64,000 nt of DNA, taken from contig NC_056001.1 of NCBI RefSeq assembly GCF_018446385.1, positions 12,270,672-12,334,671 on the forward strand, written 5' to 3'. Source of the stretch: Zingiber officinale. Lineage: Eukaryota > Streptophyta > Magnoliopsida > Zingiberales > Zingiberaceae. The number at the start of each line of letters is the position of its first letter. Position 1 is the stretch's first letter. The translations under genes and the position numbers were made by a program. This document shows positions 1 through 64,000 of this stretch, one piece after another. The notes below the pieces were generated by a model that was not told the DNA's origin, searched no databases, and saw only the letters and a program-made list of their open reading frames with translations.

Positions 1-1627
1 AGCTCACTTATAACTCGTGACCGAGGCGACCTACAAAGGTCGTTGGGCGTGAGCACGTGGCTCACTTATAATTCTCGATGGGAGCCGACCGAAGGTCGTT
101 GGGCGTGAGAGCAGAGCTCACTTATAACTCGCATTGAGGCGAGAGTCTGGATCACCGACCTGTAAGGTCGTTGGGCGTGAGCACAGGCTCACTTATAATT
201 CTCGATGGGACCCGAAAGGTCGTTGGGCGTGAGAGCAGAGCTCACTTATAACTCGACCGAGGTGAGAGTCTGGGACCACCGACCTAAAGGTCGTTGGGCG
301 TGAGCACAGGCTCACTTATAATTCTCGATGGGAGCCCGAAGGTCGTTGGGCGTGAGAGCGAGCTCACTTATAACTCGTGACCGAGGCGAGAGTTCTGGGA
401 CCACCGACCTAAAGGTCATGGCGTGAGCACAGTGGCTCACTTATATTTCTCAGATGGGAGCCGACCCAAAAGGTCGCTGGGCGAGAGCAGAGCTTACTTA
501 TAACTCGACCGAGGCGAGAGTTCTGGGACTACCGACCTAAGGTCGTTGGGCGTGAGCACAGGCTCACTTATAACTCGGCCGAACGGCTCGAGAATCTAGA
601 GGCTTCGCGCGAGAGCAAGCTCGCTTATAACTCGGCCAAACGACTCGAGAGTCTAGGACACTTAGGCATAAGGGCATGCTCACTTATAACTCGGTCGAAC
701 AACTCGAGAGTCTGGAGGCTTCATGCGAGAGTAAGCTCGCTTATAACTCAGCCAAACGGCTCGAGAGTGTGGGATATTTAAGCTTGAGAACATGCTCACT
801 TATAACTCGGTCGAACGACTCGAGAGTCTGGAGGCTTCTCGCAAGAGCAATCTCGCTTATAACTCGACCAAACTACTCGATAGTATGGGACACTTAGTCA
901 TGAGGGCATGCTCATTATAACTCAGTTGATCAGCTCAAGAGTCTGGGACACTTGGCGTGAGGGCTTTGCTCGCTTATAACTCAGACGAATGACACGAGTC
1001 TAGAAGCTTCGCGCGAGAGCAAGCTCACTTATAATTCGGTCAAATGGCGCGAGAGTCTAGGTCGCTTGGGCGTGAGGCCATGCTCACTTATAACTCAGTC
1101 GACCAGGCTAAGAGTCTGGGACACTTGGCGCAAGGGTTTGGCTCACTTATAATTCCTCAATGACGGGAGAGTCTGGAAGCATTGCGCGAGAGCAGAGCTC
1201 ACTTATAACTCGCACTGAGGCGAGAGTCTGGGACTATCGACCTAAAAGGTCGTTGGGCGTGAGCACAGGGCTCACTTTTGATTCTCGCATGGGAGCCGAC
1301 CTGAAAGGTCGTTGGGCGTGAGAGCAGAGCTCACTTATAACTCGCACTGAGGCGAGAGTCTGGGACTACCGACCTAAAAGGTCGTTGGGCGTGAGCACAA
1401 GGCTCATTTATAATTCTCGCATGGGAGCCGACCTGAAAGGTCGTTGGGCGTGAGAGCAGAGCTCATTTATAACTCGCACTGAGGCGAGAGTCTGGGGCTA
1501 CCGACCTAAAAGGTCGTTGGGCGTGAGCACAGGGCTCACTTATAATTCTCGCATGGGAGCCGACCTGAAAGGTCGTTGGGCGTGAGAGTAGAGCTCACTT
1601 ATAACTCGCACTGAGGCGAGAGTCTGG
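1..1627. repeat. Tandem array, about 66-bp monomers, 132-bp dimer in the cleaner part
   Basis: From about 1196 the block starting agctcacttataactcg recurs exactly every 132 bp (1196, 1328, 1460, 1592). It consists of two related halves of about 66 bp. Each half holds one cttataa motif and one small hairpin of the form cgacctnnnaaggtcg. Between about 540 and 1190 the monomers are more diverged and carry ctcgagagtc boxes. The array lies in the gypsy element that occupies 1-6151. No protein is supported; open frames here are repeat artefacts. Confidence 0.9.
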
Positions 1628-1729
1628 GATACTCCGGTCCGAGACCGGTGGCGATGGCGCTGGTCCGAGACCAGTAATGATACTCCGGTCCGAGACCGGT
1701 GGCGATGGCGCTGGTCCGAGACCAGTAAT
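1628..1729. repeat. 51-bp tandem duplication with palindromic core
   Basis: Two near-identical 51-bp copies (1628-1678 and 1679-1729) each contain ggtccgagacc-type inverted repeats. They close the tandem array on its right side. Confidence 0.85.
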
Positions 1730-2423
1730 AACCCCCAAACGACAAAGGCCTAGATGCATCACTCTTCTTCGACTCCATCTGTGCCGCCTACGCCGGCCTC
1801 ATTGCTTTAGTTAATCTGGTCGCTATTGCTAGCTTTGGGCGTACTCATTTGTGTCGCGTTTCTTCCTGCAATTGCATTACGCACAGTATAGAATTAAGAA
1901 TGGAAGAGGGAGCGTAAAAACCCTTACCCCCTGGGCCACAGTGCCCTTGCATCTTATGGTGACCCCGCAGTCCTCGCGACGCGCCCGGTTAGCTGCTCAG
2001 ATCGGGGCTACCCACGCAGAGCTACTCACTCGGCCAATCTGCATGAGGAACACCCCCGCAGACCTGCTTGCTACTTTTCTGGTCTGGCAATCGCTTCTGC
2101 CGCCCCGTCTTACTTATGACCCTTTTGAATTTCTTGGCTTCTGCAGCTTCATGAAACTTCCCGCCTAGCCTTGAGCCTTTCACGAAGAATGCTTCTTTTT
2201 TGAGGCCACGCCCCTTCATGATTACCTTGCCTTGTCGACCTTTAATGTGTTCCTTCTCGCTATGACACCTGTCCGGCGCCTTTACTGCGCATGCCCCCTG
2301 ACGCCAGCATCTGACCCCCTTTTGCACCCTTCGACGCTTATCTCCCATCCGACGGCGTTGAGGCGCGTTACCCCAAAAAGATACTCGGCTCTATTCTCGA
2401 TGTTTCCTAGGAATAAATGAGCT

Positions 2424-2432
2424 TTATAAACC
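2424..2432 (+). promoter_or_regulatory. TATA-like box upstream of the antisense ORF
   Basis: The motif ctttataaac lies about 160 bp upstream of the ATG at 2588. The later gypsy element has an equivalent tataaag box upstream of its own antisense ORF, near 50209. The role is inferred from position and from the match between the two elements. Confidence 0.45.
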
Positions 2433-2587
2433 CTAAAGGCCGTCCGCTTTCCTTACTCTGACGCTTCGCCATCCCCCTCCTCTCGTTCGCAGTCATTTCT
2501 GGCAGTGCAACTCCTCGTTCCCCTGCTTGCGCCCGACCTGTGACCCCTTTCGTCTTCATTCCCCTCACCTGCTTGCTCCTCACAGCC

Positions 2588-2905
2588 ATGGATGGTAAGG
2601 ACCTCCTCTGGTATTCACATTACATTTCTGATTTAGACCACCACGACCTGTCTGCGCTGCAATCCAACCTGGGGGTAGGCCCGACATATGAGTTTCGCCT
2701 TCCTTCGACAGATGAACATCCTTCCTCCCCCCCGAAGAGTTTATTACTGTCTTTAAGGATCAAGTTTTAGGTGGTCTTCGCTTTCCTTTGCATCTTTTCT
2801 TCTCTGAGCTGAGTCAGTATTGCAATATTAGTATCTCTCAGTTTGCCCCGAACGTATTCCGAGCGATCTGCGGAACCATCATCTTGTGCCGCATTTACCA
2901 AATTC
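2588..2905 (+). pseudogene. Antisense extra ORF of the gypsy element, N-terminal remnant
   Basis: The translation from ATG 2588 resembles the start of the antisense ORF at 50456 in the second gypsy element. Both share a Y-x3 motif near the N-terminus, a PSPT/PSTDE-like stretch, and then a GGLRFP motif followed by an F-x3-L-x5-I-x5-Q segment. This matches plant proteins annotated as 'putative gypsy type transposon' (Transposase_28-like), known as extra ORFs in Tat-lineage elements. It is a truncated fossil that ends where the opposite-strand protease begins. Confidence 0.6.
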
Positions 2906-3464
2906 CCTTGACCTCCCCGACTTGCTCGCTGACCGGAAACTTGATCTTCTGATAGAAAGTAGAGACGGCAGCCCGGAACTCATGCAGAGCTGGCCTTCCC
3001 AGGATGACATTGTAGGAGGAAGGCAAATCCACCACAATGAAGGTGCTCCTCCGGGTGCGCACCAATGGCTCAGTGCCCATGGAAATGGCCAGGTTGATCT
3101 GACCCATGAGTTTGACTTCATTACCTGTAAACCCATACAAGGAAGTGGTTATAGGTTGGAGCTCCGCGGCGTCGATCTGCATCTCCTCGAACGCAGCTCT
3201 GAATAAAATGTTGACCAAGCTCCCGGTATCCACAAAGACCCGAGCCACTCGGCTGTTAGCAATAACGGCCTTGATTATGAGGGCGTCGTCGTGGGGCAGT
3301 TCCAGACCCTCCAGGTCTTGAGGCCTAAAGCTAATAACAGGACCGGAGGCCTGCTCGTGGCTGCATCCCACGGCTCCCACATACAACCGCCGAACGTGTG
3401 ACTTGCGGGTTAGGCCTGAGTCCCCGTCAGTGGGCCCTCCTGAGATGATACCGATCTCTCGCAC
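2895..3464 (-). pseudogene. Gypsy retropepsin-like aspartic protease region
   Basis: The minus-strand frame contains the retropepsin active-site motif FVDTGSLVNILF. A later YNVILGRPALHEFRA segment is typical of plant Ty3/gypsy protease domains. It lies downstream of gag in element order. It is part of the broken element; the polymerase domains that should follow are not present in the window. Confidence 0.85.
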
Positions 3465-3678
3465 AGCAACGTTGCCCCGGTTCTCCAGTTCTCCGGCATC
3501 CCTTCGGTCTTCCCCGAGGCCAGCTTGGTTAGATGGGCCGGCTAGGTTGGGCCGGGTCTACCGAGCATGCCCAGCTGCAGCCCGTTCTTCCTCCATTCTC
3601 TGTATTTGGGGCGCCAACGCCGGGGGAGGCAAGCCTTGCTCCGCAGCTCGTCTGGAGTCACGGGCGAATTGGAAGCAG

Positions 3679-4791
3679 TTACTGAGATCGTGCGTCCTGG
3701 ACCGATGATATGTGCAATATGGTGCCCCCCTTGGTCCAGGCCTGGGCGCGTGTACGGCGGCGACTCGCGGAGCTGGCCTGCTGAACGCGCTGGAAGGGCT
3801 GAGCTGGCTGCGGTGCTCTCCTTTCAGGTCGGTTGCCCGGAGCCACCGTCTTCTCGGCTTTCCGCCTAGCGGCCTGCGCTTCTTCCACCTTGATGTAGCA
3901 AGAAGCTTTCTCCACCATATCGTCGAAGCTTCGGGCGGGGTTTTTGATGAGGTCCCTGAAGAATTCCCCTTCTCGCAATCCGTGGGAGAAGACGCTCATC
4001 AATATTTCTGAGGTGGCGGAGGGGACGTCGTTGGCCACCCGACTGAACCGGTTGATGTAGCTTCGCAAGGGCTCAGTCGAATCCTGCTTGAGAGCAAAAA
4101 GACAGTGGTCGGTTTTTTGATACTTACGACTACTGCGAAACGGCGTAGGAAGGCCGTTTTGAAATCCATGAAGCGATTGATGGACTCTGGGGGCAATCCA
4201 TCAAACCACTTTTGTGCCGACCCGGACAGGGTGTGTAGGAACACTCGGCATTTGATAGCGTCGCTGTATTGATACAAGATAGCCGCGTTCTTGAACTTCC
4301 TCAGATGCTCTTCCGGGTCCTTGCTCCCGTCGTATTCTCCGATGTTCGGGGCTCGGTACCCCTTGGGTAGGCTTTCCCTCAGGATCTGAGCCGAGAAGGG
4401 TACCTTGTCATCCGGATCTTCAGGTAGATCTCTGGTAGGGATCATAGCTTTTCCCTTTCCTGAATCCCGAGGCGGATGTAGAGAGCTTTCCGCCATCGAC
4501 GCCGGCGGCTCCTCTTTCTTTGGACTGTGCTCACGGGGTTCAACTCGATGATAGTTGCGGCGAGGCTCCCGGAAAGAGGCACGGGGGGGGTTCTTCCGGC
4601 TGCTTCCTCTTCGAGCCCCTGTCGGAGGCAGGAGCTGGTTCTTTGGACACTTCAGGTGCTAGGCGGGGACGTGAAACTGTTCCTTGCTTCTCAGAGGCGG
4701 CTTGCTTTCTAACCTCCTTGAAGAGCTCGTACTCCTCCGCGGTCATGGTTACGTTGATCCTCCTGCTAGAGCTTCGACCAGAGTCCTCCAT
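3679..4791 (-). pseudogene. Gypsy gag region
   Basis: A gag reading frame begins at 4791, just inside the primer binding site, with MEDSGRSSSRR. It continues with a retrotransposon-gag core (GSAQKWFDGLPPESI, around 4150-4200) and an R-rich tail with an EFFRDLIKNPA-type segment. The order gag then protease on the minus strand fits Ty3/gypsy. It is a fossil with a few breaks. Confidence 0.8.
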
Positions 4792-4822
4792 CTTCACGCT
4801 CCGAAACAGGTTGTTGTGTTCC

Positions 4823-4840
4823 CACAGACGGCGCCAAATT
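4823..4840 (-). other. Primer binding site
   Basis: The minus strand reads TGGCGCCGTCTGTGGG a few bases inside the LTR edge. The same sequence is found at the matching place of the second gypsy element (59153-59170). Confidence 0.8.
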
Positions 4841-6151
4841 TGATCTCGTCCGGAGGCTGAGTCGGACGGAGGCTGGTCGAGGTGTCCCGATGGTTGACGG
4901 AAGGTCGTAGAAGATGACTCGGCTCCCACGGGTGGCTGACGCTGCCGCAGGACCCTACGCACACTCAGACGATCTCCCCCTTCACGTTAGAGACCAAAAC
5001 CCAGGGAAAAAGTCCCCGGATCAGGCCCACCGACGCTTAAGTCAGGTCCTTTTTCCCCAGAAAAAAGCAGAGAGAAGAATAAGAAAAAACAGTTGTGGGA
5101 AAAAAGTGACGAGGGAGTGTGTGCGCGTACCGGCATACGAGGGATTTCTCGCCTTTTATGCCTCCTCCTTTTGGAACCTGCCATCCTGTCAGAAAAAACG
5201 TTAGACGCTGGGCTTTGTCGCCTCCTTCCGGACACCTGTCGTACTGCCATTTGTTGTGCAAGCATCTTTCCGTCTTGGAACCTCCGCCTTCGTACATGGA
5301 TTTTGTCTTGTAGTGGGGGGCAGGTGGCAGGCTACTACTGGTTATGAGGGCATCTTTTTGTTTTAGGAATCTCCGCTTTCATCCGCAGTGTTGATATGTA
5401 ATGACTCTCTTCGGCAGACCGTTGAGATTCTCCGCACCCGTGCTACTTAGCTCTTCCGATCCATTGTGTCCTGCATCGGCCTGCACCCGTGGTTCGCATT
5501 CCGGGCCTCCAACTCGCAGACCTGCAGCCCTAGCTGTCTAGACACAGCTACGCTGATCTTCAACCTGCATTCTGCGCTCTGTATTTCCTGGCCCTCAACC
5601 GCAGGTCTGTAGCTCGGGCTGCTTCTAATCAGCTCTGCAGCTTCTGATCAGCTCTGCCGCTTCCGACCCATTGGCCTATACTCTCAGTTCTTTGAGTCGC
5701 AGGCCTATAGATCGGACTTCCCCTAAACAGCCCTGCCGATGCCGACTTGTATCCTGCGCTTTGTACTTTATGGCCCTCAACCGCAGGTCTGTAGCTTGGG
5801 CTGCTTCTGATCAGCTCTGCCGCTTCCGACCCATTGGCCTATACTTCCAGTTCTTTGAATCACAAGCCGGTAGCTCAGCCTCCCTCTGGGCATCCTTGCC
5901 GATGCCGACCCGTGACTTGTGTTCTGCTTGACGTCTTTCCTCGTCTTCCGGCTGCTTTGCCCCCTTGATCGACCAGCTTGCCTGACCTCTGACTATCACA
6001 CCTGCTTGCCTTTAACCGCCCCGTCAGCCTGACCATTGATTGCCACATCACCTTGACTATTGACCACCACGTCCTCTTGACTTTTGACCGCCATATAGCC
6101 TTGACTTTTCTAACCCTTTCCTTATGGGCCCCTCCATTACCAACCGTATCA
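4841..6151 (-). repeat. LTR of the partial gypsy element
   Basis: The plus-strand view starts TGATCTCGTC beside the primer binding site and ends CCGTATCA, so the ends are TG...CA with a short inverted repeat. The length is about 1.3 kb. It contains an imperfect direct duplication of about 180 bp (around 5560-5745 and 5740-5925). The outer end rests on the TG/CA rule only. Confidence 0.65.
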
Positions 6152-7142
6152 GTTGAAGTTTAAGGTTTTAAACTATGGAAGCTTATCTGCATTAGTGTAT
6201 GTTGAAAAACTAGCAACTTATGATTTGTTATAAGCATAGTTGTGGTAAAAGATGAATACGTTTGTCCTCAACATCTCCGTCAATCCGTTCCAAGATAAAC
6301 ATGAAGGAAATAAATTACGGATGATTACTAATCTTTAAAATAATAACTAACATATAAGAAAAATATTTATCTCAATTTTATTAGGAATGACATTGACAGT
6401 ATACTATATTTTAACCAAAAGAAAACGCTTTTGATATATTTAATGCCGGAGTGAAATCATGATACTACCTTTAAAACATGTGGATCCCCATCGTTTCCAT
6501 GTATTGGTTGAGATTCCAGGGTCTCAGTTCTTCTGACATGGAAAAGCCCCGTAGGATGTCGACTCATACGCTAGAGATCCCGTGTGTCATATACACAGAA
6601 ACGAGCCGCACGCAAGGATTCTCTACTAGCATGCATCTTTACTTTGGGTCTGTTCCCTAATATTCCCACCGATATTCCACCTCCTTGGTTGAGTCATCAG
6701 ACTCATCACCAAAACCCAGGCAGCTTCTTCTCCGTCAACACCTCCAGCCTTTTCCTCTCCCTCCTTTTGTTTTCTACAAGTCATCAGGGGCCACTACGTG
6801 CATTTCGCAATGTTCATCGCAAAGTATAATTAACACTTGCAACTCTTTTTTCTTTGGCTAAACTCTCTTGGATATTTGTCACAGCGCAGCATCTCGTTAA
6901 CAGCACCGCGCGTCGTGATTTATTTCGCGCCTTCGATCATTGGAATTTTAGTGTCTTGTAAATCCAAATTACACATCTTTACGTGCAGATCGATAAATTA
7001 TACAACCTTCTCTTAAATCTCAAGCCTTTCATAAATAATATTTTTGTAACTTAAACTTAATTATCATCCAAAGAATTAAAAATCGAGATAATTACATTAA
7101 CTTGCCAACTGTCTTAGTTCTTCAAATCTCCTTCATTAGATA
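6152..7142. other. Intergenic, no gene seen
   Basis: Moderately AT-rich DNA downstream of the CCCH gene. It probably includes that gene's 3' UTR at its right end. No domain-bearing ORF or clear repeat was recognised. Confidence 0.6.
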
Positions 7143-8168
7143 TTACTTCAACAGATCGGAGATCCAATCAACGTCCGGCGTAGCCTCCGCCTTCTCAGAA
7201 CCTACTCCATCTTTGCTCAGCCTCTCCAACATCTTTGCTCTCAGCGCCCTACCGGACTCCACCCTCTCCGCCGCCGCTTCATCGTTCGACGTCCACCCAG
7301 TCGCGGCAGCAGCCAGAGTGGAAGGCGAGCTGTTAAAGCCAGCATTACCGAAGCAGGAAAGATCGTTCGCCCGTGGCGAGGCAAACCCACCGTGAAAATT
7401 ACAAGATCTCGCTGTCGACTTCCTCCCACTGAGCTGCAACTGCCCCATCGACGCCACGATCGCGTTCACCGGCGCGCCTGATTGCCACCACATCCTATGC
7501 AACTCCTCTTTGTTCGGCGAAATTGGCGGCGACTCCCTCGGCGAGGACATCAGCGGATAAGTACTCAGAATAGACGTCGGTGACGACTTTGAAAAAGAGG
7601 GCGAGCTCCTCTGCTTCGGTGACGGAGGCACGCGGAGCTGCTCCGGCGTGTGGGCGAAGAAGCATACGCGGCGGCGGCAAGCGGGACCGTCCTTGCAGGG
7701 TTGGGTCCGATAACGATCCGGATGGAGCCAGCACTCGAACACCCCGTGGGCGAACTCGCAGGAGTCGCCTCGCTCACACCCGCCGGCACCCTTACGGAAT
7801 GCCGGGCACCCGACGCCGGAGTAGCGGTGCACCCGGGGGTCGCGGCGGCGCGCCTTCTCCCCGGGGTGCGCGAAGGGGCACTCGGTCCAGTCGTGGTTGC
7901 GCCCGCGGCCACACCGCCGCACCTTGAATTCGTACATCCGGAAATCGTCCGACGCGTAGATCACGTCCCCCGAAGACAGCATCGCTACCGCGTGGCCCTC
8001 CTCCTCCTCCTCCTCCTCCTCCGCCTCCGCCTCCCTTCGCAACGCAGCGCCCGCGGTCTCATCGAAGTTCCCATCACAGCCGGGAACGGTGGCCCTAGGA
8101 TCGTCGAAGGGGAGCCAAGAAGGGATTTGAACCGTCGGACTGTGAGGAAGGATGCCATGTCTCATCAT
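7143..8168 (-). CDS. Arginine-rich tandem CCCH zinc-finger protein (RR-TZF)
   Basis: A 341-residue, intron-less gene on the minus strand. Plant RR-TZF proteins bind RNA, shuttle between nucleus and cytoplasmic granules, and act in hormone and stress responses and mRNA decay; this is family knowledge. The sequence shows an arginine-rich CHCH part (C86, H92, C97, H101) and two CCCH fingers (C121-C131-C137-H141 and C158-C164-C169-H173). The first finger has nine residues between its first two cysteines, slightly more than the usual seven or eight. The N-terminus ([15 protein letters not shown]) matches the AtTZF1/ATCTH subgroup. An acidic Glu run at about 48-57 is encoded by a CTC/CTT microsatellite. 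The C-terminal half is serine-rich and has an LQLSGRKS-type motif. The start is the first of two adjacent ATGs. Confidence 0.92.
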
Positions 8169-9727
8169 CGTCGTCTTTCGCGTGCATTCTGCTTCATCTC
8201 CGGGAGTCCAGAGTCAATATAAATCAGTACGCTGGACCGGGTTCGGTTTGGCTGAGAAAACCAAACTTGAATAGATATGGTTAGTATACCACGGACGAGC
8301 CCAAAATATCTAGAGCCGAAAGAAACGGTTACATAGAGAATAAAACGTAAATTATATATCGTTTTAAAATCGTAGCAGGTATCATTGAGTACAGATGGAT
8401 AGGAAGATAGTGAGATGTCAAGAAGCAGGCGTCCCCAGAAGACACGTTTTTATTCCCGAAAGTGACAAAGCCAATTCTCATAGTCGACTCCACTCGACGG
8501 TACCCGTTCGCCGTTGGCTATCCTTTGATGGCCGGCTGTTTCTGGTGTTGGGTGGGGGCGGGAGTCGATTCCCCATCCAAATCACGTTGTTTTTACCCAT
8601 TCCAATAGTGAACGGCATTCGTACGATCGAGATCCTACGGCCACGAGCGTCGACAAGAAGCTATCGTGGGATGCAGCCACTGATATATTATTATTATTAT
8701 TATTAAAAAATTATATATTATTAGAGTAAAATAAGATATCATTGATAGTAAAAAATATATAAACAGATAAATTACCGGAATACAACGGCTTTTTATATGC
8801 AATAAAAAAAACCTGATGAAATATTTACATCCATTCAGAATTAAATCAAGATATATTAAAGTAAATATTTATGTATCAACTATGACCGAGTTCATCGACA
8901 TGGAGATAGAGAAAGAGAGAGGATATGTGGGCCCAATCTAATCTTATTTGCACTGTATTATGGTGGAAGTTTCTCCAATTATATGGATCAGATGAGAGAG
9001 CGAGAGCGAGATAGAGAGCCAGGTGAAGGGTTGCGAGCCACGTGGAGCTGTGGTCACGTGATGGATCAAGTATCCGACAACTTTAGCACGTGGGATCCCG
9101 TCCCGCGACATACGGACGTCGTTTGCATGCCACAAAAAATTGCAGTTATTGATTAATAAATTCAACGACCGACTCGCAATGCGTTATTTTGTACTGAGAT
9201 GCAATTTACACGATTCATTAAATTAATCAAAATTTACAAGAATAATGTATTTGCTTCCTCCGAGGCCCTCGTAAGACCATCTCCGATACCAACTTTTTGA
9301 GAAATTTATAAAATTAAAAAATTTGAATAAAATAATTTGAATTATTTTAGTGATGAGGTTTGAAATTTATAATTAAAAAGTATCTTAAAATAGAACCCGT
9401 AATTAATGATAAAATAGTATTTTGTGATTTGTAATATAAAGAGTTATATGATTTGTAACTTAGGATCCATAAAATAATTATAGATGATTTTTTTATTATA
9501 GAAAGAATAGTAATTTTTTTATTTTGATATGATCTTAGTGTGATATATTAAAGGTTAAAAAATCTCTTTTAAAAGTTTAACCAGATGCCCTTAGCTCGCA
9601 TCGTCATGTTGTGATCTTTTAATCACAATGATCATGTGGACTGTGCCACACGCTCGGCCCAATAATAGGGCTTAAAAATAAGGCTCAAATTAGTATCGCC
9701 CGACACAATGCCATGAGTGCTATGGTG
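8169..9727. other. Intergenic, promoter side of the CCCH gene
   Basis: Upstream region of the minus-strand CCCH gene followed by AT-rich DNA. A short (TTA)n tract lies at about 8684-8706. No supported gene. Confidence 0.55.
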
Positions 9728-10385
9728 TAGAGTTGTCAAACGGATCAATTCATGGCGGGATGGGTCGGCCTGTGGTCGGTCAATCATTTGACGGGAGGGG
9801 ACAAACTGACTCGTCAACTTGGCGGGTTAAAAAATTTTCAACTCAACCCAATCTAAGGTGGATTACGAGTTTGGCGGGCCAACCCGCAGACTTATCAATT
9901 TTTTTAAAAAAAAATTAAAAATATTTTATATTTTCAATGTTTTATTTCGGAAATATTTCATCAACTAAATGTATCCATAAACATGTATTTTAAATAGTAA
10001 CTATGAGGATGAATAGTGTTATTTTTATTTCAAAATTATAAAAAAAATAATAAATTGATAAAAAAACCTAACTTACATGTATTTCTCAATCCGCAGGTCA
10101 ACCCAAGCCTATCGTGGGCCGACATGCGCGGGTCGCGAGCCTAGGCGGGTTAACCCATGACGGACTTGGGTTGATAAAAATTCAACCCAGCCCACTTAAA
10201 TTATTTGGTAGGATGGATCAATTCGCAGGTCAACCCAAGCCTATCGTGGGCCGACATGCGCGGGTCGCGAGCCTAGGCGGGTTAACCCATGACGGACTTG
10301 GGTTGATAAAAATTCAACCCAGCCCACTTAAATTATTTGGTAGGATGGATCAATTCGACGGATCTAATCCAAATTGACGACTCTA
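9728..10385. mobile_element. hAT-like non-autonomous DNA element
   Basis: The ends are tagagttgtcaa and ttgacgactcta, a terminal inverted repeat matching at 11 of 12 bases. The subterminal GGGTTGGGTTGACCC-like sequence is of the type seen in plant hAT MITEs. No 8-bp target duplication is convincing. There is no coding capacity. Confidence 0.5.
10086..10349. repeat. 132-bp tandem duplication inside the hAT-like element
   Basis: Two copies at 10086-10217 and 10218-10349 are almost identical, and the start of a third follows at 10350. The near identity points to a recent duplication. Confidence 0.9.
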
Positions 10386-10984
10386 ATAGTACGCAAGTCA
10401 AAGCAGTTTGAAGGTAATTATGATATTCATAAAAAAAAAATATTATTACTAAACACTACTGTAATATAAATAAATAATAAAGAGGGTGTATTATTACAAA
10501 ATCTCATTTTAAATGTTTATCTAAATTATAAGGGTATTATCTTATTTCTAATGAATTATTTGCAATAAGAAAAATAAAACGATTCGATCTCTTTCCGCCT
10601 CTAGTTAATGATTCTCACCTTGTGCCCATTGCTTAATCTTTCTAAACCAAACAAAAACATTTTATTTTTTTCTCCATTTCCAGTAATTTTTTTTATTTAT
10701 TCAATAACAATATGGAAAACGTTTCCCCCAATTTTTATCATTTTTAAGGTTTATTTGACCCTTGTAATCGGATTCTACTTTGAATTTCATATTTGCCCAT
10801 ATCACTTGCTTGTGATTACCTAAGCTTGACAAGGGCATTATCGTTGCTGAAATTTCCAGGGGCCTCCCAAGATGACGCGTCGTCAACGTGTCTAGAATCG
10901 CTGCTGTCAAAATCCGAATGGATCAATCCGACGAGCCAAATAAAACGAGCGCGTGTGGGAGCAACGCGTGAATCGTGCGAGGCC
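10386..10984. other. Intergenic, nothing recognised
   Basis: AT-rich up to about 10820, then more GC-rich toward the Pack-MULE. No gene or repeat is supported. Confidence 0.5.
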
Positions 10985-11139
10985 TCGGACAGCGAGAACG
11001 GATCCTCTGCGCCCGCGTCCCCTGTGCCCTCTGCGCCCGTCGCTACACGACAAAAAAAAACACGTGCTTAGCGCAAAAAAAAAAAATAATAATAATATTT
11101 GCCGCGACAATTCGCCGTGATAATTTGCCGCGACAACGC

Positions 11140-11197
11140 ACTGATCGGTCTGTAGACCGATCAGGAGGTAACCTGATCGGTCTAAAGACCGATCAGT
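11140..11197. repeat. Double palindrome, potential cruciform
   Basis: Two hairpins, each tgatcggtct...agaccgatca, sit side by side, and the whole 58-bp unit is again a palindrome around a short centre. Confidence 0.85.
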
Positions 11198-11360
11198 AAT
11201 GGCTTTCTCGAATCTTCTGCTCTCAATTCCTCCTTTCCATCGCTTGGGTCAGCGTGCGTGTCCACGGATACCACTCCCTGAAACAAAAAGGCATCAGTTG
11301 GCCTGCGGTTTCTGGCCATCGTTCACAGGTTCCAACCAAAACCATGGGGCTCCTCACTCG

Positions 11361-11627
11361 CTATATACCCATCACCACCTCACTCTGCAAACCTCACTGA
11401 AAGCACCAGGAAGAGAAAGAAGAAGAAGAAGTTGATCTCCTTGCAGTCATGGGTCGCCGAGCACAAGCTCACAAGCATCGGTAGCCATCACCTTCCCTTG
11501 CTCCATCACTCTGTTTTCCGGTTCGACGCCGAACTGATCAACTAATCCCGTAGAGTTTGTGTTTGTAATGAATCAAGGTGCTGTTTGGGCTTCGGCGCTG
11601 GGGACGTCGATGGCGGTGGGAGAAGAG
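11361..11627 (+). pseudogene. Captured 5' fragment of a HIG1-domain (hypoxia-responsive) gene
   Basis: A tatata box at about 11362 is followed by an exon whose frame reads SWVAEHKLTSI and ends at 11480 before a GT donor. After an intron-like gap (11481-11577, acceptor AG), the frame resumes as GAVWASALGTSMAV. Spliced, this resembles the N-terminal half of plant HIG1-type proteins, small mitochondrial inner-membrane proteins linked to respiratory supercomplexes. The fragment stops at the right TIR, so the conserved HARMHAQ-type part is missing. No in-frame ATG is visible upstream. It is a gene piece carried by the Pack-MULE, not a working gene. Confidence 0.6.
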
Positions 11628-11836
11628 GGCATTTTTTTTTTTTTTTGCGCTAAGCACGTGTTTTTTTTTGTCGTGTAGTAACGGGCGCAGAGGGCGCAGG
11701 GGACGCGGGCGCAGAAGATCCGTTCTCTCGGACAGCCACGTGCCAAGAGGTGGAATCCCAATCGATTAAGACACGTCGTTGACACGCCATCTTTGACCAA
11801 TTAAAACGTAACAGCCGGGCAGATTCGTTTTCCCGA

Positions 11837-11844
11837 TATAAATA
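11837..11844 (+). promoter_or_regulatory. TATA box of DGAT3
   Basis: TATAAATA lies 82 bp upstream of the DGAT3 ATG, a normal plant spacing once a short 5' UTR is allowed for. Confidence 0.7.
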
Positions 11845-11925
11845 ACTGCAAACGAAGGTTGACCTAACCCAACGGCGTCTATCGACTTCTCCTCCGGCGA
11901 CACGACTCGAATCGAAGCCCGACCG

Positions 11926-13071
11926 ATGGAGATCTCCGGCGCCGTGCTCCGTGGAACCTCGGTCGTTCCCGGCGTTCTTCCGATTCACGATTCCCTGTCC
12001 GGATCCGTCCCCACTGCTGCCCCCTCCATGGCGGGCTTCGCTAAGAGGGTTAGGTCTTCGGGTCGAATTATGGGGCTGTCAGCGTCGTTCTCCGACGCGG
12101 GACACCTAAAGTACTACTCCCCCCCGGTTCGATGCGGTGGGGGAAAGTGCAAGGAGGAGAAGAAGAAGGCAAAGCTGGTGAAGGGGCTGTCAAAGGATCT
12201 CGCCGCGCTATGCTCGATGGGCATCGGGGTCGGCACGAACCAAGGGCTCGCTGGGGAAGTCAAGGGGAAGACGTTCACGGTGATTCTTCGATTAATTATG
12301 AATAAAAATATTTTCTTAAAATCTCGATCCAACGTTTCTTTTATGTTCCGAAGATTTGAAAAAAAAAAATTGTCTGATGTGATTTTGTTTGATCAAAATC
12401 AGGAAGTAGCAGAAATTTTGATGGAAGAACTGAAGCAGCTGAGATCACAAGAGAAAGAGATGAAAAGAAAGGAAAAGGAAAAGAAGGCAGCCATGAAGGC
12501 TGCGATTAAGAAAGACTGCAATGAATCATCCACAAGCTCTTCTTCCTCTGAATCCAGCGACAGCGAGTGCGACGGTGAGATTGTCAATATGAACGGCCTC
12601 AAAAATTCTGTTGTTGTTCACGAAACCGAGACCGGAAGCCTATCGATTGCCCCTTCTGTGCCGCCTAAATCAGCGGAAGAAACAGAGCATCACAACCCTC
12701 AAAAGTCGCTTCAAGAGAGCGGTAACTGCAGCTTTGTTGCACCAATTGGCGGTTGCAATAGCTTGACGAGCATCGCGACTGAGATGGCGGTGAACAAGAT
12801 CGAAGTTTGCATGGGGGGCAAGTGCAAGAGATCCGGGGCGTTGGAGCTAATGGAGGAATTCAACAAGAAGATTGGGAGCGAGGGTGCAGTTGTGGGGTGC
12901 AAATGCATGGGCAAGTGCAAGGAAGGGCCAAATGTGCGAGTCTTGAACCATTCTGATGAAGCCATTGCTCCGAAGAGGAATTCTCTCTGCATTGGTGTTG
13001 GATTAGAAGATGTCGGCGCGATCGTTGCCAATTTCTTCGCGGAGAAGGACGCAAGTCTGGTTGCAGCTTAA
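11926..13071 (+). CDS. DGAT3: Soluble diacylglycerol acyltransferase 3 (DGAT3)
   Basis: Two exons, 11926-12279 and 12403-13071, give about 340 residues. DGAT3 makes triacylglycerol from diacylglycerol and acyl-CoA without membrane segments; the Arabidopsis enzyme carries a [2Fe-2S] cluster. The sequence shows a plastid-like N-terminus, a KCKEEKKKAKLVKGLSKDLA segment, a Lys/Glu-rich coiled coil around residues 120-155, and a Ser-rich acidic linker. A C-terminal thioredoxin-like ferredoxin domain starts near residue 245, with cysteines in CMGGKC and CKCMGKC. The 123-nt intron has a GT donor after ACGTTCACG and an AG acceptor before GAAGTAGC. Removing it gives the family junction GKTFTEVAEILMEEL. 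The intron is a multiple of three and has no in-frame stop, so a retained form would still read through. No transmembrane helix is seen. The gene converges with the minus-strand gene to its right. Confidence 0.9.
   Translation: MEISGAVLRGTSVVPGVLPIHDSLSGSVPTAAPSMAGFAKRVRSSGRIMGLSASFSDAGHLKYYSPPVRCGGGKCKEEKKKAKLVKGLSKDLAALCSMGIGVGTNQGLAGEVKGKTFTVILRLIMNKNIFLKSRSNVSFMFRRFEKKKLSDVILFDQNQEVAEILMEELKQLRSQEKEMKRKEKEKKAAMKAAIKKDCNESSTSSSSSESSDSECDGEIVNMNGLKNSVVVHETETGSLSIAPSVPPKSAEETEHHNPQKSLQESGNCSFVAPIGGCNSLTSIATEMAVNKIEVCMGGKCKRSGALELMEEFNKKIGSEGAVVGCKCMGKCKEGPNVRVLNHSDEAIAPKRNSLCIGVGLEDVGAIVANFFAEKDASLVAA
12280..12402 (+). other. DGAT3 intron, phase 0, frame-preserving
   Basis: 123 nt, GT...AG, AT-rich like other introns here, with no in-frame stop. 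The retained translation (ILRLIMNKNIFLKSRSN and so on) has no resemblance to the family. Confidence 0.8.
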
Positions 13072-13773
13072 GAGTTTGGAATGGTATCATTGTAGATAAC
13101 AGAGATCTCTTTAATTAGTATGATACAAGCCACTTCTTTTTATCTTTATTTTCTCGTAGTTTGAACGTGTACCTCTCACAATGGCGCTTGGCCATTGTTT
13201 AGGATAATACAAAATGCAATCTTTATTTTTAAATTCGTGATCGTGTATGCCATTCACAACTTAACGGAGAGACAAGGAATGGTGACCCAGGAAGCAAATT
13301 GAAATATGAAGAATGAAAAACGTACTGATGTTCTCAAGAGTCTGAAAGACATCGTATAAACAGATAAATCACTGGCAGCAAAAATAGGAACACATAAATT
13401 GCAAGAACAACACAAAACTTTACACTTTTTCCAGGACTAGGGTTAAAACAAGCTGGTCACGAAGCAATTCGACAAAATCGAACTGGAAACTTAAGTCGAA
13501 TTCACTTGCCGATGCCAAATATAAGCGAGAGCATGCCCTGAAGTTTGACACAAACTTATCGGAAGAAGAGGATTTATTTATGTACATAACCACTACTTCA
13601 ATGTGGTTGCCCCTCTGCTCTTCTACAAATTGTGTCCAAAGAGTATATATTTGGTGTTCTGTACATGTGTGTCACTTCCAATCTATATCTTTGTCAATCG
13701 AATCTATATCCCTAGTAATGTTGTTTCTCCCTGTGTCGTCCATGGAGCCATTACTGTGCCAGTCCAACAATCA
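13072..13773. other. Convergent intergenic region (3' UTRs)
   Basis: The space between the stop codons of DGAT3 and the C2 NT-type gene. It probably holds both 3' UTRs. No other gene is seen. Confidence 0.6.
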
Positions 13774-16645
13774 TTACAACTCAAATGGCTGCCAACTCAT
13801 TGAAGAGTCTGTCAAATGGAACTCGATCTGCAACCTCTGGTGAAGTGCTGTGTTGGTTTCGATCCCTTTCTTTTCCAGCTCCAACTCCTCCTGCAATGGT
13901 ATAGCAGCTAAAAATCTATTTATGTACTCTTTGCAACAGTCTCTCCCTCTACAGATTATCTCTTCATTGTCTTCAGTCCCCTTGTTCTCTTCACAACACC
14001 GGTACATCTCTGTTGTATCGTCGAATCTTAAAATATAAGCTTGCTGACATCCTTCATGTAGTCTCTCTCCCAGTGTGTCCATGATGTAGTATGCATCTGT
14101 TTCCAACTTGAGGATGAAGAAGTGATCGTTCCAACTCACAATGTAGACCTTACTATCTGTTCCGATGTCATTTACTATCTCAGCCCAAACGTCATTGAAT
14201 GACATTAAGCCATGCAAAGATTTGAAACTCTCTGGTTGAAAGAATCCTATGAAAGATTTGTCATGCAAAATGGATATCGGCCTTGTTTTTGCTTCCAGTA
14301 TGGTCTCGAGATCGAAGTGCTTGTTCGGAAATTGTTCAATGTACGACTTGTTGTTGCATAACTTTTGCCACTCCGATGAACCTTCTCTAATAAGTGCATC
14401 AAACTCTGATCTTGTTGGAGTATTCAGTTCGTTTTTGTGGAGGGCATTTGCAATCACTGCGACGATTGCTGTGCAAGCACTCTCTCCTCCAGCAGTTGGA
14501 TCTCTCTGATCGATGGAAGCGAAGAATGTCAGAGCTTTGAGTTTTGTTTGCTTGTCCCTGCTCATAAACTCTTCACTTGTCCATATACCAATGGGATCGA
14601 TATCTTCTTGACTAGATACCTTCAACGATGCTTCCTGTTCACAATGAAGTACAATTATATTAACGATCCAAGCCTAGGACAAGAAGATTTGTGAAATAGG
14701 TTTTAGGAAAGGTTTGCTTACTTTGCTGTTATCAGAGAAAAACAGTTCCTGAGATAAGGAAGTTCTTTTGTTTTCTCCCTCAAGGTCCCTATATGAAACA
14801 CTACTTTTAATCTTCTTACGCCAGCTGAACCATCCCTTTGAAGTTGATTCTGACTCTGGGCTTGTTCTTCCGCTGCTGCTAGCAGTGTGATTCTGATTAC
14901 TCTCGACTGCCAATATATCATCATCATCATCCGTATTTCCTCGGTCAGAGCTTCCTGAATTGGATCTCTCAATTTGTCTCTCCATTCGTTCCATTTTTGT
15001 TTTTTCTGCATTGACTGATGCGCTCCGTGTTACGCTGCCAGGACTCACCTCTATGAAACTGAGAGTAACCTGCAACACTGTCAATCAGCTAAAGAAAACT
15101 CACAATACAGGCAAATCCTAATAGAAGTTCTTCAGGTATTTGATTCAAAAATCGAATACTGGAAATGCTAATTTGCAGTGTGAGAGACGTCAGAAAGATA
15201 GAGACGCAATGTTAGCTCATATTTTAAGTATTGATACATAGAAGCCCGAGTCGATATCAGAGATGGAGCATAAAGGACAATGTTAAAACTAAAATCTAGT
15301 TATTTTAAGGATGGAACTATTGAAGCCAAATAGAATGTTACAGTTTCCCTAGTGGCACGCTAAAGGGAGTATAAAATTGACTTCCTCCAAACTATTATGT
15401 TGTTGAAGCTACGAAAACAATATAGTTAGTCTCCATCGAATACATAAAGGTAGGGAAAGAATCTCACATAAAGCATCCCATAGCTTGACAAGCTGTCCGT
15501 TTTTAAGATGATGGGAAGTTGCTTCTTCAGTTCCTTCTTCCCTTCTGCCCTTTCACCTGTTTCATGGGATAAGGATTCCCTAACCCATTCTACTAGGTTT
15601 GCCGTTGCTGTCCCGATTCTTTCAAGTTCCTTGGCCTTAACTCCATCATCACTATTTCCCTGAAGAAGCAAACTTAGACATTGAGAAACATACTGATAGG
15701 AATGTGACAAACAGAACTGATTGGCACTTGACAAAGAAAATACTTCAACCAAAGGAATATATTCACAATTCATCGAATTTCTGCAAGAATGTTTTACTTG
15801 TCTAGTTATTAGGAAAACAAAAACTAAGAACTATGTCAGGCAAAGTGAGGGCCTCAAAATCAGACAAGCAGCTTCAAGAAATGTCGGATAATTTCACAGC
15901 CCCGTCTACCAAGAAGACCGATTGCCCGATGGTGGTGCTGTCAATCTTCAAATTATTCATCAATTGGCATAATAATTACATGCAAAATGAACAGGTTTCT
16001 CTCCTAACTATTTCAAAAGTTTCACATTGGAACGAAATGCAAGATTGACTCTGATAACCAAATTGATAATTGTAGAAAACGAATTAGATGCGAACTAAAT
16101 CAAATCAATGGTCAAAGATAACCATTGACTTTCCTTGTTCACGACACACACGTAAATGCACAAATTCACGATTACCAAAATCATGTTTAATTGCATAGAA
16201 ATTCGAATCAATAAAGATAATAATAATAACTCACATATAGGACGGAAAAGGAGACATTCCACGCTCTACCAGAATCGAACCCGACGATCGGCCCGGCTAC
16301 CAGATCGGATTCACGAAACCGGCACACATTCTCGAACCGGCTCGCCTCGTCATCGTCGCCCCAACGAGCGGCAGCGAACTCTAATCCCGCCTCCACCATC
16401 CTTCTCGACGTAATCCCTCTTTCCGCCCTCTTCCTTCCCACGAGAAAGGAGAGCGCGCCGGCGACCACGGGCAGCCGCCGCCTCCACTCGAACTCAACCG
16501 CCGCCGCCGCCGCACCTGCCCCCGGGAGGGCAGGGGGCAAGCCCTCGACGGCCTCCACGCTCACGACAACCTTGAACTTTCGCCGCCGCCGCCGCATCTT
16601 TTCCTGCGACGGCGAGGAGAATCTCATCATCGTCTTCACCGTCAT
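13774..16645 (-). CDS. C2 NT-type (EEIG1/EHBP1 N-terminal) plant protein
   Basis: Four minus-strand exons, 16645-16235, 15659-15468, 15069-14722 and 14634-13774, all joined in phase 0 at GT-AG borders, give about 603 residues. Exon 1 holds the C2 NT domain (KFKVVVSVEAVEGLPPAL... to WNVSFSVLY). Exon 2 completes it with ERIGTATANLVEWV and the KKQLPI strand. Exon 3 is a low-complexity acidic/Ser linker with an SWRKKIKSS motif. Exon 4 (residues 318-603) is the conserved plant C-terminal region: SEEFMSRDKQTKLKALTFFA, ESACTAIVAVIA, VYIVSWNDHFFILKLE, DTLGERLHEGC, CKEYINRFLAAIP. It aligns well from memory with Arabidopsis At2g25460. C2 NT domains are thought to contact membranes or phospholipids; the C-terminal role is unknown. 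The gene looks intact. Confidence 0.88.
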
Positions 16646-18436
16646 ACCGCGATCAAGTCAATCAAATTGCCTCGACCAATCCCGCTGCTAGTTCGTCCTC
16701 AAATTTCTGAGCCCCGATCCGGCTGAGCCAGCGAACGAGAGCAAATAGTACCTTGCTGCAGTTCTATTAATGGAATCAACAGCCTGGAGGAGACGGAGGC
16801 CTTTTCCTTCATCAGTGGGAGATGCCACGTCACACGAGGTAGGCGGTTTCCTCCCACGTGAGCTACTCATGCGCGACGCGTTTGCGTGCGCTTCTTCCAT
16901 CGTACGGCTACTCGCCTTGTGATTGGTTGCCGAAGTGCCAACGCACGCGAACTAAATCGGAATCTCATTTTTTCGAACCAACGCTCTAAATTTAAAAAAT
17001 TGGTGTATATTTTCAACCAAAATGGACCAAATAATATTGACACGGTTTGACTCGGGCCCCTCGCGGACCGCGTTCGGCCGAGTCAATTCGTGGGGTCGCT
17101 ACGTAGCTGTGTCGCCTCGCGCCCGACCAAGTCGCGATCCAGGCGCAGATTCGGTTCAATAATTATTGTTTCAGATCGGACAGGTGAAAGTTGGTCAAAG
17201 CACTGGGACGAAAAATAATGGCATAATTTTTAGAATGAGAAAAAGGAAAATAGAATTTGTGCTGCTTCAACGCCAAGTATAGTGAATGAAAGACGCAATT
17301 TAAAAATCACACAATTGCCGTCACGATTCCTCAACCTGTTTTTACCTTCTACAGTTGTAAAATTCGACAAAATGTATTTTTTTTTCAGTATGTAAAATTC
17401 GGCAACATGTATTTTTATAGTGATGAATTAAAAAATGGCTTAACTTCAATTTTTCTATTACAACTGGATTAAATAACCTTGGTTTTTAAACATATAATAA
17501 GTACTTTATACCCGACTTTTTTAAGGGGGAAAAAAGAAACATTGTCGAGTGATGCCTTGGAATGGAAGGAATTGAGCAAAGAATTCCGGATGTTAAAAGA
17601 GTTTTGATCAAATTATTATTTTTAATTAAGGTATTCAAATATTCAAATTGATTAATCTTGAAGATCACCAAAATTTTCTAATGGTTATCTGGTAAATTTG
17701 AGAAGCATAGATGGATTGATAATCTGACATAACAAGTGATTCAAACACTGTGTTAACTATTTTTTTGAACTTTTGTTGTTTAGACTCTTTTTTTAATCTT
17801 GTAAAAGAAGATACCTTTTTCTAGCTAAAAATGATATTCCAATCTCTAGGGGAAGCTAAAGGAATGATGGCGAGAGGAATTGAGAAAGTCAAGTTTAAAT
17901 TTCAGAATTTCATAAACTAGAAATGCTTTTTCTTTTGCCATGACGCGCTACGTGGAATTAGAAAATATTTGGGAGAGCTTTTGCTTCTTAAAAAGTAATT
18001 CTTATAGAGATTATTTTAAAGTTAGTGAAAAATTGAAGTATAAAATGTTTAGAAATAGGAGTCAAATGCTAATATAAAGAAAAATTGAAGTGTTTGATGA
18101 ATTATTACTTCCAATCTTAATTTTTAGTTACATGATAATAATATTCTTAAAATATATAAATTAATCTTTTTTAATTATCTAAATATAATTTTAATACATT
18201 TTTATTTATATAATTATTATTATATTTTAAATATTGTATCAAAATTATTTTTTATAATGAAAAATATATTAAAAAATTAATAAAAATAAAATTTTAAAAA
18301 TGATAAAAGTTATATAAATACACAAAAATATGTATAAATTTTTTTTTAAAATACAAATTATATAAAAATATGAAATATTATTTAAAAAATAAAATATCTC
18401 AAAAGTGTGGTGCTAATTATATAAAATGATAAATTT
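16646..18436. other. Intergenic, promoter side of the C2 NT-type gene, then AT-rich DNA
   Basis: The first 300 bp include a CACGTG G-box at about 16854. The rest is AT-rich with no supported gene. Confidence 0.5.
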
Positions 18437-19036
18437 ATAGGTAAATTATCTTAAAATTCTCAATTACAATTTTAACTTTGCATGTAGTCTCATCTAAAAA
18501 AAATTATTTTCACTCCCTACATGCAAAGTTTATTTGCTTCAACTTCCCCATGTAAACATCATTACCTAATTGTCTCTCATATTTTTTAGGTATAAAAAGT
18601 CTAAAAATGAGTATAATTTCTTTTAAATTTAGCACTTTAAACTAGAATCAAATAGAATTTTTATCAAATTGAGCATGTTTTTTCCCCACTTAATATAATT
18701 TCTCCTAAATTCAACACCATTTAAAGAAAATTTAGTATATTTTTCATCCAATTTAGCACTATTTAAAGATAATCTAGTATATTTTCCATTCAATTGAGGT
18801 GAATAAAGAATCATGCTCAATTTTATAGAAAATATACTAGATTCTAGTTTAATGTACTGAATTTAAACAGAATTATACTTATTTTTAGATTTTTTATATC
18901 TACAAAATATGAGGGGTAATTAGGTAAATTGATATTCATTATGTTTGGTTAGTGAGTGAAAACAAAGTTTTTTGGATATAGGAATTGCATGCAAAGTTGA
19001 AATTGTGATTAAGAATTTTAAGACAATTTTTCCTAT
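18437..19036. mobile_element. Fold-back MITE-like element
   Basis: The arms (about 18437-18690 and 18800-19036) are imperfect inverted repeats of roughly 240 bp sharing stretches such as caactttgcatg and cttaaaattct. Just outside both ends is a related direct repeat of about 27 bp ending attatataaaat. No ORF is supported. Confidence 0.6.
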
Positions 19037-19180
19037 AAAAAATATGGTGACAATTATATAAAATATAAATTTATTAAGGGCATAAATGTCAAATTTTAAT
19101 TTTATACCATAATAAAAAAACAGAAGCATGAATAAAACATTAAATTCTTGTTTTCAGGTTTTGAGTAAAAGTTACCAAAG

Positions 19181-20220
19181 TTAAAATACATTTAACCCCC
19201 ATGTGTGCTTTTTATCCCATAGCATTTTGCCCCTTGCGTTTAAAAAATAATATTTAACCCCCTTATAAAAAAAAATTATTCCCTTATTTTTTAACCATTT
19301 TTCAATAATGACTGTAAGAGGGGAAATCATATTGAATTAATTATTATATCCTTCGATATAAATTCTCACGAAATTTATACATGCAATAGCATAAACAATA
19401 GAAAAGTAATTCTGAAAGGGATAATCAGTAAAAAAACTCATTCCACTTCCACCACCCTCACAAAAAAATTAGAATTTTAAATTAATAAATCAAAATCAAA
19501 TGAAGATGAAACAAAGTTATATTAAAAATTTCTTCTCATCATCAAACGTGACATACAATGAAGTAGGAGTGATTTTCGTTCATCAATTTTAAATTCTCGT
19601 AATTTTTTGGTTTGATGAGCGTGGTGGAATGAGTTTTTCACTGATGATCCCTTTTAGAATTGTTGCTTTTCTATTGTTTATGCAGTTGTATATATAAATT
19701 TTATGAGGGTTTTTATTGAATGATATAATGGTCAATTCAATATGTTTTTTTCCTCTTAAGATTATTATCGAAAAATAATAAAAAAAAATATAATGGCACA
19801 ATTGCCTTTTGTTTATTGTATGTCACATTTGATGATGAGGGGAAGATTTTTAATGATGAATTTTATTCCATTTTCATTTGATTTTGGTTCATCAATTTAG
19901 AATTTTTGTTCTTTTTTCATTTGGTGAGGATAGTGGAATAAGCTTGACTGGTTATCTTTTTCAGAATTAATTTTCTATTATTTATGCTGATGCATATATG
20001 AATTTTATGAATATTTTTCTCTAAGAATATAATAATCAATTTAATATTTTTTTTCCACTTGAGGTTATGATTGGAAAATAATAAAAAGTAAAGGTCTCAA
20101 TTATCTTTTACAAGATTTCTTACATTTGACTTTTGGTCAAAAAGAGGTTAAATATTATTTTTTAAACATAGGGAAGTATGCTACAGGATAAAAAAACATA
20201 GAAGCATTAAAGGTATTTTA
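19181..20220. mobile_element. Fold-back MITE-like element with a third internal arm
   Basis: The outer ends taaaatac...ggtatttta form inverted repeats of about 85 bp sharing gtttaaaaaataatattt. Inside, a block at about 19375-19500 is inverted at 19600-19700 and appears again as a direct copy at about 19850-20030. It is non-coding. The target duplication is not clear. Confidence 0.6.
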
Positions 20221-22057
20221 GCCTAATTAATAATACTTAACACCTTGGATTTGAAATAAACTTGGAATGCTAAAAAAAAATTTATTTATTTTAGTTTCTA
20301 TTACACCTAGAATACTCATATTGGTATTAATATATGAGTGTTATAATATCTAAATAGTATTATAAATTAATATGGATGGATATTATAATATCTATACATT
20401 AATCGCATTCAATTATTTAAACACTTTAACCGTATTCAATTCTTTGAACATGGTTAATGAATGAATTTTATATAAAAAATTAAAAATTAAGAAAATAAAC
20501 TTTTAGCTATAAAAAGTAAAAAAAAATAGTGAGATCTCTAAATAGTTAATATTAAAATGAATACGAGTATATATTAATAAAATAGATATATTAATAAAAT
20601 AGTTATATGACATACTATTTGACAGGCAAAACTGGCAACGTATATTAATCTATCAATACACATGTCCTAACCTATTTTCGCCCTTTTTAGTTTCATAAAA
20701 TCTGTTATATATTTTTTAGAATGCGGATAAAAGAGAAAATAAAGATCCCATAAAAAAATCTAATAAACTGGAATGAAAAAGAGATTTTTTTTTAAAAAAA
20801 ACTTTTTAGACAGTTACCTATAAAGCTTAACCAACAGTGAATTGTCTACTGTGACTCTGTGAGTCCAAAACCACCTCTCCGGATATTCCAAATATTTCGA
20901 ATGACATAATAAAATTTCAGCCAAATTTTATTAAAAGAACCAACTCAAATATCCAAATAAACATAAAACATTCTATACCTTGGGCCGAATTGAGCGTGCT
21001 CATGCCAGCCCACTCCGTAGGCCTTCGGTCCACTTTATTAGGGTGAAAAACAAAAACCAACAAAACAGTTACAAATGAATTCATTAGAAGGAAACAAAGC
21101 ACATTTACACCCCCCACACAATGTTACAGCGGCGTAATACTTTCTCAAGTTATCCAATATTTAATAATCGAGATTGAATTTTAATAAATTAATAGATAAA
21201 TATTTTTTTTAATATACGGTTGATTTAAAAACGTTGGATTGATACGTGTCCACCGTAAACCCTTTTTAACTTTTCAATTTAACTCGATGATAACAGAAAA
21301 TTTTCATGGGCCCACCTCAGGACTAATTGATATAATTGAAATATCTTATGTCAATTAATAATGCACATTCAAGGGATGAGCAGGAACTAAAAGGTTTTTT
21401 TTTTTAAAATAATAATAATAATAATAAACACCATGTCGTCATTCTTGCTCAACAACCTTCTTAGGTAGTCGACTAATTTATGATGCTCACGGAGAGGGGA
21501 CACGGGACACGCTTGTGGACCAGTCGCCGTAATATAGTGGCGACATGGTTAAACACCCAACCAACGGCCCTGATGCTGCCACGTAGTCTACGGAAGGCGT
21601 CGAAGAACACGTGGACGATATTAATGATCCCGCAGCCGAGACACGACGGAAGCTTGTCAAACTTCTCTTTTTGCCGGATGACGACATTCACGATTTATTT
21701 CAAGAGAATGGCAACATGTTCTTCGCCTGGTGCTGCTCCCTAGCTCTCTACGACGGTTCTACATATGTCCATCGTTTTCTCGTCGCCAGTCTCAAAATTT
21801 GTAGATAAAGATTCCTGATGTCTTTCTTCGAGGTATGCATAATATCGAGTGAGAAATTATCGCTTTCTTTAAAGAAATTGGAAAATTAAATTAGGGTCGA
21901 TTACAGGATTCCGATTCTTTTCGCCACCTCACCCGATTCCGCCAGCGGTTGCAATTTTATTGGGGTAAAAAAGCATTACTTTTTTCAATTTGTATTATAA
22001 AGTTGAGATCTTGATCAGCGCTGAAGTGGCCGATTAATTCATCGTGGTGAAGATGGG
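20221..22057. other. AT-rich intergenic DNA; ZIP promoter at the right end
   Basis: Mostly low-complexity AT-rich sequence with an (AAT)n tract near 21408-21426. At 21560-21808 there is a more GC-rich patch with an open frame that I cannot assign to any family. The last 250 bp are the likely promoter and 5' UTR of the ZIP gene. Confidence 0.5.
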
Positions 22058-23222
22058 ATGTCCGCGTCGATAGCGACGACTAATTGCGCCGCCGCTGAGG
22101 AGGCAGATGGATGCAGGGACGATTACGCGGCTCTACGGCTGAAGATGGTGGCTTTCACGGCGATTCTTCTTGCCGGCGCAGTGGGCGTGGCAATCCCCCT
22201 GATCGGCCGTCGGGTGCGAACCGACAGCGGCGTCTTCGTCTTCGTGAAGGCGTTCGCTGCCGGCGTCATCCTCGCGACAGGTTTCGTGCACATGCTCGAC
22301 GCCGCTGAGTCGTCCTTCTCGAACCCCTGCCTCGAGCACACCCCCTGGCAGGCCTTCCCCTTCGCCGGCTTCGTCGCCATGGTGGCGGCGCTGGCCACCC
22401 TCGTCGTCGACTTCGTGAGCACCCAGTATTACGAGCGGAAGCACCTCGCGGAGGCGTCGCCATCCTCTTCAGGGATCGCCGTCGACCCAGCAGCGCCAGA
22501 AGTAGAGCCGACGACGGGGAACGAGAAAGACCCAATGCACATCATCGGATTGCACGCCCACGCGGCGGAGCACCGCCACAGCCACGCGCGTGCTAACGGC
22601 AACGCGGTACCCACCCACTACTATGGCGGCGACAACGACGAGGAGAAACAGGGCGGCTCGTCCCACGTACGGCACGTGGTGGTATCCCAGGTATGCGTTT
22701 ATAATTATTCCCCAAAACCCCACGAAGGAAGCTTGCAATGGACATAATAATAAAGTCGATGTGTAGATATTGGAGCTGGGGATCGTGTCGCACTCGGTAA
22801 TCATTGGACTGTCTCTGGGCGTGTCGCAGAACCCCTGCACCATCCGGCCGCTGGTGGCGGCGCTCTCCTTCCACCAGTTCTTCGAGGGATTCGCACTGGG
22901 CGGATGCATTTCCCAAGCGAAGTTCAGGAACGCGGCAGCGGCAGTGATGGCTGGGTTCTTCGCGGCGACGACGCCACTGGGGATCGCCGTGGGGGCGGGC
23001 GTGGCGTCTTCGTACAACGTCAACAGCCCGGCGGCGCTAGTGGTGGAGGGGCTTCTGGACTCGATGTCGGCGGGAATTCTGATCTACATGGCCCTGGTGG
23101 ATCTGATAGCCGCCGATTTCTTGAGCCAGACTGTAAGATGCAACGTGCGGCATCAGGTGGTGTCGTACCTAGCGCTCTTCGTTGGCGCCGCCGCCATGTC
23201 AGGCCTCGCAATCTGGGCTTGA
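22058..23222 (+). CDS. ZIP family zinc/iron transporter
   Basis: Two exons, 22058-22690 and 22767-23222, give 362 residues. ZIP proteins carry Zn, Fe or other divalent metals into the cytosol. The sequence shows TM helices at about 30-50, 58-80 and 101-122, then a variable cytosolic loop rich in histidine (residues 161-187, with [13 protein letters not shown]), a metal-sensing feature of the family. C-terminal helices follow, including the metal-site helices [10 protein letters not shown] (His220) and [10 protein letters not shown] (His247, Glu251). The intron is 76 nt, and joining CAG to ATATTGGAG restores the family motif [11 protein letters not shown]. No obvious signal peptide precedes TM1, while many ZIPs have one, so the N-terminus may be short. 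Codon use is GC-rich against AT-rich flanks, as is usual for monocot genes. The start is the only in-frame ATG; the ATG six bases upstream stops at once. Confidence 0.93.
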
Positions 23223-23651
23223 AGGATCTATATATCTTACTACGCGCATGCCTCTCGATTCTGCTTTCCAACTCCAGTTTTAAGATTCAGTCGTTGAAAT
23301 TGTCATTACTTCATTCAGTCTTTGTGGAGAAAAGCTTGCTGCTTGCTCTCATGGTTAGTGTGTGTAAAATGTAACACTCTGTCGCATATCGACGAAGCAT
23401 TTTATTTTTATATTTTATATTTTTTATAATTTAAGTGTTCATATCCTTACAGACTGGAGCATACTTTTTTTTCTCCAAATTAAGTGCTCGCGTATATTTG
23501 TTGATGATTGATCCGCAATGCTTTAGCAATCCACTTGAACGCTTTAATATCGTTGCACGGGAGGCTGGACGAAACACTCTTTTGCAGTACAAGGCATCTC
23601 AATCTTTTTTCCGGGGCCTTTCAGAACTGTCCTGATTTGTAAGGGAGATAA
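23223..23651. other. ZIP 3' region
   Basis: 3' UTR and spacer before the MULE. No gene seen. Confidence 0.5.
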
Positions 23652-24000
23652 GGGCCATCTCCAACGGTCACATGGGTTTTTAGCATTTTTGTATTACCCT
23701 CACTGAAACGGGTAAATTTTTAAAATATGCATAAATAGTAAAGTTATTAAAAAATAAGTAAAAATAAAACTTTTTACCAATTTAGATGAAATGAATTCAT
23801 ATTGGAGATTTAAATCTCGATAATTATTATTATTTATTTATTTCCTTATATTTCGGGATTTAAATACCAGTACCTTCTAATTATTGGGATTTAATCCCAG
23901 TACCTTCTAATTACTGAGATTTAAATCCCAGATGTGATTTTTTAAAAAAAAAATTACAAATTATTTCATTTTTTATTTGCTTAAGTTTTATTTTTTTAAA
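23652..24000 (+). repeat. MULE left terminal inverted repeat
   Basis: Starts near gggccatctccaacgg. It contains a short internal direct repeat (cagtaccttctaatta, around 23870 and 23905) tied to ggatttaaatcc palindromes. Confidence 0.7.
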
Positions 24001-25259
24001 AAAAATAATTATAATTATTGATTTTGTATTGAGCCGCATGTGCTATGGTCCCATTAACTATTATTACAAAGCTAAAGTTTTCTTGACGCGACTCCATGCA
24101 AAACGAAATCAAATTCTTAATCAATTGCAGCGGAAATTTCACTGACATGCAGCGAGCAGAGAAATCACGCTGACATGTCACGGGAATCCTGCTGATATAT
24201 AATGGGCAGGAATCCCGCTGACATGTCGGATTCATTAATTGAGTAACAGTCATTAATTAACATGCACAGTGACATCAATTTTCTATATAAACGTGTAATG
24301 AATTAAGCGAGCGAGCTAGGAAGAGCAAAATTGTGATAAAATAGGTATTTTTTTATCTCAACAACATTTCTACAAGTAGATTAAAGATTTATTTATCTTC
24401 CGATATCGGTTGCTTAAATTTCAAATAAATGAATTAAACAATTAAAATAGATATGATCAAGCTTCTTTCAAGTTAGTTTTATTTTTTTTAAAAAATAAGT
24501 AATTATAATTATTGATTTTGTGACAGCTTGAATCAAAATTTTTTCCCGGCATTACTCTGTATATATATAAAATCAAAATTTTTTCTTATTGTAATTAGAA
24601 AAATCACTCTATATTATTCCTCTGACATGATTACAAACTAAATATTCAACTTACTTTTGCCGTTTGAAAGTACAATTAACAGTAATTAAAAAAAGTAATT
24701 AGTAAGTAAATTTTTTAATTGTATTATTATGCTGCTAGTAAGTGAAATGAATTTATTAGTATTTAATATTAATTAAGAAAATTTTAGTATGTAATTTTAA
24801 ACTTGAGATTTTCCACGAGAGATTTTTTAATTTAGTAATATTAAATATTATATTTGAGGTATGTGAAAATATACAGTGTTTGTATCCTATGTAGTTTTTA
24901 TATTAGATTTATATTATAACTCGTTAGTAATTTAGTTGTATAGGTTTTTGCTTTTTTAAAAGTATTATTAAGCATAATGTAATTAGTACATTTAGTTTAT
25001 TATTAAATAAAATTTTGATGTGTTTAAAATAACCTTATCTAGACAATAAATTTGAATTTTAAACTAATGAAAACTATTAATTTAAGAGATGTGAAAATAA
25101 AAAATAATTTATTTCATTAGTTTAATTAAAAAAACGTGTTATGAGATTTTGTTTATTGAGATTTTCTTTATGTTTACAAATTATAGTTTATTTAAAATTT
25201 GGTGTACCATTACTTATTTATTATAGAATGACTTAAAAAATAAAAGTCCTTGTTAACTA

Positions 25260-28031
25260 TGGAGGTAGAATCGTTGAGGGTGAGCATGGTGCAGATTATG
25301 AAGGAGGGTCGCATCGGGTAGTGTTTTTGCAAAAGAGCTTTGAGTATAGTGACCTTGTTGAGTCAATAAGCCAGAAATTGGATCTTCGATCAGATGATGT
25401 TATATCTGATATAATATATAGATTGCCTTGTATGTCAAATGGAGTCATCCATTATTATTGTATGGAGGTCAAAGATGATGATGATATACGTGCCCTTGTT
25501 GATAGTATTGCTGTTGTTGAAAGTACAAGTTATCCTCAGCTATATGTGAAAACTAGAAAATATCGAGTTAAGGGTAGGAGAAGTGTATGTACTCAAGAGG
25601 CAGAGTTGGGTGGTAAACGAAGTTTTTGAGATCGTAGTTTGGGTCTTTTGCATGAACCTATTATGCAAAGTGGTAGGCATAGTGTATATGCTCCTACTTT
25701 AGAGCTAATTGGTGATCCTTTTATACTGCCTAGTTGGCACAGTGTATGTGCTCCAAGTTCTCAACCGTTTGGTGATTCAACTCTACAATGTGACAAAGAA
25801 GTGTGTATGTTTCGAATCAGGCATTGTCTGAACCTCCATTCGAACCAAGTCTCGGCACAAGTATATATGATGAGGCTGGTCCATCACATGAAGTTATAGA
25901 GTATTTTCCTATATTGATCCATTCAGATGTCCCACTACCTGAGAGCATTGACATACCGATAGCAACAAATGACTGTCAGTCCAACCCTTCAGAAGAGGAA
26001 GATAGTGATGGGCTACTCGGTCAAGACGATTGTGAGGAAGAGGCAATGATCGAAGTGCCTGAAGCATTTCAGTTTACTATAGGAGCCAACTACCCTGTTT
26101 CAGCGGATTGGATCGGATCAGTGGGTAACACAGTTGGAATGGTAGTTGGTACAGAATTTGATACAACATTGGAGTTTCGAGAGAAGGAAGATGTAATTAA
26201 TGCAATTAAACAGTATTCCTTGAATTGCAGTCAAGAATATGAAGTTGCTGAGTTAAGTTCACGTGTTTGGTCAGTCGTATGTAGGAACACTAAATATGGG
26301 TGTAGTTGGCAGTTACGTGCAGCAAGGCTAAAGAAATTTGGTGGAGAATGGGGCACAACACGATATAAAGGTCCACACACATGTGTTGCAAGGGCTATAT
26401 CACTTGATCACAGACAATTGGACTAAAACTTTATATGCAACTGCATACTGGAAGGGGTGAAGAAAGATCCATCTAAGTCAGTTGGAAGTATTATTGTTGA
26501 AATTCACAATTGGTTGCATTTCAAACCCTCCTATAGGAAAGCATGAGAGGCTAAACAGAAGGCTATTGCCAGAATTTGGGGTGATTGGGATGAATCATAC
26601 CAACGTCTACCACATTTCTTTGCAGCTCTGTAATAGACAAATCCTGAAAGTGTTGTATGGTGAGTATTTGATGATCACACTCATGTCAGGCATCGTGCAA
26701 ATTGAATTCAACAAAAAAAATTTACGTCGACTATTTTGGTCATTCAAACCAGCTATCGACAGTATTGAGTTCACAAAGTCAATGATCCAAATTGATGGAA
26801 CTTTCCTTTATGGTAAGTATAAACATTCACTCCTAATTGCAACAACCATTGATGGAGATAACTCTGTGATTCCACTAGTTTATGCGCTGGTAGAGTCCGA
26901 GAATGTGGACAGTTGGGGATGGTTCATGGCGCTCCTTCGAACGTATGTAGTAAGGTGTGATGGTATATGTGTCATTTCCGATAGACATATTGGAATTATA
27001 CAGATAATGAATAACCAATATCTCGGTTGGGATGAAACTCATGCAAAATATCACTATTGCCTCCGTCATGTGGCCAGCAATTTTAACACACGCTTCAAAA
27101 ATGTTGGACTCAAGAATTTACTCATAAAGGCTGGTACGGTTACAAAACCTCGCAATGCTATGAATACATATGCATACATGTTTTATATACAACATCTAAC
27201 TGATGTCACATTATAGGGAGGACGTGTCAAGTAAGAAACTGTGAGCGAGTTTTGGAGTGGGTAAAAGAGAGGAATGATGAGGCATGAAACTGGATTACAT
27301 CGCTCCCAATAGAAAATGGTCAATGTCCCATGATGGGGGTCACAGACATGGGTATGCGGATACAAATGTAGCTGAGTATGTCAATTCAGTTTTGAAAGAT
27401 GCACGTTGTTTACCTGTTGCTGCCCTTATCGAGCACACATTTTATAACATGATCAAGTACTTTGATAACAAAAGAAATGTGTACTATGATCAGATGGCCA
27501 ATGACAAAGTGTACACTTCACAATGCCTCAAATTGCTTGATAGATGTTTGAAAGTTGAGTACACCCATCAGGTAACCTCTTTCAATCATGAAGATGGAGT
27601 TTTTGAAGTGAAGACTCGATACTCCCGTGAAATGCGAAAAGGAGGTAATAAACAAATGGTACATCTTTGCCTTCAACATTGCAGTTGTGGAAAATTTCAG
27701 GGGACGAAGATACCTTGTTCGCATGCAATAGCAGCATGTATGGCAATTGGAAGAGATTATTTTATCTATATAGATGCTGTGTATTTATTGTCAACTGCGA
27801 TCAAATGCTATAGAAGTAGTTTTCATCCCTTGGGTAATGAGGTCTATTGCCCAATTATGGAAGGTGATGATGGTCGATGCCTAATACCTGACCCAGACAC
27901 AGAGAAAAAAGGGTAAGCCAGCGGGAAGAAGGAGAAATGAGATGGACGTTGGACCATCCACAAGCAGAGTGCAACATTGTCGACGATGTGGGCAACCTGG
28001 ACGTAATAGAAAAACTTGTCCACATGTTTAA
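25260..28031 (+). pseudogene. MuDR-type MULE transposase, broken
   Basis: Pieces appear in family order: an N-terminal PB1-like part (25321-25629), an acidic linker, and a MuDR DNA-binding domain (EFREKEDVINAIKQYSLN to GPHTCVARA, about 26160-26400). The DDE core follows, with D in IQIDGT (near 26794) and D in VISDRH (near 26980) plus CLRHVASNFN. Then come a SWIM zinc finger (CSCGKFQGTKIPCSH, about 27680-27730) and a C-terminal zinc knuckle (CRRCGQPGRNRKTC, ending 28031). The frame is interrupted after 25629, after 26426 (with stops through about 26700), after 27216 and after 27916. The protein is therefore not made in one piece. Confidence 0.88.
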
Positions 28032-28210
28032 TTCTTTTTGTTCGTGTGTAACTTCAAATATTTTGTAACTTTGTAAGACATGTGTTTTTTAATTAACTTT
28101 GTAAGACATTATTGATATTATGTATGACGTACTTATATTGACAAAGATTATGTGTGTAAGTATGATATAATATTTGATATACATATATTCATTTGTATCT
28201 GTATATAGAT

Positions 28211-30506
28211 ATGGACCGCAGGCCTGGACGTGTCGATTACCTTAGACATCCAGGTCCAGTTGATGGCGAGTTATTACATTTGCAGACGTCGCATAGATCC
28301 GAAACAGTATGGGATAATGTGGTAATAAAATAAATTGTGTGGTTAATTTCTTTGCCATTGTATTTGTGCACATATGTTATGGTCATGATAAAATTAATTT
28401 GTTGTACAATGTTTCTTCAAGTTAGAGCAAGTCGTGGTGAGTCATATGACGGCAGTTACCTTGAACCTTTGCTTGTGAAGCGAACTAGTCTACATCAAAA
28501 TGAGTATAATATTCAAAATGATCGTTTTATTTATTGGATGAGCGTAGCGGGATTATTAGGGGTTTTCCAGGTTGGATATCGTCGTATTGATGGAGCACTT
28601 ATTACTACTCTTCTTGAGAGATGGAGGCCGGAAACGCATTCATTTCACATTCCCGAAGGAGAGATGACAGTAACTTTGCAAGATATTGCATTTCTGTTGG
28701 GTCTACCTATTCATGGGTCAGCGATATCTGGTAGAGCGAATGTTGAGGATTTACATCGCATGCAAGAGTATAGTTGGGGTAGCGCATGCCTTGCATACTT
28801 ATACCGCAATTTGTGTAATGCTGTTGACCCATATATTAGTCAGATATCGGATCCTTTATTACTTCTGCAGCTATGGGCATGAGAGTGATTCACTCAATGT
28901 CGTCCTATTATTAGGGGTGGGATAGAACACACACCCATGCTTCCGCTCGGGACTAGGTGCAATAGTTATTTGTTTATATTATTTCAGATTAAAGTATTAT
29001 ATGCTCATTCACTTGATAAAATTATGATTTCAGGTGGGCAGGTAAGAAAGAAGCGCGACAATCACCGCGATTCACTTTGCAGGGATGGAGATATGAATTC
29101 GACGTTCAAACACACCACCAAGTAAGATCTTTATTATTTTAACTTTTGTCGTTTACAATGTTAGCTATATTAATGTAAAAACTAATTGTTATGACCTTAT
29201 GTAGATCTCTTGGGAGCCATATGCTCAATTTATTCACTAGTTAGATCCGATTTGTCTATCCGGGCAGGACATTTGGACGGCTCGAGTACCCTTGATATGC
29301 TTCAATGTCGTCGAATGATATTATCCAGATAGGGTACGGCGGCAATTCGGCTGGCTCTAGTTTATCCCTGTTCCTCCTTTTCGTCATTGCGGTTATCATT
29401 CAACCAGTCAAAAGGGAAAGTACGAGGTTGATTGGAGAGTTGAATGGGCAAAAGAAATTAACATCTGAAATAACCGCCAACAATTTGTGGTTCACAGTAA
29501 TATCATTTTATTGACCCAACACTATCATAGTCAATATGGAGACTGGTATAGGCGAGTAACGTGAAAATTTATGACAATCGAGGGGGCCACTCATGTAGGA
29601 AGTGTAAGATATCACCAAATTCTCTAATTGTTTCACAAATTAATATTCAATTGCACTTTAACAACCATTATATTTTTTTTTTATTCTTCTACTAGATTGA
29701 TACTCACGAGAGAGCATGGATCTCATCATGCTCAGATAATGCTCCGATCGAACGACAACATAACCGGATGGCTGGGGCTATTCTTGGAGCTTTTGGAGAG
29801 CAACGAATACATAGATTATCCAAGTGAATATATCATTCGGGACGATATGCATATTCCTGATTATGGGTTCACTCCTACCGCTAATGCACCATCAGGTAGA
29901 GGTCCAAGAACTCGTCAACCAAGGTAAAGGTATGTCGATCCTCCTCGTATGAGCTGTGATACTATTTCTGAACCGCCAGTCTGGAGAGATCTATCAATGC
30001 AAGCTGGCTCATCTTCATTCACACAAGCCCGAACAAGTTTTGGTGGTTATCCCACATCAGGTGGGTTTGGCCACTACTCCGATCCCCAATCATCTTCAGA
30101 GCCATTTCCAGGTCCATCATTGTTGCCAACCGATAGAGATTTTGGCCACCCGACCACTTTAGAATTTTCAATGTCTGAATCAGGCTCTCATTTTCAAGGT
30201 AGTTTGGGATTTGATTATTTTACTCCTTCTAGAAATATTTTTGCTCCATTTCAAATGGAACGCATGTCCACAATATCTAACCTCCCATCAATAGATATAT
30301 CTAGTATACGTTCTCATTTATCTGAAGCTAATGATGATGATCCACAAGAAGGCAATCATGGGGATGACGAAGAGGCTAGAAATGATGCACATAACGACGC
30401 TATAGTCCAACAATCACATGAGCGGAATACGGGTGGTAGAATTCCTTTTCTCAGACGATTCCTTCTACACCGAAATCGTCGACATCCGAGATGTGGTATC
30501 GATTGA
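28211..30506 (+). pseudogene. Plant mobile domain (PMD, MAIN/MAIL1-like) gene of the MULE, broken
   Basis: It begins MDRRPGRVDYLRHPGPVDG at 28211. A likely intron follows, and the frame resumes near 28421. The core motifs RIDGALITTLLERWRPETHSFHIP and VTLQDIAFLLGLPIHG (28560-28730) are the PMD hallmark. Further PMD segments (a GWRYEFD-like piece near 29080, then ISWEPYAQF and PLICFNVVE near 29205-29320) lie in changing frames with stops. The last ORF (29949-30506) encodes a Ser/Gly-rich acidic tail ending in a basic RRFLLHRNRRHPRCG segment, typical of TE-borne PMD proteins. Host MAIN and MAIL1 proteins act in silencing and gene expression; the TE version has no proven job. Confidence 0.8.
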
Positions 30507-30789
30507 AGATAATTTGTAGCATATTTGATAAATGTTTTTATATTTAAACGTGATAATCTTTCTACCAATAATATAAATGTCGACTTTCCTTATATTAAAT
30601 GTGATAATCTTAAATATATTTGCTAAATCTTAGAATGTGTTTTATTTTCAGTTTATTGAAATTATTTGCTAATATAATTTATATTACATTTAATAAATAT
30701 AAATATAATTTATTATTATTATTTAAACATATGTTAATAAAATAATTTAGCTTTGTAAAAGAAATTATAAAAAATTATAAAAAATTATT

Positions 30790-31171
30790 ACGAATTTGAT
30801 TTTTTTTTTAAAAAAAAATAAACTTAAGCAAATGAAAAATGAAACAATTTGTAAAAAAATAAAAAAAAATCATATCCAAGATTTAAATCCCGGTAATTAG
30901 AAGGTACTAGGATTTAAATCCAGAAATATAAGGAAATAAATAAAAAATAATAATTACCAAAATTTAAATCCCGGATATGAATTTATCTCACCTAAATTTG
31001 TAAAAAGTTTTAATTTTATCTATTTTTATAATAACTTTACTATTTATGCTTATTTTAAAAATTTTCCCCACTGAAACTAAAGATAGAGAATAAGAAGCTG
31101 GGTTCGATTTTCCCAACCCAGCTTATGTCACATTCGACAGAGAGTAAAAAAAAAACTCCGTTGTGGATGTC
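30790..31171 (-). repeat. MULE right terminal inverted repeat
   Basis: Inverted copy of 23652-24000, with an extra segment near 31090-31150 (gctgggttcgattttcccaac, itself a hairpin). Confidence 0.7.
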
Positions 31172-31706
31172 TACAATTCTTGAGACTTCGTTTAACACAA
31201 CAATAAGGGTCACATACGATTTTCTGTCTAAATTTTAAAATTGAGTTTACTATTTTATTAAATTTAGATATTTATTTTTCTATAAATAATTTTAGAATTT
31301 AAGTAAATAATATTTTAATATCATTCTTTGAATTTTAAAAATTATTTTATATAAAATTTAAATTTAAAACATGAGTAGAATAGCTGATGTAAAAATTTAG
31401 CATAGCTAATGATTTATATAAATATTAATTTGGATAAAATATTTTATATGATAAAAAGTAATTCGTTTGCCATAGTGTTCTTGATAATTTGTTTTTAGGT
31501 AAATACAAAAATGATTTAAGATAAATAACGCATAACTATTAAGATCAAAATATGAAAAAGATATATTTAAATGTGTCACGTTTTAACTCCATAGATTAAC
31601 ACGACAACATCCGATGAAATACTTTATGTGGTAAAAAGATTCACTCGTCTCCACCCGTTCAAATACGTTATGCTTTATCCGATCAAATACTTTATGTTTG
31701 ACCGTT
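31172..31706. other. AT-rich intergenic
   Basis: No gene or clear repeat. Confidence 0.5.
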
Positions 31707-31997
31707 TGTTTGGAATGGTATGAAATTCAATTCTATTTAGAATTAAAATTGAATTCCATATTTTAGAATAATTTTGTAGCTAAGAATTAATATGAAATTC
31801 AATTCCAATTTTATCAAATAAGGTAAAAGTAAATCACATCTTTTTATGTATGATTTAGATAGGGAATTCAATTCTCCATATTATGTTCATTGTGCCCTCA
31901 TTCTCTTTTTCTTTGTAAAAAAAGAAAAAAAAAAAAAAAAGGATAAAATGATAAAATATAAGAATTCTATAACTTAAGTTGTAATTCATTCCAAACA
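31707..31997. mobile_element. Short MITE-like element
   Basis: The ends tgtttggaatg and cattccaaaca are perfect 11-bp inverted repeats around a 291-bp AT-rich body full of gaattcaattc-type boxes. The end sequence resembles Harbinger/Tourist-like MITEs. The target duplication is not convincing. Confidence 0.5.
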
Positions 31998-32560
31998 TGA
32001 TAATTAAATTCAATTTCTTATAAAATTTAATTCATAATGAAATTCAATTCAATTACTTAAGTTATTTTCAAATCGGGTGTTACTGACAGCAGGATTTATA
32101 AAATTATATACACTGGTCAGCGTCATTGGACGAGGCCAATAAAAAGGAGAATAGGATGTAAGCCAATAAATTTCAGATTTTTTTTTTAAAAGAAAGTATT
32201 TCTTTCGTAAACTAAAAGGAGACTTTAATTATACAACGTAACAAAATGTAGGAGAAAAGAATCTACGTCAACACCGACAAGACTCGAGGTTCGATTTCCA
32301 GATTTTGATGCTGACTTCAGCTTGCAATCCCCTCCCGTCGCCGCCGCCGCCGCTACTTCCTTCCCCTCGAACACTGGGGGCGATCCCGTCGCATCACACC
32401 TTGATCACCATCTTCTTGTTGGAAAAAAACACAAATGCTGGGAGAATAAAAATCGAGGAGATATCATTAACGTATTTGAGATTTTGTATATTCTTTTTGT
32501 ACTTTTTTTATATTGCACTATTTAATATAGTGATAACAAATATCTCTAAATTGGTATATA
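31998..32560. other. Intergenic with a GC-rich coding-like patch
   Basis: At 32305-32440 a GC-rich stretch with a CCG run could be a lost exon. It ends abruptly in AT-rich DNA. I do not recognise it. Confidence 0.35.
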
Positions 32561-33359
32561 AGAAGACATCAGGGTCAACTTAGAAGAATACCTAAAGACT
32601 ATATACCCCCTAAGTTTTTAACTAACCCTATAGTAAGAATCTATACTGGGTTCCAAAATCTTTACTGAATTAAAATCTCTTTAAGTTAAGACTTTTAGAA
32701 GAACATTAAACATTAAAATTTCTTTATGAGACTTTAATTAAAGAAGTGGTTGTTGCTCCAATAATCAAGAAGACCTAATATCTCGTCACGATCTAGAAGC
32801 CAAAATATTGAAAATAAAATATTTAATTAACTTTCTGATAAAAATATTAAAATTAAAAATAGATAATACTTTGAAAAGTTTTTAAACATTTTTTTATAAA
32901 TTCTTCAAAAACATCTTTTTCTATAAAAATGTTAATTCTCAATTAGATTTTTTTTTTTTGAAATTATCTTAACTAAATTTTTCTGAAAAAGATTTGTTTT
33001 TACTTAGTAAATGTTTTAAAATTGTTTGTAAGAACATTGTTAACTTAAAATATTTTAGTCTGATCTTGTACTTAGAAAAGTTGAATTTTTCTCTTACTTA
33101 GAAAATTTTTAACTTAGAATTTTTTTTTACTTTGTTCTCCACTTTTTTTGCTGTGATCAAAGGGGGAGATAGTTAAATACAAGTTTAAGTTTAGGGGAGT
33201 TAGGAAAATTATAAAAAAAAATTTTAACTTATGTTGCAAATTCTATTATTGCAATTTTTATACTTAAAATGTTAGTTTAGTAATTTTCTTAAAATTACTA
33301 TTTGGTTGTTTTTTCCCCTAACTTGAACTTGAGTTGATGCACATAAAAAAGGAGGAGAT
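32561..33359 (+). mobile_element. Copia-type element, 3' internal remnant
   Basis: AT-rich degenerate sequence ends in the polypurine tract aaaaaaggaggaga directly before an LTR start, TGTTGG. Similar purine-rich motifs lie near 33160. This is the tail of an old, broken Copia element; no domain is readable. Confidence 0.45.
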
Positions 33360-34223
33360 TGTTGGATCCCGTGGTTATTTTGATGTGATCAACCAAGTTA
33401 GTTAGGTCCTGCTTGTTTTTAATCCCTGTGTCTAAGTGTGCAAGAGCTTAGGAGCACAGGAAGTTGAGCGGAAGACGCAGCTAGCGAGAAGGATGGCACG
33501 GGAAGGGAGCCGACGTGCTCGGTGCATCCGAAGGACGAGAGAGCTGCGGAAGAGTACACCGGTGGGCGAGAAGAACGTGCGCGACATTCGAGGGACGTAA
33601 AGCCGGGACGGAAGACTGCTCGAGGAGAAGGTCAGGGAATTGGGTTTGGGTGAACCCTATTCCGGTTGGTCGGAATCACCTAAATGAATGGAGAATCGGA
33701 AGCCAAAGAAGTAAAAAGAGAAGCTGGAAACCGCTTTAAGGCGCTTCAAGCAAAGATTGAAGGTGCCTCAACCTTGAAGGCGCCTCAAGGATTGGAGGCG
33801 CCTCAAACTTGGAGGTGCCTTCATGCTTGTTTGAGGTGCCTCAGCCCGAGTCAAAATGATCGTTTACATTCGGATAAAGTTCTATCCAATCAAATTGGTT
33901 GGAGACGCCTTGGACCTCTCTGGAGGCGCCTTCAACTCTTGAGCTAGACTTTCCAGGAGCTATATAAAGACCCCTGGAGCTAGGAATTCTTCATTCAATC
34001 AAACATTCAATTCCTAGCAACTTGTGAACTCTTTTAGTGTGTAAAAAGGTTTTTCCACCTACAGTGAAGGAGACATTCTAGTGGAGTTGTTCAACCGCCT
34101 TGGATTAACAACCGTCTTGGTTGTAACCAAGTTAATTTCTTGTCTCTTATTTTAATTCTCCTTTTTATTTTAATTGTTATTATTTATTTTGAGTTAACAC
34201 TACAAGAAAATTTGGATTCTACA

Positions 34224-34452
34224 ACACTTAAACGACAACGCTTTTTATAAAAAGCGTTGTCTATTTTTTTTAACAACGCTTTTAGTGAAAAGCGTTGTCT
34301 ATTTCATTATTTTCTTATTAATAGACAACGCTTTTATAAAAACCGTTGTCTATTAGTGATTTTTATGGGTCAAAGACAACGCTTCGTAAAAAGCGTTGTC
34401 TATTAGCATTTTTTTAGTGTCTACGACAACGTTTTTAAAAAAGTGTTGTCTA
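34224..34452. repeat. CACTA left subterminal repeats
   Basis: Repeated palindromic units of gacaacgctttt...aaaagcgttgtc with variable spacers. These are the presumed transposase binding sites, as known for En/Spm-type elements. Confidence 0.8.
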
Positions 34453-34479
34453 TTGTGAAGTTCTCATCTAAATCTTGAT

Positions 34480-34870
34480 TAATACAAACCGTTGGATCTA
34501 AGTAAGGAGTAGAAAACCCAAACCCTTCTCTCAACCCCTATCTTCCGATCGTTTTTGATCCCGAACCCTTCTCCCAACTCCTCATCTCACGCGGCCTTCT
34601 CAATCCAACTCCTCTCCGGCAAAGCCCCCTCTGGTGAACCCCTCTCCGCGAACCACTCCTCCGAACTCCTCTCCGTCAAGAACACGGGATTAATCTCTTC
34701 GCCTACGTCGCCTCATTCACGCTTCCTTCACACTGCCCAATCTCTTTGACCACACCTTATTCAAGCGACAGATCCCGGAACTGGTCGAGTTCCGGGTCAT
34801 CGAAGACCTTGCGACGGCAGCTCAGCCGCGACTCAAGCTCCCGAGCTAACCCCTTTCCAGTCGAGCGAAG
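34480..34870 (+). other. GC-rich captured fragment, unidentified
   Basis: Between the subterminal repeats and the solo LTR lies a Ser/Pro-rich coding-like stretch. One frame reads FKRQIPELVEFRVIEDL before a stop near 34848. It looks like exon DNA from a host gene but I cannot name it. Confidence 0.35.
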
Positions 34871-34878
34871 GAGAAAGT

Positions 34879-36298
34879 TGTTAGTGCAACATTCCTCAGG
34901 TCAAGGTTGACCTGGTTGACCAAGCTTGAGTCTTGGTTTGGATTTCGATGTTTGACAATGCAAGGTTGATTGAAGAAGAGTCAAGTAGGTCAAGGATGAC
35001 CGGATACTTAACTGGGAAGTCTTAACTGGGATGTTAGGCAGGAGGAAAATCCTGGTGAGTGAAGCCAGGTGAAAGACCTAGTGAGTGAAGCTAGGCAATT
35101 GGGAAAGTCCTGGTGAGTGAAGTCAGGCAAGAGAAATCCAGATGGGTCAAGGTTGACCAGACATCTGGTGAGAGTCCAAGTAGGTCAAAGGAATTGACCG
35201 GATACTTGGCACGAGGAAGAAAAGTCCAAGTAGGTCTTAGGGAGTGACCGGATACTTGGCAAGAAGAGAAAAGTCCAAGTGGGTCAAAGGGATTGACCAG
35301 ACACTTGGTGAGAGAGTCCTAGCTGGTCAAGGGTGACCGGATGCTAGGTCTTATGTACCAACAAGTCATGGTTGACTAGATGTTGGTTTAGGGGGCTTTG
35401 GGCTTGGTTTTGGGCAAAAACCAAGATCTGGATTGATCAGCCGATTGATCCAGCAGGTTTGGATTGATCCGTGGATTGATCCAGCAGGTTTGGATTGATC
35501 CGTGGATCGATCCAGCAGGTTTGGATCGATCAGTGGATCGATCCAGAAGATTTGGATCGATCCACCGATCGATCCGGTGAGTCCCCGCGAACAGAACCCC
35601 TCTGGATCGATCCGTGGATCGATCCAGAGGTCCCAATCGATCAGTGGATCGATTGGGACGCTGCTGCTTCGCGCGATAAGCGCTGGATCGATCCGTGGAT
35701 CGATCCAAGGTTTTTCCAGGCGCTCTGGATCGATCCGTGGATCGATCCAAAGCCTCCCCAATCGATTGGGAGCAATCCAATCGATTGGGATTCGACCGTT
35801 GGCGTCGTTTATAGCTGTTGGCGTGCGGTTCCTTCAACAGAACTTCACTGATTCATTCCAGATTCATCACAGCTCCTCCCCAGCACTCTCTAAGCTCCTC
35901 ACCGCCAGTTCTTGAAGGTTCTTGGAGGTTCATCCAAGTCAAGAGGCGAGTTGCAACAAGAAGAAGAAGAAGCTAGGGTTTTTACTGCATCTCTTGTAAG
36001 CTTTTGCTTATTCTTTACTACCCTTTCTTCTACTTGTATTGAGAGTCTTGTAGGGCTTCTCCGCCTTCGGTAGTTACCGAAAAGGAGTGTTTATTAGTGG
36101 AGGTGTGTGTGTGTGCGTGGATCCTTGGACTAGTCACCTCTTATGAGGTGGATACCAAGTAAAATCCTATTGTTAGCATTGTTGTAGTTTGTTTCTTTGT
36201 ATTCCGCTGCGCATCACTTTGAAGAAACAAGCAACGAAGCACGACGAGCACACGCGAAGCTATTCACCCCCCCCTCTAGCTACTTTTTGGTCCTAACA
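34879..36298 (+). mobile_element. Solo LTR (Copia-type), with target duplication
   Basis: 1420 bp, TGTTAG...CTAACA, flanked by a perfect 5-bp duplication AAAGT (34874-34878 and 36299-36303). There is no internal domain, so it is a solo LTR left by recombination. It carries repeated ctggtgagtg/accggatacttgg boxes (34990-35350) and a dense cluster of ggatcgatcc palindromes (about 35420-35780). It inserted into the CACTA after the CACTA had its present contents. Confidence 0.9.
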
Positions 36299-36323
36299 AA
36301 AGTAAGGAGTAAGCCTCCTTCGT

Positions 36324-36324
<1 letters not shown>

Positions 36325-36357
<33 letters not shown>
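36325..36357 (+). repeat. (CT)n microsatellite
   Basis: Pure CT run in what was probably the 5' UTR of the captured HVA22-like gene. Confidence 0.85.
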
Positions 36358-36725
36358 GGAGTTTATTCCGCTTTCAGGCGTCTCACCCTTCCTTCGATTA
36401 CCAGCGTAAAGGTAAGCGATCTGCTTTGCTTGTCCATGGAAGAACGACGAGGTCATCTCTAGGTTACATTTTTTTCCCTCTCCCTTGCTTTCTTCTTGAA
36501 CCTTTTGTGTCGATTCACGACGAAACATTTGATCTCAGTTCTGAATTAGAAGTTCCAGTATGTAAATGGGCAACCTTTTGTCTCTAACTATTTAGTTTTC
36601 AGAATCCGACATTTGGGGATAGAAATGTTTCATCTTTTCTCTCTCTCTCTCTCTAGGGCTACTAGACTATAGCCTTCTGGATTAACTTGTGTTTATCTTG
36701 TTATTAGGTTCTCGGTGGAGTGATC

Positions 36726-37692
36726 ATGCTAACTTCATTCATTTTTAGGGTTTTGATGTAAGACACCAAAAAACTTTGTTGCTTTGGACTGGGCGATGTT
36801 TACAGTGAGAAACTGGTGTGTTGATTATACTTTACAGACTGATTTTTGTCTATGCTTATCCAGCTTCCGAGTGTTACAAGACCCTAGAATTGAATAAGCA
36901 AGAGATTGAGCAGTTGCGTTTCTGGTGCCAATATTGGTCAGTCAAGCAAAATTCGTCTATATGTTCTTATAAACAAACATGATGAATTATTTGTTCCCTT
37001 TTTAGGATTCTATTTGGATTGTTGAGAGAATTGGGAGTATTTGCTGATATTCTCTTCTCATGGTGAGCATGGAATTTTTTTCTTTTTATAATTGTTGCAA
37101 TATCTACACCTCTTATCATTTTCCTTTTCTCCATGTAGGTTACCATTCTATTATGGAGCAAAACTTGGCGCCTTCCTGTATTTGTGGCATCCCCGGACAA
37201 AAGTATGATCCTCCTTTCTACAACTTAACTAATTCTAAGAACTTTTGTATTGTCAGAATTTGTTTGTGGTTCATTTTGTGAAATTCCTTTTTTTAAACAA
37301 TACTTCATTTAACTAGCTTAACAATGAATAATGATTGGAGTTATGTAAAGTGGGTAATCTCAGTTGGATATATCCAGTGATACTGAAAGTAATAAGTGTT
37401 TTTATATTTTTCCTATCTAGACTAGCTTTTTCATGTCTACCTTACAACTTGGTCTAACTAGTATTACAAATCTAAATCATTTTAGGGAGCAACATTTGTC
37501 TATGAGACATTCCTGGCGCCTTTTATCGCAGAGCATGAGTCTGAGATTGATCCGTCTTTGTTTGAGTTTAGAGCTAGGGCAGCAGATTGGGGATTGATAG
37601 CTTGGCAGATGGCTGTTAGCTACTTGCAAACAAGTGTTCCTGAGATGAAGAAATATGCTATTTCATTGATGCCAACAATGAACTCTATAGAG
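36726..37692 (+). CDS. Captured HVA22-like (TB2/DP1) gene, five exons, 3' end missing
   Basis: Exons 36726-36757, 36838-36936, 37006-37062, 37139-37202 and 37486-37692 all have GT-AG borders and join in frame into about 153 residues. HVA22/DP1 proteins are ER membrane-shaping proteins, induced by ABA in plants. The translation shows the family order: MLTSFIFRVL, YPASECYKTLELNK, EIEQLRFWCQYW, FSWLPFYYGAKL, YLWHPRTKGATFVYETFLAPF, then a helical tail ending MNSIE. After the last GT the frame stops, so the normal 3' exons are absent. It lies wholly inside the CACTA element with its 5' UTR and CT repeat, on the same strand as the receptor-kinase exons downstream. It may be transcribed but is probably a captured, truncated copy. 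Confidence 0.8.
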
Positions 37693-37999
37693 GTATGGTT
37701 ATAGCAAAGAATAGGAGTTTTTTTATGTCTTCAATCATATTAGCACTTTGTTTTTAGTTTTCCTTGTAGTTGATCCCAAATAAGTAGGGAGAAAAAAACT
37801 ATATTTATTTCTTTTTTACTTCTATATATGTGGTAAATGACGAACCACATCGAAGAGGTACATAGCTCAACAAGGTGAAACCAATCAATCGAAAACTCAA
37901 TTAGCTACATGCTCAATCTAATAAAGTATGTTTCATGTACTTAATTAGCATCCTTAAATTCTCTCATAGACACACTGTTAAGTCATAATTTTCTTTCTT

Positions 38000-38013
<14 letters not shown>

Positions 38014-38080
<67 letters not shown>
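38014..38080. repeat. (AT)n microsatellite
   Basis: A long AT run between the HVA22-like exons and the receptor-kinase exons. It may mark the join between two captured pieces. Confidence 0.9.
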
Positions 38081-38082
<2 letters not shown>

Positions 38083-38126
38083 CCATGTTGTTGTTAAATT
38101 AATTATAGGGGTTTAAATCTATTTAG

Positions 38127-39096
38127 GAACCACTAGCAACGCCAGTGCACTGAGCAACATGACCCTGGAAGAGTGCCAACGTTTGTGTTGGACGAACTGT
38201 TCTTGCGTGGCATTTTCTATGATCAGAGACAACATGTGCCTATCTTGGCCTGCTGACCTGATGGATATTAGGGTTTTTGCACAAGGCAGCAATGATCTAT
38301 ACGTTCGGCTTGCAGCTTCTGAATTAGGTAACAACTTCCTGTGCAGAACTATGCATTCAGCTTTCAGTTTCTAGTTTTATGAACTAAAATGTAGCAGAAC
38401 TAAAATCAACTTCATGTGCAGATTCAATAAGGAGTTCAGGAAAGCAGAAATCATTAGTGATAAAAGTAACTGTTCCAGTGCTGAGCTTTCTATTGTTACT
38501 ATGTGTTGGTTCATTTTTATGGTTGGAGCGAAGAAGCAAGCTCGGAATGTTTGCTAATATTCATTGTTCATACGAGCAACAGAAATTAAACAATTGTTGC
38601 TTGTGATATCTAAAAGCTATTACCTTGTATAACTTGTTCATTTTTTAATAGTTAAACCAGACATAGTAGACCCCTCCACTCCCAAAGAAACAGAGCTCGA
38701 CTTGCCGTTATATAGTATGGTTTCGATAAGAGCTGCCACAAATGAATTTTCAAGAGACAATATAGTTGGAATGGGTGGATTTGGCTTTATTTACAAGGTG
38801 AAGATGCTACATTTTTTTTTTATTTGTAAGTTAATATATGCACTTAATTTTGACAACTAACATTCACTCTCTAAGATATCAAGGTAAATTAGCAGATGGA
38901 CAAGAGGTTGCTGTGAAAAGATTGTCCAAAGCTTCTGAACAAGGTACAGATGAGTTCAAGACTGAGGTTTCGATCATTGCCAAACTACAACACCGAAATC
39001 TTGTTCGTCTACTGGGTTACTGCATCGAGGATGAGGAAAGAATCCTGATCTACGAGTACATGACAAATAAAAGCTTGGACACTTTCATATTTTGTT
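38127..39096 (+). pseudogene. Captured exons of a G-type lectin S-receptor-like kinase
   Basis: Exon 38127-38327 encodes the end of a PAN/apple domain (NMTLEECQRLCWTNCSC to DLYVRLAASEL). The next exon (from 38422) encodes a juxtamembrane and TM segment (SLVIKVTVPVLSFLLLLCVG). The exon from about 38652 to 38797 has the start of the kinase (RAATNEFSRDNIVGMGGFG, the Gly loop). The exon from about 38884 encodes [13 protein letters not shown] (the ATP-binding Lys), the C-helix Glu and [16 protein letters not shown]. The catalytic loop, activation segment and C-lobe are absent, as are the lectin and S-locus domains. The GT-AG borders look preserved. It is a gene piece carried by the CACTA and cannot encode a working kinase. 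Confidence 0.85.
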
Positions 39097-39516
39097 AGCA
39101 CTGAAACTGACTACTCTATACCTTCTGAAATGCATCTCATGCACCATGTCCTGTTTGTATAGAATCAATACATATGCAATAATGCAATTATGACAAAACT
39201 CGAATTATTTTAAAGCTTCGAACATTTCTGTATGTGCACGCACAAATCTATCAAGACAAGTTTAAGAGGATCTTAGTATAATGACTAACCTAGACTGAAC
39301 ATTCAATAGATAGAAGAAAGAGTGAAGAAATGTTTCATTTCTGCAAGCTTTCTTTCTGCAGTTTGAAGAAACGTTGCATTTCTGCAAGTTTTCTTTCTTT
39401 CTTTCTGCAAGCATTTCATTTCTGAGTATTGAGTTTTGGTTCATTTATAGAAAATAGCTAGTAGAAGTAATTTTTTGGTTCAAACTATTGACTGTAATTT
39501 TTTGTTTATATTTCAG

Positions 39517-39669
39517 GCCATGTTCAATCTGTTTAAAGCTCACAAAGATCCTAGACAAAATCCAATTGCTTATTCCTGTAATAGATTGAGAAAGACAAGC
39601 TACTTCTTCAGTATTGTGGTAGTAATTACTGTACTGTATCTCATTCTCAAGCCGATAATAATTTTTTAG
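39517..39669 (+). other. Exon-like piece with one membrane helix, unidentified
   Basis: After a polypyrimidine tract and AG, the frame reads AMFNLFKAHKDPRQNPIAY and ends with a hydrophobic helix (FSIVVVITVLYLILKP) and a stop at 39669. It looks like the last exon of a tail-anchored or small membrane protein, probably a third captured gene. The family is not recognised. Confidence 0.35.
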
Positions 39670-39985
39670 TGTAGCTAGTAGAAGTAAACAGATTGTTGGC
39701 TTCGAGGTCGGCTAATTAGTTTGTGCTCTTTTGTTTTATATGTAAATATCACTATCTACTTTGAAACAGAATTAGTGTTAATTTTGATATTTACTAGCTT
39801 ATCATGTAATTAAATACTAATATTACTTCAATTTCAAAATTCTATTATTTTGGTATGAGTTTAAAATCATTAGCTGAGTTGATTATATATAAAATTCGAA
39901 TCTAGGCATGGTAAAAGAAAAATAATAGTTTCGTAAATATAAAAATAAGGATTTTTAAATATATTTTTTTATTTTTTTTCTTTAA

Positions 39986-40218
39986 AACGACAACGCTTTT
40001 AAAGCGTTGCAAAAAGTGTTGTCTTTATAAAAAAACAACAAGCGTTGTAATAGTGTTGTCTTTGCAAAATATGACTACGCTTTTAAGCGTTCCAAAAGCG
40101 TTATCTTTGCTACAAACGACAACGCTTTAAAAGAGTTGTCGTTGATCAGACTTTTAACAACAGTGCCTTTAACAACGCTTTTTCATGCACAAAGACAACA
40201 CTTTAAAAGCGTTGTCTA
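39986..40218. repeat. CACTA right subterminal repeats
   Basis: Diverged gacaacgctttt/aaagcgttgtc units matching those at the left end. Confidence 0.8.
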
Positions 40219-40461
40219 TTAACTTTTTTTCTTGTAGTGTAAAAAAAAACCAAGGAGAATATATTTTTATTTTACAAACAATTCACCTCTATCTTACATG
40301 TCCCGCTAGATCAACAAATTATTCCTTCTCTGCATGGCAGCAAAGAATATACGTTAATTATTACTAGGCGTCACGCCAAATCAATGCTCCTTCACTGCTA
40401 GACAAGGGCCGAAGCAAACTTAATCAACGCTCGTTAATTGAGATCGAAACGACAATCGAGA

Positions 40462-40755
40462 ATGCATCTCCGCCCGTGCTCGGGGTTTCGGAAGACGGCA
40501 GCCGACGTGGCGGCGGCCGCGACGTCGCTGCTGATGCTCGCCGTCGCGTTGGACTGCCTCGTCACGGCGGCGTATCTTGACGTGGGCGCCTCTGATCTGC
40601 ATGTCATCCCTTTCAGCCACGACGCTATCGCGAACAATCCGGTCCTCGTGCTTGGATTCCCGTGCGCGGTGCTCGCCGTAGCTTGCTTCGTCAGGAAACA
40701 GGGAGATGGAACGTCGTCGTCGGCAATGAGAGCTCCGGGATATTTTAGAAGGTGA
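40462..40755 (+). CDS. Possible small membrane protein, 97 residues
   Basis: A GC-rich ORF in AT-rich surroundings starts at the ATG in context gagaATGC. It has two hydrophobic helices (TSLLMLAVALDCLVTAAYL and NPVLVLGFPCAVLAVACFV), a basic N-terminus and a short basic tail ending GYFRR. The base composition is like the host genes here. I do not recognise a family and see no TATA box nearby. It could be a real small gene or the leftover of a larger one cut by the Copia/CACTA insertion just upstream. Confidence 0.45.
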   Translation: MHLRPCSGFRKTAADVAAAATSLLMLAVALDCLVTAAYLDVGASDLHVIPFSHDAIANNPVLVLGFPCAVLAVACFVRKQGDGTSSSAMRAPGYFRR

Positions 40756-40908
40756 TTGAAAGTCAAATGAAAATCTGGGTAAGACCAGACGTGTTTTGCA
40801 AATAACAGAAAAAATTGTTTAAAACTCACACATTTTTTAATTTTCTTTTAAATATACATTCGCTTTCTATCCAATGGAAGTGCATGGGACTCCACTATCT
40901 AACAGTAG

Positions 40909-40986
40909 TGGTCGCCCGTGTCCATGTGGGCCTCCGTTATCAACTCACGTCGCGTAAGGCTGTCTACATGGACACGGGCGACCACT
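40909..40986. repeat. Long-arm hairpin
   Basis: The 20-bp arms gtggtcgcccgtgtccatgt and its exact inverse are separated by 38 bp. Confidence 0.85.
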
Positions 40987-41111
40987 GTGATACCTGAAGT
41001 CCTTTGCAATCCACGACTAAGTGGGCCGTAGGAAGGCCCACCAACAAGCGACTTTGACCAGTTTGTAGTTATCAATGAAAAAAATAAAAAAAAATGATAA
41101 TTAATCAAAAG

Positions 41112-42783
41112 ACACATCTAGAAATTTAAATTTATCAAAAGGTGTATACTACTTTGATATTTATCAAAGAACGTACTTTTTTAAGTACATTTTTTATTTT
41201 ACTCTCTTGATAATTTAACTTTTTCTACTGTTTTCTTTTCTTCATATATTTCTCTCTCTTCTTTCTCTTCTATTTTTTGTATCGGCAGAACATATGAATA
41301 ACATTAGTCAATTTTTTAATAACATTTTAATACATTTGAAGAAGCAAAAATAAATAATGAATAGTATATTTAAATTCCTTGTAATTTTAAAAATCCATAG
41401 AAACTTAAATGGGTACAATTGGAGCTTTCTAGGTCCATCAGTGGGTTTCGGTCAAAACACCCACGTTGGACCTGATATGGAATCATATCAGACACAACGT
41501 GAGCCTGATATCATTCCATATCAGAGCCAACGTGGAGTTTTTTTGTTGATTCTTTGATTTTATATATTAACATCTATGAAAATTTGAAATAAATAATGGA
41601 CGTCATATTTGAACTCCTTGCAATATCAGAAATCCATAGAAACTGAAATGGGCTCAATCGGAGCTCTATAAGTCCATCAGTGGATTTTGACCGAAACCCA
41701 CTTATGAACTTAGGGAGCTCCGATTGTACTCATTTCAGTTCCTATGGAATTCTGATGTTGCAAGGAGTTCAAATATGATGTCCATTATTTATTTCAACTT
41801 TTCATAGATGTTAACATGTAAAATCAAAAAATCGACAAAAATCTCCACGTTGGGTCTGATATGACCTCATATTAGGCCCAACGTGCACCTGATATGATTC
41901 CATATTAGGCCCAACTTTCATCAACGTTGATATGATTCTCTGAATGCTCCACAACCGCCTAACTAAAAGTTTGTCCTCACTGTGAGGTATCAATTATCAA
42001 ATTATTCATGCTCATGATCTCTCCCAAAATAAAAAATACTCCAAGTTTAGAAATTCAGTCACTATTAAGCATAGGTCGATGTTACAATACAAAATCATTC
42101 ACCAACTCAATGAATTACTTTCTATAATCATTTTTGATGTTACAATACAAAATCATTCACCAACTTAATGAATTACTTTCTATAATCATTTTCAGCTCGA
42201 GAGTCAAAAGGGCAAACAATATACAACCTATGAAAAGATGAAGCAGATAAGTAGGGGAACCAAGAAAATGAAAGAGAGAGAAGCAACAGATTATTCAAAT
42301 ATGGAAGTTGGGCCTGATATGGAATCATATTAGACTCAACGAATAAATAATGGACATCATATTTGAACTCCTTGCAACATCATAAATTCATAGGAACTGA
42401 AATGAATTCAATCGGAGCTCTCTAGGTCCATCAGTGGGTTTTGATCGAAATCCATTGATTGACTTAGAGGACTCCGATTATACTCATTTTAGTTCTAGTG
42501 GATTTCTGAAATTACAAGGAGTTTAAATATGCTATTCATTGTATATTTTTGCATCTTCAAATCATCAAATGTATTAAAATATTATTAAAAATTGACTAAT
42601 GTTATTCATATGTTATGCTGATAAAAAAAAAAGAAATATATGAAAAAAAGAAAACGATAAAAAAAATTAAATTATCAAAAGGATAAAATAAAAAATATAC
42701 TTAAAAAATATTTTTTTTTCATAAATATCAAAATAACGTATATATATATATATATATATATATAAATTTCTAGATGTGTTCTT
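41112..42783. mobile_element. Large fold-back element with nested palindromes
   Basis: The ends acacatctagaaattt (41112) and aaatttctagatgtgt (to 42783) open inverted arms of roughly 330 bp. Inside is a second long palindrome with arms of about 150 bp (around 41531-41685 and 41700-41850), and a module of caacgtgg plus cctgatatggaatcatatcagg-like boxes repeated at about 41461-41534, 41845-41930 and 42304-42340. There is no coding potential and no clear target duplication. An (AT)n tract lies in the right arm (42738-42765). Confidence 0.7.
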
Positions 42784-42852
42784 CGATGAATTGTAAAAAA
42801 AAAATATTACGGATAAGTAACACGTCAAAAATATAAAATATATAGGTATATA

Positions 42853-43356
42853 TAGGGATGACAATTTTCCCCGCGGGTTTGGGGCTCCGCGGAGAAAACC
42901 CGAAATGGGGATGGGGATCCCCGATTTTTCGGGGATGGGGCGGGTTTGGGGCGGGTATGGGAATACTATCCCCATCCCCGAACCCGTCCCGAATATTATT
43001 ATTATTAATATTAATAAATAATAATATGATTTTTTAAAAAAATATTAATAATAGTGTTAATATTAATATTAAAATTTTTGAAAATATTATTAATAGTGTT
43101 AATGTTAATATTAAAATTTTTGAAAATATTATTAATAATAATATTATTAATATTGATATTAATATTAATATTATCATTAATAATTATTATTAAATAATAA
43201 TAATAATAATATAAATTAATTTAGAAATGGGGCGGGGATGAGAAATCCTCGAACCCGTGGGTTCGGGTTCGGGGAATCCCCGAACCCAAAAAAATGGAAA
43301 CAGGGCGGGGATGAGAATGGCAAACCCGGCTTTATCCCGCCCCGTTGCCATCCCTA
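42853..43356. mobile_element. hAT-type MITE
   Basis: 504 bp with ends tagggatgacaa and ttgccatcccta, flanked by 8-bp repeats ggtatata and ggtatatg (7 of 8 match). Subterminal ccccgaaccc/gggttcgggg boxes surround an AT-rich core. Confidence 0.85.
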
Positions 43357-44654
43357 GGTATATGAATGCGACTTTAGAGTAACAAATGCAAATTTTCTTG
43401 AGTTGGCCACTCTTTTCAGCGGCTGCGTCCTTACGTTAGCGTTATTAGGTGGCTCTATTGTCTTTGTCACGAAACTTCCTCCGCTTGATTCTGGCCATCT
43501 CCCTCGTCAATTCTGATGGCCTGTCGGTCGGGCTAATATTCTGCGCTTATAAAAGGAGAGTTGGATGAAAACCGCAGACAGAAAACGACGGCGGCAATTG
43601 GGCAATCGCCTTCCGCGTATCAAGCGTAGAGCGTGCCATTGCCACATACTGACCGATTGTTTTAGTCTTGGACCGAACTCTTAAATCTACCATGGCGTTA
43701 GAAAATTTAATTAATGTTTGATACGCAAACAAGTTTAACTGAAGAAGAAAGTCAATCTTATGTTCTTCCTTAGCAAGGAAGAAAATAACCATTAAATTTC
43801 GTCCTTAATTAGCTTCATACTCGATCTGTCCCTCCACATAATTAAGATGCATGTCTCCATCTCCTCTTAATTCTTCCAGTCTCTTCTTTTGTAGTGGATC
43901 ACTACTACAAGCGGCGGGCGGACGATCGGCGATGGAACCGTCGCCGCCGCTGATGACTACTCTCCGGCTCATTTCATCGCCTGGTTATGATACCTCCCAC
44001 CTCAATTTTCCATTTTATTGGTTCATTATGTTACAATTTATTCATGTTATAACTGTTTAATCCGAGATACTTGCTTCTGTGTGGGTTTCCCATCATGTCT
44101 GACTGTAATTTTGCGACTAATTTAACTGTTCGATATGATTTTGAGGTCGCCTTAGCCTCCTGTTAAAACTGCTGCCAATCTCCTGTTAAATCGGTTGCCA
44201 ATCGGATAGGTGGAGATGGCGGAAGGGTATTGACGGCCGCGATTTCATGATCAGCTCTTTTACACCCAGTTCGGCTGTCTGGTTTCATGGCCATCTGAGT
44301 ATCTCCCGTTAAAACGCCACCGTGGGACTTGGATAGGTGGAGGAGAAAGGTATTTTATAAATAAATTAGTATATAATTTAGTAAATTGAAAAGTAGAAAG
44401 GATGAGTGTTTGAAAATTTTAGGTATCTGATTTAATAAATTGCTGAACGCGTTGCCGTCTACGCAGTCAGCATCATCTGACAAAAAAATATCGTCTTTAT
44501 TCGTCTAGAACATGATGCCGTAATTGACACGCCGTTTGCCTTGACAATAGCCCGACAACGCGTGGCCGAATACTGTTCGGCACGAAGGACGGACCATACC
44601 GAAAGCAGCCGAAAGTTGCGTGCAACACGCCAACACGCAATTTCTGCGATGTTT
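43357..44654. other. Intergenic with TATA-like box and short ORF
   Basis: A cttataaaagg box is at about 43546. An ORF from ATG 43932 reads MEPSPPLMTTLRLISSPG up to a possible GT donor. This could be the first exon of a lost gene, but no continuation was found. Two loosely repeated cctgttaaaac/cggataggtggag blocks lie at 44157-44345. Confidence 0.35.
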
Positions 44655-46325
44655 CCGACGCTTAAATGAGACCTGCTTTTCCCCCTCTCCTGACACCCTC
44701 ACCTCCCGGCCCCCACCCATTTTTTTACCTTTATACCCCTTATTTTGTGTCCATGTTTTTTTTTTACAAATTTTTATTTCTTTTTAATCAGTTTTTTTAT
44801 CAATTTTTTTTAACGATTTTATTTTTTAATCAGTTTTTTTTATCATTTTTTTTTATCAATTTTATTTTTTAAAATAATTTTTTATTATATATTTACCATA
44901 GTAAATAATATTTATTTAATATTAAAAAATAGTATAATTTTTTAATATTTTATTTATTTTTTAATGGTATATTTTCACATTCCACACTAGGGATGATCAC
45001 GGATCGGGTTGGTTCGGTTATTGGGGTAAAAAACTATCCGGCCCTACTAGATCAGATAATGCAAAATCGGGACCTACATCCGGCCCTATATCCGGCGGTT
45101 CTTATGTTTCAGATATCCGACGGGTTTTCAGTTATTTGGATATCCGACCCTATATCCAATGAAATATAAAATATAAATATAAATATAATAAAAAAAAATA
45201 ATTTTTTTAAAAATGATAATAGACATTACTCATTACACGTTATAGCAGCTAATCGGAAATAACTATTACAACGTGTAGCAGTTTATCGGCAGTAGTTACT
45301 ACAACGTGTAACAGCTTATCAACATTAGTTGCTACAAGTAGGGGTGATCGGATCGGGTTGGTTCGGTTATTGTGATAAAAAACTATCCGACCCTACTAGA
45401 TCAGATAATGCAATATTAGGACTCTACATCCGGCCCTATATCCGGCGGATCATTTTTTTTCGGTTCGGTTCGGGTCGGTATAAGCGGGTTGGTCGGTTTG
45501 GCGGATTGACTGCTCACCCCTATTCCACACTCTCTCTTCCCGTTCTATCATATTATTTACCTTTATACTATTTTTTTTATTCCATTTTTTTTATTAAGTA
45601 TTTTCTCTGCAAGAATATCATATTTGTAATCTGAGATTGAATTCTATGTCCCTAATTTTCTTTATCCCCGTGTTCCACTCGTCGCGTCCAGCCCACTATT
45701 AGCGACCTCTGGCCGTCGTCCCGATCAGAACTATATCCTAGGGGGAAGATGAACTCAAGGGGATCGCCATCGACATGATCGACATCGGTATTCGACCGAA
45801 TCTGAGCAGGGACTTAGATCGATGGTGAAGGAAAGTCTGCTCAGGTTCGGCCAAATTTTGGCGCTGATCGCGCCGATGCGACCTCACTATGTTCACATTC
45901 TCCCTAGAATATAATTTTAATCAAGGCGGCAACCGAAAGCCTCTGACGGTGCCGTCGACGGTGGGATGAGGCGACGAGTGGGAACAAGAGCAGGTGATAT
46001 TGGAATAGAGGATTCGATTTCTTGTAATTTTTTATTTTTTTAATAGTATATTTTAGGGGTTATTATTTATAAAAAATTTAAAAGTAAAATATGGATAAAA
46101 AATATAAAAAAATTGATGAAAAAATAATAAACAAAATTTATTAAAAAATAAAACTAAACAAGTAAATAAAATTGAAAAAAAAAAAATTAAAGAAGTAAAT
46201 ACAATTAGAAAAAAAAACCTGTGATTTAAAGAAGGAGGGGGCGAAAAGGTCATTTAACATAGGAGAGAGAAGGGGGTGGGCTGTCAGAGGGGGTGGGAAA
46301 AACAATTTACCGCTTAAATTTGTGG
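44655..46325. mobile_element. Probable fold-back element, invaded by a hAT MITE
   Basis: A left region (about 44655-44987 plus 45523-45745) and a right region (about 45880-46325) are imperfect inverted copies. They share a cttaaat edge, ccccctct...cacc blocks, long T/A tracts and gttccactcgtcgc versus gcgacgagtgggaac near the centre. The arms are diverged, so the edges are approximate. Confidence 0.45.
44988..45522. mobile_element. hAT-type MITE with perfect target duplication
   Basis: The ends are tagggatgatca and tgctcaccccta, flanked by the perfect 8-bp duplication TTCCACAC (44980-44987 and 45523-45530). The left-end sequence is repeated inside from about 45340 (taggggtgatcggatcggg...), so the element contains a duplicated left end. 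Confidence 0.88.
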
Positions 46326-47857
46326 GTCAGATTTTGTTTTAACAAAAGCAAAGTTCTTTACTACTCGTCGGTACCTCAAATCCTCGGTAGTTTCGCCCCA
46401 GGCACGGCGCGCGGTGTCTGAATTTCGAGGTCGAAGATTCGATTGAAGTATTTGTTGGACGCATGTAATATTTGAAAGTAGGTAAAATCTGAATATTTAG
46501 TATAAAGAATTCTTAATAGTTTCGAGTTAAATTTTAAATATTATTTTAAGTATTATTAAATTAGATTTTTACTTAACATATAAAATTATTTTTAAAATCA
46601 TAGAATAGGATTACTTTCCTAATCAAATATTGTTTAAATAATTTCAGTTAAAATTATTAAAATATAAAATAATTTTAATTAAAATTATTATAATTAAAGC
46701 AATTAATATAAAATAAATAGAATAATTTTAATTAAACTATTATAACATAAATTAGTTAAACAAAATTATTTAAAGTAATTTTAATTAAAACTATTTCTAA
46801 AAATTTTTTAATCAAAGTTATAATAGCATGTAATAGTTTTTTTTATTAAAGTTACTATGTATTAAGATAATTTTGATCAAAATTATTTTTCAATTGAAAA
46901 TTTTTTAATTACAGTTATTGAATAATTTTAATTAAAGCTACCCTACTTATAATAATTTTCACTGAAATTATTAAAGTAATATTAAAAAACTTTTTTCGAT
47001 ACATCACATCACTATAACATTATCACAATTAAAAATAAAAAATTTAATTTAATAAAAACATTTTCAAAATTAATATTTAATATAAAGTTGTTAGGATTTT
47101 TTTTTTAAAAAAAACGCATTGGAGGCTAATTATTTATAAGGCAAAAATTCTTTATTGTTTCGAATCATTCTTTTTTTATTTTTTTTAATTATTCCATCCC
47201 ACTCACCCCACTTAAAAGGACATAATTATCCTTAAATTTAAATATTAAATTCTAAATTGATTAGGTACAGTATTAGAATTATAAAATTATAACAACTATA
47301 TATATTTAATAATTATAAATACTATAATAAATATGAATGTTAGTGAATAAATTGAAATAATCTAAATAATAGGTGAATAAAATTAAATTTACTATTATAA
47401 TGTGAATATTTTAAATAAATTAAAAATATATAGTAATAATTATGTAATTATAAAATAGTAACAGTTAGAATGTATTTAATTATGATAATTTTAATTAACC
47501 TCAAAGTGTATTAGTTTAGAAGTCTAATATATTTTGATTATGTTTATATTTGAAGAATTTTTTTTTATAAATATAGAGTTCGAATAGTGAATATTTGAAT
47601 GATGATTTAAATATTTTATCGTTATATTATAATCTCGGGGACCAAATGTATTTAATTATGAATGAATTATTGGTGCAACCGCTACCAAAAATAAATAAAA
47701 AAACGAAACGATCCTGTCGTTGATGGGACGCCTTTTTAAGTTTCCCTTATTTATGCCCCTTAAACTTCCGCTGCAAAAGACCGTCTTTTCAAATTTCCGA
47801 TCCGCAGGACACACACGAGCCAATCTTATCTCTTCTATGACTTCCATTGTTCCATAA
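46326..47857. other. AT-rich intergenic DNA
   Basis: Very AT-rich, no supported gene. The last 150 bp are the likely promoter and 5' UTR of the next gene. Confidence 0.55.
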
Positions 47858-48238
47858 ATGGACAGAGCGAACGACCACAAATTAATCAACTACATCGCCT
47901 TCATCTTCCTCACCTACAACTCCGGCGCCGCCATCTACCGCTCCATCCATGACCCCTCTGCCGTCGCCTTCGTCGCAACCTCCTACATCGACCTGCTGCT
48001 GCTCTTTTGGTGCCTGCACAAGTTCGAGACGGCGCCGGAGGAAAACAGGGGGTGGCTGAAAGCGGCTGTGTGGATCCTGGCCACGCTTCTCACCGTCATG
48101 TTCTCCGGTAAGGTGGCCGCCATCATGCCCTGGCCGGTAGCCCTGCTCGTCTACGGCATGGCGGCGGCGACGGCCGTCGGTGGCTTCTGGGCTTTCTTTC
48201 TTTACCGGAAGCCACAGCCCGTACCTCTTGATAATTAG
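47858..48238 (+). CDS. Small four-helix membrane protein of a plant-specific family (DUF6490-like)
   Basis: A single-exon gene of 126 residues. Four hydrophobic helices are visible at about 9-27, 36-53, 70-92 and 95-118. Motifs such as NYIAFIFLTYNSGAAIYRS, YIDLLLLFWCL and KAAVWILATLLTVMFSGKVAAIMPWP match, from memory, a plant family of unknown function that I think is DUF6490. Codon use is GC-rich against the AT-rich flanks, supporting a real host gene. It stands alone with its 3' flank before the gypsy element. The first ATG is used; upstream frames are closed. Confidence 0.78.
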   Translation: MDRANDHKLINYIAFIFLTYNSGAAIYRSIHDPSAVAFVATSYIDLLLLFWCLHKFETAPEENRGWLKAAVWILATLLTVMFSGKVAAIMPWPVALLVYGMAAATAVGGFWAFFLYRKPQPVPLDN

Positions 48239-48958
48239 CTTCGGTATATTTCGTATTAGCTATGTCTTATTTGATTTTATTTCAATATAAATTATAAAAA
48301 AGGGCATAAAATGCAACAAAAAAAAAGGAAAAAACAGGAACGGGTATAAATCTGGACAAAATGGTGTGCACTCGAAGATCGAGAAAGTGATTCGCATGAA
48401 CTCTGTTTGAATACAAGTGATCTCGAATTTTGTGGATGTAATATTAGTTTTGTAAATTATGAAATGGAGAGTTGTGCTTGTATACCATATTGGTCAGCTT
48501 TCCTCTGTTTTCGAATTGAGATAAAAGTCTATTTTACTATCTGTCTAAATTATATAGTAATAAATAGAGAAGTTAATAACTAGAGGGAGTTAATTTAATT
48601 TAGTTCTGCTCTCTTTTATATTTTTCTTTCGCTTGTAGATTAAAAATTCTATGTGTTAATTATATTATAAGCTCAACATATGAGAGAAACACACGCTACA
48701 AGTTAATCTAGTTTCTTTAGGGAAAAAAAATATTTATGATATCAAAATTGGTAATACTAAGCTCCTCAACTTAGTTTAAAAAAATATTTTTAAAAATACA
48801 TGACGTATGTTCCATAGGTATTGTTCTTATTATTTGTCTCGTAGTTGTTGTTGATAAGTCAGAGGAGCTGAAGAAAATAAATTATATGTTAAAGATTTTA
48901 TATTATAATGCATATATTATATCACTAATATGGTATGATTAAACATTAGTAATATATT
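48239..48958. other. Intergenic
   Basis: 3' region of the small membrane-protein gene and AT-rich DNA. No gene seen. Confidence 0.5.
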
Positions 48959-49836
48959 TGATCCTGTCTGAATCGTTGAACTAACGGACGCTGGGCACAT
49001 GGCGCTCTCCTAGTCGATGACGTAGGTCTCCTCCTGGTCGCACGAATCTCCGGCGAACCTGCACAGAAGTCGGGCCGGGGATCTAGTCTCCTCCTGGTCG
49101 CACGAATCTCCGGCGAACCTGTACAGAAGTCGGGCCGGGGAGATCCCCGACGACGACCCTCCGACGCTCAAGTCAGGCAAGGGGACAGATGAAAAAGGTG
49201 GCTGCAGGATGAAGACTGGCGTACCTCCGATGAAGAAATGAGAGGTCTTATATAGAGCACCCAAGGAACACCAAGCACCTACATCGGGAAGTCCACATAC
49301 CCTGGGCCATACCGCGGTATGGTCCTGTCAGGGGAGCATGTCTGAGGCCGCGGTACGGTCCTGTCAGGGGAGCATGTCTGAGGCCATACTCCTACAGTTT
49401 AGACCATTCCCCTGATGGGACGGTTAAACCTTTCTCCTCATGAATATAAATAATACCTAGCCATGGAGCATGTGGGCTTCTTCCTCCCGAGCCGAGAGCT
49501 CACCCGTCCGGCTGAAGCTCTTCTCCCGACCGAACATATGTGCCGGCCTGGCTTAGAAGACCTCTAGTGCTTGAACACCTTTTCCCCTGTTTCCCTGTGG
49601 AACGGCCAGGCGGTCTAATCGCTCAGCCTCTGCCTCCCTTCCCTGCCTCGGCCGGGCGTTCTTCCGCTCGGCCACTCGATTCCTTGCGTCGGAAACCCAA
49701 GCCCCTGGCCGGGTTATCTTTAGTTCCGCTCGGACCAGCCGGTCGGGCCAGGCCGTTACCCGATCGGCTTACCTTTGGATTAACCTTACCAAGGACCCTC
49801 CTTAAAGCGGGGCCCCCTCTTCTTAACACCGGATCA
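48959..49836 (-). repeat. LTR, left copy (3' LTR of the minus-strand element)
   Basis: TGATCC...GGATCA, 878 bp. It holds a 60-bp tandem duplication (49028-49087 and 49088-49147) that the other LTR lacks; apart from that the two are near identical. Confidence 0.92.
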
Positions 49837-49853
49837 CTTGCCTCCCCTTCAAG
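49837..49853 (-). other. Polypurine tract
   Basis: The minus strand reads CTTGAAGGGGAGGCAAG directly before the 3' LTR start TGATCC. Confidence 0.8.
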
Positions 49854-50207
49854 TCTAGCCGAAGGAGGCGCTTAAGTCCGACTGACTGGACTGTGTGTCC
49901 GAGCGGGTGCTCGTCGCCTTTTGTTTTAAAAGTATTCTACAGGCCGCTCGGTGTGTACGCCGAATTCAGCCGTTCGGCGCTTGCCTGTCCGAATCTCCTC
50001 GGGAACGGCGGCAATCCATTCCATTAAGGCTGCGCGTGCGTGGTATGGTGCACATTAAATGCGCCGAATCGCTCAGCGCCACGCGTCGACCATTGCGTGG
50101 TGGCGGCGTTACTTATGATGGGACGCCATCGTTTGAAATGGACGGCCCGATGGCGTCCTTGTTTCTCGTGACCTGGATCGGACGGCGGAGGCCGCCCGGC
50201 CTCGGCC

Positions 50208-50215
50208 GTATAAAG
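50208..50215 (+). promoter_or_regulatory. TATA box of the antisense ORF region
   Basis: cgtataaagcc lies about 250 bp upstream of the ATG at 50456 in a GC-rich setting, outside the LTR. It is matched in position by the box near 2424 in the other gypsy element. Confidence 0.5.
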
Positions 50216-50455
50216 CCTCAGTCCCCCTCCTCTGCCGCACGCTTGCTCGTGCTTTGTCCTTCTGCCTCTTCTGCTGCTGCGGCCTCCGGCGATCCAGTTC
50301 CTGTTTTTCGACGGCTACCATCTCACCGGTGATCTTTTTCGCCCGTCTCCTTCTTAGTGAGCCTTCTTTCTTCGTTTACTAGGTCTTCCCTACTCATTTT
50401 GCCTCTCTTTCGTTCCCATTCCTTCGATTTCTTGCTGTCCTTTTGTCTTTCCGAG

Positions 50456-52530
50456 ATGGCGAGCTCTTCCGAACCCGCTACCAACGTTCACGGTCCATGG
50501 TATACGACCATGGAGAGTCGGTTTGATGAGGAGGACGCTCGGCGTCTTGTTAGGACGTACGGGATCCCGGACGACCATAAAATCGAGATACCCTCCCCGA
50601 CCGGTCGTCCTCATGAACCGCCGCCCGACACTATTTGCTTCTTCTGGGACCAGTTCCTGGGCGGCCTTAGGTTTCCCCCTCATCCCTTTATTTTATTAGC
50701 TTGCAACTACTTCCGTATTCCGCTCGGCCAGCTTGTGCCGAACTCCTTTAGGCTGCTGAGCGGGGTGATCATCCTCTTCAAACTGAACAATATTCCTCTG
50801 GACCCAGCAATCTTTCACTTCTTCTTCTATCCCAAACAGTCCGAGTTGGGTACTTTTATTTTTCAAACTAGAGTAGGTTTTGTTTTGTTCCAAGACATGC
50901 CGAGTTCCAACAAGCATTGGAAGGAGCACTTCTTCTATATGCGCCTTCCCGAGCGGCCTGCCTTCCGAACCCAATGGCAGACTGCCGTGCCGACTCAGCG
51001 GAGCTCAGAAGATATAGGAGCAGCCCAGCGTTCCTCCATGCAGCCAGCCGCTTATCCGGTCAGCGGTACAAGATTGACAAGTTGCTCCTCGAGGGCGTAT
51101 TGTATATCTTCGGTCTTTCTCCCGTCCGAGCTAGCCTTCCCTGCAGGATGTGTAAGCACCTTTTTCACTCTTTTTACCTTTTTATCTAACTGATTTAATT
51201 TTTTCTCCTGCAGCCGAAGTTATGTGGCGCGCGAAGGCTACTGAGAGCCTAAAACTGAGGGCTGTGGAAATTGAAGCGGCCACTAAAAAAGAGCTTGCCG
51301 CGCGGGGCCTTATCCCAGCGCGCCCGGCAGCCGAAGGAGAAGGGGGAGCGCAATCCGCTCCTGAGCTGGAGGTCACTCAGTCTGCCTCAGCGGAGGTAGA
51401 AGTAGACCCTGTCTCTTCAGCTCCGGCCGAGCTGAGTGTCCATCAGGCTGATGCCGCCACCCTAGATACTCGGCGGAAACGCCCAAGGGACTTTACCCCA
51501 CGGCCCACTCAGAAGGGCAAGGCTACCGCGCCCGTGGAGGTCCTCTCCCCGGACAGAACCCCGGTGCAGGTCGAAACATCAACGGCTTTTGAAGTAGAGC
51601 CCACTGACTCTCCTCGGAGGACTCGCCGTCGCCTACGACGCTTAGGTGAGATTTCCCCTATAGGCGAGTCCTCAGGCCAGGCTACCGCAACCGAGGAAGA
51701 GCTGGCCGACCGTCCGGCCCTCAAGATTACCCTCCGACTTCCCTCGGAGGAATACTTGTTGGCTGCTGACCAACCTTCGAGCCCTGTCCACGAGATAACT
51801 CTGAAGGGTCCGCTAGCCAAGATCTTCGAGGATGCCCAGGTTCGGGCAGCTCTCATGACTCCGAAGCAGCTCGGGGACAGTAATATGCAACAGGCGACCG
51901 GGGTAAATTCCTTATTCTCCTTAATATATCACTTTGTATCTTAACTCGTTATTTCTTATGCAGCGCTGGGCCGAGCAGATCGCTATCAGCCACCGGTTGG
52001 CTGAGCTAGAGGATCTCCTGGCGAAACTCCAAGCCACTGGAGGTCCTTCGGCCGAGAAGGAAAAGCAGGCTTTCGAGGCTGAGCAGAAGAAGGTCTCCGA
52101 TCTGACTGCGGAGATGGCTCGGCTCGAGGGCCAAGTCAAGAAGCGCGAAGCGGACGCCAAACGCGCTACTACCCGGAAGAAGCAAGTGATCGCTGATCTG
52201 GACAAGATGAAAATAGATGTCCGTGCGCTAGATCAGCGATCCAAGGATCTGGAGGCCCAGCTGAACGTCGAGCGGGAGGGCCGTTCGGCAGAACGCACAA
52301 AGGCTGAGGTGGACTTGAAGGCAGTCCAAGATTCCTTAACCGCTTCCCGGGCGGTACTCAAAAAATATAAGGAGGGAGAGCCGAGTCGCCTAGCAGCAGC
52401 GCGCCAAGAATACCTCCGCTCGGAGCGATTCGACGAAAAATTCGGTGGCAACGTCTCCTCAACTTTTGTCGAGGCGGTCAAGGTCACCATGGCGTACTTG
52501 AAGAAGGGGGGCACCTTCCTGCTGACCTGA
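50456..52530 (+). pseudogene. Antisense ORF region of the gypsy element (Transposase_28-like, coiled coil)
   Basis: Three open segments on the strand opposite to the LTR/gag direction. The first (from ATG 50456) has the 'putative gypsy type transposon' core, with DDHKIEIPSPTGRP, FFWDQFLGGLRFP and PNSFRLLSGVIILF. The second (about 51214-51905) is a Pro/Glu/Ala-rich linker with basic RRTRRRLRRL. The third (51961-52530) is a long coiled coil (AELEDLLAKL..., KKREADAKRATTRKK) ending in a SERFDEKFGG...FVEAVKVTMAYL motif. GT/AG-type borders lie between the segments, so it may be transcribed and spliced; that is inference. Function is unknown. The copy has a small number of breaks. Confidence 0.7.
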
Positions 52531-52977
52531 GAATTCCCCCTTCAGATCTGGCGGCTATGATTGACGATATCCCGGACGCCTTTTTTTAATTTTGAGGACC
52601 CGGAGTGAGGCGAGTTCTTCCAAGTACTTTCTGTATTTCATCCGCTCGGCGGATGTAAAATTTTTGTACGTGCCGTTCGGCATAATTGTGTTCCTTTGCT
52701 TCTATTTTTGTTTGCCCTTCATTGCCCTCTTCTGTCTGTTTGGTGCTTATTCGTAGAGTCAATTAAGCTCCACGTGTTTCCCACTAGACGACCGATCAGG
52801 TTAATCAATTGACTCGTTTTCCTCGAAATCGTTTAGCGCTTGGCTATACTGTTTGCATTCAGTGAATGCGAAGTATTGGCAAACCGATGGCCGATCGGAC
52901 TTAATCAATTTAGTACTTGCGAACGCTCGTTATTTGGCGTCCTTAGTTCCGTCCAGTAAGTTCACAGTCGCGGGTTC
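52531..52977. other. Spacer between antisense ORF and tandem array
   Basis: A former 3' flank of the antisense ORF, moderately GC-rich, with scattered ccgatcggac boxes. No ORF supported. Confidence 0.5.
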
Positions 52978-55900
52978 GACTCTCGATCTTTAACGACGGG
53001 GCTCGTCGGAGTGGGGTATTTATAGCCGGTCGGCGCGGCTCTTGATCTTTAACGACGGAGCTCGTCGGTCTTCCGCTCGGACGTTTATAGACGCCGGCTC
53101 GTCTCTCGATATTTAACGTGGAGCTCGACGGCGCGGATATTTATAGCCGGTCGGCGCGGCTCTCGATATTTAACGTCGGAGCTCGTCGGTCTTCCGCTCG
53201 GACGTTTATAGACGCCGGCTCGTCTCTCGATATTTAACGTCGGAGCTCGACGACGCGGATATTTATAGCCGGTCGGCGCGGCTCTAGATCTTTAACGTCG
53301 AAGCTCGACGGCGCGGGTATTTATAGCCGGTCGGCGCAGCTCTCGATCTTTAACGACGGAGCTCGTCGATCTTCCGCTCGGACGTTTATAGACGCCGGCT
53401 CGTCTCTCGATATTTAACGTCGGAGCTCGACGGCGCGGATATTTATAGCCGGTCGGCGCGGCTCTAGATCGTTAACGACGGAGCTCGTCGGTCTTCCGCT
53501 CGGACGTTTATAGACGCCGGCTCGTCTCTCGATATTTAACGTCGGAGCTCGACGGCGCGGATATTTATAGCTGGTCGGCGCGGCTCTAGATCTTTAACGT
53601 CGGAGCTCGACTGCGCGGGTATTTATAGCCGGTCGGCGCGGCTCTCGATCTTTAACGACGGAGCTCGTCGTTCTTCCGCTCGGACGTTTATAGACGCCGG
53701 CTCGTCTCTCGATATTTAACGTCGGAGCTCGACGGGACGGATATTTATAGCCGGTTGGCGCGGCTCTAGATCTTTAACGACGGAGCTCGTCGGTCTTCCG
53801 CTCGGACGTTTATAGACGCCGGCTCGTCTCTCGATATTTAACGTCGGAGCTCGACGGCGCGGATATTTATAGTCGGTCGGCGCGGCTCTAGATCTTTAAC
53901 GTCGGAGCTCGACGGCGCGGGTATTTATAGCCGGTCGGCGCGGCTCTCGATCTTTAACGACGGAGCTCGTCGGTCTTCCGCTCGGACGTTTATAGACGCC
54001 GGCTCGTCTCTCGATATTTAACGTCGGAGCTCGACGGCGCGGATATTTATAGCCGGTCGGCGCGGCTCTAGATCTTTAACGTCGGAGCTCATCGGTCTTC
54101 CGCTCGGACGTTTATAGACGCCGGCTCGTCTCTCGATATTTAACGTCGGAGCTCGACGACGCGGATATTTATAGCCGGTCGGCGCGGCTCTAGATCTTTA
54201 ACGTCGGAGCTCGACGGCGCGGATATTTATAGCCGGTCGGCGCGGCTATAGATCTTTAACGTCGGAGCTCGACGGCGCGGGTATTTATAGCCGGTCGGCG
54301 CGGCTCTCGATCTTTAACGACGGAGCTCATCGATCTTCCGCTCGGATGTTTATAGACGCCGGCTCGTCTCTCGATATTTAACGTCGGAGCTCGACGGCGC
54401 GGATATTTATAGCCGGTCGGCGCGGCTCTAGATCTTTAACGTCGGAGCTCGACGGCGCGGGTATTTATAGCCGGTCGGCGCGGCTCTCGATCTTTAACGA
54501 CGGAGCTCGTCGGTCTTCCGCTCGGACGTTTATAGACGCCGGCTCGTCTCTCGATATTTAACGTCGGAGCTCGACGGCGCGGATATTTATAGCCGGTAGG
54601 CGCGGCTCTCGCTATTTAACGTCGGAACTCGTCGGTCTTCCGCTCGGACGTTTATAGACGCCGGCTCGTCTCTCGATATTTAACGTCGGAGCTCGACGAC
54701 GCGGATATTTATAGCCGGTCGGCGCGGCTCTAGATCTTTAACGTCGGCGCGGGTATTTATAGCCGGTCGGCGCAGCTCTCGATCTTTAACGACGGAGCTC
54801 GTCGATCTTCCGCTCGGACGTTTATAGACGCCGGCTCGTCTCTCGATATTTAACGTCGGAGCTCGACGGCGCGGATATTTATAGCCGGTCGGCGCGGCTC
54901 TAGATCGTTAACGACGGAGCTCGTCGGTCTTCCGCTCGGACGTTTATAGACGCCGGCTCGTCTCTCGATATTTAACGTCGGAGCTCGACGACGCGGATAT
55001 TTATAGCCGGTCGGCGCGGCTCTAGATCTTTAACGTCGGAGCTCGACGGCGCGGGTATTTATAGCCGGTCGGCGCGGCTCTCGATCTTTAACGACGGAGC
55101 TCGTCGTTCTTCCGCTCGGACGTTTATAGACGCCGGCTCGTCTCTCGATATTTAACGTCGGAGCTCGACGGGACGGATATTTATAGCCGGTTGGCGCGGC
55201 TCGAAATCTTTAACGACGGAGCTCGTCGGTCTTCCGCTCGGACGTTTATAGACGCCGGCTCGTCTCTCGATATTTAACGTCGGAGCTCGACGGCGCGGAT
55301 ATTTATAGTCGGTCGGCGCGGCTCTAGATCTTTAACGTCGGAGCTCGACGGCACGGGTATTTATAGCCGGTCGGCGCGGCTCTCGATCTTTAACGACGGA
55401 GCTCGTCGGTCTTCCGCTCGGACGTTTATAGACGCCGGCTCGTCTCTCGATATTTAACGTCGGAGCTCGACGGCGCGGATATTTATAGCCGGTCGGCGCG
55501 GCTCTAGATCTTTAACGTCGGAGCTCATCGGTCTTCCGCTCGGACGTTTATAGACGCCGGCTCGTCTCTCGATATTTAACGTCGGAGCTCGACGACGCGG
55601 ATATTTATAGCCGGTCGGCGCGGCTCTAGATCTTTAACGTCGGAGCTCGACGGCGCGGATATTTATAGCCGGTCGGCGCGGCTATAGATCTTTAACGTCG
55701 GAGCTCGACGGCGCGGGTATTTATAGCCGGTCGGCGCGGCTCTCGATCTTTAACGACGGAGCTCATCGATCTTCCGCTCGGATGTTTATAGATGCCGGCT
55801 CGTCTCTCGATATTTAACGTCGGAGCTCGACGGCGCGGATATTTATAGCCGGTCGGCGCGGCTCTAGATCTTTAACGTCGGAGCTCGTCGGCGCGGGTAT

Positions 55901-58262
55901 TTATAGCCGGTCGGCGCGGCTCTCGATCTTTAACGACGGAGCTCGTCGGTCTTCCGCTCGGACGTTTATAGACGCCGGCTCGTCTCTCGATATTTAACGT
56001 CGGAGCTCGACGGCGCGGATATTTATAGCCGGTAGGCGCGGCTCTCGCTATTTAACGTCGGAACTCGTCGGTCTTCCGCTCGGACGTTTATAGACGCCGG
56101 CTCGTCTCTCGATATTTAACGTCTGAGCTCGACGGCACGGATATTTATAGCCGGTCGGCGCGGCTCTAGATCTTTAACGTCGGAGCTCGATGGCGCGGGT
56201 ATTTATAGCCGGTCGGCGCGGCTCTCGATCTTTAACGACGGAGCTCGTCGGTCTTCCGCTCGGACGTTTATAGACGCCGGCTCGTCTCTCGATATTTAAC
56301 GTCGGAGCTCGACGGCGCGGATATTTATAGCCGGTCGGCGCGGCTCTAGATCTTTAACGACGGAGCTCGTCGGTCTTCCGCTCGGACGTTTCTAGACGCC
56401 GGCTCATCTCTCGATATTTAACGTCGGAGCTCGACGGCGCGGATATTTATAGCCAGTCGGCGCGGCTCTAGATCTTTAACGTCGGAGCTCGACGGCGCGG
56501 GTATTTATAGCTGGTCGGCGCGACTCTCGATCTTTAACGACGGAGCTCGTCGGTCTTCCGCTCGGACGTTTATAGACGCCGGCTCGTCTCTCGATATTTA
56601 ACGTCGGAGCTCGACGGCACGGATATTTATAGTCGGTCGGCGCGACTCTAGATCTTTAACGACGGAGCTCGTCGGTCTTCCGCTCGGACGTTTATACACG
56701 CCGGCTCGTCTCTCGATATTTAACGTCGGAGCTCGACGGCGCGGATATTTATAGTCGGTCGGCGCGGCTCTAGATCTTTAACGTTGGAGCTCGACAGCGC
56801 GGGTATTTATAGTCGGTCGGCGCGGCTCTCGATCTTTAACGACGGAGCTCGTCGGTCTTCCGCTCGGACGTTTATAGACGCCGGCTCGTCTCTCGATATT
56901 TAACGTCGGAGTTCGACGGTGCGGATATTTATAGCATGTCGGCACGGCTCTAGATCTTTAACGTCGGAGCTCGACGGCGCGGGTATTTATAGCCGGTCGG
57001 CGCGGCTCTCGATCTTTAACGACGGAGCTCGTCGATCTTCCGCTCGGACGTTTATAGACGCCGGCTCGTCTCTCGATATTTAACGTCGGAGCTCGACGGC
57101 ACGGATATTTATAGCCGGTCGGCGCGGCTCTAGATCTTTAACGTCGGAGCTCGACGGCGCGGGTATTTATAGCCGGTCGGCGCGACTCTCGATCTTTAAC
57201 GACGGAACTCGTCGGTCTTCCGCTCGGACGTTTATAGACGCCAGCTCGTCTCTCGATATTTAACGTCGGAGCTCGACGGCATGGATATTTATAGCCGGTC
57301 GGCGCGGCTCTCGATCTTTAACGACGGAGCTCGTCGGTCTTCCGCTCGGACGTTTATAGACGACGGCTCGTCTCTCGATATTTAACGTCGGAGCTCGACG
57401 GCGCGGATATTTATAGCCTGTCGGCGTGGCTCTAGATCTTTAACGTCGGAGCTCGACGGCGCGGATATTTATAGCCGGTTGGCGCGGCTCTAGATCTTTA
57501 ACGTCGGAGCCCGATGGCGCGGGTATTTATAGCCGGTCGGCGCGGCTCTCGATCTTTAACGACGGAGCTCGTCGGTCTTCCGCTCGGACGTTTATAGACG
57601 CCGGCTCGTCTCTCGATATTTAACGTCGGAGCTCGATGGCGCGGATATTTATAGCCGGTCGGCGCGGCTCTAGATCTTTAACGTCGGAGCTCGACGGCGC
57701 GGGTATTTATAGCTGGTCGGCGCGGCTCTCGATCTTTAACGACGGAGCTCTTCAGTCTTCCGCTCGGACGTTTATAGACGCCGGCTCGTCTCTCGATATT
57801 TAACGTCGGAGCTCGACGGCGCGGATATTTATAGCCGGTCGGCGCAGCTCTAGATCTTTAACGTCGGAGCTCGACGGCGCGAGTATTTATAACCGGTCGG
57901 CGCGGCTCTAGATCTTTAACGACGGAGTTCATCGGTCTTCCGCTCGGACGTTTATAGACGCCGGCTCGTCTCTCGATATTTAACGTCGGAGCTCGACGGC
58001 GCGGATATTTATAGCCGGTCGGCGCGGGTATTTATAGCCGGTCGGCGCGGCTCTCGATCTTTAACGACGGAGCTCTTCGGTCTTCCGCTCGAACGTTTAT
58101 AGACGTCGGCTCGTCTCTCGATATTTAACGTCGTAGCTCGACGGCGCGGATATTTATAGTCGGTCGGCGCGGCTCTAGATCTTTAACGTCGGAGCTCGAC
58201 GGCGCGGGTATTTATAGCCGGTCGGCGCGGCTCTCGATATTTAACGACGGAGCTCGTCGGCC
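52978..58262. repeat. 5.3-kb tandem array of 58- and 64-bp monomers with higher-order structure
   Basis: Three monomer types: two of 58 bp (starting ctctcgatattt or ctctagatcttt and ending tatttatagccggtcggcgcgg) and one of 64 bp (ctctcgatcttt...cgctcggacgtttatagacgccggctcgt). They combine as 58+58+64 = 180 bp or 58+64 = 122 bp blocks. A larger block of 1436 bp is duplicated: the rare variant ctctagatcgttaac is at 53462 and 54898, and ggtaggcgcgg is at 54595 and 56031. Nearly every monomer has CTATAAA on the minus strand. By length there are close to 90 monomers. Confidence 0.95.
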
Positions 58263-58378
58263 TTTTAAGGCTAACTCCTTACCAGGCCGAGCGACCTTGG
58301 CCTTCGTATCATATCCCGCGCTCGAACAATATTTATGCCCGGCCGAACAGGACGGGTCATTCGCTTACGAGTTTAAAT

Positions 58379-58549
58379 ATATAACCCTCCCGGCCGATCG
58401 GCTCGGGGGCCTTCGCTCTCGAGCTCCCAGCTCGGATATAACCCTCCCGGCCGATCGGCTCGGGGGCCTTCGCTCTCGAGCTCCCAGCTCGGATATAAAC
58501 CTCCCGGCCGATCGGCTCGGGGGCCTTCGCTCTCCGAGCGCTTGGCTCG
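58379..58549. repeat. 57-bp triplicate
   Basis: Three adjacent copies (starts at 58379, 58436, 58493) of a block containing ccggccgatcggctcggggg. They give a false repeated reading frame. Confidence 0.9.
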
Positions 58550-58836
58550 GATAATTTACCTCCAGCCGAACGGCTCGGGGCCTTCTTTATTGAGTCGGTG
58601 GCTCGGATCTTATACACCATGAAAATAGGCCGCTCGGCCGATAATGCCAATTGCGTTTTTTAACATTTTGCTTCCTACATTTCGAATATACAGCCAAACA
58701 GAAAATACACAGCATACTTTATATTGGCGCACCTTTCACCCTGCCCTGGAAAGGCTGGAGATAATGTGCGCTTCATGGTTGGTCCAAATCCCAATCCATC
58801 TTCATCCGCTCGACGGCCCGTCCACCGATCTTCCTC

Positions 58837-59127
58837 CTATGTGGTCAATTCATCGCTTGACATCAAACTCCCGCTCTTGAGGTTCCCGAAGAGGGGTTTG
58901 CTATAAGTTGAATTTGGGAGACGAAGTATCTGCTTTTGAGGGAAATGGGACTGTGGCAGTCGATGCTTCCGCTCGGCCCTCGGAGGCTGATGCCGCTTGT
59001 TGCTCAGCCGCTCGGCTTGCGCATTCTCTTTCCGTTGCTTCATGAGCTTAGCTGCTCTTGCCTTGATTAGAGCGTCGGGCTCCTTCGTGGAGAGCATTCT
59101 CGTGTGCGGTCGTCCAGCCTCGTCCAT
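58837..59127 (-). pseudogene. Gag N-terminal stub
   Basis: A minus-strand frame of 97 codons starts MDEAGRPHTRMLSTKEPDA just inside the primer binding site, at the same place and with similar composition as gag in the first gypsy element (4791). It ends before any gag core or zinc knuckle. It may be kept for packaging or as RNA structure; that is inference. Confidence 0.65.
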
Positions 59128-59152
59128 TGTTTCCGATCGGATGCAGGAGCGT

Positions 59153-59170
59153 TCCCACAGACGGCGCCAA
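59153..59170 (-). other. Primer binding site
   Basis: The minus strand reads TGGCGCCGTCTGTGGG two bases inside the LTR, identical in its core to the site at 4823-4840. Confidence 0.85.
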
Positions 59171-59172
59171 AT

Positions 59173-59995
59173 TGATCCTATCCGAATCACTGAACCAACG
59201 GACGCTGGGCACATGGCGCTCTCCTAGTCGATGACGTAGGTCTCCTCCTGGTCGCACGAATCTCCGGCGAACCTGCAAAGAAGTCGGGCCGGGGAGATCC
59301 CCGGCGATGACCCTCCGACGCTCAAGTCAGGCAAGGGGACAGATGAAGAAGGTGGCTGCAGGATGAAGACTGGCGTACCTCCGATGAAGAAATGAGAGGT
59401 CTTATATAGAGCACCCAAGGAACACCAAGCACCTACATCGGGAAGTCCACATACCCTGGGCCATACCGCGGTATGGTCCTGTCAGGGGAGCATGTCTGAG
59501 GCCGCGGTACGGTCCTGTCACGGGAGCATGTCTGAGGCCATACTCCTACAGTTTAGACCATTCCCCTGATGGGACGGTTAAACCTTTCTCCTCATGAATA
59601 TAAATAATACCTAGCCATGGAGCATGTGGGCTTCTTCCTCCCGAGCCGAGAGCTCACCCGCCCGGCTGAAGCTCTTCTCCCGACCGGACATATGTGCCGA
59701 CCTGGCTTAGAAGACCTCTAGTGCTTGAACACCTTTTCCCCTGTTTCCTTGTGGAACGGCCAGGCGGTCTAATCGCTCAGCCTCTGCCTCCCTTCCCTGC
59801 CTCGGCCGGGCGGTTCTTCCGCTCGGCCACTCGATTCCTTGCGTCAGAAACCCAAGCCCCTGGCCGGGTTATCTTTAGTTCTGCTCGGACCAGCCGGTCG
59901 GGTCAACCAGGCCGTTACCCGATCGGCTTACCTTTGGATTAACCTTACCAAGGACCCTCCTTAAAGTGGGGCCCCCTCTTCTTAACACCGGATCA
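59173..59995 (-). repeat. LTR, right copy (5' LTR of the minus-strand element)
   Basis: TGATCC...GGATCA, 823 bp, about 98% identical by eye to the left copy apart from the 60-bp duplication present only on the left. Confidence 0.92.
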
Positions 59996-60487
59996 CTTAA
60001 TAATTTTAAAAGTATAGTATATTGTTCTAAAGATTTTAAATGTAACCTAAACGGCTAAACTGAATCTTTTAATTATCTATCCAGATGTAAATTATAATAG
60101 AAGAGACAATAAATCCAGAAGAAAAAGATCCTAAAATCCGACCATAGTATAAATGCTCTGCCCTCGTTTTCAACTGCCCATAGAAACCCACTCCGCACGT
60201 CTGCACTCATCGTCACGCTCATCATCTGCGTGAATTTTACTCCGTCAGATTATTTTTAAAATAATTTCAGTAAAATTTAAACTGAATAAAATCTTCAATT
60301 CTTTCCACGACTAAAAATTTAAGGAAAAAAAAAATCAAAAGGTATCTCTTTTTATCGAATAATCCGCAAAGAGGCATTCTGAAACGTCCCGATCGAATGT
60401 TGGCGGTCCTGACGGCTCCGGCGATTGGACGTCGTGCCGACAGGCGACAGCACATCGCTGCCGCCATTGACGTCGTGGGCGGAGCCC
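59996..60487 (+). promoter_or_regulatory. Promoter and 5' UTR of the PLPB-type gene
   Basis: A TATAAAT box is at 60148-60154, 340 bp upstream of the chosen ATG. The gypsy LTR ends about 150 bp upstream of this box, so the element forms the distal promoter. Confidence 0.55.
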
Positions 60488-63400
60488 ATGGATCCCCCGC
60501 ACCGTCTTCTTATCGAGCAATCGCTCCCGGCTCGGTATTCCGAATGGGTCGTGGAGACGCTCGACGAGATCGAAGGTTGCTTCCTCATCACCGACCCTGG
60601 CATCGCCGACCATCCCATCGTGTTCGCCAGCCACGGTTTCCTGGTAATGTCCGGGTATTCCATCGAGGAGGTGCTCGGCCGGAACGGCCGGATCTTCCAG
60701 GGACTTGACACCGACAGGCGGTCTGTAATGGAGATTAGGGAGGCGATACGAGAGGAGCGGACGCTCCAGATTAGCTTGCTTAATTATAGGAAGGACGGGA
60801 CGCCGCATTGGATTCTTTTTCACCTCTTTCCGGTGTTTAGAGTGGAGGACATCAGGGTCGCGCACTTTGTGGCGGTCCAAGTGGAGATTCCCATGAGATC
60901 AAGGTGCTTGAGATCTTACGCGGAGCATAGGCATGGTGGAGGGACTGGAAGGTTGCTCGTGGCATGCCGGAATGAGTGCCAATCGGACTACAAATTGGGG
61001 TGTGACACTGTCGTGGAATCGTTTGTGGATGTCGACAATGGAGGCAATTTCTATTTCCTATTTCTTGCTATCTTTCATTCTTTTTCTTCCTATTTCTTGA
61101 ATCGATTACTGTAATGCTTGCTTCTTGGCAGTGCTATTATTACTGGTAGGCTGATCATAATGCTTTTTTGGACCTCTTCAGAGTTGTCATTTTCCCTTGT
61201 AGGATTGGAAGTCGAGGAATCACGCGAAGCAAGTGAGCAAGAGAAGGAGAAGGCGCACGATGCTGCCAACATCGTCCTTTCAACTCTTATTCACTACAGT
61301 CAGCTCACAGGCAGAGTTGTCAGCGACAAAAGATGCAGTGAGGGGGGCATTTCTGCTATCAATTCATCCCTTGTTATATCTCTTGGTAGAATCAAACAGA
61401 GTTTTGTACTGTGAGTTGTTATACACTCCTACTGATTGTTAATGTTAAGCAAATGTCATGGATGAGTTCTTAGACTAGATTCCTAGTTGAGATATACCTG
61501 TATTGGTACTAATAGAAAATTCCTTGGTATCTTGCAGGATTGATCCCCGGTTACCTCAGATGCCCATTGTCTATGCTAGTGACGAATTCTTAAGTCTGTC
61601 AGGTGCTCAATATTCTTATGTCTCTTTTGTATATATTATTTTATTGCTGAATGATGCATGAATTCTAGTTTCCCATAACTGTTTGATATTCTAGAATAGT
61701 GTTGCAAATGCAATTACTTAACCATACAACAGTTACCACGTATCCTGAAGTAGGGTAGTTGTTATGGAAGAGAATAAAGATATATAAAGTATGATTAAAA
61801 AGAAAAGTGAAATGCGGAAGTGTATCTAGAATTGTTGTGGAAAAAAGTATATTAATTGATAGTGAAGATAAAAACATTATATCAGTTTGTGCTTTTGCAT
61901 ATCACGGATGACACCCAACAAAAGTTGATTGTTTGTGCCTAATTTGAACAAACACAGTTGTATCTGTTGGATACCTGCTTCAGTATATGATGAATGATTT
62001 ATTTAGTCTAGGTTTCGAACTGACTCTTTGATGTGTGGTTGAATTGCTGAATGGGAAAAATTATATGTTTTGGTGCTATCCCATTATGTACTGTAAATGG
62101 TGAGAAAAGGCAAACAATACTAATTTATTGATTATTTTGTAGCAATAGTTGTTATATAATCGTTTTCCTTTGAAAAGATTTGAGTGAACATCAGTTCACT
62201 CTGAATTCATAAAGGAAGGAGAATTGAGTTACAGCTGATCCCTTTGGTAAAATCTGCCTCCCAAAAAACCTCATTACCCACAATAAACAATAGAACTATA
62301 ACTTGTGTAAAGAAATTGTGTCATGTAATGAACCCTACACAAGGAGAAAATTTACATAGGACCCATTGGACAAGTCCAGTTCCTTTATCTAACCATCTTC
62401 AGAAACTATATATGTGTAGCAGTAAGCATCAGAACACCAGCTTGATTTTTGTATCAAGTTCCCCCCTGATTCTGAGCAAGCTTTCAGAATTGGAGGGAGC
62501 TAACTCATCATCTTCAGCATTCATAGTGGGTGTTTTGGAAGCATTTTGTTTTCATCTTTGCCGCACCACTGAGGACCTTGTCCATTCAGCATTAAGAGCC
62601 AGCAGTCTTGATGTCAATACGAACCCTGGCTCAGCATCAGTCAGTATGGATAGTTTTCCAAATACCTGAATAAAAATTTCAGTGTCCATCTGCATCATAG
62701 ATGTTCAGTAACTATAACACTATAAGAAATCAGGACACCTGGCAACAAAATTTTAGCAGCATAGTGCTGGCATACACGTGACATTATCTGCAGTTAAACT
62801 TAATGAAAATATATGGAACCAGCATCAACCATCAGATGATCAGCTTCTGCATTCAGTTTCAGAAATCATCTTCCAATAAATAATCAGCAGGCAAATCAGA
62901 AAAATCAACATATATTATCTTTGATACAACTGAGCATTTTGGCCCATAAAATGTCACAAAGAAACCTTAACTCTATAGCAAACCAGAAAATCTAACATGA
63001 TATTAGATATCAGATACATGACATATTGCTCTGAAATCTTTTATGTTGTTTGATTTCACCATGTCAATAGGTTGTATGTGGTCCATGCACGACATGGATC
63101 TAAATGAGCTTGTTTTACTTCATGCCATGTGGGCCCTAGTCTTGCTTTGCCTCCTTGAGCTTTGGTTCAATTTGCCCCAATCTGAGTCATGCTGACTATA
63201 ATCAGAATCACACAAACTCTAGGACTTGTAAGCTAAGTCTGAGTGTGTTGTGTAGAAATCCCAAGATATAAAAAACTAAGAATTTTAAAACAAAAAAGGA
63301 GAAAATTCTTGGGCAATAAATTTTTTTAGCTGTTGAGGGAAAAAAATTTAAATGTCAAAAAATTCATTAAGGAACTGAGAATCAGGAAGAGTTTTGACTT

Positions 63401-64000
63401 GTTTTTATACTTGAGAATTGAAGAGTAAAGTTTCTTGGGTGACAACGTTGTGTGTTTTTCAGGTAATTTAAAATAAAGTTTTAGAATATGTTTGGGTTTA
63501 ATGCATACTTTTCTAGGTTTATGACTGTGACATCGCTATTTTGATGCTTAGACTATGTGCTGCAATTCAATGTATGGAAAAACGATGCCATATGGTGGGA
63601 ATTTCTGCCAAAAATTTTATGGTAAAAGGTATTTGCTTTAGTCTGCAGGTTATTCTAGGCATGAAGTTCTGGGATGCGACTGTTGGTTCTTGAATGGACC
63701 TGACACAGATGCAGATGCTATACATCAGGTACTCGTGTTGTCATGGAATTTCATACTTATAATTTTATTCTCATTTTCAATGTGCGAATAATGCTCATCT
63801 TCTTTCTTCATAGATTAGGCAGAGCATTCAGGCTGAGCGTTCTTGTACAATTCGTCTTCTAAACTATAGGTATCTATTCTTTTGACAACTGAATGGATGG
63901 ATGCATGAACTTTGATAATTATTTTTTGCTTATCAAATGACATTGTGATGCCCTCTTTTCAGGAAGGATAGGAGCTTTTTCTGGAATCTACATCATATTT
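60488..64000 (+). CDS. PLPB: PAS/LOV protein of the PLPB (Twin LOV) type, 3' end outside window
   Basis: Exons are 60488-61043, 61203-61410, 61538-61602, 63649-63728, 63814-63869 and 63963 onward. Plant PLPB/TLP1 is a two-LOV protein that binds flavin, senses blue light and contacts VTC2-type partners (family knowledge). LOV1 reads LDEIEGCFLITDPGIADHPIVFAS, MSGYSIEEVLGRNGRIFQG and LLNYRKDG; Gly stands where photoactive LOVs have Cys, as I recall it does in Arabidopsis PLPB. The linker EEKLxA-like helix (EQEKEKAHDAANIVLSTLIHYS) and SSLVISLGRIKQSFVL follow. LOV2 reads MPIVYASDEFLSLSG then GCDCWFLNGPDTD, with the Cys kept. The first intron appears to be GC-AG (GGAG then gcaattt). Intron 3 is 2.05 kb. 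An in-frame ATG at 60425 would add 21 residues; 60488 fits the family better. Confidence 0.88.
61603..63648 (+). other. Large PLPB intron
   Basis: 2046 bp, GT-AG, AT-rich. An open frame at 62244-62669 has no recognisable domain and is not supported as a gene. A transposon may have widened the intron, but no clear ends were found. Confidence 0.55.

Follow-up and report, generated by a model that had tools for sequence, protein, structure and literature searches.

A tandem array with an apparently constrained TATA-like core in a candidate Retand-type retrotransposon of ginger

The window, by which we mean the whole 64,000-nucleotide stretch of Zingiber officinale DNA analysed here, contains an element with its parts in the order LTR, short leader ORF, 57-mer array, CTATAAA array, antisense Transposase_28 gene and LTR (Table 1). 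The minus strand is probably its sense strand, judging from the two motifs that we take to be PBS-like and PPT-like. The LTRs (823 and 878 bp) differ at 17 of 822 aligned sites and enclose an internal region of about 9.3 kb; the 3' LTR contains a 60-bp tandem duplication at 49026-49141. The antisense gene, on the plus strand of this minus-strand element, has a Transposase_28 (PF04195) domain in its first exon that narrowly passes the cut-off of 26.2 bits (26.4 bits with 245 aa, 26.9 bits with 190 aa), and the TATAAA upstream is possibly its own promoter. A search for relatives of this domain with a solved structure gave nothing useful (one hit, E 0.081) and a single-sequence fold model was unusable (mean pLDDT 34.9).

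Table 1. Features of the element in the window
Feature	Position	Strand	Remarks
3' LTR	48959..49836	-	TATA-like CTATATAAG at 49247-49255
PPT-like purine tract (presumed)	49840..49850	-	GAAGGGGAGGC
TATAAA upstream of antisense gene	50209..50214	+	
Antisense gene, three open exons	50456..52530	+	about 50456-51193, 51222-51944, 51964-52530; splice sites inferred
Tandem array	52980..58262	-	some 88 units of type A (58 bp) or type B (64 bp); sense strand with 85 CTATAAA
Internal segmental duplication	53330..56166		53330-54730 and 54766-56166; offset 1,436 bp
Short 57-bp tandem array, separate	58379..58585	-	same element; AT core not conserved (negative control)
Leader ORF, 96 aa	58840..59127	-	at position of gag start
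PBS-like motif (presumed)	59151..59169	-	TGGCGCCGTCTGTGGGAAC; adjoins 5' LTR
5' LTR	59173..59995	-	TATA-like CTATATAAG at 59401-59409

The initial annotation had placed the array between gag and an antisense ORF. It does lie between the leader ORF and the 3' end of the antisense gene, but the supposed gag is the leader ORF, which has no Pfam match (95 aa scanned). Relatives of this ORF are found genome-wide, a few of them in longer open frames, and by its position it may be a gag remnant; kinship with the gag start of a second element was unsupported (E 0.10). Arrays occupy most of the interval from the leader ORF to the antisense gene. No pol ORF was seen in the ORF list of the element, which was judged by eye rather than by a scan of each ORF, and an Rfam scan over the element gave no match. 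The same anatomy was found at four other loci with both LTRs reached (L009, L012, L014, L019) and at L011, where the far LTR was not reached. Here and wherever both flanks were recognised the array lies between element parts rather than as a free genomic satellite; at L013 neither flank was recognised.

This anatomy resembles that of Retand-lineage (Ty3/gypsy) elements as described by Vicient 2025 (PMC11963269), with an antisense Transposase_28 gene and tandem arrays in the 3' internal region, and with both LTRs and internal region inside the published ranges (315-1,194 bp and 7.4-12.9 kb). Tandem arrays are described there in about half of the elements. The ginger element differs in that its 5.3 kb array alone exceeds the average POL-3'LTR region of 4.6 kb, and in that no gag-pol domains of the lineage were found; it lacks a reverse transcriptase, so its lineage is not placed by phylogeny, and clusters without some gag-pol domains are also known among published Retand elements. 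The anatomy itself is observed, and from it the carrier is probably a non-autonomous LTR retrotransposon of Retand type. The related Ogre/Tat elements, according to Vondrak et al. (PMC7004042), likewise have arrays of short units that lie downstream of their coding part, pol-less non-autonomous copies included, and these arrays can seed satellite DNA; the conserved TATA-like core is a measurement of the present work. Maize CRM4TR (PMC3648361) is also a tandem repeat of retroelement origin with a TATA box, but it derives from the LTR and UTR of a centromeric element and its TATA box is that of the LTR, whereas the ginger array sits inside the element, apart from the LTR. Such arrays and antisense genes are thus already published, and the conserved core is the non-trivial part.

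The array (5,283 bp, 57% G+C) has 88 GTTAA anchors, whose 87 spacings are 58 bp in 51 cases, 64 bp in 32, and 48, 57, 59 and 81 bp in the remaining four. Its minus strand contains 85 CTATAAA, 87 TATAAA and 56 TATAAATA, its plus strand none of the three, which bears out the initial observation that almost every unit of this retroelement array has a TATA-like box on the sense strand. The whole window has 95 CTATAAA, 85 of them within 53,019-58,217 and all of these on the minus strand, against a mean of 15.6 and a maximum of 27 in the shuffled window; shuffling, however, is an unfair test for a tandem repeat, and we rejected this count as evidence of function because repetition in tandem alone yields it. 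One box per unit is uninformative for the same reason, CGTTAAA and CCGCGCC (86 each) being as frequent as CTATAAA, which ranks third among the 7-mers of the array. The regular spacing, which had been read as a sign of more than a satellite, is no argument either, since any satellite has it. The 58-mer consists roughly of two 29-bp halves (about 60% match in period-29 rows) and therefore has two AT cores per unit, CTATAAA and GTTAAA; cores are spaced 28 and 30 bp apart in the 58-bp units, 27 and 37 bp in the 64-bp units. The copies of the segmental duplication are 99.7% identical over their best 700 bp, and this duplication explains part of the array length in the window copy; array lengths differ greatly between loci. 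A 301-nt piece of the array showed no excess of RNA structure over shuffles (z 0.82 sense, 0.16 antisense).

Conservation was compared across loci. Across 38 other loci (713 units) no 7-bp window of either unit type is better conserved than CTATAAA (rank 1/58 and 1/64), but this does not extend to the window's own units (rank 3/58 and 25/64), and in six loci picked by their antisense gene it ties for first with a window holding TTAAA in type A and ranks only 12/64 in type B. The other AT core, TTAAA, comes out almost as clean as CTATAAA. The initial annotation would have had its proposal fall if the motif mutated like its neighbours and the array held no transcript starts. Single-locus changes do hit the core like other A/T sites: the six core A/T sites have 5 changes against 13 in 17 other A/T sites in type A, and 7 against 19 in 21 others in type B, without a deficit at the core (Fisher p 0.79 and 0.64). 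Variants common to at least three loci, however, are absent from the core A/T sites, and by that criterion the motif does not simply evolve like its neighbours. With six further array-bearing loci pooled in, the core has 13 single-locus changes and 0 shared variants, the other A/T sites 29 and 30 (Fisher 4e-4, in a contrast that sets counts of changes against counts of variant types). Units are not independent, which makes all p-values given here rough. Transversions are depleted at the type A core (p 0.02 against all other sites, 0.04 against other A/T) but not significantly at the type B core (p 0.08 and 0.20). The leading C has two shared variants in the 58-bp units.

A second array family in the window provides a further comparison. 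Its TTATAA is 97.8% conserved, against 79.4% at other A/T and 76.5% at G/C sites (21 loci, about 430 units), in units otherwise about 78% alike, and its core transversions amount to 0.9% versus 7.4% and 4.4% (p 0.002 against other A/T sites, 0.0003 against all others). The conservation of this core is strongly supported statistically, although the shared/private contrast gives p 0.07. Both families read TATAA[AG] on the putative sense strand. We rejected them as homologues, the similarity being weak (score 28; same strand p 0.066 for type A, 0.44 for type B). The 57-mer array of the same elements, on the other hand, keeps no conserved AT core: its core stands at 81% against 85% and 88% (13 loci), and lies below the rest in 10 loci (rank 50/57) and in the 6 closest (rank 45/57). 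Taken between element copies, the CTATAAA core seems to have changed less than the rest of the unit. It thus appears constrained, a conclusion of modest strength, because shared variants are absent despite a normal single-locus rate and the second family behaves alike while the 57-mer does not.

We propose, with a probability of roughly 0.5 for the whole, a Retand-type internal array with a constrained TATA-like core, a putative binding site repeated in cis. The recurrence of the anatomy at other loci, the purifying selection on the antisense gene and the presence of the array at most loci picked by that gene count in its favour, the loci with the gene and no array against it (numbers below). 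The array expands and contracts through duplication and deletion, as the 1,436-bp duplication and the very unequal lengths elsewhere show, and moves along with the element; the sense-strand core was apparently kept during element replication while other A/T sites drifted, with modest statistical support in this family and strong support in the second, and the likeliest cause of its retention would be a repeated DNA-binding site. The box may accordingly be a used site and not a mere passenger. The core may be read by the host TATA-binding machinery on the sense strand or, about equally likely, by the antisense-coded Transposase_28 protein; either reader taken singly is improbable. A wider proposition is tentative: Retand-type elements would carry selected TATAA[AG] putative protein-binding clusters, one per ~58-64 bp unit, in at least two array families with weak or no similarity, read by TBP or the Transposase_28 protein. 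Retand arrays, whose origin and function are described as unknown in PMC11963269, would then be working cis elements rather than recombination by-products. The conserved core, for which the 57-mer array of these elements is a matched non-conserved counterpart, offers a concrete sequence for binding and transcription tests.

The strongest competitor, somewhat less probable than our proposal, is a passive satellite whose founder unit chanced to hold CTATAAA and was then repeated and homogenised, with conservation reflecting ancestry, a lack of CpG sites and exchange of arrays between elements. Other 7-mers of the unit are equally frequent, and the majority 58-mer at nine loci with dS of 0.67-0.97 in the antisense gene is only 3-4 sites away from that of the window. 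At L010, L017 and L024 the stretch adjoining the array is 95-96% alike, against 71-82% in exons, which suggests exchange of array segments. Deletions also take out the core, whose positions are hit by 8-12 of the 53 deletions of at least 5 bp. What such a satellite would leave unaccounted for is core A/T without shared variants at a normal single-locus rate, the transversion deficit in the second family and the absence of any such effect in the 57-mer array.

The sites might instead be sense-strand core promoters, predicted TBP sites that spread starts of transcription into the stretch facing the antisense gene, which we consider unlikely. The 56 TATAAATA, the TATAA[AG] on the presumed sense strand of both families and, in 58-bp units, a next AT core about 30 bp downstream are consistent with it, as are three full-length cDNAs from the maize repeat that start 18, 40 and 43 nt past the box (PMC3648361). 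On the other side, the spacing in 64-bp units is different (37), frequent transitions at C/G sites suggest methylated, silent copies, and downstream no sense ORF containing a known domain turned up.

No more likely are putative binding sites for the Transposase_28 protein, in a cis/trans pair serving packaging, nuclear transport or regulation. The gene adjoins the array and is under purifying selection, close copies included: over the first 182 codons of exon 1, without codons that hold a gap or a stop, dN/dS is 0.13-0.59 in all 17 loci compared, with 0.13-0.20 in the nine whose dS is 0.67-0.97 and 0.18-0.59 in eight loci with close copies; a frame difference is present at 11 of 17 loci. DNA binding is predicted for the domain (PMC11963269) and a nuclear location is reported for the maize Grande antisense protein (PMC7264820). 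Flanks were read at three loci of the second family: L076 and L078 match the antisense gene on the corresponding side; L080, read on the opposite flank only, gives no match. Against such a pair, a truncated antisense ORF in the window's left element has the second array on its other side, no antisense gene was detected in the 8 kb read at L013 and L015 although both have the array, and published Retand arrays are family-specific in sequence (PMC11963269). An array with CTATAAA is present in 6 of 8 loci picked by the antisense gene, the array is absent in 2, and when 4 loci were chosen by their PF04195 score, 0 had a comparable one in the 2.5 kb read; the array is therefore dispensable for some elements with the gene.

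Least probable of all is that AT cores every 27-37 bp in GC-rich surroundings act on chromatin, by nucleosome exclusion or phasing, or as breakpoints of array growth: three units make 180 bp, about the plant nucleosome repeat, but the spacings of 28/30 and 27/37 bp keep no helical phase, the 57-mer AT core is not conserved, and the ends of recurrent indels fall at positions 13-19, 22-28, 36-44 and 46-51 of the unit and miss the core (29-35), for which reason the core was also rejected as a recombination hot spot. A coding array was rejected too: its 59-aa frames are a consequence of the 180-bp period, and the frame of the core, judged by eye, varies between units.

The main array lies in an LTR element, probably of Retand type, which reads, in sense order, LTR, a 96-aa leader ORF, a small array of 57-mers, main array, a gap of ~450 bp, an antisense gene and the other LTR. 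This order is repeated at four other genomic loci where both LTRs were reached (L009, L012, L014, L019) and at L011, without the far LTR. The sense strand is minus, judging by a PBS-like motif and a PPT-like tract placed accordingly relative to the LTRs. No pol ORF was seen in the element and no target-site duplication is recognisable at its ends. The two LTRs have diverged at 17 of 822 sites (K2P 0.021), and the homologous place on another contig, C15 (L055, C15:14441690-14441830), lacks the insertion; the element is hemizygous in the assembly. The antisense gene has three open exons, the first with a Transposase_28 match marginally above threshold (26.4 and 26.9 bits, cut-off 26.2). It is clearly under constraint (dN/dS 0.13-0.59, 17 loci). 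The last part of its exon 1 is out of frame in the window versus 11 of the 17 relatives compared, and open copies are present elsewhere.

Features in the window
Feature	Position	Strand	Details
LTR element with main array	~48,959-59,995	minus	LTRs and internal parts
PBS-like motif (presumed)	59,151-59,169	minus	after one LTR
PPT-like tract (presumed)	49,840-49,850	minus	before other LTR
Main array	52,980-58,262	minus	58-bp (type A) and 64-bp (type B) units, CTATAAA core
Segment duplicated inside main array	53330-56166		1,436 bp; 99.7% identity over best 700 bp
Antisense exon 1	50456-51193		Transposase_28 match
Second LTR-element part	35-4990	minus	gag match PF03732, 26.5 bits
Second array	35-1629 (left end)	minus	~59-bp units, TTATAA core
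PAS/LOV-like ORF	60425-61114	plus	judged by eye
CCCH-like ORF	7143-8168	minus	341 aa, judged by eye

The array, a known kind in a known kind of element, was found where the initial annotation had placed it, with 88 anchors over 5,283 bp, spaced 58 or 64 bp apart in 83 of 87 cases. Its statement that nearly every monomer carries CTATAAA on the sense strand also holds: CTATAAA occurs 85 times, TATAAA 87 times and TATAAATA 56 times, all on minus. The regularity of one box per monomer, contrasted there with a random satellite, carries little weight, because CGTTAAA and CCGCGCC recur 86 times each. The 58-mer consists of about two 29-bp halves, hence two AT cores per unit (CTATAAA, GTTAAA). Among 21 arrays with long flanks the window's is the longest, followed by L022 (3.0 kb); 18 further stretches were too short to judge.

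Antisense Transposase_28 ORFs are reported from 97% of clusters, and about half of recent Retand elements are said to carry tandem arrays, whose function is stated as unknown (Vicient 2025, PMC11963269); the antisense protein of maize Grande is nuclear and has its own promoter (Vicient and Casacuberta 2020, PMC7264820), and such arrays in Ogre/Tat elements are a source of satellites (Vondrak et al., PMC7004042). That the array has a conserved core was unexpected, and such a core is seen again in a second array family; the literature searched, with most subscription journals outside its reach, yielded no description of Retand arrays with a TATA-like core that is conserved.

Conservation was determined in 542 units of type A and 256 of type B, 798 in all, taken from the window and from 38 further loci located with a 301-bp array probe. 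No unit was excluded for low identity; units <50 or >72 bp were left uncounted. TATAAA is exact in 775 and CTATAAA in 760 of the 798. The expectation that CTATAAA is more conserved than the rest of the monomer stood in part: at the 38 other loci it is the top 7-bp window in both types (99.4% and 98.0%), and the 12 core A/T sites of both types lack variants present at at least three loci, whereas within the window's own units it ranks only 3 of 58 and 25 of 64. Single-locus changes, taken as control since they are expected to be mostly recent and neutral, strike core A/T as often as other A/T (0.83 vs 0.76 per site in type A, p 0.79; 1.17 vs 0.90 in type B, p 0.64), so the core is not simply less mutable. 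The leading C has two shared variants in type A. With six array-bearing loci added, the pooled private:shared contrast is 13:0 for the core vs 29:30 for other A/T (Fisher 4e-4), a rough guide that mixes change counts with variant-type counts. Core transversions are low in type A (p 0.02 vs all sites, 0.04 vs other A/T), with no significant deficit in type B (p 0.08 and 0.20). The effect extends beyond TATA, since the TTAAA core is almost as clean.

A search by array similarity is biased towards conserved arrays; therefore loci were also chosen by the antisense gene (eight hand-picked among 150 matches listed, plus-strand, of varied identity). Six carry the main array with CTATAAA and two have none; in their 122 units CTATAAA ranks joint first in type A and 12 of 64 in type B. 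No comparable array was found near PF04195 matches (four loci, 2.5 kb each, among 150 matches listed), and the main array is lineage-specific.

The 57-mer array of the same elements served as negative control. Across 13 loci (~121 units, somewhat different 55-mers included) its AT core is 81% conserved, below other A/T (85%) and G/C sites (88%); it ranks 50 of 57 without L047, L053 and L054 (10 loci, ~104 units) and 45 of 57 in the six closest loci. Conservation of an AT-rich stretch in an array of this kind is thus not automatic. At L019 (sense 1631-3480) the 57-mer array has grown to ~32 units vs ~4 in the window; it and the main array vary in length independently.

In the window, the array of the second family lies in an element part that also holds a protease-like ORF scoring below the Pfam cut-off and a truncated antisense Transposase_28-like ORF. 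In ~430 units from 21 loci (the window plus 20 fetched among the matches listed; wraparound alignment) units are ~78% alike outside the core and TTATAA is 97.8% conserved, CTTATAA being the top of 58 windows. The core is conserved in all 21 arrays (0.96-1.00, rest 0.73-0.82). Core transversions amount to 0.9%, compared with 7.4% for other A/T and 4.4% for G/C sites (p 0.002 vs other A/T, 0.0003 vs the rest of the unit); CpG decay therefore cannot account for the conservation of this core. The shared/private contrast reaches only p 0.07.

Where dS is 0.67-0.97 (nine loci), 3-4 sites separate the majority 58-mer from that of the window, a likeness that could reflect either selection or array segments exchanged between subfamilies. 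Exchange is possible in L010, L017 and L024, which are mosaic: their gap next to the array matches that of the window at 95-96%, their exons at 71-82%. Readings as RNA structure, as coding sequence or as a recombination breakpoint at the core gained no support from the tests. The core is a putative binding site repeated in cis, for which the TATA-binding machinery and the element's Transposase_28 protein would be the likeliest single readers, and it merits a targeted test. A promoter role of the CTATAAA array is hypothetical. Among published repeats, one has a TATA box inherited from an LTR (PMC3648361), and Allium centromere repeats have predicted TATA boxes (PMC7644871).

Two other ORFs of the window were judged by eye. 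One encodes a PAS/LOV-domain-like protein whose stretch GRNGRIFQG seems to lack the usual photoactive cysteine; the other resembles a plant CCCH zinc-finger protein.
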